This document shows, in pieces, positions 1 through 64,000 of a stretch of 64,000 bases of DNA. Position 1 is the first letter of the stretch. Each line of letters opens with the position of its first letter. The notes beneath the pieces were generated by a model. The model worked only from the letters and a program-made list of their open reading frames with translations, had not been told where the DNA came from and made no database searches. Source of the stretch: Amyelois transitella (lineage: Eukaryota; Arthropoda; Insecta; Lepidoptera; Pyralidae); the NCBI RefSeq assembly GCF_032362555.1, contig NC_083508.1, positions 11,685,001-11,749,000 on the forward strand. The letters run 5' to 3'. The translations under genes and the position numbers were made by a program.

Positions 1-81
1 AATAATGTATTGAAGGCATGACAATAGCTGTATGTGAATGTTATCACCAAACAATACGACCTTCCCTACATACATTTAAGG

Positions 82-172
82 CATACATACATACATACAT
101 AAAATCACGCCTCTTTTCCGGAGGGGTAGGCAGAGACTACCTCTTTCCACTTGCCACGATCTCTGCATATAA
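82..172 (-). repeat. 3' end of LINE-like element with (TATG)n tail, reversed
   Basis: Reverse-oriented copy of the unit also seen at 5530-5697: on the minus strand it has CTCTGCCTACCCCTCCGG, then GCGTGATTTTATG and a (TATG)n tail (82-100 on plus). It lies in the lipocalin gene, downstream of exon 3. Confidence 0.7.
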
Positions 173-220
173 GGCATATTATACTATAAAGTAAAATAAT
201 AAATTTTATTCGCTACCTAC

Positions 221-3200
221 CTGAATGCGCGACGCTGACACTAGTACAGGACCAGATGATCGCGAATTTATCGTAATCTGTGAATAGGATATTATAGAGT
301 CCCGCGCCCGGCAGCAGCCGCCCGATTATGTACGGCATGCGATTATTGACCTTGTAGCGGAACAACGACGACCCGTTGTGGCTCGGAATGCCTAGTCCAT
401 ATGTTGTAGAAGGGCTGCCTAGCCTGAAAGTGTAACAAGGCCAAGATGAGAACCTTGGGGGACTCCAAAGAAATTGTAAAAGGCTAAGGGCAGGATCTTG
501 GGGAACACCAAAGAAAATATAAGGGACCAAGTATAAAACCTTGGGGGACACCAAGTTTAGGACTAAACAATTGCGTTTATTTTCCAGCTAAGAATCATAT
601 ACAGTGGTATAAATATGGCTTTTGGTACTTTCAGCATCATATTTGGCTTTAGCGCAGTCCGAGGGAATGATGTGTGCCTGACGCCCTGACAGCTTATACT
701 TTACAAGCATTCTCTAATGGATTTACACTGTGCATATAACGTAAATCACACGTCAAATATTACCTGAAGAAAACCAACTTCTGACAGATGTTATTGCTAA
801 ATTCTAAAAAAGAGACTTAATTGGATGATACAATAAAAACTAGCTTACCACCTGTTAACAGTGTTGATTGTGATTAAGAGATACCCCCTCTCGTCGATGG
901 CCAGGTTGAGCTCTGTGCAACTCGCAGAAAGCTCCATGATGTAGAACGAACGCTCCACTTCGAACCAGGTGCCCGCCATCTGGAATTGTTTTTTTTGAGG
1001 CTTCATAAGCAATTGATAACCAAGATTAAGCAACTAAATCAGGAATGTGAATGAGGACGTTATAAGGTTAAGACAAAACTTTTCTTGATCAAATTGGGGA
1101 CGTCCTGGCGAAAGGTCAGCTCCAGAGCTCCCTTTACTAACTAGCTGGATGAAGCGAAAGGCATATGCACAGATCTTGGCAATGGATCTTGAAAGAGACG
1201 TTATTTTATGTATGTTGCAATCTAAGGTTGCAAATGAGAGTAGGTAATTGATGATTCATTGCATGCTTTTGGGGTCTAAGCAGTTGGATTTGATTGAAAA
1301 TTGCCGCGTTCAAAATCTTTTGTATTCATATTTTGGGAATTCAGGTAACTGTTTGTTTTATATCGTTTTACAATAGCTGAAAATATAAAGTATCAAGTAA
1401 TTCTGAAACAACGTATTCAACCGCGGAGTTAATAATAGACTTGATTTTGCTTTCAAAACCAAGTTGTGTATTAGAATGAAATGGGCGTAGCTTCAGGAAT
1501 GTCATTGTTACGCAACTGTACCTACGGAAGGTAATGTAAACATTATAAATGGAAGGATGGAGAAGGTCGCATGACACATCGCATGAGTTGGCGATGCGGC
1601 TACGCAGTGTCTACGCGCGACTACGTAAGATGACCCCTGAACCGCTTGCTGGAGTATTGCTTGCTTACAGAGTGAATTTCAAGGTTAAACGACCATGCAA
1701 ACCCTGATGTTACTGGCGTTTACAGTTCTCCTCTCCTACCCACGCTCGGTGGAGAAGGTTTACACCGCTGGCAATTTTTTACAAGGCGCCACCGTACTAG
1801 CATAGGCGTATGGGCTATGTCACGGAAGAGAATAATTTTCATCCATTCAGCTTAGCATTCGTCATAGCTCTTTCTGAAATTCACCTACCCTTGCTTGTGG
1901 CGATTTCAGCGCTGGTCACGTTAACTTTTTTATAGTTGATGTGGATAGGTAATAAATCGTTCACCAGATTAAGAAGAAGGTTAGTACCTAATCTCAAAAA
2001 AACTCACGTTTTTTTTAATTTGAAAAGAAATCTCACTTTTGCTGGAGACTACTTGTCTGCAAAAAAATCATTTGCTTTTGTAGATATTGTATGGTTTACT
2101 TATAGTTTCGAGTACAATTGCATTTATTTCCGTACATCACCTAAATCTTTGTGACATATTGTTTGTTGATTACAAGCGTAATTATCGGCGGTATTGAAAT
2201 CTGCATCCTATTACTATTCATGAGGGAGTGTTTACCGGTACTGTTTCGACGTATAAAGACACTTGTTATGAAGCGCGAAGGCTTCGGCCAATCACTGAAA
2301 AAAACACGCGATTAATGACTAATTTGAAAGGTCTGAAATACAATTTCATTGTATCATTTGCTTGATATGTATGGTATACTCCGTTCTTTCTGCGAAGAAA
2401 ATGTAAAATACAACGTTGCCTGATAATTAGTATGGTCGTAAAACTAACTATGCTGCGGAGTCTTGCACAGTGGACTAAGTGGAAGGTTTAAGTCAAAAAG
2501 CGGATCCTAAACGCTGAAGCATAGTGGTGAATGGTATGACTGGGAACCGGTAAATATACGATGGTAACCATACGATGTTTTCTCTCACAATAAAAATTAT
2601 ATCTGCAATCTATACTAATATTATAAAGCTGAAGAGTTTGTTTATTTGTTTGTTTGAACGCGCTAATCTCAAGAACTACTGGTTCAAATTGAAAAATTCT
2701 TTTTGTGTTGAATAGACCATTTATCGAGGAAGGCTCTAGGCTATATAGGTAACAGCACACTGCAACTATTAGGAGCAAAGAAATAATGGAAAATGTTAAA
2801 AAAAGGGGGAAAATTATAAATCCTTGAGGGCTTCAATGATGCCCAAAATAACTATTCCACGCGGACGAAGCACAGCTTGTCTCATATATAATTTTTATGG
2901 TGAGAGAACACATCGTATGGATACTAGCATATCAGGCAACTTGATCTGAAGCCACTGTGTAGCTATGAAACAATATAGGTTAAGTTCTCCTGCTCAGAGT
3001 GTAAAAAACCGACTTAGGTACCTATTTGGTTCAGAACTCTGTTCATACAGTTGACATATCATTATTTTCTTTCCAGGGAGATGGTGACGCAACAGGGAAT
3101 AAAGCCGAGAGGATGATGACTGCGTCTAAATGGAAGTACCTACCTACCTTACCATGATACCTAACAAAGGAAGAAACAAGAGAGTTATGAATGTGGATGA

Positions 3201-4068
3201 TGCGAAGGACGTATGTCTGCATCGTAGGAAGTATGTCTCGATCATGACAAGTGGAAAGATGTAGTCTCTGCCTACCCCTCCGGGATAGAGGCGTGATTTT
3301 ATGTATGAATCGTAAAAAGAGACTGTCTTTTCAGTTTTTCTTGTTTTCTGAGATCGTGGTCATAGTTGCCTTCCAGGGAGATACACCGGCGATAAAACAA
3401 AACACCTTAGTGAATGTTCATGACATGAGGTGGAACATTTTCTTCAAATAACAGTATCAGCAGTATGATTTGTCTGACGTTGTTATTCTCAAGCAGTATT
3501 CTAGAGCCCAGCTTTTGAAAGACTTCAGGTAACAATTTATGTTCTCAAATCTCTGATATAAACCGGAAGCAATACATAACATCCCAATGTTACAGGTCTG
3601 CGACACTATAACCATTTACCATGAAGCTAACTACTTTTACGACTTACATACATACATATGGTCACGTCTATATCCCTTCCGGAGTAGACAGAGCCAACAG
3701 TCTTGAAAAGACTGAATGGCCACGTTCAGCTGTTTGGCTTAATGATATCTAGAATTGAGATTCAAATAGTGACAGGTTGCTAGCCCATCGCCTAAAAAAG
3801 AATCCCAAGTTTGTAAGCCTATCCCTTAGTCACCTTTTACGACACCCATGGGAAAGAGATGGAGTGGTCCTATTCTTCTTTGTATTGGTGCCGGGAACCA
3901 CACGGCTTTGTTGAAAAAATATAGAGTACTCACCCGGGCGATATCGAAATTCGGCAATTGCGGGTAGACGGGACATTTCCCGAATCCTGTATTGAGCACT
4001 GGCTTTACAATAGTAGTGAACAGTAGGCAACATAACACAAACGCCCCATTCACACGAAAGTCGCCCAT
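221..4068 (-). CDS. Apolipoprotein D-like lipocalin (partial, 3' end off the window)
   Basis: Secreted lipocalin that binds small hydrophobic ligands such as bilins or lipids (family knowledge). Exons on the minus strand: 4068-3934, 979-849 and 423-221, with more beyond position 1. Exon 1 encodes a hydrophobic signal peptide (about residues 8-25), then the ApoD-type mature start GKCPVYP and NFDIAR. Exon 2 carries the lipocalin GxW motif (AGTWFEVERSF) and a conserved Cys. Exon 3 carries the TDY motif region and WSC. Phases agree (0, then 2/1, then 1/2 at the last donor), giving 156 residues here of the usual 200 or so. I chose the ATG at 4068, directly before the signal peptide; an in-frame ATG at 4137 would add 23 residues that do not look like a signal sequence. 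Intron 1 is 2.95 kb and full of repeats; SINE-like copies in opposite orientation flank exon 1. Ligand and ortholog cannot be fixed from sequence alone. Confidence 0.88.
1075..1210 (+). repeat. Diverged LINE-like 3' fragment
   Basis: Shares the run from TTTCTTGATCAAA through GATCTTGGCAATGG with the copies at 38715-38965 and 5530-5697. It lacks the tail and is in lipocalin intron 1. Confidence 0.5.
2609..2880 (+). mobile_element. Non-autonomous Helitron-like element
   Basis: Starts TCTATACTAATATTATAAAG and ends near GCACAGCTTGT, matching the copies at 8909 and 21475. The TC start and the CTAGT-like end (decayed to CTTGT here) are as expected for Helitron termini. It sits in lipocalin intron 1 and has no coding capacity. 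Confidence 0.65.
3165..3310 (+). repeat. LINE-like 3' end fragment
   Basis: Another copy of the 3' unit: GAGTTATGAATGTGGATGA, then a short internal duplication (GTATGTCT occurs twice), then CTGCCTACCCCTCCGGGA and ATTTTATGTATG. In lipocalin intron 1. Confidence 0.65.
3645..3905 (-). repeat. SINE-like element, (TATG)n-tail family, near full length
   Basis: Minus-oriented: tail ACATACATACATATGG at 3645, then ACGTCTATATCCCTT, GGTTGCTAGCCCATCGCC, and the head GTGCCGGGAACCACACGG at 3903. It lies 28 bp inside intron 1 from the lipocalin exon 1 donor (3934). Confidence 0.85.
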
Positions 4069-4280
4069 CGCCCTCGCACCGCGGCACTGCTGATTGTATG
4101 GTGTGTGTGTGAGCCGCGATGTTTTGTAAACATGCACATTATTTGATCAACACGGAGTTGCGCCGGCGGCCGGTCGCACTCGCACTAACACGAAACATTG
4201 CGATGCTATCGATTATTCATAAACTAGTTAGGCTGGACGCATACTATGCGGAGCGACTAATTGAAAATCCTCATCCACAT

Positions 4281-4548
4281 CCGTGTGGTTCCCGGCACCA
4301 ATACAAAAAAAGAATAGGACCACTCCATCTCTTTCGCATGGATGTCGTAAAAGGCGACCAAGGGATAGGCTTACAAACTTGGGATTCTTTTTTAGGCGTG
4401 GGCTAGCAACCTGTCACTATTTGAATCTCAATTCTATCATTAAGCCAAACAGCTGGACGTGGCCATTCAGCCTTTTCAAGACTGTTGGCTCTGTCTACCC
4501 CGCAAGGGATATAGACGTGACCATTTGTATGTATGTATGTATATACTG
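4281..4548 (+). repeat. SINE-like element, (TATG)n-tail family, near full length
   Basis: Plus-oriented: head CCGTGTGGTTCCCGGCAC, middle GGGCTAGCAACCTGTCAC, tail GGGATATAGACGTGACC then TGTATGTATGTATATA. It lies 213 bp upstream of the lipocalin start and faces the copy at 3645-3905. Confidence 0.88.
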
Positions 4549-5818
4549 ATTGAAAAGAATAGTCAATGTCTCTTTTACTTTGTGCAGTTCCATAGTGAAC
4601 CTGATTGTTGATGGTAGTGAGCCTCTGAGGGTTCTAGTTTTCAATGGAATTACATAATAGTTGATGTGCGAAATTAACCAATCACAACACATCATTATTA
4701 GCGAACGTAACCTGATTGATTTCATGCAGGTATTAAAGGTCTGTGCTTACTGTACTGCGCACTGACAACTGTAGGACTTAAATAGTGCTTAAATTGAGAT
4801 AGATCCTGATTCAAACTAGAATTTATCGCCTCAAACAATATCTTATTGTTCACTATCTGTTTCTGCCGCTTTCACTTGTTGTTTTAGCCGCGACTTCGTC
4901 CGCGCACATTTCGAGTTGAATCTTAATCATACAGTCAGATACAGATAGACAAAAATACATCTATCCATTTCAGTCAAAATACTAATTGTGCAGACAAAAT
5001 ATTTTTACCGTTTTATTATATGTTTAGATTATTTCAACAAAAAGGATTAACAATTGCGAACTCACGTGTACCCATGTGTAGCGAGCCTTACCCCTCACCT
5101 ATGGAGCTCGGAGTAGGTACCAATCTACATAAACGCGCTTAAAATTAACCGCGGCGTAAGTGACAGTGCATAAGTCATAACAATTCTTTTGTAGCGATCG
5201 CGAGGTCACCACGAGTTGAGACAGAACAATTAAATATTTATCGACGCATGGAAATTAGGATAGTTGCCATACTAAATAGACCGTAAAACAATTTTATTGT
5301 TCCATATTATTCTTATAACAATCATGTTGTACATGCTTAAATTTTCTAAATTTTACATTGAATATACCTATAATAAATCAACACAAACAAAACTTGGAAA
5401 TACCATTAACAAAATGTATTGTGCGCTTAACTAAAGTTTCAAACCATTATATACAAATTAACAGTGTGTCATTTATATTCTAAGAATAAAGATATTCAAA
5501 AACTTAAAAAAATATATATGAATCACTTGGTAAAGGGTCAGGTCAAAAGTACCCGAAACCGCCGAGCTTGTATGAAGAGAGTTATGAATGTGGACGAAGC
5601 GAAAGAAGTATGCAGAGATCGTGGCAAGTGGAAAGAGGTAGTCTCTGCCTACCCCTCCGGGAAAGAGGCGTGATTTTATGTATGTATGTATGTATGAATC
5701 ACTTTATACTAGAAGTCACTTCACTTAGGGCTCACTTACAAAGGCATCAAGGCAATTAAAATAGCAACTCAAAGAAAATAACGTTCTACATTTGAGAAAT
5801 CTAAAGGTAACATAATGT
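4549..5818. other. Intergenic spacer, lipocalin 5' side to CIAO3 3' side
   Basis: AT-rich and without a credible gene. It holds a stub resembling the end of a Helitron or RTE-like repeat (GCCGCGACTTCGTCCGCGC at about 4888) and the LINE-like 3' end at 5530-5697. Confidence 0.6.
5530..5697 (+). repeat. LINE-like 3' end with coding remnant and (TATG)n tail
   Basis: The open frame at 5464-5673 ends in VCRDRGKWKEVVSAYPSGKEA-like residues. This is the typical look of the C-terminus of a lepidopteran endonuclease/reverse transcriptase ORF, although no catalytic domain is present here. The stop is followed by TTTTATGTATGTATGTATG. The shape CTACCCC...GGGA...CGTGA then (TATG)n matches the tail of the SINE-like family, so this may be its mobilising partner. 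Confidence 0.6.
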
Positions 5819-5936
5819 AGATGGCGCCACCAATCACCACGTGATATTCAGCGCTATATTGGTTCCATATATAACAAGGCTTTGTCCAAGTCTCCTCCGT
5901 CCAGCAATTAGGTGTAGAGCTTTCTTGCTAGCCTGT
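5819..5936 (-). pseudogene. Decayed duplicate of the CIAO3 terminal exon end
   Basis: Matches 6058-6203 (the 3' part of CIAO3 exon 8): both begin AGATGGCGCCACCAATCACC and both continue with ATATTCAGCGCTATAT. The copy has lost about 30 bp and carries many substitutions. It lies 136 bp beyond the CIAO3 stop, so it is probably inside the 3' UTR. Confidence 0.75.
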
Positions 5937-6071
5937 TTTTAATATTATTTAATCAAAAGAGCCAAGTTAAAAAACCATGCTGTTATAATAAAGGAGGCGC
6001 TGAAATCATCAATGACGCTTTACCTAATTTCATTTGATAACTTATCGTTACAAGGCAGATGGCGCCACCAA

Positions 6072-9000
6072 TCACCACTTTATATTCAGCGCTATATCTG
6101 TCTTCTCCACCGCGTGGTATCCTGTATGTAACATAGCTTTAGCCTTGTCCGAGTCTCGTCCGTCCAGCCAGTCGGTGTACAGCTTGCTAGCTAGTTTGTT
6201 GTCGCCCGGGTTTGCCCGGGGTAGCTGCGAGTAGAGGTTTTCAAGCTGGGAAACCAATTCGCGGCCGCTCTCGCCTGAAATTGGTCGCGCTTGGGCGCCG
6301 CCGTTGAGACAACCTGCAAAAAGGGAAAGAGAGGGAAATATTAGAGGGGTTAGCTATCTCTCTCTGACTCTGATCAAGGCGTATTAACGGTTTATCAGTC
6401 ATAGGCTGTATAACATAGGAATATATATTGTGAATTCTATTTTACATTTAGTTTCGACCAGTTAAAACTTTCTGTAACAATTTTCAGTTTCAGGATAACT
6501 CATTTCTATATTCGGTGAGTATTGTTTATTCAAATAATATCTCAGGATCAGTCACTTTTAATTTTGCCACAAAAAAATAAAACTATAATTAATAGCGGGG
6601 CACACCCATGGAAAATTCCAGAAATATAAGGGCGTGTATAACTGAAGATCTATTCTTTTCTTTATTTCAAAATTTTATCAAAAACATTTTGTGAGTTAAT
6701 ACCCTACGCAACCAAAATATTGTCCTTATAGTATTAGAATCTCAATTTCACCATTAAGCCATACGGCTTAACGTGGTCTTTCAGTTTTATTAAAATAGCT
6801 TTGCAATGAATATAGACATAATTATATCATACATACATACTCGTACATATGGTCACGTCTATATCCCTTGCGGGGTAGTCAGAGCCAACAGTCTCGAATA
6901 GACTGAATGGCCACGTTCAGCTATTTGGCTTAATGATAGAATTGAGATTCAAATAGTGACAGGTTGCTAGCCCATCGCCTAAAAAAGAATACCAAGTTTT
7001 ATATCATGTCTATATATATATATATATATTATGTGTGTCTGTGTTACCTGATGGACACGCCATGACCTCGACGTAGTGGTACGGCGATTTCCCCCGCTTC
7101 AGTTTCTGTACCAAGTTCTGTATGTTCCGGAAACCGTTGGCGATTGCGAACCTCAGCACTTCCTTGCCGTCCTTCTCCAGGGTCACCTCGCGGAAGTCGG
7201 GATTTCTGATGAATAAAGAATAATATATGTTTTGAAGGGATTATTCTACATATTTAGAAAGTATCAATAACTCTATGCCTTGTGGTTCCCGGCACCAATA
7301 CAAAAAAAAAATAAGACCACTCCATCTCTTTCCCATGGATGTCGTAAAAGGCGACTAAAGGATAGGCTTATAAATTTGGGCTTCTTCATTTAGGCGATTG
7401 GCTAGCAACCTGTCAATATTTGAATCTCAATTCTATCAGCTGAACGTGGCCTATCAGTCTTTCAAGACTGCGGGCTCTGTTAAGCCCCCAAATTATGAAT
7501 GAATGAATCAAAAACACAAGTCCTAATATCCAATCATTCTACAAACATGCATATAAAAAATCACGCTTCTTTCCGAAAGAACGAACGAATGAATAATTTA
7601 TTTGAACAGTTAACGTACACAAGCACATCCTACGTTAGTTTATTGTTTTTACCCACATCTTCACCCGGGCGAATTTGCGCTACCTACAAAATCTATAGTT
7701 CCCGTGGACAGAGATACATAGGACATAATTATACCTATACACATGCAATTGGGATCCTTTTTTTTTTAGGCGATGGGCTTGCAACCTGTCACTAATTGGA
7801 TCTCAATTCCATCATTAAGCCGAGCAGCTGAATGTGGCCATTCAGTCTTTTCGGGACTATTGGCTCTGTCTACCCCGTAAGGGATATAGACGTGACTATA
7901 TGTATATGTATGTATTATAGGTAACATTCATTGGGATTATGTATCCTAATATAATGTTATGAGTAATGTTACGACAGGACCGGCCGCAGGTCAGGCGGCA
8001 GCCACTATTTCGTGAAGCAATAGGCTATTGTGTTTCAAGAACACAGATCAGTCTAGGTTGACGAACAACCTTGAAGCCGTTTAAATTGTTATCAAGGTTA
8101 TTTTGGGACTTCAGTGTGAAACGGTAGCGACAGAAAATCAGTCAACATTGAGTGTGACATAGTGCCGGGAACCACACGGCACTTTTAATTCACAATATAT
8201 TTTTGCATATATTTTTGTTTTACACCCAAATGCCACACTCAATGCTGAACGTAGCCATTCAGTCTTTTCAAGACTGTTGGTTCTGTCTACCCCGCAAGGG
8301 ATATGGACGTGATTATATGTATGTATGTTGAGATTCTGTTAGATACAATTCTGCTAAAGGAATTTGAGTTAAATTTGGACAAAAATAAAACAATAACTGA
8401 TAACTGATACTTTTATATACGTGTATGTGTAGGTGACTGCCTGTAGCCAAACGGATTAAATATAAATAAATATAAATATGTACGGGACAAATTATCATTC
8501 TTCATCTATCATTAAGCCAAGCATCTGAACGTGGCCTTTCAGTCTTTTGATGACTGTTGGCCCTATCTACCCCGCAAGGGTATATACCCGCCTATACATG
8601 ATTATATGTCATGTTATTTAACAATACAAATGTGTCCCACGTTCCAGAACACAAAAATAACAACCTACCTCAAGTTCTTGTAAACGAGTTGCGCGTGCGC
8701 CTCCCCGAACAGCTGTTCCGCCGCGGCCCGGAACACGTGGTCCGCGAACCCCCCGGAGCCCGAGCCGCGGCCGTGAACGCCGGCGCGCGCGCCGCCCCAC
8801 GGCCAGTCCAGGGCGGCGGCCGGCGCGGCACCCAGGGCCACACCGCTGTTTGATAGCATTTGTTCCAGCTCAACTGTGGAAAAAGGGGATTTGGTTTAAA
8901 AGCTTCAATATATACTAATATTACAAAGCTGAAGAGTTTGTTTGTTTGTTTGAACGCGCTAATCTCAGGAACTACTGGTTCGAATTGAAAAATTATTTTT

Positions 9001-12000
9001 GCGTTGATTATACCATTTATCGAGGATGGCTTTAGGTTATATAACACGCTACAACTATAAGGAGCGAAGAAATAATGGAAAATGTGAATTCCACCTGCGA
9101 CTGTCATGAGAGGCACAGTTCACCAAGCAAGCCATGAAGACACTACACCAACTCACTTGCGGTTATAACGCAGTCCACATCGTGACAGCCCAGTATGTCG
9201 CTGTAGAAGTCCTCCCTGGAAGCCTCCAGCTTCTTGTCGTAGCACGGCATGAAGGTCACGTGGTACACCTCGCCGGGTTCCACCTGAGACTGTTTGGAGA
9301 GCCACTGCTTAACCAGAGAACCCATTATTTGCTGGGCCGACTTCGTGCTCGATATGTAGGGCAGGATGAAGTTGCCGTGAGTTTTTTCGGCGTAACACAC
9401 CCAACCTGGTAACAAGAGATAGATTTATTTTCAAAATTGGATACAAGGTATCACTTATTGACGTCACATCACTTAAATCTAATTATATAGAGTACCAAAG
9501 CGTTCCAAAGCGCATGTGTAGAAGAAGCGGCGGAACAAACTACACTGCAGCATTTTCACCGGACGTCAATTAACAAATATAGATCTCTTAAATATAAATC
9601 GTGGACGAATGCAAATTATCTACATAAAAAATGTGAATGAGAATAAAAATACATATAAGTATATATAAATAGATATAATGGAACTGTTACATATGTATAT
9701 GATACACTTGAATTGTAACATATTAATAAAAAAAGGAGGTTCAATTATACTTAAAAAAATAATGATATACTGGTTCGGATCCCTTCGACGCCCACGCACC
9801 AATGACTCCTTACTGAGTTAAAAACATAAAACAGAACAATATCGTGAGGTAACCTGTAATTCAGGCAACTGAATGTGTATGATCCAATGTGAGATAAGGT
9901 TTCTGTGTTAGGTGGCGGAAGTCAGACGTGTCTGACCTGACTTACCCACACCAGGATCTTGGTCACCAACTGGCCCTGAAGATAGAAGATGAACCCGAGA
10001 CTCACACCAAGAGCATGATGAAAGAAATAGTAAAAACATAATCAAACCTGGACAGGAGCTGGCCAGCATCGGAAGATGTTTCCCGTCGGGATTGCTCTGG
10101 TGCTCCTGGTACCGCTGGAGGAACTCCTGCTGAGCTTCCAGCAGCGAGAGATCTTCAGCTATTGTCATGTCCAGCACCAGGTCCGCGCCGAGACTTTTGA
10201 AGTATCCTTTAATATAATAGTCATATTCATTCATATATTCATGTATATATCCCTTGCAGGATAGACAGAGCCTGCAGTCTTGAAACACTGACGGGCTATG
10301 TTCAGCTGTTTGCCTTAATAATAGAATTGAGATTATTGTATAGAGAGAAGAGGGGAGTGAGAGAACACTGTCGTTGCCGTCGTGACGCATCTACTATTCA
10401 TTTATATTGTAGTACATGTATGTTTATTTATTTAATATTTGTTATTTTATGATAATATGTTTTCAGTTTATTTATATCAGTAAGCTTATATCTTATTAAT
10501 TATGTATACAAGCCAATACTTTTCTTTACATTTTCCTGTCATAGGCCTACTGGAAGAAATTTCTCTAGAAATAAGTAGTGCCCTTGTACTGAATTTCTCT
10601 TTAGTTTAAGTTCTATTCTTATTTTTTTTCTGTTGATGTACGAGGGTGGTTTGAAAAATTCTCGGCCCGTCTAAGAAAACAACGATAAATAAACAAAAAA
10701 ATATTTTTATTTTTCTACATAATCCCCTCTTGTCTCAATACACTTATTTAATCTATATTCTAGGGCTTCTATGCCACTCTTATAGGCCGATTCTTCCAAC
10801 TCGTCGAAAAAACGTTCCGCCTTAGCTATGACCTCTTCATTTGTGGAAAATTTCTTTCCAGCCAGGTGTTTTTTCAAATTAGGGAACAGATAATAGTCCG
10901 ATGGTGCTAAATCCGGTGAATAATGGTGATGGTTTAATACTACAAAACGCAGTTCATGGAGTTTAGCCATTGCAACAACTGACTTGTGCACTGGTGCATT
11001 ATCCTGATGAAAAAGGATTTTTTTTTCGCCAATCCCGGGCGTTTTTCACGGATTTTTTCTGCTAATTTATCCAACAGGTTAGCATAGTATGGGCCTGTAT
11101 TAGTTTGTCCTTTCGGAAGGTAGTCAATAAAAATTATTCCCTTGTAATCCCAAAACACGGATGCCATCACTTTTCCTGCAGACTTTATCGCCTTGGCCTT
11201 CTTTGGAGGCGGAGAACCTCTATGTTTCCACTGTTTTGATTGTTCTTTTGTTTCAGGAATATAATGATGTATCCAAATTTCATCGGTGGTAACAAATCTT
11301 CTCAAAAAATCGGCGGTATTTGACCTAAACAAGGCCAGAATCTCACTTGAAATTTCAACTCTGTTGAGCTTTTGTTCGGCGGTCAGGAAACGCGGCACCC
11401 ATCTTGCCGAAACCTTTTTCATTCCAAGTTCATTGGTTAAAATATTAAATACCCGCTCGGTTGAGATCCCTATAGTGTCACTTATCTCTCGCACTTTTAA
11501 TCTGCGGTCGTCTAAAACCATTTTATGGATTTTATCGATCATTTCTGGCGTGGTGGACGTTGAAGGCCTTCCGCTCCTAGGGTCATCTTCGACGCTTTCT
11601 CTGCCTTGTTTAAATAAAGCTACCCACTTTTTTATCGTCGAATACGAAGGCGCAGATTCACCTAAAGTGTTATCCATGTCTTCCTTAATTTGGCTAGGTG
11701 TCATATTTTTTTGACGAAATATTTAATCACGGCTCTTACTTCGGTTTTTTCCATTTTTCCGGTAGAGAGTCAGATTAGCTCAAACAAAAAATCGTAAAAA
11801 AATAATCACACAACCTATCACAATGAAATTTAACACACTTGTAAATAAAGAATCAATCTATCGAATGAGTATATTCTTATTTTTATTCTACTCTCAAATC
11901 TAGGTTAGGCCGAGAACTTTTCAAACCACCCTCGTACATAAACGTATAAATAAATAATATCAAACAAAATGTATGTATGTAAAATGAGCAGACACATTCT

Positions 12001-13186
12001 CAATTTCTCAACCAACTCAAAAAACAAGTAGGTTCAATATAAGATTGTTTCTTTTTTAAAATATAATTATAGTGCACGTTGGTGTCTACCTGCAAGCCTC
12101 CTGACAGCCTCGTCAGGTGTCAGCTTGTAGCGTGCCGCCAGGGACAGCGTGGGCTGCGGTGACAGAGATATCACAATGAGGTTCACATTTTTCGTCACCC
12201 CTTTGTTGTCTGTATACTTTTTCTCTGAGAATACTCTGTAAAATAACAAATCGTTAACGATATAAAGTGTGCAATTTGTTACTTTACATTAATTATGTAT
12301 AACCCATATGATGGCTCAAAAAGATTGTACACACATATAACAAATAAGTAAATGAAACAACACATATAATCACGTCTATATCCCTAGCGGGGTAGACAGA
12401 GCCACCAGTCTTGAAAAGACTGATAGCCCACGCTCAGCTGTTTGGCTTAGTGATCAAATTGAGATTGAAATAGTAACAGGTTGCTATCCCTTCGCTTAAA
12501 AGAAGAATCCCAAGATTATAAGCCTATCACTAAGTCACTTTTTACAACATCCGTGGGATAGAGAAGGAGTGGTCTTATTCTTTTTTCTAATGGTGCCGGG
12601 AACCACACAGCACGATGAAACAATAATGTCAATATTATGACAACTTACCTAAGAAGCTCCTCTTGGCTTTGCCTTGTGACCAGCACACTCTCAGCCGACG
12701 TGATGCAGCCGCTGCATGCGAGGCAGTCCGCCAGCGTGATCTCCACCTTCTGTAGCTTCTGCTCACGACCACTTGATATATCAAAGTAGCCATCTTCACC
12801 TATTTTGATCTTGGCGCCAGTTTTTGTTTTCGTCTTCTCGATTTTAACTGGTTTTATGCATTCCTGTAAATGTTTAGTGGATTTAGGAATTTCAATGATC
12901 CAGTCATATAAACTAAGTGTATTAGGTCATTCACCATTGAAAACAATAAAGACACCTTATTAAGAGAAAAATAAAGACACAAATAAATTTAAAATGTGTA
13001 GTATGTAATATTATGTAAGATATCCATATATATAAGATATATCCATATATATGAGATAATTTAGTGGATCAAGATAATAATTATTTATGTTTACAAACAT
13101 GTTGAGGTTATATGACTTACTTGTGATGGAGTGATAAAATCATCCAAATCGGTAAGTTGCAGGGCTCCACTGAATCTAGATGCCAT
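6072..13186 (-). CDS. CIAO3: Cytosolic Fe-S cluster assembly factor CIAO3/Nar1 (NARFL)
   Basis: Hydrogenase-like protein of the CIA pathway. It passes 4Fe-4S clusters from the CFD1-NBP35 scaffold to the CIAO1/CIAO2/MMS19 targeting complex in the cytosol (family knowledge). Exons on the minus strand: 13186-13121, 12863-12649, 12235-12090, 10206-10048, 9405-9157, 8873-8669, 7205-7048 and 6313-6072; 1440 nt, 479 aa, close to the human 476. The N-terminal cluster ligands are C24 and C69-x2-C72-x2-C75. The H-cluster-like ligands are C194 (SSCPGW), C250 (MPCYDKK), and C397 and C401 (ACPSGCLNGG). The C-terminus [15 protein letters not shown] with its final Trp is typical of the family. Exon 6 is GC- and Ala/Gly-rich compared with its neighbours. 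Introns carry many repeats; intron 3 holds a mariner. Transcribed divergently from DNAL4. Confidence 0.96.
6735..7000 (-). repeat. Two SINE-like fragments, head to tail inverted
   Basis: 6735-6820 is a degraded plus-oriented 3' half (GAATCTCAATTTCACCATTAAG). 6826-7000 is a minus-oriented 3' half (ATGGTCACGTCTATATCCCT ... GGTTGCTAGCCCATCGCC). They meet at their tails. A (TA)n run follows at 7014-7029, just before the donor of CIAO3 exon 7. Confidence 0.7.
7279..7495 (+). repeat. SINE-like element, tail lost
   Basis: Head TTGTGGTTCCCGGCACC, middle ATGGATGTCGTAAAAGGCGA; the 3' end degrades to GGGCTCTGTTAAGCCCCC. In CIAO3 intron 6. Confidence 0.8.
7747..7918 (+). repeat. SINE-like element, 5' truncated
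   Basis: Begins at the GGCGATGGGC segment and ends CCCCGTAAGGGATATAGACG with a short TATG tail. CIAO3 intron 6. Just upstream, 7660-7715 carries an RTE-like stub (CCCGGGCGAATTTGCGCTAC). Confidence 0.75.
8163..8600 (+). repeat. Cluster of SINE-like fragments
   Basis: 8163-8180 is a reversed head (GCCGGGAACCACACGGC). 8243-8330 and 8507-8600 are two plus-oriented 3' ends with CTACCCCGCAAGGG; only the first keeps a (TATG)n tail. All in CIAO3 intron 6. Confidence 0.65.
8909..9088 (+). mobile_element. Helitron-like element, 3' truncated
   Basis: Starts TATACTAATATTACAAAGC as in the copies at 2609 and 21475, and breaks off after AATGGAAAATGTGAA without the CTAG end. It begins about 35 bp upstream of CIAO3 exon 6. 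Confidence 0.65.
9421..9571 (-). repeat. Interspersed repeat, (TCTAT)n-tail family
   Basis: The same roughly 150-bp unit occurs at 56586-56728 and 59531-59683, and in part at 53222-53290. Landmarks are GGAACAAACTACACTGCAG, ATTGACGTCA and a tail TTGAAAATAAATCTAT. This copy is in the sense of CIAO3, and its tail runs into the exon 5 acceptor (9405). Confidence 0.75.
10236..10336 (-). repeat. SINE-like 3' fragment
   Basis: ATATATCCCTTGCAGGATAG, CAGTCTTGAAACACTGA, TAATAGAATTGAGATT. Lies 30 bp upstream (gene sense) of CIAO3 exon 4. Confidence 0.6.
10470..10640 (+). repeat. Interspersed repeat interrupted by mariner
   Basis: Shares ACAAGCCAATAC/GCC and AAATAAGTAGTGCCCTTGTA with 30660-30850 and, reversed, with 57380-57490. 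In the 30.7-kb copy the sequence runs on through GATGTACA; here the mariner splits it at that TA. Confidence 0.65.
10641..11934 (-). mobile_element. mariner-family (Tc1/mariner) transposon, DD34D
   Basis: 1294 bp, flanked by TA on both sides (10639-10640 and 11935-11936). Terminal inverted repeats of about 27 bp start CGAGGGTGGTTTGAAAA and differ at one position. Length and structure match a complete mariner. It is inserted in CIAO3 intron 3 in the same orientation as the gene and inside an older repeat (10470-10640). Confidence 0.95.
10707..11754 (-). pseudogene. mariner transposase, two frameshifts
   Basis: The DNA-binding half has HTH segments ([20 protein letters not shown]) and the linker signature [11 protein letters not shown]. 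The catalytic residues are intact: TTDEIW, HQDN and APSD, with 34 residues between the last two Asp (DD34D). The frame breaks twice. At about 11710 the start ATG (11754) goes out of frame in an A run, and at about 11026 the frame shifts again in a second A run. Each break is explained by one missing A. Otherwise there are no stops, so the copy is young, or the breaks are sequencing errors in homopolymers. Confidence 0.9.
12359..12612 (-). repeat. SINE-like element, nearly full length, diverged
   Basis: Minus-oriented from TCACGTCTATATCCCTAGCG to the head GTGCCGGGAACCACACAGC. Lies about 37 bp beyond the donor of CIAO3 exon 2. Confidence 0.8.
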
Positions 13187-13845
13187 TGTTATACTGTGAC
13201 GTATTTTTACAGCGTGTTATTGACTAAAAATCTCACACTATCACAAAAAAAACATTCCAAAACGAAAAAGAATCAATCGGGGAGAAAATTTCAGCAAACA
13301 GCTGATTTATGACTTTGACATTTTTTTGTCAATGTAAGTCTGTAATGCATAAAGCAAATATATCAATATCAAACAGCCATTTATTTCGTACATTATTATT
13401 TACATTGAATTTTATTTGATTTGAGTACATAATTGATTCAAATTTAGTTAATAGCCCTGTAAAATATAAGGGCACATTTTGGCTATTTCCAATCACAGTT
13501 TATATCCCTTTTTCGTTCAAGCATGTCCGAACAAAACTAGATTTTTATAGAAAATATAAAAAATACCTACTTAGCTCATGATTAATTTCCTTTATTGTTA
13601 TCGTCGTCGGAGATTAAAATTGCTGAGTGAGCACTTGCTGAAGATGGAAAATCACACATTGGCTGGTTGCATGCCGTTGCATGTCAAGAAAAATCAATCA
13701 ACAGCTTCCCGCCTCTTCCGTCGGTTTCCAAGGCAACGAATAAACAGTGGGGTTCCGTCGCGTGAAGCGCTGACACGCGTCGTGGTTTAGCTGATTTAGA
13801 AAAGAAAGATTGCGTATTTCTTGCATATTTTTAGTTTTGAAAATC
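13187..13845. promoter_or_regulatory. Divergent promoter region, CIAO3 / DNAL4
   Basis: 659 bp between the two start codons, transcribed outward on both sides. The DNAL4-proximal part (13660-13790) is GC-rich and holds the X-box-like site listed below. No TATA box at a convincing position was seen. Confidence 0.75.
13724..13737 (+). promoter_or_regulatory. RFX X-box-like site upstream of DNAL4
   Basis: GTTTCCAAGGCAAC fits the RFX X-box (GTNRCC-AT-RGYAAC type) at both half-sites and differs in the central dinucleotide (AA for AT). It lies 109 bp before the DNAL4 ATG, the usual distance for ciliary genes in worm and fly. That this gene encodes an axonemal dynein chain makes the match more credible. 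Confidence 0.6.
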
Positions 13846-16800
13846 ATGGCTGAGGAGGGCGCAGCGGCAGCCGCTGGACCGGGAGCTGGTGAGAAGGTGA
13901 TACATACGTATCCTCTGATTAGGGTAAGTGCAGTTTTCGGTGCATCGATCTGTTATGATGCTGTTGTTTACACGAATTTCGCTAATACTTTAGTAGGTAG
14001 TTAGCGCAGTCGTACTTTAGGGATGATTTTTTTTACCGACTGCGTTGAAAATAACGGTATTAGGTGAACATTTGTACCTATTTTCTTTGGCGCGCTGTAT
14101 TATGCGAAATTGTCGTTAATTTTATTCGTCCATATTAGTGATACTGGTTTTTATTTTAACAACTTAATATATTTCGATAAAAATATAAGCACATGTTCAT
14201 TACACCCTAACATTACTAGACATGTACGCAATAAAAGTAGGTGCCCAGGCTCACCTAACTAGATTAAGAATCTATGGTTTCATTTCATCTCAATGTCAAA
14301 CAAACATTGTGCTATTTCTCCGCCAGTAAATTAGAATACTAGATGAAACTAATACTGCGTATCAAATTTCGGATAAGTCAAGGTCTAAGAGAGGCTTAGA
14401 AGACATCGCTTCTACCGTTCCGCGTCGACGCTCCATGCCTACCGTATCGGCTTACCCTCTCTTTGTCGACATGGGAATCAATTAGATTAGCGAGCTATAT
14501 TGTCAACAATAGCTAGGGTTCATTCGCAGCCGCTAATTATCAGGAAATTACGCCGAGCTGTCGTTAATTAATGACTGCAAAAAGTTTACTAAGCGTGAAT
14601 GTGTTGTGGTTTCTCAAGGGCGTATTTTAGGCCCAGCGAAATTAATTACCAAAAATTTTAGGTTTTTTATATATAGTATATAAATTTATAATGTAAGGCG
14701 TATACTGCCTATATGTTATTGTGGCCGGTGAATGAACACAACACCTACGCGCGATGAAGTCATTTTACGACTTTTTGTTTTGATTAGATATTTTGCTCTC
14801 AAAAATAAAGTTTAAAAACCTTGTAAACTTAATTAAGACTAACAGAACTTTAAATTGAATCATCTGTCGGCCTTCGGGCCGATCCTATTAAGATCCTAGT
14901 AAGGTTTTCGCTAGAAATAATAAACACTTCGAATTGAATAAATATAAAAAAAAGAGTTGTTCTCATGAGCACGGCTGGTGGTCGGTGTTCAACGCAAACA
15001 CTCGGTAGAACAACGGGAAAAACAAATAATTTTTAGCTTCCGAAAGCTTTAAGTGTCCCACAGCCCTACTGTACTGTATTTTTTTATTTTACTGCACAGT
15101 TCGCAAAACAATCATTGATGATAGTAGGTATTCAACAAAAAAAAATTTTTGCCTGGTTTATGTTCGAGTGATTCGAAAAATCCTGAGTAACGCTATGAAC
15201 AAAGAGAAAATGATCACTTACTTTGCTTTGAGGATCATATGAAATTATAGTAAATATTAAAGAGCAATAATATTTTATTGGAAAAAATAGAGAAGATATT
15301 TCCGTTGCTGTAACATACAGTATTGAGCTAAATCATTGTAAATATAGAGAGTAAAGAAGGAGTGCTGTGTCTTGAGAATATTTAAGACCAATCTTTTTCC
15401 CATGGATGTCCTAAAAGGCAACTAAGGGTAAGGCCAATAAACTTCAATAAGATTCTACTTTAAGCGATGGGCTAGCAACCTGTCACTATTTGAATCTCAA
15501 TTCCATCATTAAGCCATACAGCTGAACCTGGCCCTTCAGTCTGCGAATTTCTGGCTCTGTCTGCCCCCTAATAAATAAAGATCACGTCTTTATTTATTAC
15601 GGGTAGTCTTTATTTATATGTGTGTAAAGTCGAACAGTAAGAGAGCGCTTTTTGATGCCGACTGTACCAGCGTGGCACATCGTTCATTATGTTTATTTTA
15701 GCAGGTGGCATCCATCCGAGGTATTTATGTAGGGCTGCGCTATCCTTTCCTTTGGAATCTATTCCAAATAATGAGAAGGAAATGTTTCATGTCGGCACTC
15801 ACATAGACACATGTTATCTTCATACCTAAGATATGAGGTAGACTGACCCAAATGTCACAATCAAGACCCGAAGGCCACGTTTAGCTGCATGGCTTATGAT
15901 TGAATGGAATTGAGATTCAGTGATAGCGGTTGCCAGTGAAGAGACTTTAAACACTAGATTAGATCAACGAATGTGATAATATTTTTAAAAATTTTGAGGG
16001 TGCTTTTTGTATACTGTATACAAAGACTACATACTGGATAAAGGTACTATCTGAAGTTTTTGAGTGCCATGAGCCCTATACTTACAGTACTTTTGGAAAT
16101 TTCTGGGGTTTTACAGCACCCTAATATCACTACATAGTATAAAACAAAGTCGCTATTTTAGTCTGTTTGTCTGTACCTATGCTAAAATCTTTAAAATTAC
16201 GCAACGGATTTTGATGCGGTTTTTTGTAACAGGTAGAGTGATTCAAGAGAAAGGTTTTTATGTATAATAACATTTATAATTTTGCACCCGTGCGAAGCCG
16301 GGGCGGGTCGCTAGTATAATGTATAATGCTACATCTGCAGTTGTTTGTATTGTTAAGATTTACGTTCTCACGCGTTTCCTTGAATAGCAGTTTCTGAGAA
16401 ATCATTTTGTTTAGGTAGATTTATGTGGGACAACGATTATAAACACTTTTAGGCATTTCTTGCAGTCTACATTGTAACATTTTAGAGAACTTATGTTTAC
16501 CCGCAACTTCATCCGCGCGAATTTAGCGCTACCTACAAAAGAAAATTTCACGGGATTTTTCCGGGATGAAAGCACCCTAAGACCTTCTTTAGATTCTCAA
16601 ATATATTATATATACGCAAAATTCAAAGAAGATTGGTTCTGTAGATAATGCGTGAAAAGAAAATAAACTTACTTTCACATTTAAGTATAATATTAGTTGG
16701 GATATTTTAATAAACATTTCATCAGTCGAGAATACTTACTCGAGATCGTGACGTACATTCGAGTGCACACAATTTAAAAACTTAATTGTACTGTACAGCC

Positions 16801-17334
16801 AGGGTGCCGTATAAGTTCGATAATCGATTCGATTTGACATCGTCTTTTACTCGTAGTCCCCCGTTATCGTTGTACTTTATCTCACTAGAAAGCCGACGGG
16901 GATTTCTTTACTTTAAGTTCCACCATCTTGTCCGAAAATTTTTAATATTTTAAGTATTTACTCACCTAAGAAATGCATTGAATTAATTTGTATCTATGTA
17001 TTGAATTTAGAGTCACATTTGCGAATATTAACCTTAACTTGTACCTATTACAGCACATGATAAACGACCACTGTCTCCTTTCCAGCACTCCGACATGAAC
17101 GAAGAGATGCGTACGGAAGCCATGGAGCTGTCAGTGACAGCGTGCGAAAAATACGCGCAGAACAACGAGCTGGCCGCTCGCATGGTCAAGGAGTCTATGG
17201 ACAAGAAGTTCGGACCGGCCTTCCACGTGGTGGTGGGGGAATCCTACGGCTTTGAGATTACATACGAGTGCACCACAATCTGCTACATGTACTTCGGCGG
17301 GAATCAGGCGATTTGCATCTGGAAGTGCTCGTGA
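13846..17334 (+). CDS. DNAL4: Dynein axonemal light chain 4 (LC8-type)
   Basis: Light chain of axonemal dynein in cilia and sperm flagella; LC8 fold, related to Chlamydomonas LC10 (family knowledge). Exon 1 is 13846-13923 (26 codons, Ala/Gly-rich start, then IHTYPLIR). Exon 2 is 17086-17334, starting HSDMNEEMRTEAMEL. Phase 0 junction with AGG|GTAAGT and TTTCCAG|CAC. Product 108 aa against 105 in human. Exon 2 carries the conserved core: VTACEKYAQNNELAARMVKE, MDKKFGPAFHVVVGE, GFEITYE, MYFGGNQAICIWKCS at the very end. The 3.2-kb intron holds repeats only. The X-box-like site upstream suggests RFX control in ciliated cells (inference). Confidence 0.96.
15390..15612 (+). repeat. SINE-like element, decayed
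   Basis: TTCCCATGGATGTCCTAAAA, GCGATGGGCTAGCAACCTGT; the tail region is rearranged, with TTTATTTATTACGGG and a second TTTATTTA. Confidence 0.7.
15815..15945 (-). repeat. Old SINE-like fragment
   Basis: GAGGTAGACTGACCCAA, GGCCACGTTTAGCTGCATGG and GGAATTGAGATTCAGTGATA align with the family but are strongly diverged. Confidence 0.45.
16134..16315 (+). mobile_element. Helitron- or RTE-type 3' end element
   Basis: Begins at ATAGTATAAAACAAAGTCGC and ends CCGTGCGAAGCCGGGGCGGG followed by TCGCTAGT. This 3' end is common among lepidopteran mobile elements. No coding capacity. Confidence 0.5.
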
Positions 17335-17804
17335 GCACTTGGACTTGCAAATAGCCAGATCTGGTGAAGATTGTGTTTCAGATGTGAGGACTGGAGTTTT
17401 TCTTTTTAAGTAACGTTGTAAACGGAAGTATTGTCATTGATTTTTAAACATTTTTCTAATGACGCGTAATAATATTCTGCTCATTGGAACCAATTTACAT
17501 AAAAACCATAATTATTATAAACACGAGAAACTATTTACTGACTTAATAAGTTTGTTTTGCCGGTGACTGTACCTGTACATTTATCTATGTTCAACCATAA
17601 AACACTACGCAGATGATCGTCATTTTTGTGCGATGACCCCAATTAATCTGTCATCTATTTGCGCAAGTACCTATTCCTACCTAGTTGCACCTTCCACTGC
17701 TGTTTCGGGATCAGAGGTCCATTTTCTGATATTATGGAAAATGCAGCGTGTTCAAGACAATTGGCATTCCTATCATTTTCATAATCATCGTTATTTATGC
17801 ACTT

Positions 17805-17962
17805 GGCTAATAAACTTGAGATTCTTCTTTTAGGCGATGGACTATTACCTGTCAATTTTAACTTGAATCTCAATTTCGTAATTAGGCTATGCAGCTGAAC
17901 GTGGTCTTTCAGTCTTTTCAAGACTGTTGACTCTGCCCAATCAGCAAGGGGTATAGACGCGA
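17805..17962 (+). repeat. SINE-like element, 5' truncated
   Basis: CTTTTAGGCGATGGACTA ... AACGTGGTCTTTCAGTCTTT ... CAGCAAGGGGTATAGACGCG; no TATG tail left. About 470 bp after the DNAL4 stop; could act as 3' UTR or terminator sequence. Confidence 0.7.
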
Positions 17963-19576
17963 TGGGTTACGCAGTGGGCAGTTGATGGCCATTTGCTTGT
18001 AAGACAAAGTAATTATATGTGTTGCGTTGATATTGCCTAATTAGCTACTCTGCCGTCCAAAAGAACCAGTTTATATTTGGATTGTTCTGTGTACGTGAAG
18101 TTATGTCGCCGAAACAATAATGCCAGTCATTTTCTTATGCAAAACAGTTCTTAAACCAAGAAAAGTTGTGGAACAATGTGGCCGCATTCATTATCATAAT
18201 CATAAAAATATTTGGCTTTAACTACCTACATACGATTTCGAAGGGCACGCAGGCATATTGTACAGTCAAGAAGTAAAGTATTTATTGGTTTTAAACGAGA
18301 CACTACTGCGGTAATTTCATAGTTTATTATTCCCCATTTCATTCCAGAATTTCAAGTTTTGTTTTCTTTTTAATCAGTCGCAGTTTCCTGACATTTGTTC
18401 GGTTTGGATAAGTAGGTACATATATACACGGACAGTTAAATACACAGTCGTAAAGAAAAGCAGGTCAATGCGACAGCAATGACATGAGATCTAGCAGGTA
18501 CCTTCTTGCTTAGCCAACAATGCAAAGACGTGTGATTTACTTAAATCGAGTTTATTTTTCCAAAACCTATGATCTATTTATTTATATCTATAATCCACTT
18601 CGAGAAACATTTCGATTAACTTCCGGCGGTGCGTAAGTTTGTGAACTGTTAATTAATTGGTCTTGTTTTAGCTTTAAGAAGCAGAATAAGCCTGACTTAT
18701 TGTACCTCAGTAATGAACTTACAGTAAACATTTTTGTGCACCTGTATTCCATCTTTATTTTTTTAAATATTATTTTTTTAAGGGTTTAATTTTTATTAAG
18801 GGTTCTTATAGATTCCATCCCAAGAGTTCTTAAGACTAATGTATTTAAATTGGCTATGGCTACCCGAAAACCATTAATTAAACTGTAGGCCCATATTTAA
18901 AGATGTAAAATTAAGCCATAAACAAGTGACCGAGTGACCATCCATAGCAATATCAGGGTCAAAATATGACGTAATTCGAAATACAATATTAATTGCACAT
19001 AATGGCAGGTGGTCCGTTCACATAACTTGCAACTTGGTCTATGATGAAGCAATTATTTTTTTGTCAATTTACCTTGAAGCCTTCCGAGATCTATTGTTCA
19101 CTGAGGCATAATAATATCTTTAACGAGAATAGTAATTACGAAAACGGAATGTTTTTTTATTTCGATTTATGTCAATTACATCATTGTAGTGTTTATTTTA
19201 AGTTTTGTGAGATGAACGTACAAATATGAAATAAGATCATGTAATTGTTGTTTGAAATGTATTTATGACTATGTACTTAATGAGAACTTATTACTTTGTG
19301 GAGATGTCTACAAAATTTAATGAAGACTAAGGATCGATTCAGTAAAGCAAGAAAATATAAAAAAATTGCCTTTATCCGTTTGGTCCGACTGAGCTGATTG
19401 TTAACTTGACATCTCCCAAAACAGTTAAGATAGACTACCAGATAATGATATTTATTTATTTACCAAATATTATGATAATTTATGCATGTGAGGTGTGTGA
19501 ATATTTAATAACAATAAATCGATATTTTTATTTGCACGTGTTTTATAAACTGAATCGTGATAACTCCTAGTACGAA

Positions 19577-19770
19577 ACAAAAGCCCAAAGTAGGCTTACA
19601 AACTTGAGATTCTTCTTTTAGGCGATGGGCTAGCAACCTGTCACTATTTGAATCTCAATTCTATCATTAAGCCAAATAGCTGAACGTGGCCATTCAGTCT
19701 TATCAAGACTGTTGGCTCTGTCTACCCCGCAAGGGATATAGACGTGACCATATGTATTAATGTAAGTATG
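19577..19770 (+). repeat. SINE-like element, 5' truncated, otherwise well kept
   Basis: GGCGATGGGCTAGCAACCTG to ACCCCGCAAGGGATATAGAC, with a weak TATG-type tail. Confidence 0.8.
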
Positions 19771-20234
19771 TACGATACAAAAAACTTGATTAAATAAAAA
19801 TCATTGATTAAAATATAAAAAAAAAATTGTGGCGGACCAGGTAGTATGGTTGGTACGTAGACATTACTCGGAATCTAGATGCTTGGAGAGAACAGCGGAG
19901 AACGAGGCCTATACATACCTACTACAAAAAAAGAATAAAACAATATTTTTACTATTGTGTGAAAATAGAAATAAAAAAAATATTGATCTCCAAATTAATA
20001 AATTTTAATAAAGGTTATTACACATTTCAATAAATTCAAATAAAAATACGTACACCTGTTTCCAATAGAATTTGAATATAGTTTTAGTGTGTTCTTGTGA
20101 TGTATTACCTACTTTTTAACCCAGAGACAGCTTCCGCTTCCCAACTTCTTGCTACCTACATATATTCAGCCTGCATTTTCGACTAATTTATATTTCGAAA
20201 CAAAATCGTTGTCTCATTGTCAGTCTACCAAGCC

Positions 20235-20360
20235 CCCATGGCAGGTCACGCGCGACGCCATTTTTATCGCGCGAAATCCTATCGCTGTTTTTAATTATGA
20301 CGTGAAAAGGGACAGCGAGCTACTAAGACGGCGTCGCGCGTGTCATGTTACGGGGGAAGG
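20235..20360. repeat. Hairpin-rich interspersed repeat
   Basis: Shares ACGCGCGACGCC, TCGCGCGAAA, CTATCGC and CATGTTACGGGGG with 36165-36285. Both copies can fold through CTATCGC-type/GCGATAG-type arms. Confidence 0.45.
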
Positions 20361-20944
20361 TATATGAGTTGACACATTATGAGACTAACGTAGTCCACAA
20401 TAGACATAACTATAAACATCTAATAAAGATATTTTTAAAGTCCTACCGGAAGCATAGCCCTGGGCAGTGGGTTATTAATTTACCTAGTATTCGGAAATAC
20501 CATGTAAATACAACATATGTTAAAAAAAATCTTGGAAACAGGTATACAATACAAAAGTGCTTCACCGATTGACTAACCTACGTCTTTTACATAACCATTG
20601 GCACATATAGTGATCACATAATGTATATAAATACTAAATACATTCCGTACGAAAGCTAATACATTTGTTTTTAATAACTACAATATTAAAATTCACATCG
20701 TATCAACTATTACGTGATCAACACATAATTAAATATGGAACGCTCATATAAAAATCTACACAACTGATCAGTTAAACATGTTAAAATTATCTAGTTCTAT
20801 CTAACAAATGTATGAATATAATTTTAACATTTTAGGCACGATTTTTATCAAATTATTTTTACTGGGTACTATTAAGGAGGGTTACAGCGACTGGGAGCGC
20901 AAATAACTAGGACTTGAACCGTTAAATAGACTTAATTTAATACG

Positions 20945-21008
20945 TACATAAATAATCACTTCTTTATCCTTTACGGGGTAAACAGAGCCAACATTGTGGA
21001 AAGCAATG
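20945..21008 (-). repeat. SINE-like tail fragment
   Basis: ATCACTTCTTTATCCTTTAC, GGGGTAAACAGAGCCAACA. Confidence 0.5.
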
Positions 21009-21474
21009 TATAACTGTATGTTTCAATATCTAATGTCTTTTTTTTATTGTATGAACTAACTTTTTGTTTTATTGACCCACTGGTATTATGGTAGATACTA
21101 GGTAATTTCAGTCCCAGTCGCTGCAAACCTTCTATTTGAGCACTGGGCAGTATGGAGCTTACCTATCTTGAAACAAGCACCTCTATTTATGGAATAAGTC
21201 TGACCGCACACTGATGTTTAGAGTTATATGACTTTAGTGCAAAAATATTTACTTGGTAAAGATGTAAGCGCCTGTTGTGAATTATTTGTATGAAAATTAT
21301 AGTTGTAGAATTCGATACGAGTAATCCACTACAGTCAACAGCACTGGTTGGAACAATAAGAAAGGAGAAGTTTATTCAATTAATATTGCAACCAATGGCA
21401 AGCATTTATTCAAGTCTTATTAAACGATTGACGGTTAATCCTAGTGATTTAAATTTTGCCGTTGTCTATACTAA

Positions 21475-21750
21475 TATTATAAAGCTGAAGAGCTGAAGAG
21501 TTTGTTTGTTTGTTTGTTTGAACGCGCTAATCTCAGGAACTACTGGTTCGAATTGAAAAATTGTTTTTGCGTTGAATAGACCATTTGTCGAGGAAGGCTT
21601 TAGGCTATATAACATCACGCTGCAACTATAAGGAGCGAAGAAATAATGGAAAATGTGAAAAAAAAGACGGGGAAAATTATTGACCATTGAGGGCTTCAAT
21701 GATGTCCGAAATGACTATTCCACGCGAACGAAGTCGCGGGCACAGCTAGT
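21475..21750 (+). mobile_element. Non-autonomous Helitron-like element, complete ends
   Basis: TC at the 5' end, then TATACTAATATTATAAAGC; 3' end GAAGTCGCGGGCACAGCTAG followed by T. The best-preserved of three copies (2609, 8909). It has an extra 9-bp repeat (GAAGAGCTGAAGAG). Confidence 0.7.
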
Positions 21751-24137
21751 TATTAAATAATTATTAAGAGGCATACTATATGGGTACAGTGTGCGGCAAT
21801 TATATATAAAATATATAAATATTACAAGAGAGTAAATATGGATATTAGCATCTACAGTATAAGAAAATGCGTTGTTTTCATTCGCAGGGACATGAACTGA
21901 AAGACTTAAAATCTCACAATCGAGACGCTCCCCTTTGTTGTTTTAGTATTGTTTATTAATGAGTAAATCAGTCGTAAGAATTGATGTGTTTCTCGGATTG
22001 TGACATTGTTTCTCGCTCCGTTTCTCAGCTTCAAATTGATACGAAAATCAAAACTTATACACATTTATAAATGTTGTAAACAGTTCAAGTCCCCGCAATG
22101 TAAACTAATTATTTTAAAAGCAGATTACAGAATTTATCATTTAAAATTATTATCATTACAGAACAGAACACATAATATGGAATGACGTAGAAGATGAGAA
22201 GTGATAAAATGCAGTTTTGTGACATTCTGATTAAAAATGTTAAGACTAAACTAGGTTAATAAGCTTTGGTTACACCAATTTGAACAAATTTCCTTTGCTC
22301 AGTCGAGCGGGCATGGCACTTGTGTGCGATACAAATAGGTACCGCCTAAAGGTTGGCTCAAACTAACGCGAATCATGACACAAAAACGAGAGCCCACGTC
22401 TTCATGGCCAACTAAAACGTCACATAATGTTTCTTTATTTATGGTATTAAATTACCAATGCTAGTTACAGAAATGACTTCATAAGTATAAGTCATAGAAA
22501 TTATCATTTTCTTACAGACTCCAAAAGAGAAGGAGGTTTACAATTCGACAGTAATTTTTTTTGTATCTCTAATGTAACGTAATCCCTATCATCGCGTTGG
22601 TTTTTTTGAACCGTAACATATGTATACTCTATGAAATCACTAATAACTTAAGTATACATTTGTAATTAATATTGAAAATGCCTATCCACGTGTGAGAAAT
22701 GACAGGTACGTGGTACAGAAGATACCTGGGTCTCCTCCCATACAGCAATTAATCCGTAGTGGAACAGCTATCTTCTGAGCTCGCCGTACTAGGATTTTCC
22801 GATTCTATATAAAGAAAAAGACTGTCGACATCTCTCAACGCATAGGCATACAATTTAGAGAGTGCCATAAGTGAGAAACCGCATATAGCGAAGTCTGTGT
22901 GTAAAATCTTTTGCAAGAGCCTGGCACGTTAGCTCACCGCAGTCCACGTTCACAAATAACAATGTAGGTGACGTATAGCTTCAGCATTTCTTTTTTCAAT
23001 TTACCCGCCTAGCCTAGTAAACTAGTACTTGATCTTCAGAAAAGATGAGTAGGTACGCATGTTTTACTACAATCATTCTTAATATCATTAAGCCTCATTT
23101 ACACATACAATAATTTGTCACTAATTATTAATCTCACCAACCATTTGGTGTTAATACTTTGTCTATAAATTGTATTAATCAGAAGAATACTGTTTATCCG
23201 TCATTTAATATAGCCGTCAAAAGTGCGTTGGCAAATTGTTTCTGATCAAAACGCAAACAGGTTTGGAAGAAAATATTAGACTACATCATTTTCACATCAA
23301 AACATTGAACACAACAAATCACAAATATAAAATACACCTTAAACATAATTGCACTTGAGAGCAAAAACAATGCAACGAAATGCAAACACAATCGAATTTA
23401 TTCATATTAATAATCACTGTCATTGGTATTGTTAATATAACATTTGTTTAACACGCGAGATATTGCTCACAAGTGTATTTGCCGAAAGATATTATCATAC
23501 ATTATCATACTATAAAAAGTAAACTTATAAAAAAATATTAAACGCTAAATAAAATTCATAGTATCATGTACAGTTGAGCACACAGAAAAGTGTCCATATT
23601 ATATATGATAATCAATACTATTAAGTGCTGAACGTCGTTAATTTCTCCGTCGACTAATAGGTATTCTATGTACATTTCAATTAATATAATTTTTTTTTCA
23701 CATATATAAGTAATAAACTTTTCACTGTGACCAACTGTAGCATAATATTAAACTTACATTTAATGAACTGAAACAATTAGGAAGAACGGATTAATTTACA
23801 GAATTTTATGTTTTTTGTGATATTTCCTTCACTAACAAGATATACCTATCAGTTTAATCTCAACATACTTAGTTAAATAATATACGGGGCAGCGACATGA
23901 CAGAATACGAGCCAATGATAATATTTAACACATAATCTAAAGGAGAATATAGTGTGCATAAGTCATAAGTTTGAGTTCCAATTTTTATACGCCTACCCTC
24001 AATTGAACCCCGACTCCCGCTTTCATTTCCTACGTTTTTATATAAAACAATAATCTTTTTTGTATTGCACATTTATCTGAATGTCATGTCCTATTCTCTG
24101 TTGAAAGATATCAATAACTAAAAATCTTAGAAAATGC

Positions 24138-24143
24138 TTTATT
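24138..24143 (-). terminator. Candidate GIT polyadenylation signal
   Basis: AATAAA on the minus strand, 463 nt beyond the GIT stop and past the two decayed copies of the last exon. A second AATAAA lies inside copy B at 24381-24386. Which one is used is not visible. Confidence 0.4.
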
Positions 24144-24197
24144 AGACATGCCTCTTATTGGATATTGAGAAATGTAAATTGGCACGTTGATATTTAT

Positions 24198-24525
24198 ACA
24201 CCGTCTTATAAACATCTTAATATTAACACGAAAGTGAGTCGCTAATAGTTTAGTTGTCGTACGCGGCCGCTCTGACGTCATCGGCACTAAGGGGGGAGGG
24301 GGCAAAACAAAACGAGAAACGAGGGTAGATTGGCACCATTTTGTCATTACACCGTCTTATAAACATATTAGAATTAACACTTTATTCTTACCATGCTAGG
24401 ATGGTGGCTAGAACTGAGTCACTATTAGCGCGGTCGTACGCGGCCTCTCTGACGTCATCGAGACCTTCGGGGGGAGGGGTGAATCAAAACGAGAAACGAG
24501 GGTAGATTGGCACCATTTTGTCTTT
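24198..24525 (-). repeat. Two decayed tandem copies of the GIT last-exon end
   Basis: Copies start at 24198 and 24349 (ACACCGTCTTATAAACAT) and repeat the 24526-24720 sequence that spans the GIT stop codon. Copy B still reads DDVREAAYD on the minus strand, against DDVRAAAYD in the true exon. They share GAGAAACGAGGGTAGATTGG, which the true exon lacks, so A and B arose from one another after the first duplication. Confidence 0.8.
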
Positions 24526-24605
24526 ACACTGTCTTATAAACATCATAGAATGAACACTTTATACTTACACTTATACTACACCGTAGTGTAGTAGTAAGGT
24601 GTTCG

Positions 24606-27600
24606 CTAGGATGATGGTTGAAAGTGGGTCACTAGTAGTTTAGTTGCCTTGGCGAGGTCGTACGCGGCCGCTCTCACGTCGTCGAGCGCGGCGGGCGGGG
24701 CAGAGGAACACGACGAGCACAGTTCCGCACAAGCGGAGCGGAGGGACGATAGCACTGCTTGTAGATCGCGATCGGGGCATGTCTGTTGAGAAAAAGCACA
24801 ATAAAGTTTTCTAAAATATTTCATCTTAGTGTTTAAGTTTATAATTTTTTGTACGAAGAAGGGTTCTTTCGTTTATTTCTGATTGAAGTATAAATACAAC
24901 CTCCGACTCAACATCGTCGGTCGCGCGGTTCCCCAGGCATCACACCAGCCTAGCGGAAGATCTTCCCTTTGTGGCGGTCGCGTCTAAACTATCGCTCCAG
25001 CTACATGCTTATCAGTGTCTTCATTTACAGTACATACCTGTGGAAAGAGCAACAGTAGTTCTCTCACAGCTTTCCGTATACACTCAGCGTGGTCCCTCAA
25101 CCTCGGCTGCCTGTCCCGGGCCGCTGCCCACAGATCCTGTATAGCTCTCGTCACAGTCTCAGCCCTCCGTTGGACTGAAAGAGGCTCAGGCATCTCCGTT
25201 GCTTGCAACGGATCAGAGTCCGAACAGCCTTCTAGAGCACTCGCTGTGAGGGAACGATCGAGTCCGGATAATGTTGTGAGCTGAAATTTATTTTGATAAG
25301 TTAAAACTAGATACAAATCTACATCAGAACCTTGGTTTGCTTAAGACCCAAAATAATATAGTTTAAAATTAATTAAAGCCTTTTCCTCTTAGATACTGGA
25401 CTTAGGTTAGTTTTTAAATCTAGGGGCCTTGTTCCATGTTATGCTAAAACATTAAGATGTCTACTGTATTAGTCGACACACCGATTGTGGCAATTTTTAC
25501 TGCCGAGAGAGGTTATGTTCTTTACGCTAAAAACCGTTAAATATCTACATAATCGAGTTGTTTTAGCTATACTTATATTCTTTTTTATTAAATTTGTTAA
25601 ACAAAATACTCTAAAACTACAAATTAGCACTACGGTAAAATTAGTGAAATTAATGATTAGTACCTGGTGTTTAGTAACTTGCCAATTACTCTTTGGTCCC
25701 TCCCTAGTCTCAAACATACTGACCGGCCGTTGCACGCTTTTCAACGGTTGCCTCATATCGAGTTCATCCGCACCGGTTAGTTCCTCCGTTTCTAAACTGC
25801 GCCCCCTCTCGGGAACTTTCGAAACTACTTCCATATTGCTACTCATGCTTTCGTTGACGGAAGTCTGCGACGTCGTACTATGATCATCGTCTATGCTATT
25901 GGTCTTCAAAACGCTATTTTCTTTAGTCAACTGTTCAACTATGGATTGTAGGTTTTTCAGCTGAGTTTTCAGCTCGGTTATAGTGGAATCTCTGCTGTCT
26001 AATTCTTTTTTTAGGTTTAAAAGTTCACTCTTCTGTGCTATGGGAACATGTTGGGGCAAGTTGTTGGGTAATTGCGTTCTTTGTAATTCTATATTGGGGG
26101 GATGATCGATGATAAGTGACGGGCTGTAAGTGGATGTGAGTGGTTCTCCGATCCGTGAGGGGATGATAGACATCTGCGGACAAAAATATGCAAATTTATT
26201 TATTAAGATCACAATTTATAGAGGATAATTTCTCAATGTAGATTAGGCACAGATATAGCTATGATGCGAGGTATTCAGAACAGAAATATTATCTGAAATT
26301 CGGGTGCGAATAACTATCGACCTTCTGTGCATATGAATAAACATCAAGATCAGGCAACATTCTCTGTCCCCTGGAGTGTCGTTTTAGTAAAACGTCGCAG
26401 ATAAGAGATGAGAGATAATTTAAAAATTTATAGATTAAGACAATCTTTATTTGGAGCGTGTGGTGCCCGGCACCAATATAAAAAAAGAATAGGACCACTT
26501 CATTTCTTTCCAACGGATGTCGTAAAAAGCGACTAAGAGATGGGCTTGTAAACTTGGAATTCTTCATTTAGGCGATGAGCTAGCAACCTGTCACTATTTG
26601 AATCACAATTATATCATGAAGCCTATCAGCTGAATGCGGCGTATCAGTCTTTCAAGGCTGCTGGCTCTGTCTACCCCGTAAGGGGTATAGCCGTTATCAT
26701 ATGGATATGTAATTATTTGGACTAGTTTTAAAAGTTAAAAGCGGACGTGGGTTTATCTATAGACACGAGATCTAACAAGTAGCCGTCAGAGAATACCGAG
26801 CGGCAAACTTGCTGTATAGTATTGCTACTATTTTACATTCAGCAAGTCGTCGTGACAGAATTGGCGGGTTCAATCCCGACAGACCTACATTAGTTGTTAT
26901 ACATACATCAAAATCAAGTCGTCGTGACAGAAGTGGCGGGTTCAATCCCGACAGACCTACATTAGTTGTTATACATACATCAAAATCAAGTCGTCGTGAC
27001 AGAAGTGGCGGGTTCAATCCCGACAGACCTACATTAGTTGTTATACATACATCAAAATCAAGTCGTCGTGACAGAAGTGGCGGGTTCAATCCCGACAGAC
27101 CTACATTAGTTACTATACATACATCAAAATCGGTCGGCGCTAAAGCCGCGTAGTCCTCGTCGGAGGCCACGGAGTCGTAGAGCGGCTCATCGTCGGAGAT
27201 CTGAGAGAAGTGGCGCAGGTGGCTCGCTGACAACATCGGGTTCAATCCTGATATACCTGCAATGATATATGATAGGTTCAGCTGTTTGGCTTAATATTAG
27301 AATTGAGATTTAAATAGTGACAGGTTGCTAGCCCATCGTCTAAAAGAAGAACACCTAGTTTATAAGCCTATCCTTTAATCTTCTTTTACGACATCCATGG
27401 GTGGCGGTTGGAGTGGTCCTATTCTTTTCTAGAGGTACCGAGCGCCGCCAGCTCGGCGCCCGACAGCCGCGCCAGCTTCTGTATGTATGTATGTACTGAC
27501 CCCTGGGCTGCAAGGTGGCGATGTGCTGCCGCCGGGTGCCGTCCAGCAGCACGTCCCGCAGCAGCGCCGCCAGCTCGGCGCCCGACAGCCGCGCCAGCTT

Positions 27601-30600
27601 CTGTATGTATGTATGTACTGACCCCTGGGCTGCAAGGTGGCGATGTGCTGCCGCCGGGTGCCGTCCAGCAGCACGTCCCGCAGCAGCGCCGCCAGCTCGG
27701 CGCCCGACAGCCGCGCCAGCTTCTGTATGTATGTATGTACTGACCCCTGGGCTGCAAGGTGGCGATGTGCTGCCGCCGGGTGCCGTCCAGCAGCACGTCC
27801 CGCAGCAGCGCCGCCAGCTCGGCGCCCGACAGCCGCGCCAGCTTCTGTATGTATGTATGTACTGACCCCTGGGCTGCAAGGTGGCGATGTGCTGCCGCCG
27901 GGTGCCGTCCAGCAGCACGTCCCGCAGCAGCGCCGCCAGCTCGGCGCCCGACAGCCGCGCCAGCTTCTGTATGTATGTATGTACTGACCCCTGGGCTGCA
28001 AGGTGGCGATGTGCTGCCGCCGGGTGCCGTCCAGCAGCACGTCCCGCAGCAGCGCCGCCAGCTCGGCGCCCGACAGCCGCGCCAGCTTCTGTATGTATGT
28101 ATGTACTGACCCCTGGGCTGCAAGGTGGCGATGTGCTGCCGCCGGGTGCCGTCCAGCAGCACGTCCCGCAGCAGCGCCGCCAGCTCGGCGCCCGACAGCC
28201 GCGCCAGCTTCTGTATGTATGTATGTACTGACCCCTGGGCTGCAAGGTGGCGATGTGCTGCCGCCGGGTGCCGTCCAGCAGCACGTCCCGCAGCAGCGCC
28301 GCCAGCTCGGCGCCCGACAGCCGCGCCAGCTTCTGTATGTATGTATGTACTGACCCCTGGGCTGCAAGGTGGCGATGTGCTGCCGCCGGGTGCCGTCCAG
28401 CAGCACGTCCCGCAGCAGCGCCGCCAGCTCGGCGCCCGACAGCCGCGCCAGCTTCTGGCGGCCCTGGTTGCGCGGCGCCGACAGCGCGGGGTTCACCGGC
28501 AGGAACACCACGCCGCTGCGCTCCAGGCCCAGAGCGCTGGTCTGCCAGACTGGAGGGGTTACACTTTTATCAACATATCATTATTAAGAAATAAATAAAC
28601 AAATATTGTAGAGAAAGAATTATTGAAAGGGCGTTGTGACCAAGTTATTGATAAATGCTGGACTGTACTTTGACCGCAAAAATTTTAATGGCGATTCAAA
28701 GTGGCAATGCGGCTAACATTTTGGGCACGCTATTAGAGGTTGAAGATCGTTTGACCTTGAATTCATTGACATTTAATGTTTACGAACATGTCAAACAATC
28801 TATAATATGGTTTTAAATAGTCATATTTATTTTAATTCTTATTATTGTCAATATCTTGTTAGAAATGTGATTAGAAAGCATCACTTCAATTTTAATATTT
28901 ATATATATTAATATTTTATTAAGAAAGAACAAAGGATCTGTAAATCTTGTACAAAAAGTGATCTTAACAAAATCTATAATATTTTTTTTATGATTTAAAA
29001 AAAAATATTTGAAATCATTACAAAAATTTCTTAATTTAATATTTACTCTCTTAATATTTGCATAAAATACAACTGGCAACTCACTTGCTTCTGTTTCTCG
29101 TCGATCGATTTCGTCGTAAATATCCATGACCAATTCTTCAAAAAGTTGATTAGGTAGCTGTAAAAAAAAATATTTTTTTTTAAAGTCACAAAGAATAAAT
29201 AATTAAGTGATTACTTAATGTGTAATGCAATCCTCAGTGATGCACAACAAGAACACAAAGAAGAGCACGACAACTACTCTCACGAAAAGAAGCCCCGCTG
29301 GTAACATTTCGGATAAATCTGCCCGCTGCTAAACTTCTTAGGCAATTTATAAACTTGCGGTTCTTGTTATTTTCCGAGGATATATCTTATATATAAAATT
29401 CTCGTGTCACAATTTTCGTTCCCGTACTCCTCCGAAACGGTTTGACCGATTCTCATGAAATTTTGTGACCATATTGAGTAGGACTGAGAATCGGCCGACA
29501 TCTTTTTTTCATACCCCTTAGTGTCCACCCTTAAATTTTTTTTAACTAGAAATTACTTAAAAATATTTATATGGCAAAACAACGTTAACCGGGATAGCTA
29601 GTATTTATTTATATTCCTTATAATGAACCTCATTACACATTGTAACATACCAGCTGCAGCTTCCCGCGGGCCGCCTTAGCGACGTCCGTCATCTCGTGCG
29701 TGTCGTGCGCGCGCGGCGCCATGTAGTGCCGCCCCGACGAGTGGTCCGGCTTCTCTCCAGTCAGGAAGTAGATCATCCGGTCCGTCGCCTCGTATACGAG
29801 TTCGGTCACACGGTCGGCGAGCTCTGAATGACCGCCTTGTCTATTGAGGAGGAGAGTATTATAAAAATTTACAGCTGATTTTAAACTTATACTACGCGTT
29901 GGTTTATACTATTTACAAATACTACAGGTATTAAACGCGCGCGTAATGTACCTTTATTTTATCTCGAATTATTGTAACATGATTCAAAACGATTACAATA
30001 TGTCGCGTAAGGTAATGATTGCAAATGATATTCGATTTTTAATTATACAGTTTAAGGATTATAAACTTACAGGATTGTTACTTAGATTTAGTGCCATATA
30101 GAAAAAAATCTGACTGTATTGACTATTTATTTTGTATGACTTTCCATTTATTTATCTCATAAAATTAACAGTGATACACTACAACTTTATGGTAAGTAAT
30201 CCCATAATGCAACATGTAAAATTAACTTCTTTACAACCAAAACAATGTAAGTTGTCTGACACCGTTGTAACCTTTCAACTAGAAAAAATAAATTGTACCT
30301 TGCACAATCCGAAGGTGTGTTCCCGGCGTGGTCCCTGGCGGTGGGGTCAGCGCCCCACGACACCAGCAGCTCCGTCTGCGCCGGCTGCCCCGCGCGACAC
30401 GCCACGTGCAGACACGTTGTGCCTTTCTCCTGAAGATTTTATAAAAAAATATATACATATAATACACTGCTGAACCAATACCCACATATTACAGCTTTAT
30501 GCAGTAGACAAAATCATCTTTACTAAACCTTGTAGGTCATATTTTAAATGGAAATGAAAAGGCAGATGACATATTCAGTGATAATGACAAGTTGCTAGTC

Positions 30601-32018
30601 CATCATAAAAAAAAGAATCCCTAACCTGGTGTGTGATTGACATTTGGAGGAAGAAGCCTTTGCCGCCATATTATAATTATGTACACAAGCCAATGCCTCT
30701 TTACATTGTCTTGTTGTGAGCCTACTGAAAGAATTTCTCTACAAATAAGTAGTGCCCTTGTACTAAATTTCTCTTTAATATATCTTCTAGTTACTTCTCT
30801 TTAAGTTCTATTCATATTTTTTCCTGGATGTACAAAAATAAATAAAATAATAACTAAAAATTAAATAGGTACATCCATGAAACATTTCATATTTCACAGA
30901 TATATCTACCTATTTAATTTGAAAATGATCAAATAAATGCTAGCAAAGGAAAGTATTTATATGCCTTCACCAGGCTTACATCTATTACTGCTTAAGCTCT
31001 CACTCACCTCAGAAATACGATAATAATATAAAAAAATATATTGGCATAAAGCCATTTTGGCAAAACATTGTGACGTCTTTTCTTTTTAGTGGTACTAGTC
31101 TATCCCTACACAAGATGTTTAAATAAATGCAAACATAGGAGTTTACATTTATATACCTGGTTGTAATAGTTAGGATCTGCTCCTTGTGCCAGCAGTCTCA
31201 TAGCAGTATCCAGTGAAGAGCTCCTCACTGCACTGTGGAGTTGTCTTCCAAGCTCACTCGGAGGCTCATCCCGCCTTGCACGCAATACATACGCCAACCT
31301 CAAGTGTTTGGCAAGGATGAATTCTGACTTAATAGGGCTAAAAAAGGTTAAAAAGTTTTTTATAAGTTTTATTAGAACAATTTTTTTTACTGTTTGGTCT
31401 GAAATTTAACAGGCTTATATGCTTATTAAAACCTGGTTGCAAAATACAAAATTACAAACCATTCTAGATATTCAGGTAATTCTCTTAATATTCCACATTG
31501 AGTAAATCTGTGTCAACAAAATAAAAAGAAAAGTGTGTGTTGAAATTTTTACTCACTGTAGTGGATCTTTAGGCTGTGGTTTCTTCCTTAAATGTTTAGG
31601 TGCTGTTGTGTCTAATAAAGAGTGTTCCCAAATGCTATTCACATTCTGTGCTGTCAGTGCCTGCACCATCTGAAGGTTTTAAATTATGTTAAATTAGGAA
31701 CATTGAAAAACAACATAATCAATATTGTAGACAGGCTTACTGCAAGTAAAGAAGGTGGCCATGACCCTTGGCGCAAGGATTTCACGTGGGATATGTGTCG
31801 CCCCATACTCCGGTGTATACTGCAGCATTCGGCACAAAGCAAGAGCCCACGGTTGATAGACGCCCATGATGGATCTGTGTCAATGAACAATTGCATGAAA
31901 CCTTCGGCAAACCAATTAACTTCGCCAATAAACTAGAACACCGCCCCAACAGACCTGATGCTCCACAATCAGCGCATACTTCCGCTGATGAACGGTGCTT
32001 AGACCGTGATATCATCAT
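24606..32018 (-). CDS. Git: ARF GTPase-activating scaffold GIT
   Basis: Scaffold that inactivates Arf GTPases and carries PIX and paxillin to focal adhesions and synapses (family knowledge). Exons on minus: 32018-31955, 31874-31741, 31669-31557, 31337-31157, 30429-30299, 29840-29651, 29157-29085, 28549-28355, 27256-27123, 26173-25664, 25280-25038 and 24782-24606; 714 aa. ArfGAP zinc finger C15-x2-C18-x16-C35-x2-C38 with Arg finger R43 (CSIHRSMGRHIS). Ankyrin repeats at about 130-210 (TTCLHVACRAGQPAQTELLV). Spa2-homology segments at about 270-360 (EELVMDIYDEIDRRE; NQGRQKLARL). YDSVASDED near 392. Coiled coil about 432-470. C-terminal FAT-homology bundle about 580-714 (AAAYDLAKATKLLVTHFQ). All junction phases agree. 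Exons 8, 9 and 12 are each followed by tandem copies of their own ends (separate entries). Which donor of the exon 8 array is used is not known; I chose the first. Confidence 0.95.
26457..26722 (+). repeat. SINE-like element, near full length
   Basis: Head GTGTGGTGCCCGGCACC, then AACGGATGTCGTAAAAAGCG, tail CCCCGTAAGGGGTATAGCCG. Antisense in GIT intron 9. Confidence 0.8.
26844..27131 (-). repeat. 72-bp x 4 tandem array: compressed GIT exon 9 copies
   Basis: Units start at 26844, 26916, 26988 and 27060 (AAGTCGTCGTGACAGAA). They are nearly identical: one base differs in the first unit and two in the last. Read on the GIT strand, each unit is a 50-nt segment beginning GTCTGTCGGGATTGAACCCG (exon 9 begins GTATATCAGGATTGAACCCG) and ending GATTTTGAT like exon 9. 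The segments are joined by 22-bp linkers that start GT, contain CTAAT and end TAG. Complete mini-exons with both splice sites lie at 27100-27051, 27028-26979 and 26956-26907; the fourth lacks its donor. The whole array is also open without stop, reading 24-residue repeats that contain SGLNPPLLSRRLDFD. Confidence 0.93.
27271..27430 (-). repeat. SINE-like element, truncated, between the two GIT arrays
   Basis: GTTCAGCTGTTTGGCTTAAT, GGTTGCTAGCCCATCGTC, GGAGTGGTCCTATTC. Sense to GIT; it ends 14 bp before the exon 9 acceptor and abuts the 122-bp array on its other side. Confidence 0.8.
27440..28456 (-). repeat. 122-bp x 8 perfect tandem array: GIT exon 8 end plus donor
   Basis: Eight units start at 27481, 27603, 27725, 27847, 27969, 28091, 28213 and 28335, plus a partial unit at 27440-27480. 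No base difference seen between units. On the GIT strand each unit is the last 100 nt of exon 8 (AAGCTGGCGCGGCTG ... CAGCCCAGGG), followed by a 22-bp linker that begins GTCAGTAC, continues as (CATA)n and ends CAG. The unit has no stop codon in any of the three minus frames, so about 1 kb stays open. The unit nearest exon 8 is the true exon end. Confidence 0.95.
29385..29602 (+). mobile_element. Helitron-like element ending GATAGCTAGT
   Basis: Includes TTCTCGTGTCACAATTTTCG and CGAAACGGTTTGACCGATTC, a lepidopteran repeat often seen with a CTAGT end. In GIT intron 6, 49 bp beyond the donor of exon 6 (gene sense). Confidence 0.5.
30660..30850 (+). repeat. Interspersed repeat, uninterrupted copy
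   Basis: ACACAAGCCAATGCC, AAATAAGTAGTGCCCTTGTA, with an internal doubling of TTCTCTTTAA. Same family as 10470-10640. GIT intron 4. Confidence 0.6.
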
Positions 32019-32376
32019 TTTCTACTTTTATGGAAGACAGGAGTAGAGAAACAAGAAAAATCCTACGTTCTTAATTAATTTACAAGCTCATTTGATACAA
32101 AAATAAACCATCACGGATAATATGAAATGTCAAACTTGACAATTGTTGACAATTGACATTGGACGCACTGGTTATCGCAGAAAACGTAAACTTATTACAA
32201 CTAATTCTTTGTGTTGGCTACACTAATGTTTTATGAACTCGATATCGATAACTGAATAGTAATCGTATATAAATATCTGAGTCAAACACTAGAAGCGACA
32301 CGTCACTGGTTAATTCTGTTTGACAGCTCGCACATATTTATAGCTTTCGTGAGAAGGTTATTTCTTTGAAACTAAA
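32019..32376. promoter_or_regulatory. Divergent promoter, GIT / DDOST
   Basis: 358 bp between the two start codons. It contains an exact DREF-type element TATCGATA (32243-32250), common in insect housekeeping promoters, and ACACGTCA (32298-32305), which on the other strand reads TGACGTGT, one base off the unfolded-protein-response element TGACGTGG/A. Both motif calls are by eye. Confidence 0.6.
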
Positions 32377-35300
32377 ATGAAGAAATTTATTATTCTTAGT
32401 TTATTATCATGTCTTTCGTTTATTTCCGCTGTTCAAGAAACTTTGGTTTTAGTAGATAATCTTAATATAAGAGAAACACACTCTTTGTTTTTCAAATCTT
32501 TACATGGTAAGTGAATGTGTCGGCTATCAGCCGGTAGCAATTCCTTTTGTTTTTCGAAGGAATCAATTAAAACCATAACCTATGTTTTTACAGACCGTGG
32601 ATATGCTCTAACATTCAAATTAGCCGATGACTCCAGTATAGTCTTGTCTAAATATGGCGAATACTTGTATAAGAATCTGATCATCTTTTCGCCGTCAGTC
32701 GTTGAGTTCGGCGGTCAGTTAGATACAGAAGCGATCACCAAGTTTATAGACGATGGAGGTAACCTACTTATCGCTGGAAATGCCGCTGCTGGGGATATAT
32801 ACAGGGAGATTGCTTCAGAATGTGGCTTTGAGGTACCTACTTAAGTTTAATCAATACTACTCCACTACTTCTATATACCAACTCTTTCCCAGACGTATAT
32901 GCAAGAACTATATTTTTCCTCATGACATGCTTTTTAATTACACTTTTTTTTTAAATTATTTATGAATCTAAATTTAATAAGTTAATAAGTCTAGTTTGTT
33001 GTTTGTGTCAGACAAAATTGCTCTCATAACTCTCATCTCTCAGCTCTCATTTGGAACATCTGCAGATTATTTATGACTAAAAAAGAACATACATAAAGGT
33101 ATCATGCCACAATGTCTGCATACTTTTTCTATAACCAGTTGAAAAACCTACTGAAGAAACATTAATTAATTCAATAAGTTTGACAAGCTTTCATAAATTT
33201 TAATTAATTTTAACACGACTGCAATATATCCTATTTATCTCAGATGGACGAAGAGTCTGCAGCTGTAATAGACCACTTTAACTATGACGCATCAGACGAT
33301 GGTGAGCACACCAGGATCATCGCCAACCCCGCCAACCTGATCAATGCTCCCACCATAGTGGGGACTTCCAACACCCGCCCTCTGCTGTTTGAAGGCACTG
33401 GTCTCATTGTGGACAAGGACAACAGCTTGGTGTTGCCCATCTTGACCGCAGACAGCACAGCATACAGCTACAATCCTAAGAGTCAGGTAAGTAAGAAACC
33501 TAGAAGAGGCATTATCTGAGTTTCCATGCACCACAGCATCACATCCTTAGCACCTTATGATCAACACCAACTAATATAAATGCAAAACTAAGTTTGTTCC
33601 CTCTTCATACATTATCCACTGAACTAATCTACTTGAAATTTTGCATATATATAATAAGAAATCTGGACATAGAATAATTTCATACATGTAAAACCATAGT
33701 TTCCATGGCATTTGCGAAAATCCTGTATTCTTTTGCATGTAGTAAGCTAAATTCACATGGGCGAAGTTAATAACAGAATAACAGTTTCTAGTCCATCACA
33801 TATAAGAAGAATCTCAAGTTTATTAGCCTTTCCCTTAGTCGCCTTTCACAACATCCATGGGAAGGAAATGAAGTGGTCCTTTTTCAAAATGCAGGGAAGT
33901 GTAACTTAACCCTCAATCTACATTACACTTGACATTTCAATGCAAACAGGTAAAAGAGTACCCCCACGCCGTCGGGCGCAAGACTGTCCTGATAGCGGCC
34001 CTGCAAGCCAGGAACAACGCTCGCATTGTGTTCAGCGGCTCACTGTTCTTCTTCTCGGATGAGGCTTTCACTGCTACCGTCAACAGGGTTCATGTTAAGG
34101 TGGGTTGTAAATATTATTGCTGTATTACAAATTTTTTTATGAATAAAAATAAGATTTGATAAAACATAGTAGACTTAATCTTTTGGAAAACATGCAATGG
34201 TAGTTGTATGGTTAAGTTTAGTGGACACCAGATTTCAACAGCTGAAAATATATTCGGATATCGCTTTTTCGCTTTTATTTTGATGGGAAATGGATCAATG
34301 GTAGTATCAAGTGATAAAAACAGCTTCGCCTATGCCATGGTATAGGGCCAGGGACTTATTCTAATGCTTGCATTATGATATCAAGCATATGAAATATAGA
34401 AACTGACCAGTTATTTGAGCCACAAAAAGTTCCTCATTTTTCTCTCCACTTTCTCCAATCTATGATAAATACTGATTAATTGATAAAATAATTCCAGGGT
34501 GACCAAGCGAAGGCCGAGCCGGCTGGTAACAAGGCGTTGGCTCAGCACCTCAGCGCGTGGGTGTTCGGCGAGCGCGGCCGCCTGCGCGTGCGCAACGTGC
34601 AGCACATGCGACAGGACGACCAGAAGACATCAAACACTTACACCATTACCGACACTGTCGTGAGTGCCTCTTTTCATTTGTGGTCAGAATGTTCCAACAC
34701 TATGAAATATATATATACATATATAATATATATATATATATATATATAATCACGCCTATGTCCCTTGTGGGGTAGACAGAGCCAACAGTTCTGAGCGGAC
34801 TGATAGGCTATGAAAAATTTTGATCAAATTTTGAGGTCGTTAAGCGCATATTCTTCTTGACTTATTTGAGACTTTCTAAATAATTCAGTTAGTAAATAAG
34901 ACAAGAGAATATGCAAATAAAAATAATTTTGTGATCCCATGTGTATAGAACGCCTTTTTGAGTTACTTTATGTCATGTGCACCATTTCAATGGAGCCTCT
35001 CCTTATTTACACTTAAGAAGGCATATAACGAAAACAAAGGCATAAAAATTCCTAGAAGATTAAAATGAAAATCTATGCCACGTTTTATATTTTTCAGGTA
35101 TATAGAATTGAAATTGACGAGCTGCAACATGGTCAATGGAAGCCATTCGAGGCCACAGATGTCCAGTTGGAGTTTGTTCGCATAGATCCATTTGTTCGTA
35201 TCACCCTCAAGCCGAAACCCAATGGAGTGTACGAAGCAGTATTTAAAGTGCCCGATGTGTGGGGAGTGTACCAGTTTAAAGTGGACTATGACAGAATTGG

Positions 35301-36020
35301 ATATACAAGGCTTTATCATTCTACACAGGTATGGGTTTAAATGACTGCATTAAAAAAAATAATGTGATGTTTTTAGAGTACCATAAGCCAATGCCATGGA
35401 CAAGAAAATCTAAATGAATCAATTATTTTTTAAATAGCTTTTGCAATATACAAAAGCAAACAAAATGCCAACAAGCAGGAATAAAGATTTAAGAACCTGC
35501 CTCTTCAGAAGAGATTTAAGCTAATTTTCAGTTTTACCTTTTATCCATTCCATTCCCTAGTGTGGTTCCTGACACATACAACACATTTTACATGGGATGT
35601 CGTAAATAATATAGCACTCACCTGTGCCAGAACCATGTACAAATAGCCCTATTAACAGTCAAAGAGGTCTGGCAGGAGTCTTCAAATTTTTACATTGTAA
35701 CATACTATGGAAGTGGACCTTACTTACTTATGTCTTACCCACTCCTGGATCATTTGAGGAGGCAACCGGAAACAGGATTTTGGGGAAAAGAATGGCAAAA
35801 TTTTTATTAAAATATTATTTTTTCAATGTTTAAATAGTTTTAAATTCTTTCTCGTTTTCAGGTGTCCGTGCGTCCGTTGCAGCACACCCAGTATGAACGC
35901 TTCATCCCCAGTGCTTACCCGTACTACGTGAGCGCTTTCTCCATGATGATAGGCGTATTCCTCTTCTCCTTCGTGTTCTTGTATTACAAGGAGGACACTC
36001 CCAAGTCTAAGAGCGATTAA
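32377..36020 (+). CDS. DDOST: Oligosaccharyltransferase 48-kDa subunit (OST48/Wbp1)
   Basis: Non-catalytic subunit of the ER oligosaccharyltransferase that transfers the dolichol-linked glycan to Asn (family knowledge). Exons: 32377-32506, 32594-32832, 33244-33486, 33950-34099, 34498-34659, 35098-35328 and 35862-36020; 437 aa, the usual length. Signal peptide at residues 1-18 ([15 protein letters not shown]), then [16 protein letters not shown], the conserved Wbp1 start. Luminal GGNLLIAGN and [12 protein letters not shown] follow. One transmembrane helix near the end ([17 protein letters not shown]) precedes a short charged cytosolic tail [10 protein letters not shown]. Every junction has consensus GT-AG and matching phase. 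A polyA signal follows at 36094. It shares a promoter region with GIT. Confidence 0.97.
33775..33890 (-). repeat. SINE-like 5' half
   Basis: AGTCGCCTTTCACAACATCC, ATGGGAAGGAAATGAAGTGG. DDOST intron 3, about 60 bp before exon 4. Confidence 0.6.
34703..34812 (-). repeat. (TA)n microsatellite and SINE-like tail stub
   Basis: TA-rich run at 34703-34748 grading into TCACGCCTATGTCCCTTGTG and GGGTAGACAGAGCCAACAGT. DDOST intron 5; the microsatellite probably grew from the SINE tail. Confidence 0.65.
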
Positions 36021-36164
36021 ATTATTATATTTATACATTGTCACTAAGTTTCACAAAGTGTGAGTGCATGTAAGATTGTAGTGATTGTTTGATAATAAAT
36101 ATGTCGAAAATAATTGTTTTTTTTGTTTGTCTAACTCATAATAAGAAGAAAAACCTTTCTGCGG

Positions 36165-36285
36165 GGCAAATAGCACGGTACGCGTGATGCCGTTTAACGC
36201 GCGAAAAACTATCGCAGTCCCGTTTCACGTCATATAAAAGCGAAACAGCGATAGGCGTTCATGCTACGGGGGCTGGAGAGTAATG
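36165..36285. repeat. Hairpin-rich interspersed repeat
   Basis: Second copy of the 20235-20360 family. CTATCGC (36211) and GTTTC face GAAAC and GCGATAG (36248) around CACGTCATATAAAAGC. Confidence 0.45.
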
Positions 36286-37683
36286 TAAAAACTAGTCGCT
36301 TCATTGGCAAGGTTGTGTAATTTAAATGTTTTGTCTAGCTAGAAACGATTGTACTTGAAAGATCTGAACGCATCCATATTGGCATTTTCGATCTGACGTA
36401 TTGTTAGGTCATTTGTTGAACGCAACGGTTTTATATGGCAATGCCATGCATGTCATAGTTGGCTTTTGTACAATTTAATTTTGGTAAATATAAAAAAATA
36501 TACTCATTTTCCGTCACAAAACACAATAATATTCATTAAAAAATAGTTTAGTGTCATATTAAATGTTCATAATCGGTTTAAGTAAATAAATGACAAATAT
36601 TCAATGTGATTCGTGTAGGCAGTGAATTGGTGTCCCAATAAATCATCTAACACGTTAATTCTTAAAATTTTGTTAGCGCTTTTGTGTTGAATTAAATAGT
36701 GTTTAGTAGTATATTGTGGATAAGTTAATCGGCATACAATTTGTTGTGGAGTCTATGGCAGTGATGTGTTTACATCTGTAGCAGGCCTAGTGAGTATGAT
36801 GTCATTTAGTACTGCCCATAAAAAAGTGTGTTGGCTTTCTGCCCATCCTTTTACCCAGTTGTGAATTGAATACAGTTTCGCGAAAAGATCCACGCGGATT
36901 AAGCGCAATGACCCTATAGGTTATATCTGTCAATCCAGGTCAGTGTGATGACTTTGCCCTAAAGTGTCCCAGTGTGAACTGTCAACAAGACCATAGTTGG
37001 GTTTTGTTTATAAAAGTCTCTATTTCAAAAATATTACACACTTAACACAGTGAGTAATGAGTAATACAATGTTTTAATTACTTAAGTTGTACTGAAATTG
37101 TATAATTATAACATTTATGAAATAAGTAGTATCAAAAGTAGGTACAGCAAAAATTTTAATTGTTTTTGTCACTGTTAAGACATACCTTAATAATCTTTAA
37201 AAAGTTGGTGTATTAAGTCTCGCTGGTAAGCAATAACCCTTTGGGTTGTAAAGATAATGATAGGGTGCACTAATGTCTTGTCACATTAATACAGTACAGT
37301 CCTAGGATAATTAACTCAAGGCTGCATACCAAGTGACCTTCTTAGCATTTTAATTGTTTGTGGACTTGCTACTATTGTTCCCTGCCTCTTTCATTACCTT
37401 CATTGCGAGGAAATTACTATAATGCATCTTTGCATCTTGTAATGAACCTTCTGAGATAAGTGTATCCATGTTATTATAATTGAAACATTGAGATAAGAGC
37501 ATTAATCAATTTTCAATTAGAAATCAGTAATTAAATATTCTGTTAGCACATCACAAAGTTTATAATCTGTTTATGAAATGTTTATGCAACAGAATTATTT
37601 CCTACCATTTATACTTCCATAAGAGTAGTTTTATAAACAGAAAATTTATTCATATAATTATACAAGTTAATATATTTCTCATT

Positions 37684-38036
37684 GAAATAGTGGCAGGTTG
37701 CTAGCCCATCACCAAAAGAAATATCCCAAGCTTTTAAGCTTGTCCCTTAGTCACCTTTTACGACATCCATATATACATACATACATACATATGGTCACGT
37801 CTATATCCCTTGCGAGGTAGACAGAGCCAACAGTCTTAAAAAGACTGAATGGCCACGTGCAGCTATTTGGCTTAATGATATAATTGAGATTCAAATAGTG
37901 ACAGGTTGCTAGCCCATCGCCTAAAAAAGAATCCAAAGTTTGTAAGCCTATCCCTTAGTCGCCTTTTACGACATCCATGGGAAAGAGATGGAGTGGTCCT
38001 ATTCTTTTTTGTATTGGTGCCGAGAACCACATTATA
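37684..38036 (-). repeat. Two SINE-like copies, one inserted next to or into the other
   Basis: 37684-37771 is the 5' half of one copy (GGCAGGTTGCTAGCCCATCA ... TTACGACATCCAT). 37772-38036 is a full copy, from its tail (ATACATACATACATATGG) to the head GTGCCGAGAACCACA. The break in the first copy falls exactly at the tail of the second. Confidence 0.8.
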
Positions 38037-38227
38037 TATAAAAATAATATAAGATAATATTGTAATTTTAATCAATTTGAATGCAATAATTAATCAATTA
38101 ATAATTATTATTGTTAGATTTTTTAAGTTTAATTATTAAATTAATAATAATATCACAATGGTTCAAAAATTAACCTGAATAAAACTTAAAAAAAATTATT
38201 TGCAGGTTATACTACAATTGAAGGAAG

Positions 38228-41200
38228 ATGGATCCGTCGCGGCGGCAACGCACACAGACCAAGGCCACTGCGGAGGAGCAGGCTCTAGACCAGATAGCCA
38301 AAGAGGTAAGCTTTTTATTCTATAGTTCCTGTGTGAAATATGTAACATACATCTTACCTCAAAGACGATACTTTTAAAATTTTATATTCACACCATACCT
38401 TTAAATGTAAAAACTGATATTATGCTGCTATGTTGAAAGAAGACAGGGCAACCTTTAAACATTGTCTCTGCAACGCAGCTACAATCATGCAAAATAATTT
38501 ATTTATTTATATAAACTTCATTGCACAAAATACAAATGTATAGCACTTTTTTCTAGAAGCATTATCTACCAGTCAACCATTGGGTCTGACAGAGATTATG
38601 AATATTTTAGATTTATTGAAAATATATTGAATTTTAAGAAACAGTGTGATAGGGGAATGTTGTGATGTGAAAGCATATAAAGTAACAGGAGTAGAAAAGA
38701 GTATGTTAAGCAATGGTCATGTGGAGAGTGTGGATGAAAAGGTCGGATTGGGAAGGCCTAGATAAACATACCTTGATCAAAATAAGGACATCCTGACAAA
38801 AGATCAGGTTAAGAGTAACCAAAACTGCATAAATTGCATGAAGTGAGTTAAGAATGTGAATGAAGCGGAAGAAGTATGCAGAAATCGTGGCAAGTGGAAA
38901 GATGTAGTGTCTTACCTTCGCTTACCCCTCCAGGAAAACGGCGTGATTTTATGTATGATTTTATAAGTAGTGGAAAATATGTGAAACAAAATGACTGATG
39001 ACTTAAAATTATTTTTCTGATAATTTTTCATGTTTTCAAAACGATTTGACCTAGGGCTTGAATATCGGATCATTTTTCAATTCCGGAATTGAGTTCTGAT
39101 ATTAAGCAATCCAGTTCCGGAATTCCGGAATTCCGGAATTTGAAGCTTCCTTCTAAAATGGCATACAACTATATTATAATGAAACTAAGGGCTATTGTTA
39201 TAAGTAGAAATAAAAAACCATTAAAAGAGCTATTTACTTTAATAAAATTACTAATTAAATAAAAATTACCCACAGCTCAGATAGACTTCTGTTGGTAATG
39301 AAATTTTAAAAAAGTTAGTGCATCTAAACTGTTGTCTTTCAACGAACTTCTCACACGGCTACAAACGTTTGAAACTGCTGAAAACGCGCGTTCAGCCTCC
39401 ACACTGGTAGGTGGAATTGTTTTTAAATATTCGAAACATTTAGTCAGATATTGACCTCTTCCGCCGCCGTTTTCAAATACCGCCATTTCAACTCTTAGCA
39501 AACTTTCCAGATCAATATTTGTTGTTTTCTTTTTACTTTTCATAGTAACTCTTCGTCTCTGAATAGTTTCTTGTAATTTTTGTTTCATACTCATTCCTTG
39601 TGCTTCTTCATTCACGTTTTCTTCAGCAGACTTCTCACAGTTTTCTTCTTCCGGGCTTAGTGAATCGTCCAACCTTTTAATTATTTTCACAATTTCTTCT
39701 AACATTTCGTTGCTTGTCGGTTTAGAAAATGTCTCACGGTCAAAGTTGTCTTCGTGATAATCTTCTGAATCGTAAAGATACACCAAAACAGATGCTATAG
39801 GGAGACGTCTTTCCTTAATGCGGTTCCTAAGGCTTTGTGCCAGATTTTTGCTAATGTTACCGTTTTGGTTACTATCTAAAGACTTTAACATGAATTTAAG
39901 AGCTGTATCGGCCGTCATCAAATCAGCGTCTCTCTGACAAAGCGACTCTACAGTTATCTTAACGACATGAAGACTTTCGTGTAAAGCTTTAAGTACTGCT
40001 ACTGCTTCTTCATTGACAGGCACTACTATGTCTAAGTCTAGAAATCCTTTGGTGATAGCAGACCTGAGCTTTAAAAACCTTTCAATCATATCGCTTAAAC
40101 TTGACCATCTAGTTTTACAATCAAGAATGAGGTTCAGTTCTTTTCCATATTCTGCTACTACGTATTTTTGTATGGCTTCATTTTTTAAGCTTGATTTTCG
40201 TACTGACCTGACCAGCTTTCTAATCTTTTCAATAACATTTTCAAAGTTTAATTGTCTTTTTTCCATTTCTTGCTGTACAGAGGCCCCTTCAATCTCAAAA
40301 CCTCCAATTTCTTCGTCATCTTCATCGTCATTATCTTCTAATATCTGATCTTCATTTTCTACATATTCAGAAGCAGATATATCAACAATATCAGTTATAT
40401 CCATGGCCACAAAATCCTCCTGTCTCGTTTCAGTATCACCTCTTTCATTATATTCACTGTTTTCTTTTTTATATAAGACATCAATCACTCCTAACTGTAA
40501 GCCATGAGCCAGACAAATTTGATGGTAGCCCTTGTAATATCGCCCCATTTTAACCATAACTGCAGCCCCATCAGATGTTAAGCAAACAACGTCTTTGTCC
40601 AAATCAACAGCAAATTCTTTAAGATGTTGTTTCAAGTAATGGTATGCTGTTATTGCAGGCATACTGCCTACAATTCTCACAAGGCCGAGATTTTTGAAGT
40701 TATCCTTAAATTTATCGGAGTGTAAATTAACATTCATGTAACGTCTATTGCGGATTGATGTATACTCATCAAGCGATACAGAATATCGTCTTGTTTTATC
40801 TTGTGAAATTTGCTGTCGGAGTTGTTTTTTTAAGAATTTGTGCTGATTAAGTACAATGTCTCTTATAGCGCTACCAGACGCCGGCAAATTATATCCACAT
40901 TTGTGGAAAAGATCTCGAAGGTCTTCAGATGTGCAAAATTTACTGAAAGGAATGCCATCAAGAGCGGCCATCCTTGACACTTTTACAGCCAGCTCTAGAG
41001 ATGTGTCAAAAAAGGCAGTGATCATTTTAAGCTTTTTTGCTGCTCTGGGCATGCTGTTGCTGGTGCTAGGAGTAACGGAAGTACTACATTGAGTTTCTGA
41101 TTGAGACAGCAAAAGGTTTTTTTTCTCTTTCAGATCAATAGCGTGGGTAGATTTCAAATGTACATGCAAACCTGTTGTCGCACCACCGTGGCATTTTAAA

Positions 41201-44200
41201 ATTTTAAAGCATAATTTGCATTTACCGGATTGCCCATCTTCCGCCCTAAGAAAATGGTTCCAAACTGATGTGTCCGCTTTCCTTTTATTAAATTCCAAAT
41301 ATTGTGCGGGTTTTGATAGTGACCTGAAAGTAAATAAATTTCTGACTAATACATACTTATAAGATTTCGTATCGATAGAGAAAGAAAAGCTTTGTTATAA
41401 ACAAATTGTGCCATTCTTTACATATCATGCGACTATATTCTGTAAAATTATACGCCGATTTAGAATATTAGTAGTATAAAAACCACCCTATTCGAATTCT
41501 CAAATGAAAACTCAATGGCGACTAAATAATATAACTTATGCCCGCTCTACGCGTTCGTCCGGCATCGCCATGAATCGATATACATTGCCTACTTTGTATG
41601 TAGTAAAAACACGGCTCATTTTAAAACGTAAGTAATGTAAGTACGTTAATTCGGCAAAAAGTTCGCCGAATGTGTTGAACGCGGATTAGGTCTACGTGCC
41701 GCGCGAGCGACTGAACAGCAGCGCGCGTGGCTCGAGGTACCTACGGCTCGGTTGCTTAGCAACGCTGTCATGTTCGCGCGTGCTGCGAAGGCGGCATGCC
41801 TAGCAACACGATAATATTTAGGTGCGGGTGCGGGCGTACGTTATATACGTGCAATACAATAATCAAACTGAGATCTATTAATGACCAGAAAATAAACCTG
41901 ATAATTGTGTTATTTTTTGCATGACTATTCTGATATACGTTTCAAAACCCAATTTTTTTTGTTATTTAGTAGTAATTCGCAACAAACTAAGCAATGGCCA
42001 ATGGCCATACATTGAGTAGTACGGAATAGCAAGTTTCAAAAGTTGCAAACAAATAATGCCCGTTTCCGTCACATTCACATTTCACCAATAAGCATATAAA
42101 TAAAACATTTTACATTGCATGCGCAAGCAAAATCAAGCAAAAACCCTGGATGCTATAAACACCACCAGTAACCACACACGTAGACTTACGGTTTCTTAGT
42201 CACTTCTTTTCTTACGACTTTGTTTTTGCCAAACATTAGGTTGTCTCTGCGTCCCGTATATATATTACATACATACGAAGTGAACCGTTGTCGACCAATG
42301 AAATAAAATCAATATTTTACTTAAAAGTGAACAAGTATTGAATGTAGTTAATTCTGTAAAATAAGAACTTGAAACTTACATTTTAAATGTATTTATTACA
42401 CGTTCGATCGTTCTCGTTCGCGTGTGATTCTTGTAACGATCCGTATTCAAATGGCGGCGATGCGGGCGGATCGGCCAAACCGAAGCGACAGTTGATCGGC
42501 CGGCGCCGGACGTGCCGCGCTACGCGGACGTGCCGCGACTCAAGCTGCGTTTTTATTTTATTTTTTTTCAATATCGAAATACCGGTTTTGCTCATCCAAT
42601 TCCGGTATTTACAAACGATACTGAAATATGTCGGAATTCCGGAATTTTGTTAAAACCGGAATTCCGGAGCTCAAGCCCTAATTTGACCTCAAAGTGGCTG
42701 TTCTATTCTATTAAGATTTGACCTCAAAATATTTAGATATTGTTTCTGCAGTGGTACCCAAGTCTAGTCAATTTAATGACTGATGTAACATAATACTATG
42801 CATAACCTAATTTAATACCTACCTACATAATCTACAAATGAAGCCTATTAATTTTACCTCCAGCAATTAGTCACTCTGTTTGGTTAGGTCATAATCAAGT
42901 GGGTTTAATTAGTGCACATTGAGGTAAACACACATATTAAATTGTATTATTTTTATTAAGTTTTATACCAGCAACATTCATGATTCAAATCAAAAGTTTT
43001 AATTATGTAAATTAATTTTTACATACTTATTTTGGTTAAGTAATTTAAATTAAATATTAATGTCAACATGAATGAAACTCACATAATTTCATTTACTTTC
43101 TTGGCAGCATTTACTTTGCTCACTTAAACTTTTAATGATTTATACGGCGAAATTGTGCATTGATGTCACCAATCACTTTATCTTCTGATAAGATTCTAAA
43201 GTGAAAATGCATGATAACTTTTTTATCATTTTATATTAGTTCCTTTTTTACAATAAAAAAATATTATTGTACATTCTATTAACATACATACATTTAGTCA
43301 AGTCTATATCCTTGACGGGGTAGACAGAGCCAAAAGTCTTGAAAAGCTTAATGATGGAATTGAGATTAAAATTAAAAAAGATTGATATTGCCCATCGCCT
43401 GCAAGATTAGAACTTTAATATCCAAAGTTTGAAGGGGTCCTTTGATCAAGTTTTTACCCTGATACAATATTTTTGGATATGTATATCTCTAATTTAGGAG
43501 TTTTTAACTACCTAACATTTTAGTACGGGTCTTAGTCACATTGTTTTGATTGGTCACTCTTCATGACTCATGACTTGCTTAGCTTCGATAACCTTCCAAA
43601 AGGGACCGGGTAAATCGGTCTTCCTTAATCGTTACTCACCTCAAAAGTAGCGGTTTTAGCGGTTACTGGCGCCTAAATACGCGCGCACGCACCTTTTAAA
43701 ACAAAATAAGTTAAGCTTGTAATAAATAAGTAATGTCTTTCACCGATATTCCAGTGTTACATTAATACACTTATATCACATCTTTACAGGGTAGATAGAG
43801 TCTCAATTCCACAATAGCTTAAGTTTTCTAACAAATTCTGAATACCTACTCATTATTTACCAAAACTTTTTTAAACCGCGCAATTTGCAGTTTTTGTGTA
43901 TGCTTTGATTTGAAAGCCTCGATTATTTTTATTAATGAATGAAAAAAATATACGAAAAGACTTCACAAGCATCACTCGACGCGTTCTTTCTACCATAGTT
44001 AGGATAGAACTATGTTAAACTACAAATATCACTGAGAATGTTATTAAAAAAGACTTTCACTAATTCTAAACACTAAAGAGTCTACTGTCGTCGAGTTCGC
44101 GCTAAGCGAATGCAATTTGAATGCAGTTTGTGGACCTGACGCACATGCGCGATGCGGTTACCTGCGCCGGTGACACGATGGAAATAGACTTCCGCATGCT

Positions 44201-47200
44201 TCAGACTTATCATACATACCTATGTTCACGTCTATGTGCCTTAAGGGGTAGACAGGGTAAACAGTCTTCTGAAATGCCACGTTCAGCTGTATGGCTTAGT
44301 GATTCAGATAGTGACAGGTTGCTAGCCCATCGACTAAAAGAAGAATCCCAAGTTAATAAGCCTACCCCTTAGTCTAGAATTACTACATCCATGGATAAGA
44401 GATAGAGGGGTCCTATTCTTTTTACTACGCTTTTATTAGCTTGAGTTGTATGTATGTATGTATGTATGTAACGAAATCTTTGAGCTTAATTTTCACTGAT
44501 TTCTAAACGTCTGATCAACTTGAAACTTTGCACACGTATCAAGGACCGATGACAATGCAATATTTTGATAAGAGTTTCTCATTATTTCTATTACTGCCGG
44601 GAACCACACGGCACTATTCTACATACTAAACGTATACGAGACACGGGAACGTGTATATTTCATACTGCAAGGTTTTCCCCTGTCGCCGTGTCACAACAAA
44701 AAAAAATTCATCTTTTGTAAAGGTGGTTAAACAATAGACTTTCACCATTATCTATTTTTTTATTCTAAACTTAGCGATTAATCGTAAAAAGATAACAGGC
44801 AAACAATATTATTAGTATGGATATTTAGTCGTTACTAAATATCCATGTATTCGGAAGCAATAAGTGAGGAATTTAATTGGATCATTGTGATTCAGACGCA
44901 TGCTTCGCGGATCTGTGAGCAATTTGCTGGTGCTTACTTTATGAATTTTCTTCTTAGGGTTGGCAACAGACCAACCATAGACGATGTCTTAGAAGAGCGT
45001 ATCTCACAAAATAGGTTCATGTAAACTTTAATGGTAAGACTCGGCTACGAAAATTGAATCGTCTAAGATATAAATGAATTTTGAATTTTTTTAATGTGTT
45101 GAAAGTTAAAAAAAAACAATCACGTCTTTTAATGTTGCTCACAAGAAAATTTCAAGGAGGCCAGCTTTACTTTAACAAAAGGCCAGCTTTACTTTAATAA
45201 AATGCTGCGAAATAATCGGCAACGATTGTATGCCTCAATCTCACTTGGAAAATTTTCTATACACTACTTACTCACCTAAGTAGTTTTATACTTTATCCCC
45301 TTCAGATTTTACATGAAGCTTAGCTTGGGCATTCTCTACTCTGCTTTGTGGGTCTTATTGTTGTCATGAGTGAAAAATTTAATATAACAAACACACAATT
45401 TCATATACAAAAACCATTTGTGAATTTATTTTCCTTCATTAATTCAATTACGGTAATAATGTGTGGTTAATATTGTGTGTACGGTAATGCCGTGTGGTTC
45501 CCGGCACTATTACAAAAAAGAATAGGACCACTCCATCTCTTTCCCATGGATGTCGTAAAAGGCGACTAAGGGATAGGCTTATAAACTTAGGATTCCTCTT
45601 TTAGGCGATGGGCTAGCAACCTGTCACTATTTGAATCTCGGTTCTATCATTAAGCCAAATAGCTGAACGTGGCCATTCAGTCTTTTCAAGACTGTTGGCT
45701 CTGTCTACCCCGCAAGGGATATAGACGTGATCATATGTATGTATGTATGTACGGTAATAATAAATATGACGATATTAAAAATGTAAAAGTGACAACCCTA
45801 GATGATGGCACCAATCTATTTATGCGCAAACGCATGCCACTTGCAGTTAGATCGGGCGCGAAACAAAACGATACCCGGCCGAAATAAACTTGCGTTTCGC
45901 TCGTGCTATATCAGAAACTGGCCGATTTTTAATATCAACGATTATGAATTTTATTTAAAATAAAGCAATAGAAATCACTTGAGCATAGTGACCCCTCGTG
46001 TTCTGCTAGCTACAGAAGAAAAGGGACTTTGACTTATGTATATTGTGTGATTTTCATACAAACAAATTGGTAAATTATAATTTTTCTTAGTATGAAATAC
46101 ATCATGGCGTTGATTTCCAGTAATTAGAAGAATAGAAATTAGATTTTAGACGTCGTAGTTACCTACTATAAATCTTTAAACACGTTACTGATTCGCCGGA
46201 GACGAACCATGAAAAAAACTTTACACGTCAAAAAGAAGACTTCCTTGATCGTACTCAGTATACCATCAACACTCAGACGGAAGCCGGCTACACATCATTT
46301 CAGTGAACCGGAAGGTGATTTATTATATGTGTCGTCGCGTCGCGTAGCCGGTGATAGCTCAACACACGATAACGTTGTTATAATTAGCGTTACAAAAATA
46401 GACAAGAATATATAGGTTTTTCGAAATTCTTGTCTTTTGAAAGGAGTTATTTTTTGTCAATAAAACCTTACATCGATTTAGGGGAACTGAATGAATGATC
46501 AATCAACGCATAGCTGAAACGTTGAGCCAAAAACTGAATCTCTAATTTCTAGTTGTCTTTGGAATTGTGGAGGACCAATAAGAGTTAAATAAATGTTTTC
46601 TTTTTGTGCGTTTAGTTTTTGCAGTTGTTGATTGATTCATTTGACGAGACAATTGAAACGATGAAAATATAATCTCAAGTATTCTTTAAGTGGTTATAGA
46701 TAATTGAAGATGTGCAGTATATTGGCTGTCAGTTACCACTTGATTAAACTCGGACCACGCACGTGATTATGAATTGGATAAGTAAATCCTTTATTACATC
46801 CATTTTTTCGACTCCATGCGACCCTGGTGACGTGAATATATAATAAAAATATAAACATAAAAAATGACATTAACGTGTCGAAACTCATAGAGACTCAGTG
46901 TCGAGTCTCTTTTAACTTTTGGTAATCTGACATAATGTTATGTGTTGTGGCCTATCAGTCTTTTCAAAACTGTTGGCTCTGTCTACCACGCATGGGATAA
47001 AGACGTGATTATATGTATGTATGTATGTATAACATAATGTTAAACGCTCCCAGTAGAACATTTGGCGTTATATTCGAAAAAAATATTACAAATCTTATCG
47101 GAACTTTTTGAGTCTTGTCAAGCATTGTCGATGTTACCGAGTGTCCGGACTAGTGACTGGATATCTGGAGTCTACCCATAAATGAGACCTTCCCATACTA

Positions 47201-50200
47201 TCTCTGCCTAGAAATCTATTTCCGTTTTCTCGATCATACTATTTCCACATTATAAGTAGTAGCCTAGATGAAAACTGAAATAGGTCATGTTGGCCTAGCA
47301 CCTTAGGTCGTTGCCCTTACGCGATCGATCCAGTGTCCCAGTTTTCCGACCTACCCCTCCTGGACCTATGCTCTGGATAAATGGCTTCAAATTCAAAGTT
47401 GATCTGTCAATTTAAACATTCGACCTAGATTAAGTTTGCTTGCTTTAAGATTTAAGTCGTCAACGTATTTTATCAAAGCTGTCATTAACTTTGAAGCCAA
47501 TTATGGTAGTTTAAGAGCCTTAATACTTTGATCAAATTTTTTTAACGGTCGGCCGGTCTAATTTGGCTGTTTAAATTTAACTGATTAAGGCGAATGAAAT
47601 GGTTGGACAGCACAGCAAATTAAACCTGCAACATACTCAGCTTGCGAAATGTCTTGAAGCAATGAATTTTCGTTATTTTATTTTTAGTTACGATGGAAGG
47701 TTGTATAAATTGGCTAGTTTTGCCACCACCTCCAGTCTGGGCCGTGACGTCAAGCCTCATCGATTTGTCTGCCTCCCGGCGCCGGCTGCTCTGCCACCCT
47801 GGCTTATGCAACTTCTTGATATTTTGCGCGATGCCAATTCTTTTGGTTCGATCGAATAGTCTTTAAAGAATAATTTCTATAAAGTAAAAAAAAGGATTTT
47901 AGTACTTACTAAAGTAGGTAGGTCTCATCTAAAGGTAGGGTTTCCGGACTGTTCATAGGATTTATAATTCAGGTTGTCAAAGTCACACGTTTTTGATCAT
48001 TTTATTATTTGCAGAATTTTTCTGTTCTTCATAGATATGTGTGTTATCTATCATACTTCAATGCGCAATTTCTGTGTGAACATGATACCAAAGTGTTTTA
48101 AATAAGTTTCTTAATGTAAACGTACTTCGTATGTTTAAGTACTGCATTTGCAACTCAAATTATACTTGCATTATTATTAGCTTCCGTTCGTGCGTTTCGT
48201 AAACTCATTACAACACGCGCTGTTATGTAAATTTTCAATAAACACAAGACAGACAGGAATATTATATTTTTGATGTGGTACGCGGTACGACGCTGCATAC
48301 AATTTAATTCCAAGTTTACGACTAGAAAGCGCACCACGTCTGGTCCAGATTACAACACTTGTAGGTATTGCGTTACTAATATTGAAAGTAATAAAAAATG
48401 TGTAATGAAGAAGAAATACTCGACGTGGTGCTAAAAATAGTTACAGCATTGCACGTAGCGGTGATCTACAGCTGCAGTTTGCGCTATCTAGATTTCTCAT
48501 AGAAATTTTGCGCGACATTCTCTCGGGACAGAGGGTTGTTTCTCTGGGCGGGCGGTCGGAGGGGGCGCTGGGCGGCCGGGAGGGGGGCTCCAGCGTCAAC
48601 GACCGCCACTCGTCTGTCTGCGAGCGCGAGAGAACCCCGTCCCAAGCTGCAGCCGGACTTACCTTTCAACTTTTCACAATCGCAGACGTTAACTTCGTCA
48701 TTATTGAAGCGTATCGGCACGTTTCGCGCGAGATATTATAGGTATCGGTTTTGGAACCGCGAGGTGTTCAGAACTGTGATTTATTAGCGTGTGTGGACGA
48801 GCTGTCGCACGACCGGCACGCACGTTGACGGATAATCCCTGACGTCCGCGAGTTTCGGCGACACATTGCCGGCGTGAAAGTGTGTGACACTGCATAGAGC
48901 TAAAATAGACTAGTTTTTATTTACGAACAATGCGTTGCACTTCCTAGTGATAGTGACGGGACGAGTTATGAATTTTATTGTTAACTGAGTGAGGATGGTG
49001 CGGTTTGGCTTGGCGATGGTGGTGGGCGTGGCGCCCGCGCTGGTGTCTTGGTGGCGCGGGCAGGCGCCGCCTTTGCCGCCTCCGCTGGTGGTGGCTTCGC
49101 CCTGTTCGGAGAAGGTGCTGAGGTGGCCGCCGCCGCGGTCTCCCTCTTTGTCAGATTGTCTCGAGAGCAGCAGCGATGAGGATTCAGCCCGATCCGTCGT
49201 CTGCCTGGTTAGACCTAAGCTAGTGAGTATCGCTCATACATGTGTACCGAATATAAGCTTAATTGTTTCAATTCTTATGATGCCGATTACGCTGTTTGGT
49301 TATGAGTAAATTAGTTGATAGGCCAAGGAGATTTTTGTGATTCCGCCGGAGAGAAACTCCAACCAAAAATTTATTTATAAACAATAAATGCGTTTACGTC
49401 GTAGATTGGAGGATGATTATTTCCTTAAAGTTGCATAAGCATCCGCATTGATCCTTCAGTCACGGAATCATATAAGAATTGCGCAAAAACAAAATTGTAC
49501 AAAGCGCATGATGCATTCAAAAACTTCCAAAAACGAGAGTCATTTCATAATCGAACAGTTGCACTAAACGGCGTTAATGATCACGGACATTTTAATTCGA
49601 TGCACTTATTTCTTGCGACTGCAGCGCCTCGGTGTCTCTGCGTGTGGTTCTAACGTTCGTGTCGTGTCATTTCAGTCTTATGGAAAGATCCACATTCCTA
49701 AATATATCCAGGCCTTTGAAGGAGCTCGTATGACATTGTCAGTTGATTTAAAGTCTAATAATTGTTATGCTAATTGACAATAGACGTCTCATACTCCGAC
49801 GCTTTGAACAGAAAGCGCCACAGATTTATGTCACGATCTGTAGTTTGTCTTAAATTGTGTTCGTTGCTATTGTATTTCGTTTCGTAGAAAGTGTGTCATG
49901 TGAAATTAAATGTCCAAAGAACTAATCTGTAGTTTTTAATTCATGAAACTCATTATTAACAATCATACGATCTAATGTTCATTAGATTATCGTATTTGTT
50001 TTGCGAAATTTTGAACGTTTTTATTTTTAATTACTTGTACGTTGGCGTTAGTAAGTGGGTCTTGCGCAAACTGCGGACCGCATCAACAATAAACTCCCAC
50101 AGTAATGCTGACATAGTAATTTCAGACTTTGTGTGGCAGAACAATCAAACAATTATCATTCGTATTGATATCTCATTCCGCATTCTATTCTCACGTGAAG

Positions 50201-53200
50201 TTTACTATTAATAATGATTATTATCCGCGAAAAGAAATCTAAACGGAAAAACATTGAGAGATTGTTTTCATCTCCGAGAGATAAATTAACGTTGCTAATT
50301 TGATCTTTGGCATTTTGTTTGACGGCGGATAAATATAAATAATATCGATCATTCACCTCTGTTACGAAAGCGCATCTCACGTGCGTCGCGCGCCGTATCG
50401 CTGCACCGGTAGCGGTAGCGCATGCTTGCGATGGTATTGCGCGTGCGTCGCGAAATGTCACGATATTTACGTACGAGTCGCGTGCGCAATGCGCATCCCG
50501 TCCATCGATCCCGTTCGATTTCCAAACGCCAAACGGTTTAACGTCCGCAATGAGTTTTTGCTAGTCGCGCCGTGTACTCGTTTTTCACTGTGACAAAGTT
50601 TTTGCCAGCAACCGTACAGACAGTTTAATCTCGGCTGCTGTCGCTCGCGGTTGGCTCGGTGCGTTCTGTAGTAACCGCCAAGTGTTGCGTTGTGCCTTGC
50701 TGCTAGTTATTTATGCAGATAATTGACCCATATATAAAATTATTCCCGTGAAACAGTTCACTATGTAGTACTAAATATTTATTTGTAAGTCATCTGCTTA
50801 ACCTTAAGCTGTCTTCCTGATCACCGTCCTTATTTATTATCTTTGCTAAACTAAGTGCACAAAGTTATCAGATCTTGACGTATATATATCCCAATCTATA
50901 TAAGGTTTTTTTTTACTTTTTTGCTTGTATTAGAGGTCATCACAATTTAATTTCCAAGTCTTTCTTATTTAACATCTCTCTAGAGATACCATCTTTCGTG
51001 TTGTACTTACCTACATTATGCCTTAATTATAATCCATTTGCTAACTTATGTACTACAATGCTTTGTGTGAGCCTCTCTGCCCGTGACGTCCTTGCGCCTT
51101 TGTTGGTTGAGATTGTGAGAGCTTGTTTCATTATGTTAGACTTTTAAATCTATTAAAAAATCATAATTAATTGGATTTATAATATCTTGATGTTTGCAGT
51201 TTCTTTTACGTTTGATCTTGCATTTTTTTCGTAGTGCATTTTTACTCATGAAAAATCGCTAATATCCCCAAGATATTAGCGATTTTTCATACGTACGTAC
51301 TTCTTGTTGAGTACGTACTTCCGTAGAATAATAAATATAAAGGTCTTCCTTCCTAAATTGTGACCATAATTTCATATTATATCGTAGGTATTATTGTCAG
51401 TAAATTTTCATGATGGTCCATCATGAAAATTTTATCAACAATCAAATACCTCAAAATGTTATTATCAGCCTGGAACTAAACGCCGAAATAAGAAGTTTGA
51501 AACAAGCAATAAACTTAAATTTTACATGAAATGTATTTCATGATAGGTACTTCTTACTTTAACAAGTTCATTCAACATTTGGTGTTAAAATTAAATACAT
51601 ATTACAAATACTTCTATCTTGTCTCTTTTAAATTATACGGTAGACTTGTTAATCCGGATTAGTCTAGGCTAGCTATGATACCATATAAAGTACACAGCTG
51701 TAATGATGTTTTACACCGGAAATTCTTTACAGAGGAAAGGATTAAGCGGTATCGAATCATTATGACGTTCCGTAAATTAATCAAATTGTAATCGAGTAGT
51801 GCTGTTCTTAATATCGGCTTAATTATGAATTTATATATTAACCACTTAGAAACACAAAGATATTCTTACTATTGGGAAGTTATAACTTTCGTTTTTAATT
51901 TTAGTAACCAATATTTGGAAAATCCTTTACTTTTTATGATTGTGACTTAATAATAAGTAAACGTTGATTTTGAATCAAATCTGAGCAGAATTGTTTTGTT
52001 TTAACTCTATATAGAAAGCATAAAATTGTTACTAATGCATATTCAATAAGAAGCCATTCGAACAGACACCGCAATAAAAACAGGCGGGCTTCCTGCGCCA
52101 TTATTATCACTATTTTGTGCTACTGCGATGAGCGGTTTCCTTCTGATAAGTTCAATGTCGTAAATGACATTGATACAATTTTATTCATAAGCGTAGGTTT
52201 TCTTTAAAATATTTCTTTTCTGTTACCTTTTTCAAATTCAGCTGATGTCGGCACACTGTCTTCAACTACTTCGGTTACAAAATAGGCTTCCGCATTTGTA
52301 ATATGTAAATTGATTATTTTTAAAAAATTTCCCTCTTTTTCTATCTCCTATAAAATTTAACGCGAGGATGTGTATTTTTTTTAAGTATTTGCCAAAAGAT
52401 ACTAAAGATAGCTATTCCACTAAGGTCAAAGTTAACCACAACAAACAAAAATTTGCATCATATGAGCCTTGGCATTTGCTTCGTGAAATGAGAAGTGATG
52501 TCATTGTTTTTGAAGATAATATTAATAATGCCATATTTAGTTCAAACCAAACGTTTCCATCTGTTACAGATTGATCGAAGGTGATCAATCAATCATCAAA
52601 ATAAATAATTCTTTGGTTACTGAAGTGATGAGAGTGACGTACGATGATGACAAAGTAGTGCTGAAAACTTCAGTTACGTAGGGTGTTGAATTTTATTAAG
52701 TTAAGGATCATTTTGTAATGGTCTCGAAAGTTCTATAACTTTAAAACTGACAGAGAAGCAGGTTTAACCTGGTCAAGAAATATTGGTAAACATATTTTTA
52801 ATTTAGTCATGAGAAAACATGTAAACATGTGTTTACCGCCTATGCCCCATGATTCCATCATGGAAAGTAATGCCTGCGGAGGTAATATTATCCGGTGCTT
52901 AACTTTCTAATCCCTGATTAAATGGGCGGCGACGTGGGGCCGCTATTACCATCATCAGTTAGTTTTGTGTTGGCGGTGCAGCTTCCTTCAGATTTGTCGA
53001 GTTGCTTAGTGAGTCTTAATTTCAAGAGATAACTAGCTTCACTTTTCATAACATATTATATTAAGAATTGGCTTCAGTTTTGGTAAAATATTTCAGGATT
53101 TAGCAAATTCAAAGTCTAAATTTTTATTCATTATGACAGGACACTTCATAATCACTTAATAATTGTCATATCTTTTGGTTTACCAACATTGGTTAACGTC

Positions 53201-56200
53201 AAATAAATTACTTAAAACCAAGTTTACTGCCGCTTCCAAAGCGTCAGTGCAGAAGAAGCGGTAACAAACTGCACTCTTGGTTTCAAGAGTTTGAAGAGGT
53301 ACATTTTTGGTAACCCAGGTGTTTTTCGTGATGAATTGCGTTGAGATGCAGCATGTACTCCTCTGAGATGCTTAAACCCCTAATAATGGAATCTCTGACT
53401 CACTATCTCGCCCCGACCCGCTCGCTGTGTGTGTTGTAGTTGTAGTCTTAGGTACTTAATATAAAATTGTCATCAGTCCCGTTTGTTTGCCCCACGGTAT
53501 AGCATGCGCATTAATAAATAATGATGAATAAAAAATGTTCATTAAAGGTCGTTTTTACTTTTAAATTTAATTACTTTTAAATCATAATGTTCGTTTTGCA
53601 ATTTGGGATTGATCATTAGAACTTACATGAAGCATCTTATACTCGTAGGATCTTTTTTTATTTCAGCCGTGTGCCTGGAATTACCTTAGAATGTGATGTG
53701 ACTGACTCATTTCGAGGTTCACCTTTTGCATTTATATACATTTCCTTTCGTGTGACTCCCCCTACTGCTAAAAGTTCGCCGACGAAAACAATTCTAGATA
53801 AATCACAAATGTCACCTGCAACTTGCAGTGATTCACAATATGTACGTACTTCCTCAGGTGTAAGACACGGCCTAAGATTGACACTTGTAGCGAGTTCGCC
53901 TTCCTTATTGATTTCATTTTCTCCATTTTTAAAAGAAAACCTATATTTTTAATTTATTTTTAAAACATAATTGTGAATTTGCTGTAATTTATTGTGGTGC
54001 AATAAAGAGTTATTTTATTGTATTTTTTCTTTTCTTTATGGCTTGATATTATCCAAATTTGCCCTCGTACTGATAGGCAGAGATGTGCATTAGAAACTAT
54101 TTAATTTGTGCATATCATAGAAATAAAATCATTAGCGCCTAGAGTTTCAGTAATTATAATAACTATTTATCCAAACTTGTTACTGTTTTTTCGGGTCAAA
54201 AGATAGAAAATTTAATATGAAATTCGTGTCTGCTTCTCTGTTCGACCTCGCTTCCTCTTATGCCTTCCGCTCCTAATCATAGTAAGTAACGGTGCAATGT
54301 GGTTACGAAAACGATAGCGTATGACGGCGCGAGCGGGCGCTCAGCAGTCGAGAGAACGCGCCTCCGCGGGCGAACGTGCTGGCTGCTGTCGTTTGCGCGA
54401 CCACCGCCCGCAGAACGTGCGGGAATACAACCTTAATAGTGAAATAAGTGCGACATCAAAACAGTGACATTAACAATTTATTTGCAAAAAGTGAAGTGAA
54501 AGACTGACTTCAAATTATAAAACCATTATCACACAATCGAAAACAAGGAATATTTATTGGTCAAGTACTGGAAAATATCACCGATAAGATAAGCAACAAT
54601 AATAATTTTATCGCAATTGTTATAAAGTACAATGCAGGTTGTATCGCGGACGAGAATCACGTCCTTCCTTTCTATTGAAGCTCTGACGATGCAACAATCA
54701 AGAACCGCAATACGCCGGGAACACAGTGCATAGACGGACGCGACGCGACATATGTGGTACGCAAAAACAAATAAGCAATCAAATAGCCTGAATTCCTCGA
54801 ATGTGCACAAAAGCCGGTGCAATATATGATGGGCAAAGTATCCAAATTAGAAACACCAGGTAATAGTGACGAAGAAAGCGGAGACGCATTTACCGATGGC
54901 GATTTTGAAGATTCCGATGATGAGACGGTAGTTGAGAGAAATGGTAACGTCGAGCCGGCTCATATGCCAGTCAATGAAGCTATAAACGGCGAAGCGAAAA
55001 AGGCAAACGGTTTTGAGACAATTTTGCAAGAAAACCAACCCAAGATGAACGGAGTGAAAAATTATGAAAATGGCCACAGTAGTGAAGAAAATCCTACATT
55101 TGAAAATGGATTTGATGCGCGACGGGATTCTCATGTGGAACAAAATCCATCTATCGTGGGAATACTTGGCGGTCAACAAAATCATGTACGTATTATTTCC
55201 TTTTGAGGAGACCAGATGTTGTAATCATATTTTTTTACTCTTATGAGGGCATATACGAGTACATTTTGCTGCATATTTTTGGTATTTAACACATCGAATG
55301 TCAGTTGAGTCATTGAAATGCAACCTGCTAACTGGAATTGGTCCTTTTTTTACGACGTTATTCCCCTTGCATGTTGCGTATGTGTGTCATCGATTAGAGT
55401 AACATATGCTTTGCCAGACAAATATCCAAGGGCGAGATTATCTTATCTCAATTTAAATTTCTCCGTGTGTGCCGCTTCAGAGGCCTCAAGTTTGTGGAAG
55501 GTTGTGTGATGTGATTTATGTTTGGTTAGTTGCCTAACGAGTTTTCAAATATGTCTTAGAACATGTTGTTGTGTTAACAATGACGTTATTTCAAAGTTGG
55601 CCACAATTATAACCATGTCGTGACTGTCTAATTTAAATGTGAATCGCCGGGTCATTACCGTGAGTTAAGTTTCTTTGAGCAGTGTGACCACCGCATGTGC
55701 TTTAAGAAACACGTGTTAAAATAACTGCGGTTAAGTAACCTTGTATTGCTCAACGTCGCATCGAGATATGAGATTTCCGGAAAGATATAGAACAGGATCA
55801 TAAATAAGTCTATAAATAAAATTACTATTCGATCAGTGTCAGGTGCGCCGGCACCTTGCTACAATGGATCGGCATGTAGTATGTCAACAGAACTGAAATG
55901 AATTCCCGCGAATGACACAATACTTAGTACATTTGTGGCACCAGTTGCTGACACTCGTGCGGAGCGAGAACTGAGCCAGGTGGTCAGGGTACGACCTCGG
56001 AGTGACGTAGTGCACTCTTGACATGTCATCGCCAGAGATTATTATACGGCTCGCCACCAAACTGCTGCTTCTTTATGTGAGTAGTACATAAGATCATAGA
56101 CACGGCTGCTGTCGTAAGTAAAAAAAAATTTCATAGACATTCCCAATGTCAAAATATTGTTATATGTTATTGATACTTAAAAATTGGTCGAGTTTGTTCT

Positions 56201-59200
56201 CCTTCTCATCTCAAAATTCGAGTCGCATACTAATGAACTCATTACTCATCACTCGTTTTAGTAAACGCTTGTCAAAACTGGTTTTGCATCTGTCTCGTAT
56301 CTCTTTAATTCTCATAACATGTGTTTGGTTATTAGACCAAGCGTACTTATACCACAATGAGACACGGTAGCATTTATTTGCTTAGTTTTTGGATTATGCC
56401 AACGAGTGACGTCATATAGTCAGTTTTCGGCATACAATGATGTCACTCTTTTTTGCTAACAAGAAGTTTTCGCAACACGATGTTAAGCATCACTAATTGT
56501 CTTTATATTGGCGAGCCAAGAGAGAACATGTCAATACAGTTTCGTTGTAATATTTAACAGACTGCAAAATTGAACTTGTCTATTGAACCGTATCCACTGC
56601 TGTGCAGTTTGTTCCGCCGCTTCTTATACACATGCGCTTTGGAAGCGGTAGTAGTTACAATTAGATTTAAGTGATGTCAATAAGTGATACCTTGTAATCA
56701 ATTTTGAAAATAAATCTATTCTATTCTACTGTATCGAATGAACATTACGCATTTATTCTTAGTGTTGACTTTAGACTAACGTCCAATCCTTCATTTACTT
56801 ATTCCAATGCCGCTTCTAACCCTTACAGAATTGTTTCTTCACTTCACCGAACATACTTGCCTAAAAACGGCTTAATTTATTGATAACCAAACCGTGTTAT
56901 CATTCCTTTTTTTTTAAATGGGAATACTGTTTTTAACCGACTTCAAAAGGAGGAGGTTATGTGCAACAATATTTTCGTCCTTTCGTTTGAGTAATGTTAA
57001 AGTTTGCTACAGCGGAAGTGTTTGGTGGCGTCGGGGAAATCATAAGCAGTTTACCAATTGATACAGACACTTAAGTTACCATCGAACAATGGCTGACTCA
57101 TCCTATAACCATTTTTGTACAGTAAAATAATGTAAATGATAATATATCTGTCCGTATACCATTATGGCTGTGCTGTAATCCTATGTTTATTTTAATGATT
57201 GTGATTAATCATGCGAATACATGACTTAGGATAACTTTCTTTGTTTTTGACAATAATCTAAGTAGCGCAGTTTATATTTTTCTTTAGACGTCAAGTCAAC
57301 TTTTTCGTCAATTTTCGAACAACTATAAGCAGAATCCTATTACCTAACATGTGACGGATTAAGCTATCTGACTACTATATGTTATTTATTTATTAATATT
57401 CATCAAGAATAGAACTTAAATTGAAGAGAAATTTAGTACAAGGGCGCTACTTAGTTTTAGAGAAACTTCCAGTAGTAGTAGTTTATGTCCTTCTTTAACT
57501 CAAATAACTTCACCTAACATTGTAAATTTATCTTATTAGGTAGTATCTTCATCATTATTCACAATGAAGACATAACCTCTTCAGACAGTGTCAATCTGCT
57601 GTTTGTTTATAAATCTCGTCCAATGGTTCGTTAGCCACAAACAATAGTATCGATGGATTCATAAACTTGTAAACTGACATAAACAAACAATCGTCTTCGG
57701 ATTATCGCACTCTAAGTGGGACATCAGTGTTTATTGTTGGTATTTTGCCTTTCGTCCGATATGTATGTATGCGTGGATTGATTTCTACCAAATGCCACGG
57801 ATTCTTCCGCACTGCGACTGCACTCGGCGTTGTCATTGGAAATTTTATGAGTTACTGATTATTTATAAAATGATGATGTTTTCCACTTTAGAACTGGTTT
57901 TTTTAATGTTGGCTCTTGTTTTTGGCTGCGCTATATTTTTTATTGTGTCATGATCATAGGAATAGGGGAAGGTATCGAATGTCCTGTATTTGTGTTGAAT
58001 AAACTCTAATCATCACCATTCTGATCATCAACTTTCTTTTTACAAACATAGATCATTACTTTACTATTGCGGTGAACTCACTTGCTGTGATTAGCTGTAA
58101 CACTATTTTGATTAAGATTATTGCAATTTTTATCTTGTTCTTAATTTAAATTTTGAATAGAGCGAGAGACTTAGTTATATCTTGATCAAATATTGCATCA
58201 AATTTGTCATTTACACCAATACGTTATAATTTTAGTGTCCACCAATTTTACGATTCAATCGAATTACTCATATATCTGGACCAGTATGGGAGCAGTATTC
58301 AGCACATTATCCCCGTCTGGTCCGGAGTGATGTCATCCCGCGATAACGTCAGCTGACCACACTTTTTGTTTGCGGTAGGATTCTGAAACCTGAGTAACAT
58401 GAGTTTATTTGTTGATAACTCCTAAAGTAACGCCGCAAAATTTGGAATTGTCACAGATATTGTGTTAATATCGCTAAATATCAAGTCAATGAATGAAGCT
58501 TTTAGGTTAATGTGGCCTTCGAGTCTTGTGACAGATGGATGAAACGGGATGTATGTTTTCTAGATAATAAATTTATGGTTTTCTGTTTATCTTAGTATGT
58601 CTCTTTTTTAACAGTTGCGATTTTGAATTCGTCTCAATGTCATTGTGGGATTGACATATGTATTTAATCTATTTATCTCAAAAAAGTTTGCAATTGATTA
58701 TTGTTTTTCTCTACGTACAGTTTCTACTTATTTCTACGATATCTTATTTATGTGTCACCAGAGATCACAACATTTTTTTTGCATTGATAAGATACCTACA
58801 TTATATTTTTGGAACAGTTTCGAGTGTTAACTATGGTTTCGACTGCATTAGATTTATTTTTCTGTTCTTATTTATTTGAATTATTTACCTTGTTTTCTGT
58901 TATTTGATACAAAATGACAGTAAACTTGTACAGTTATCTATTTATTGAGACTCTTGCGCAATAATTTAACATTATACGGGTGGTTTCCATAGCCCGCATG
59001 GTGTTGGTCCCTTAACACATGACACGTGGTGCAAAAGCACGCTTCCCTGGTCTTGGGTAAAAATAAAAAAAGATAACTACTTATATGTATGTTAATAATA
59101 ATTATAAGCGAATATATTTTTGAATGTACCCTATCTAAATTTCTTGTTAATGTAATATGAATATTGGTTATTTCCATTCAAATACTGTCATGTCGTTATC

Positions 59201-62200
59201 CCTTATGGGGTAGACAGATCCAACAGTCTTGAAAAAGGCGACTTTCAGCTGTATGTCATTGAAATTCAAAGAATGCCTAGTTGCTACTAGCCCATCGCTT
59301 AAAAAAGAATAACCCCAAGTATGTTGGCAGAGTTGGTTATTACCTGAGATTATATTAACAGAGGTCAAAAAAGGAACCTAGAACACTTTTTCTCGGGTTA
59401 AGCAAATTTATACGTCTAATAAAATTCTAATAATCATCACATATCGAAATCATTAGTTGTAAACTCATTCACATTTTTTTTATGTAGTCAATGTGTATTT
59501 AGATTTAAACGATCTATATTTGTAAATTGACGTCCGGTGAAAATGCTGCAGTGTAATTTGTTACACCGCTTCTTCTACTACATGCGCTTAGGAAGCGGTA
59601 GAAGATATAATTAGATTTATGTTATGTGACGTCAATAAGTGGTACCTTGTATCCAATTTTGAAAATAAAACTATTCTATTCTATACGTTACCAATTTCCA
59701 TAGCCCCAATGCACTTCTGAATAAATATATAGTGGTTGCAACTAGACTTTAATTTTCAAGCAAAAGTTTCGCCAAGTTATCTAGAATCCAGATCTTCCGT
59801 CGGGAGTGCCTAGGCCGGGGGTCTCGTTGTCGGGCTAATGGCTCACGCGAGCTCAACAACGGTGTTTGATATACCTGCATTGTCCTTGTTATATGTACGA
59901 CTACTGCAAATGCTTGTTTTTACTATTGAAAGGTTGCTAGGATAAAATTCATACTTGATTATTTGAAAACTTTTTGTTTTGTCAGTGTAATAATTATCAA
60001 GATTTTTAGTCCATGTTAAGACGAAACAAAGTCAAGAGGTAAAGTCGCACACGTTTATGATGTAAAGTAGAAAGAAAAGAACATAATGTGTGCCGTGTGG
60101 TTCCCAGCACCAATAGAAAAAATAATGGATGTCAAAAAAGGCGAATAAGGAATAGGCTTATAAACTTGGGATTCCTCTTTTAGGCGACAGGCTAGCAACC
60201 GGTCACTTTATATGAATCTCAATTTTATCAGTAAGTTAAACAGCTGAATGTGGCCAATCAGTATTTTCAAATCTGTTGGCTCTGTTTACCCCGCAAGGGA
60301 TATAGACGTGACTGTATGTATGAATGTGTGCTAGCTGCTACGCTATCCGCGTAGATTGTAAAGGCTTTTAAAATTGGGAACTTCTTCTTGGCGATGGGCT
60401 GAAGCAATCTTTCACTTTATCTGGGTTCGTCATTGAATCATACGCGTCCAGTTAAACTTGACCTTCGAATCGCGTCTCAATGACTTCCACCAAAGCTCCG
60501 TCTACAGACTTTTGAAATTTTGACTGACTCTGACAGAAAGTAGTATAGTATTCTTATTCCAGGCCGAACAGCGACTGGCGGCGCGTCGAGCGGCGCGGGC
60601 CGAGGCGCGAGAGATACGCATGCGCGAGCTAGAGCGGCAACAACGCGAGCAGGAGGACCATGCGGACAAGGCGTACGACATGTATGCAGGTGCGTACGTT
60701 TTGTGTTTCAACAACGGCCGGGCGGTCGAGCTGGAGCCGTAGTACAAAGGGTACGATATGCAGGTGCGTACAGGGTCCCTTTCAACGGCTGCGGAGGTCG
60801 GTCGGGAGTGGCTTTGTGGTCACGAGCGGATACCGCATCTCCCCATAGCGGTCCTAAAACCAGAAGCATGATGGTGGATCACTCAAGTGTCCGCCGGTGA
60901 AGGTTTATGCCGAATTTAGAAACCTTGTTTTATATAAAAGAGGGTAAGAAACAATGATTACTATAAATATATACGGAACAAATTACACAGAATGAGTTAG
61001 CCTCTAAGAAAGTTCGAGACTTGTGTTACGAGATGCTAACTCAACGATACTATATTTTATAATAAATACTTATATAGATAAACATCCAAGACTCAGGCCA
61101 ATCAGAAAAAAATGTTTTCTCATCATGCCCTGGCAGGGATTCGAACCCGGGACTTCCAGTGTCACAGACAAGCGTACTACCGCTGCGCCACACAGACCGT
61201 AAATGATGAACTATGACAATGTTACAGAGACGGTGGGCCGCCGCGGGGGCTCCCGGCTGGCGGCGCTGTCCCCGGGCGTGCACTCGCCGCGACGCAGCTC
61301 CGAGGACTCCGTCGACGACACGTTTAGCATCAAAGACCTTAGGGTGAGTTTCTAGAAATGCCACACTACACTCTCAAATTTGCTGATACATGCTGCAAAG
61401 TTTTTTTCTATTACAAAATTGACGTAACATTATCTTCGTAATGATTGCACCGGGCTTGCCCCTTTAGTGAGAAACAAGTCAGGTCGCCAGTGAGAAACCA
61501 AAACCCAGTTTGGATTAAAACTTCTCAAATTCAGTTATCCTTTGATTCTCTGTCATTAAAAATAGTTTTTCGTATTTTCTGTTATAAAATATTAAATATT
61601 TGGATAGGATTGTGGTTTAAATAAGATTTCCAAATAATTCAATATGTGCTGAGTAATTTCATGCAACTGATAAATCATATAGGTATTTCATCTCTCTTTC
61701 CTCATATACCTAGGTATTTCATCTCTCTTTCTAGCACGAACTCAAAGAGGTGGAAGAGAAGTTCCGCAAGGCGATGATCCTGAACGCTCAGCTGGACAAC
61801 GACAAGGCTGCGCTGGGGTACCAGCTGGAACTGCTCAAAGACAGGATAGAGGAGCTGCACGAGGAGTATGCTCAGTTACAGGTACGTAATCTGTGGCGTC
61901 ATCTCTTAACGTCGCACGTCATCAACCAATCACAGCGAACTACGCTTCGCCCTCAGCCAATGGCATAACAGCGAGTATAATAAATTACGCAAGCAAAATT
62001 TCTACGCTGGGATCTCAGCAGGATTTCGAACTTTATCACCAATGTTGTCATGTCACTCACTGTTCATCGTTCGAGCTTAGCCTGTTATACGGTATGGTAA
62101 CAGAGACACTTTTAATCACTGTAGATCAAATTCAAATTGTTAACAAACATTTTATTCTTCAACAGCGCGAGCACAAAGAGAAATGCTCAGCACACGAGCG

Positions 62201-63989
62201 TTTAAAACGCGAGCACGCGTCTCTCGAGCGCGAACTGCACAGCGCTCGGGACGCCGTGCGCGCGCGCGAGCTCGCCGCGCAGCACGCGGGCTTCGCGTTC
62301 GTGGACGCGGAGGGCGGCGGGGGAGCGGGGGGCGGTGCGGGGGGAGCGGGGGACGGGGGGCCCGCGCTCGCGCTCGTCTCGCACCAATCCGAGCAGCTGC
62401 TCAATGACGCGGGGGAGGGGACGCTTGGTGAGCGTTTCGTGTGGTTATATAATTGGCTTTTTAATTGTCTTTACTGCCTTCATTAGGAATGTTTTGTTCC
62501 AGTTCTGATTGAATTTTATACATATTATGTTAATCATTTAAATTACAGTCACTGCTTCTGAACACTGTTTACGCTATATTAAAATAAATGATGAACCATT
62601 TCAATACTAAAATATATCGAGGTTTAGATATCTACATGCTTTGCTAGCTTAACTTGTGACGGACTTGATTAGATTTGATTAACAAGGTTATTGTTGCTTT
62701 GAACCTGTTATTTTTTATTATCAAAATAATACGGATAAAACCGCGATGTGAAATCATGTTGTACAACAACTTATTATTTTGATGTTTTAGCTATAAACTC
62801 ATTTATATCAACCTTAGAAATTGTATCATTATTTAAAGAAAATTTATAATTCCAGACGTGCGGTTGCAAAAGTTACTAAGTTCGAAGCAATCCCTGGAGT
62901 CTGAAGTGCGCAAACTGAAACTGCAACTCAACGAGGAGCGCGCGGCGAGACAAAATGGCGTCGCCAATCACCACGACGCGGAATATGAAAACGAAAGTGA
63001 GTATTTTGTACACGTTGACTATGGAAATTGGCTAGTAAAACGAGTAATACAGTTTTAATAACATGATCGTACATGGCTATAAATATTATAGCTAGTTTTG
63101 GCTTTGTAAGTAAAAGTATCATAAATTTTATGGGCTATCTTGTTGTCGAAGAAATTAAAAAGTTTAAAAAGAAAATGCAATTATAAAAACATTCCAAATT
63201 TAAAATAAACATAGATTTGAAATTTAAATTCAAAGCATTTATTTAAATTTGAAAATGGAACTTATCTTGAAACTGAACTTGAAATGAACGATAGTTGCTT
63301 TTTGTTTGTGAAGCGATGTATCCTATCTATTTATGGCGGAATTCTTTATTATGTACATAATTTATGTTTGACTTTTATATGATGTGTGTTTGTGGACGGA
63401 GTATGAGTGTTACAATACCGGATAAAGTGCTTTTTGGTGTTATCCTTAAAAGTCCTAAATAGAACGTCTAAGTACTTACAGTTATTAATACTCGACTTGA
63501 TTTTGACGAGATTGTTTAAACAGGAAGTCTACCTTTTGTAGCTTAAACCAGGCTTAAACAAGTTTAAAATATACTGACTGCTTTTAAAAAAGAATAGGAT
63601 AGCCCCATTTCATCACCATGGATGTCGTAAGGTGACTAAGAGATGAACTTATAAACTTGTGATTCTTCTTTGAGGCGGGCTAGCGACCTCATCATTAAGC
63701 CAAACAGTTGAACGTGGCCTATCAGTCATACCAAGACTGTTCTACCCCGCAAGGGATATAAAGACGTGATTATATGTATGTATGTTTGACTGTGCCAACA
63801 GTGGAGACGCTCCGTAAATGCGTGTCGGAGGCGAAGGCGCGGGCGGCGCGCGCGGAGGCCGAGGCGGCGCTGCAGGCCGCCGGCGCCGCGCGGCTCGAGG
63901 CGCAGCTGGCGCGGCTGCGGGCCCGGCAGGACCACCAGGACGAGCACGAGGAGCAGCTCAAGCAGGAGCGCCGCAAGCTGCAGAGAGAG
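38228..63989 (+). CDS. LRRFIP: LRR Flightless-I-interacting protein (LRRFIP) (partial, 3' end off the window)
   Basis: Coiled-coil adaptor that binds the leucine-rich repeats of Flightless-I; human LRRFIP1/2 act in Wnt and Toll signalling (family knowledge). Exons seen: 38228-38305 ([14 protein letters not shown]), 60563-60689 ([29 protein letters not shown]), 61228-61343 ([20 protein letters not shown]), 61735-61881 ([20 protein letters not shown]), 62166-62427, 62856-62996 ([20 protein letters not shown]) and 63802-63989 ([11 protein letters not shown]). All phases match (0, 1/2, 0, 0, 1/2, 1/2, 0). Exon order and motifs follow human LRRFIP2 throughout. Exon 5 has a Gly-rich insert (about 20 of 30 residues Gly/Ala) that the human protein lacks. 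Intron 1 is 22.3 kb and includes a hAT element and two more candidate first exons. About the last 50-80 residues are beyond the window. Confidence 0.93.
38715..38965 (+). repeat. LINE-like 3' end with longer coding remnant
   Basis: Broken frame reading about [31 protein letters not shown], then AAACGGCGTGATTTTATG. The GRPR-TYLDQ motif is typical of the C-terminal end of lepidopteran non-LTR retrotransposon ORFs. LRRFIP intron 1. Confidence 0.6.
39052..42680 (-). mobile_element. Complete hAT-superfamily transposon
   Basis: 3629 bp, bounded by an exact 8-bp target duplication ATTTGACC (39044-39051 and 42681-42688), the hallmark length for hAT. Terminal inverted repeat TAGGGCTTGA at both ends, followed by repeated TTCCGGAATT subterminal motifs. 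It encodes an uninterrupted transposase (below). Antisense in LRRFIP intron 1. Intact ends, duplication and ORF point to a recent, possibly autonomous insertion. Confidence 0.96.
39277..42236 (-). CDS. hAT transposase, BED finger plus dimerisation domain, two exons
   Basis: Cuts and pastes the element. The long frame alone has no ATG at its start (it would begin at a TTG). I therefore place a first exon at 42236-42190 ([15 protein letters not shown] plus CC, donor GTAAGT), joined to 41323-39277 through acceptor TTTCAG; phase 2/1 fits and the product is 697 aa. BED zinc finger at about 37-76: C51-x2-C54, H71-x4-H76. Candidate catalytic Asp residues are D201 in SVSLDEYTS and D267 in LTSDGAA. 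An acidic stretch at about 340-365 lies in the insertion domain. The C-terminal hAT dimerisation region at about 630-697 reads [19 protein letters not shown], where the third catalytic residue (Glu) is expected. No internal stops. Confidence 0.9.
43280..43440 (-). repeat. SINE-like fragment with internal loss
   Basis: ACATACATACATTTAGTCAA, GGGGTAGACAGAGCCAAAAG, then only parts of the middle. Confidence 0.6.
44210..44425 (-). repeat. SINE-like element, head missing
   Basis: TGTTCACGTCTATGTGCCTT, GTGACAGGTTGCTAGCCCAT, GGTCCTATTCTTTTT. Its head may have been moved: GCCGGGAACCACACGGC stands alone at 44597-44613. Confidence 0.75.
45486..45752 (+). repeat. SINE-like element, full length, best consensus copy
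   Basis: From TGCCGTGTGGTTCCCGGCAC to GGGATATAGACGTGATC and TATGTATGTATGTACG. No indel evident against the other long copies, so it is a useful reference for the family. Confidence 0.88.
46948..47032 (+). repeat. SINE-like 3' end
   Basis: GTGGCCTATCAGTCTTTTCA, GGGATAAAGACGTGATTAT, TATGTATGTATGTAT. Confidence 0.7.
48995..49222 (+). CDS. Candidate alternative first exon of LRRFIP
   Basis: 76 codons from ATG to CTA|GTGAGT, phase 0, the phase LRRFIP exon 2 (60563) needs. Begins [20 protein letters not shown] (hydrophobic, could be a signal anchor), followed by a Pro-rich part and the acidic [15 protein letters not shown]. It follows 500 bp of GC-rich, CpG-rich sequence that looks like a promoter. 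I know no homolog; it could also belong to a nested gene. The link to LRRFIP is inferred from phase, strand and position only. Confidence 0.45.
49223..54825. other. LRRFIP intron 1, between candidate exons
   Basis: 50370-50660 is a CpG-rich island without a clear exon. Two perfect hairpins lie at 51248-51290 and 51402-51432, and part of the (TCTAT)n family at 53222-53290. A second CpG-rich block (54310-54440) leads into the exon at 54826. The rest is AT-rich, and I see nothing coding in it. Confidence 0.55.
54826..55185 (+). CDS. Candidate alternative first exon of LRRFIP, acidic
   Basis: 120 codons, [18 protein letters not shown] onward, to CAAAATCAT|GTACGT, ending in phase 0 as LRRFIP exon 2 requires. 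Very acidic and Asn/Glu-rich ([37 protein letters not shown]), likely disordered. Start at the first of two adjacent ATGs. Preceded by a CpG-rich promoter-like block and about 400 bp of probable 5' UTR. The coding composition differs clearly from the surrounding AT-rich sequence. Gene assignment is inferred; it could head another transcript. Confidence 0.6.
56586..56728 (+). repeat. Interspersed repeat, (TCTAT)n-tail family
   Basis: GTTTGTTCCGCCGCTTCTTA, ACATGCGCTTTGGAAGCGGT, GATACCTTGTAATCAATTTT, tail AATCTATTCTATTCTA. Confidence 0.75.
57380..57490 (-). repeat. Interspersed repeat, third copy of the 30.7-kb family
   Basis: AGAGAAATTTAGTACAAGGG, GCGCTACTTAGTTTTAGAGA, reversed relative to 30660-30850. 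Confidence 0.6.
59172..59325 (-). repeat. SINE-like element, decayed
   Basis: TATCCCTTATGGGGTAGACA, CAGTCTTGAAAAAGGCG, CTAGCCCATCGCTTAAAAAA. Confidence 0.65.
59531..59683 (+). repeat. Interspersed repeat, (TCTAT)n-tail family, longest copy
   Basis: TTGACGTCCGGTGAAAATGC to AAAACTATTCTATTCTAT; contains TGACGTCAATAAGTGGTACC. Confidence 0.75.
60091..60330 (+). repeat. SINE-like element, full length with small deletions
   Basis: GTGCCGTGTGGTTCCCAGCA, GGCGACAGGCTAGCAACCGG, CGCAAGGGATATAGACGTGA, weak TATG tail. Confidence 0.8.
60671..60771 (+). repeat. Decayed tandem duplication of LRRFIP exon 2 end with its donor
   Basis: GCGTACGACATGTATGCAG|GTGCGTAC at 60671-60697 recurs as GGGTACGATATGCAG|GTGCGTAC at 60749-60771, and the following 40 bases are also related (TTTCAACAACGGC and TTTCAACGGCTGC). 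The copy keeps a usable-looking donor 74 nt downstream of the true one. Confidence 0.7.
60950..61201 (-). mobile_element. tRNA-derived SINE
   Basis: On the minus strand, an exact pol III B box GGTTCGAATCC (61147-61137) and A box TGGCGCAGCGG (61190-61180) at tRNA spacing. A non-tRNA body (TTGAGTTAGCATCTCGTAAC) and an AT-rich tail follow. The acceptor arms do not pair, so this is not a tRNA gene. It ends 26 bp before LRRFIP exon 3. Confidence 0.88.
63578..63786 (+). repeat. SINE-like element next to LRRFIP exon 7
   Basis: AAAAAAGAATAGGATAGCCC, ATGGATGTCGTAAGGTGACT, CCCCGCAAGGGATATAAAGA, then TATGTATGTATG ending 16 bp before the exon at 63802. Confidence 0.8.
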
Positions 63990-64000
63990 GTGAGGGGACA

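Follow-up and report, generated by a model that had tools for sequence, protein, structure and literature searches.

A 72-bp array of exon-end and splice-donor copies beside exon 9 of the Amyelois transitella GIT gene, a probable by-product of duplication across the donor

The intron behind exon 9 of the GIT gene of Amyelois transitella carries four tandem units of 72 bp; in three of them the last part repeats the exon end and its donor. We regard this array, with a probability of about two in three, as an intronic minisatellite that would have arisen by duplication across the donor of exon 9 and would be a by-product that is normally spliced out. The analysis covers the window, i.e. the whole stretch of 64,000 nucleotides of contig NC_083508.1 in which the gene lies, and 23 further stretches of the same genome.

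The array beside exon 9

The GIT gene and the features that matter here are as follows.

24606..32018, minus strand: GIT (ArfGAP) gene, 12 coding exons, 714-aa model with Pfam and structure matches
28355..28549, minus strand: GIT exon 8, 195 nt, ending at 28355 in phase 1
27123..27256, minus strand: GIT exon 9, 134 nt, GISGLNP...YDSVASDED...APTDFD
26843..27131, minus strand: 72-bp x 4 array found by TRF, beginning in the last 9 nt of exon 9, the remainder in intron 9
27051..27100, minus strand: exon-9-like segment of unit 1, 50 nt
26979..27028, minus strand: exon-9-like segment of unit 2, 50 nt
26907..26956, minus strand: exon-9-like segment of unit 3, 50 nt
26843..26884, minus strand: exon-9-like segment of unit 4, truncated, lacking the last 9 nt (exon end) and the donor

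The 12 exons, placed at 32018-24606, join into a coding frame of 714 aa with a single terminal stop. The protein has ArfGap, ankyrin (Ank), GIT_SHD and GIT1_C matches in Pfam, and residues 4-353 of the model match the GIT2 structure 6jmt (E 6.5e-121). Exon 9 needs two bases on entry and ends in phase 0. The exon borders given in an earlier note on this DNA (exon 8 end at 28355, exon 9 at 27256-27123, exon 10 start at 26173) proved right. The tyrosine of the YDSVASDED motif in exon 9 is the putative counterpart of tyrosine 392 of mammalian GIT1. Src-family kinases phosphorylate that GIT1 residue, which lies in the central region (PMC3974724). No retrocopy of GIT that would reveal a spliced form was found among the best candidates scored in a genome search with a 283-aa piece of the protein, all 12 matches (12/12) being at the GIT locus. 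The neighbouring gene codes for OST48 (OST48_N and OST48_MD in Pfam); the coding starts of GIT (minus) and OST48 (plus) stand head to head at 32018-32382 with about 360 bp between them, a spacing that suggests a common promoter region.

The anatomy of the array, its junctions, its frames and the identity of its donors can be read directly from the DNA. TRF reports a period of 72, 4.0 copies and 98% identity, hence head-to-tail copies of high identity as in a minisatellite, and the region has one match genome-wide (33 contigs, 327 Mb). Minisatellite units usually measure roughly 10-100 bp. Every unit consists of GTATGTATA, then GT or AC, then AACTAATGTAG, together 22 nt, followed by the exon-9-like segment, which has 50 nt in units 1-3 and is shorter in unit 4. 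In units 1-3 the segment reads GTCTGTCGGGATTGAACCCGCCACTTCTGTCACGACGACTTGATTTTGAT and is preceded by TAATGTAG and followed by the GTATGTATA donor; the earlier note had described just this, a 50-nt segment with a 3' splice site before it and a GTATGT donor after it in three of the four units. Its further claim that the segment derives from exon 9 is borne out by the similarity score of 37.5 between unit and exon, as against a maximum of 26 in 1000 dinucleotide shuffles; for this comparison the last 9 nt were removed from both, and 25 nt upstream were added to the exon.

The two parts of the segment differ in their relation to exon 9. The first part aligns collinearly with the exon apart from two gaps, of 23 and 6 nt, and lacks a third stretch that precedes the exon end; the centre, CCACTTCTGTCA, is read in a frame other than that of exon 9. 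The last 9 nt, GATTTTGAT, are, with the adjoining donor, identical to the end of exon 9, and exact copying within the segment is limited to these 9 nt. The 72-bp units are 97-100% alike, whereas the older copy of exon 9 has diverged from the exon. The 72-bp period sets in 9 nt before the end of exon 9, and unit 4 breaks off short of the exon end, the signature of n+1 copies. The presence of the segment in three of four units is thus explained by a tandem duplication anchored in the last 9 nt of exon 9, which gives the real end and three copies of it. On this sequence the supposed mini-exon is best read as an old, decayed copy of exon 9 joined to more recent copies of the exon end, rather than as a shortened exon preserved by selection.

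We therefore propose the following course. A copy of exon 9, now old and partly deleted, would have come to lie just downstream of the donor of exon 9. Later, a 72-bp segment reaching from the last 9 nt of exon 9 across the donor and into the old copy would have been repeated, which would place a copy of the exon end and donor at the end of each of units 1-3. Since the first copy, with the true exon end and the true donor, would stay intact, the extra copies would fall into the intron and would normally be spliced out with it. The order of these events, the use of the first donor and the absence of a function are what we infer from this arrangement. No new intron is evident in the array: the duplication crosses the donor, and from each unit donor to the next acceptor there are 22 nt.

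Exon-end arrays elsewhere in GIT and in the genome

Two more repeats in the GIT gene copy exon ends.

27441..28457, minus strand: 122-bp x 8.3 array, 100% identical, beginning inside exon 8 and lying in the intron just upstream of exon 9
24232..24568, minus strand: repeat of about 180 bp, 84% identical, copying the coding end and 3'UTR of exon 12

The unit of the first, slightly above the usual size range of minisatellites, consists of the last 103 nt of exon 8, the donor and 19 nt of intron, and the array ends in mid-unit, 13 bp from a copy of a dispersed repeat. The region has 8 matches in the genome, all at the GIT locus, and presumably it arose in a similar way, by duplication across the donor. 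The exon 12 repeat lies beyond the end of the coding region at 24606.

The exon 8 array bears on the question of which donor is used. Its layout resembles that of the exon 9 array, and 122 leaves a remainder of 2 on division by 3, so that in-frame donors, most simply the first, must be used if the gene works. Of the eight identical donors only the first, fourth and seventh preserve the frame, whichever of the four donors of exon 9 they are combined with. As five of the eight choices break the protein, chief use of the first exon 8 donor is the simplest assumption, and by analogy the first donor may be chiefly used at exon 9 too.

From elsewhere in the genome, 23 stretches of 10 kb (230 kb; L003-L021 and L039-L042, L002 being omitted as it lies in the window) were taken at arbitrary round-number positions, which is not a formal random draw. 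Self-alignment gave 10 tandem duplications in 19 of the stretches, none in the other 4, and 3 in the window. By homology 6 of these 13 are exon-derived, and five cross a donor, namely those at GIT exon 8, GIT exon 9 and in the genes for alpha-spectrin, a cadherin and a HECT ligase; the sixth is the exon 12 repeat. Arrays crossing an acceptor numbered 0 of the 6 exon-derived ones in the 230 kb sampled and the window. In the sampled arrays donor crossing was judged from exon homology and from the reading of the next exon.

L007:2724-3084, minus strand: alpha-spectrin array, 139 bp x 2.6, exon end and donor; the exon joined to the next matches spectrin in the PDB
L020:8915-10000 and L038:1-80: cadherin array, 65-bp unit, about 18 copies, 99% identical, exon end, donor and 19 nt
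L009:1260-1593, minus strand: HECT ligase array, 174 bp x 2, exon end and donor; PDB 6k2c, 1.3e-6
L011:298-1215, minus strand: degenerate array of about 20 bp, starting at the likely donor (CCACT|GTGAGT) of a Cys-rich exon

The cadherin array is identified by Pfam Cadherin (4.3e-10), and some of its copies have CTG in place of CAG. For alpha-spectrin, a census of the Spectrin family gave 75 listed matches without the known second copy in L007, a search too insensitive for this purpose. For the HECT exon, a later exon EFLEETIKRVFDP was found. The second copy of the HECT exon end is diverged (65% nucleotide identity over 153 nt) and open, and GC at third positions amounts to 96% in the exon and 49% in the copy. 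With pS of 0.80 against pN of 0.20 for the pair, as much protein was kept in 1 of 5000 uniform-mutation trials; this pattern looks like constraint on both copies, and synonymous change in the exon copy alone could also explain it. The other seven arrays comprise four AT-rich ones (24-26% GC), a dimer of the dispersed repeat, one in L016 that could not be placed, and that of L011, in many units of which a donor-like GTGAG recurs. The latter was left out of the counts, its exon having no firm family match, and arrays reported by TRF only (L016, 52 bp x 2; L018, 55 bp x 2.7) are outside the self-alignment list on which the counts are based.

In the donor-crossing arrays the intron part of the unit is short, with 19 nt in exon 8, 19 in the cadherin, 9 in spectrin, 21 in the diverged HECT pair (174 minus the 153-nt coding match) and 22 in the older exon 9 copy, if that copy begins at the exon start; the exon part has 46 to 153 nt. 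Periods are multiples of 3 in two of five cases (72 and 174) and not in the others (122, 65 and 139), where one in three is expected. Since this is near chance, the preservation of phase by the exon 9 array needs no special explanation. If both exon sides were equal, five donor cases against none would have a one-sided chance of 1 in 32, two of the five being in one gene, and the bias for donors over acceptors is thus a lead and not a proof. The simplest account of short intron reach and donors is survival: GC-rich exon DNA would be duplicated, and a duplication that includes the donor would do the gene no harm, since a donor still follows the first copy. Survival predicts arrays of exon starts as well, of which none was seen in the small sample of 230 kb. 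A hypothetical cause anchored at the donor, for instance DNA breaks where a polymerase pauses at the end of an exon, would be expected to produce such an asymmetry.

Three donor-crossing arrays in 230 kb would correspond to about 4,300 in the whole genome (95% range, about 880 to 12,500). We put forward tentatively, as an idea more likely to fail than to hold, that some process repeatedly multiplies the 3' ends of exons, taking along the 5' splice site and no more than about 9-22 nt of intron. It would have left perhaps thousands of donor-anchored arrays in this genome, across the donor (in exon 12, at the coding end) and not the acceptor. Each array would then offer a series of near-identical donors, the number of which could differ from one individual to another, and units with a length that is a multiple of 3, as at GIT exon 9, could give variants of protein length.

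Possible use of the array units

For the by-product reading of the exon 9 array, and not for a design peculiar to GIT, speak the donor-crossing exon-end arrays in three other genes, two of them with periods that are not divisible by 3. Against it, the downstream donors have the same 9-mer as exon 9 (7.6 bits) and the 72-bp unit is open in frame. Both points are what the best of the rival readings builds on, according to which splicing of exon 9 would at times use the donor of unit 1, 2 or 3 and lengthen the exon. The protein would then gain 24, 48 or 72 residues, predicted to be VCI(V/T)TNVGLSGLNPPLLSRRLDFD repeats between DFD and MSIIPSR. The identical donor 9-mers stand at 27123, 27051, 26979 and 26907, and those of units 1-3 reach 7.6 bits in a weight matrix made from 17 introns (11 of GIT, 6 of OST48). 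At least two competent-looking donors thus lie downstream of one acceptor, as in alternative tandem 5' splice sites. Such use would require no new acceptor, and all four isoforms are in frame: the unit is open through unit 3, and extension to the three donors gives open proteins of 738, 762 and 786 aa in addition to that of 714 aa. Local folding predicts that the donor 9-mer is only 2 to 13 times more accessible at exon 9 than in units 1-3, a difference that provides no strong reason for preferring the donor of exon 9.

The open frame itself says little. That the array is open from end to end, as had been stated before, holds for one sense frame, yet the signal is weak: 24% of shuffled units are open in a given frame and 60% in one or more of the three sense frames, and the unit is also open in one antisense frame. 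We have therefore rejected the open frame as evidence of selection on the array. Together with the neighbouring 122-bp array, which has a similar layout and a period that is not a multiple of 3, this makes such extension of exon 9 unlikely in our view. Any use that is made of the array would nevertheless more likely be through alternative donors, with a gain of 24, 48 or 72 in-frame residues, than through mini-exons.

An artefact of assembly or sequencing, with arrays absent from the animal or present there in another copy number, is very improbable. The arrays are known from one assembly only, and the 122-bp copies are 100% identical and end in mid-unit beside a dispersed repeat; however, units differ among themselves in the 72-bp, spectrin, HECT and exon 12 arrays, and the arrays occur at several loci, with different ages, on contigs of 11-13 Mb.

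The reading of the earlier note, mutually exclusive mini-exons that take the place of exon 9, fares slightly worse still, and we found its central claim unsupported. Several of its premises are sound. Both splice-site dinucleotides are present, the phase fits, and any of the three mini-exons, put in the place of exon 9, keeps the GIT frame with the final stop only. Double use would break the frame, as had been claimed: two mini-exons in a row (50 + 50) do so by arithmetic, and exon 9 followed by one mini-exon runs into a stop after 409 residues, as does the transcript with exon 9 skipped. Double inclusion would moreover be blocked by the 22-nt spacers, which are below the shortest of the 17 introns measured (71 nt). 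In this respect the units would behave like the members of a mutually exclusive cluster. Such members also share length and frame with their parent exon, whereas the mini-exon has 50 nt against 134 nt and an off-frame middle, and its use would drop the YDSVASDED segment.

The acceptors are the weaker part. They score 3.3-4.1 bits (4.1 in unit 1), compared to 8.4 bits for the acceptor of exon 9 itself (leave-one-out), and 35 to 38 of the 272 AGs in GIT introns, a number that includes the 11 authentic ones, score higher (35 above 4.1, 38 above 3.3). The 17 authentic acceptors span -0.1 to 12.6 in leave-one-out scoring, and because 6 of them are below 4.1 bits the unit acceptors are weak rather than excluded. 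Acceptor and donor of exon 9 are both intact, and a reading that involves donors only is simpler. On acceptor strength, the off-frame middle and the n+1 pattern, a mini-exon cluster was rejected as the main reading.

The dispersed repeat around exon 9

Exon 9 and its array are enclosed by two inverted copies of a dispersed repeat, which we take to be a helitron-like element.

27277..27401, minus strand: arm 1, ending about 20 nt before the acceptor of exon 9
26510..26634, plus strand: arm 2, inverted; the arms enclose exon 9 and the array

The arms are 81% complementary over 125 nt. As RNA, the segment is predicted to fold far better than 20 shuffles of it (z -13.35), and pairing of the arms is predicted by the minimum-energy structure as well as by the centroid structure. 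Inverted arms of this kind can promote the skipping of an exon that lies between them, or its circularisation, and those around exon 9 and the array could favour circular RNA or skipping of exon 9. After merging, the repeat is counted at 27 places in the window and at 117 in the 23 sampled loci; three sequence strings of it occurred in no paper of the collection searched. The window also holds long open frames for a transposase of hAT type (39277-41394; BED finger and hAT dimerisation in Pfam) and one of mariner type (10940-11722, minus; Transposase_1 in Pfam).

That this repeat, flanking exon 9 in both orientations, made the arrays is scarcely credible and was rejected: beside the inverted arms (26510-26634 and 27277-27401), copies lie 13 bp from the exon 8 array, 123 bp from the exon 9 array and 147 bp from that of spectrin, but the cadherin, HECT and exon 12 arrays are 1.7-1.9 kb away, and since 35% of arbitrary 300-bp stretches in the 23 loci are within 200 bp of a copy, a distance below 150 bp in three of five donor arrays is unremarkable and no closer than density allows.

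Relation to known systems and significance

Mammalian GIT2, a member of the same family, is reported in work by Premont in 2000 to be alternatively spliced; we know of no link between that splicing and repeats. Among described systems, the GIT array shares with tandem exon duplications and mutually exclusive exons that exon-derived copies lie inside the parent gene. About 10% of animal genes have tandemly duplicated exons according to a figure cited in PMC9013439, which seeks unannotated ones; unlike the exons treated there, the GIT array consists of exon ends with a donor and without a convincing acceptor, in the manner of a minisatellite.

In the potato RdRp gene a tandem duplication across an intron-exon boundary gave a new intron (PMC4974935). 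There too a local duplication moves a splice site and part of an exon elsewhere, but in that gene the acceptor side was copied and an intron was gained, whereas the arrays described here multiply the donor side, often to many copies, and would be expected only to make the intron longer. Expansion of minisatellites alters human gene structure, mostly in frame when coding (PMC2812944), and tandem repeats in exons or introns that change gene structure are common to both situations. The human cases were found as differences between paralogues, and the parts of that paper that concern them state no donor-crossing rule. Our own literature search, carried out mainly outside subscription journals, found no paper on donor arrays in introns or at exon ends.

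That new introns and alternative exons arise by tandem duplication across splice sites has been proposed, and few recent cases of it are proven (PMC4974935). Here, copies of the donor side of exons form tandem arrays in several genes. This recurrent class, rather than the mini-exon, is the part of interest, on a sample that is small (230 kb). For the exon 9 array itself the sequence leaves a modest chance of in-frame donor variants of GIT. Should donor-crossing arrays be common in one genome, they would provide many natural experiments on how the spliceosome chooses among identical donors, and would also allow a test of why the ends of exons, and not their starts, are multiplied.
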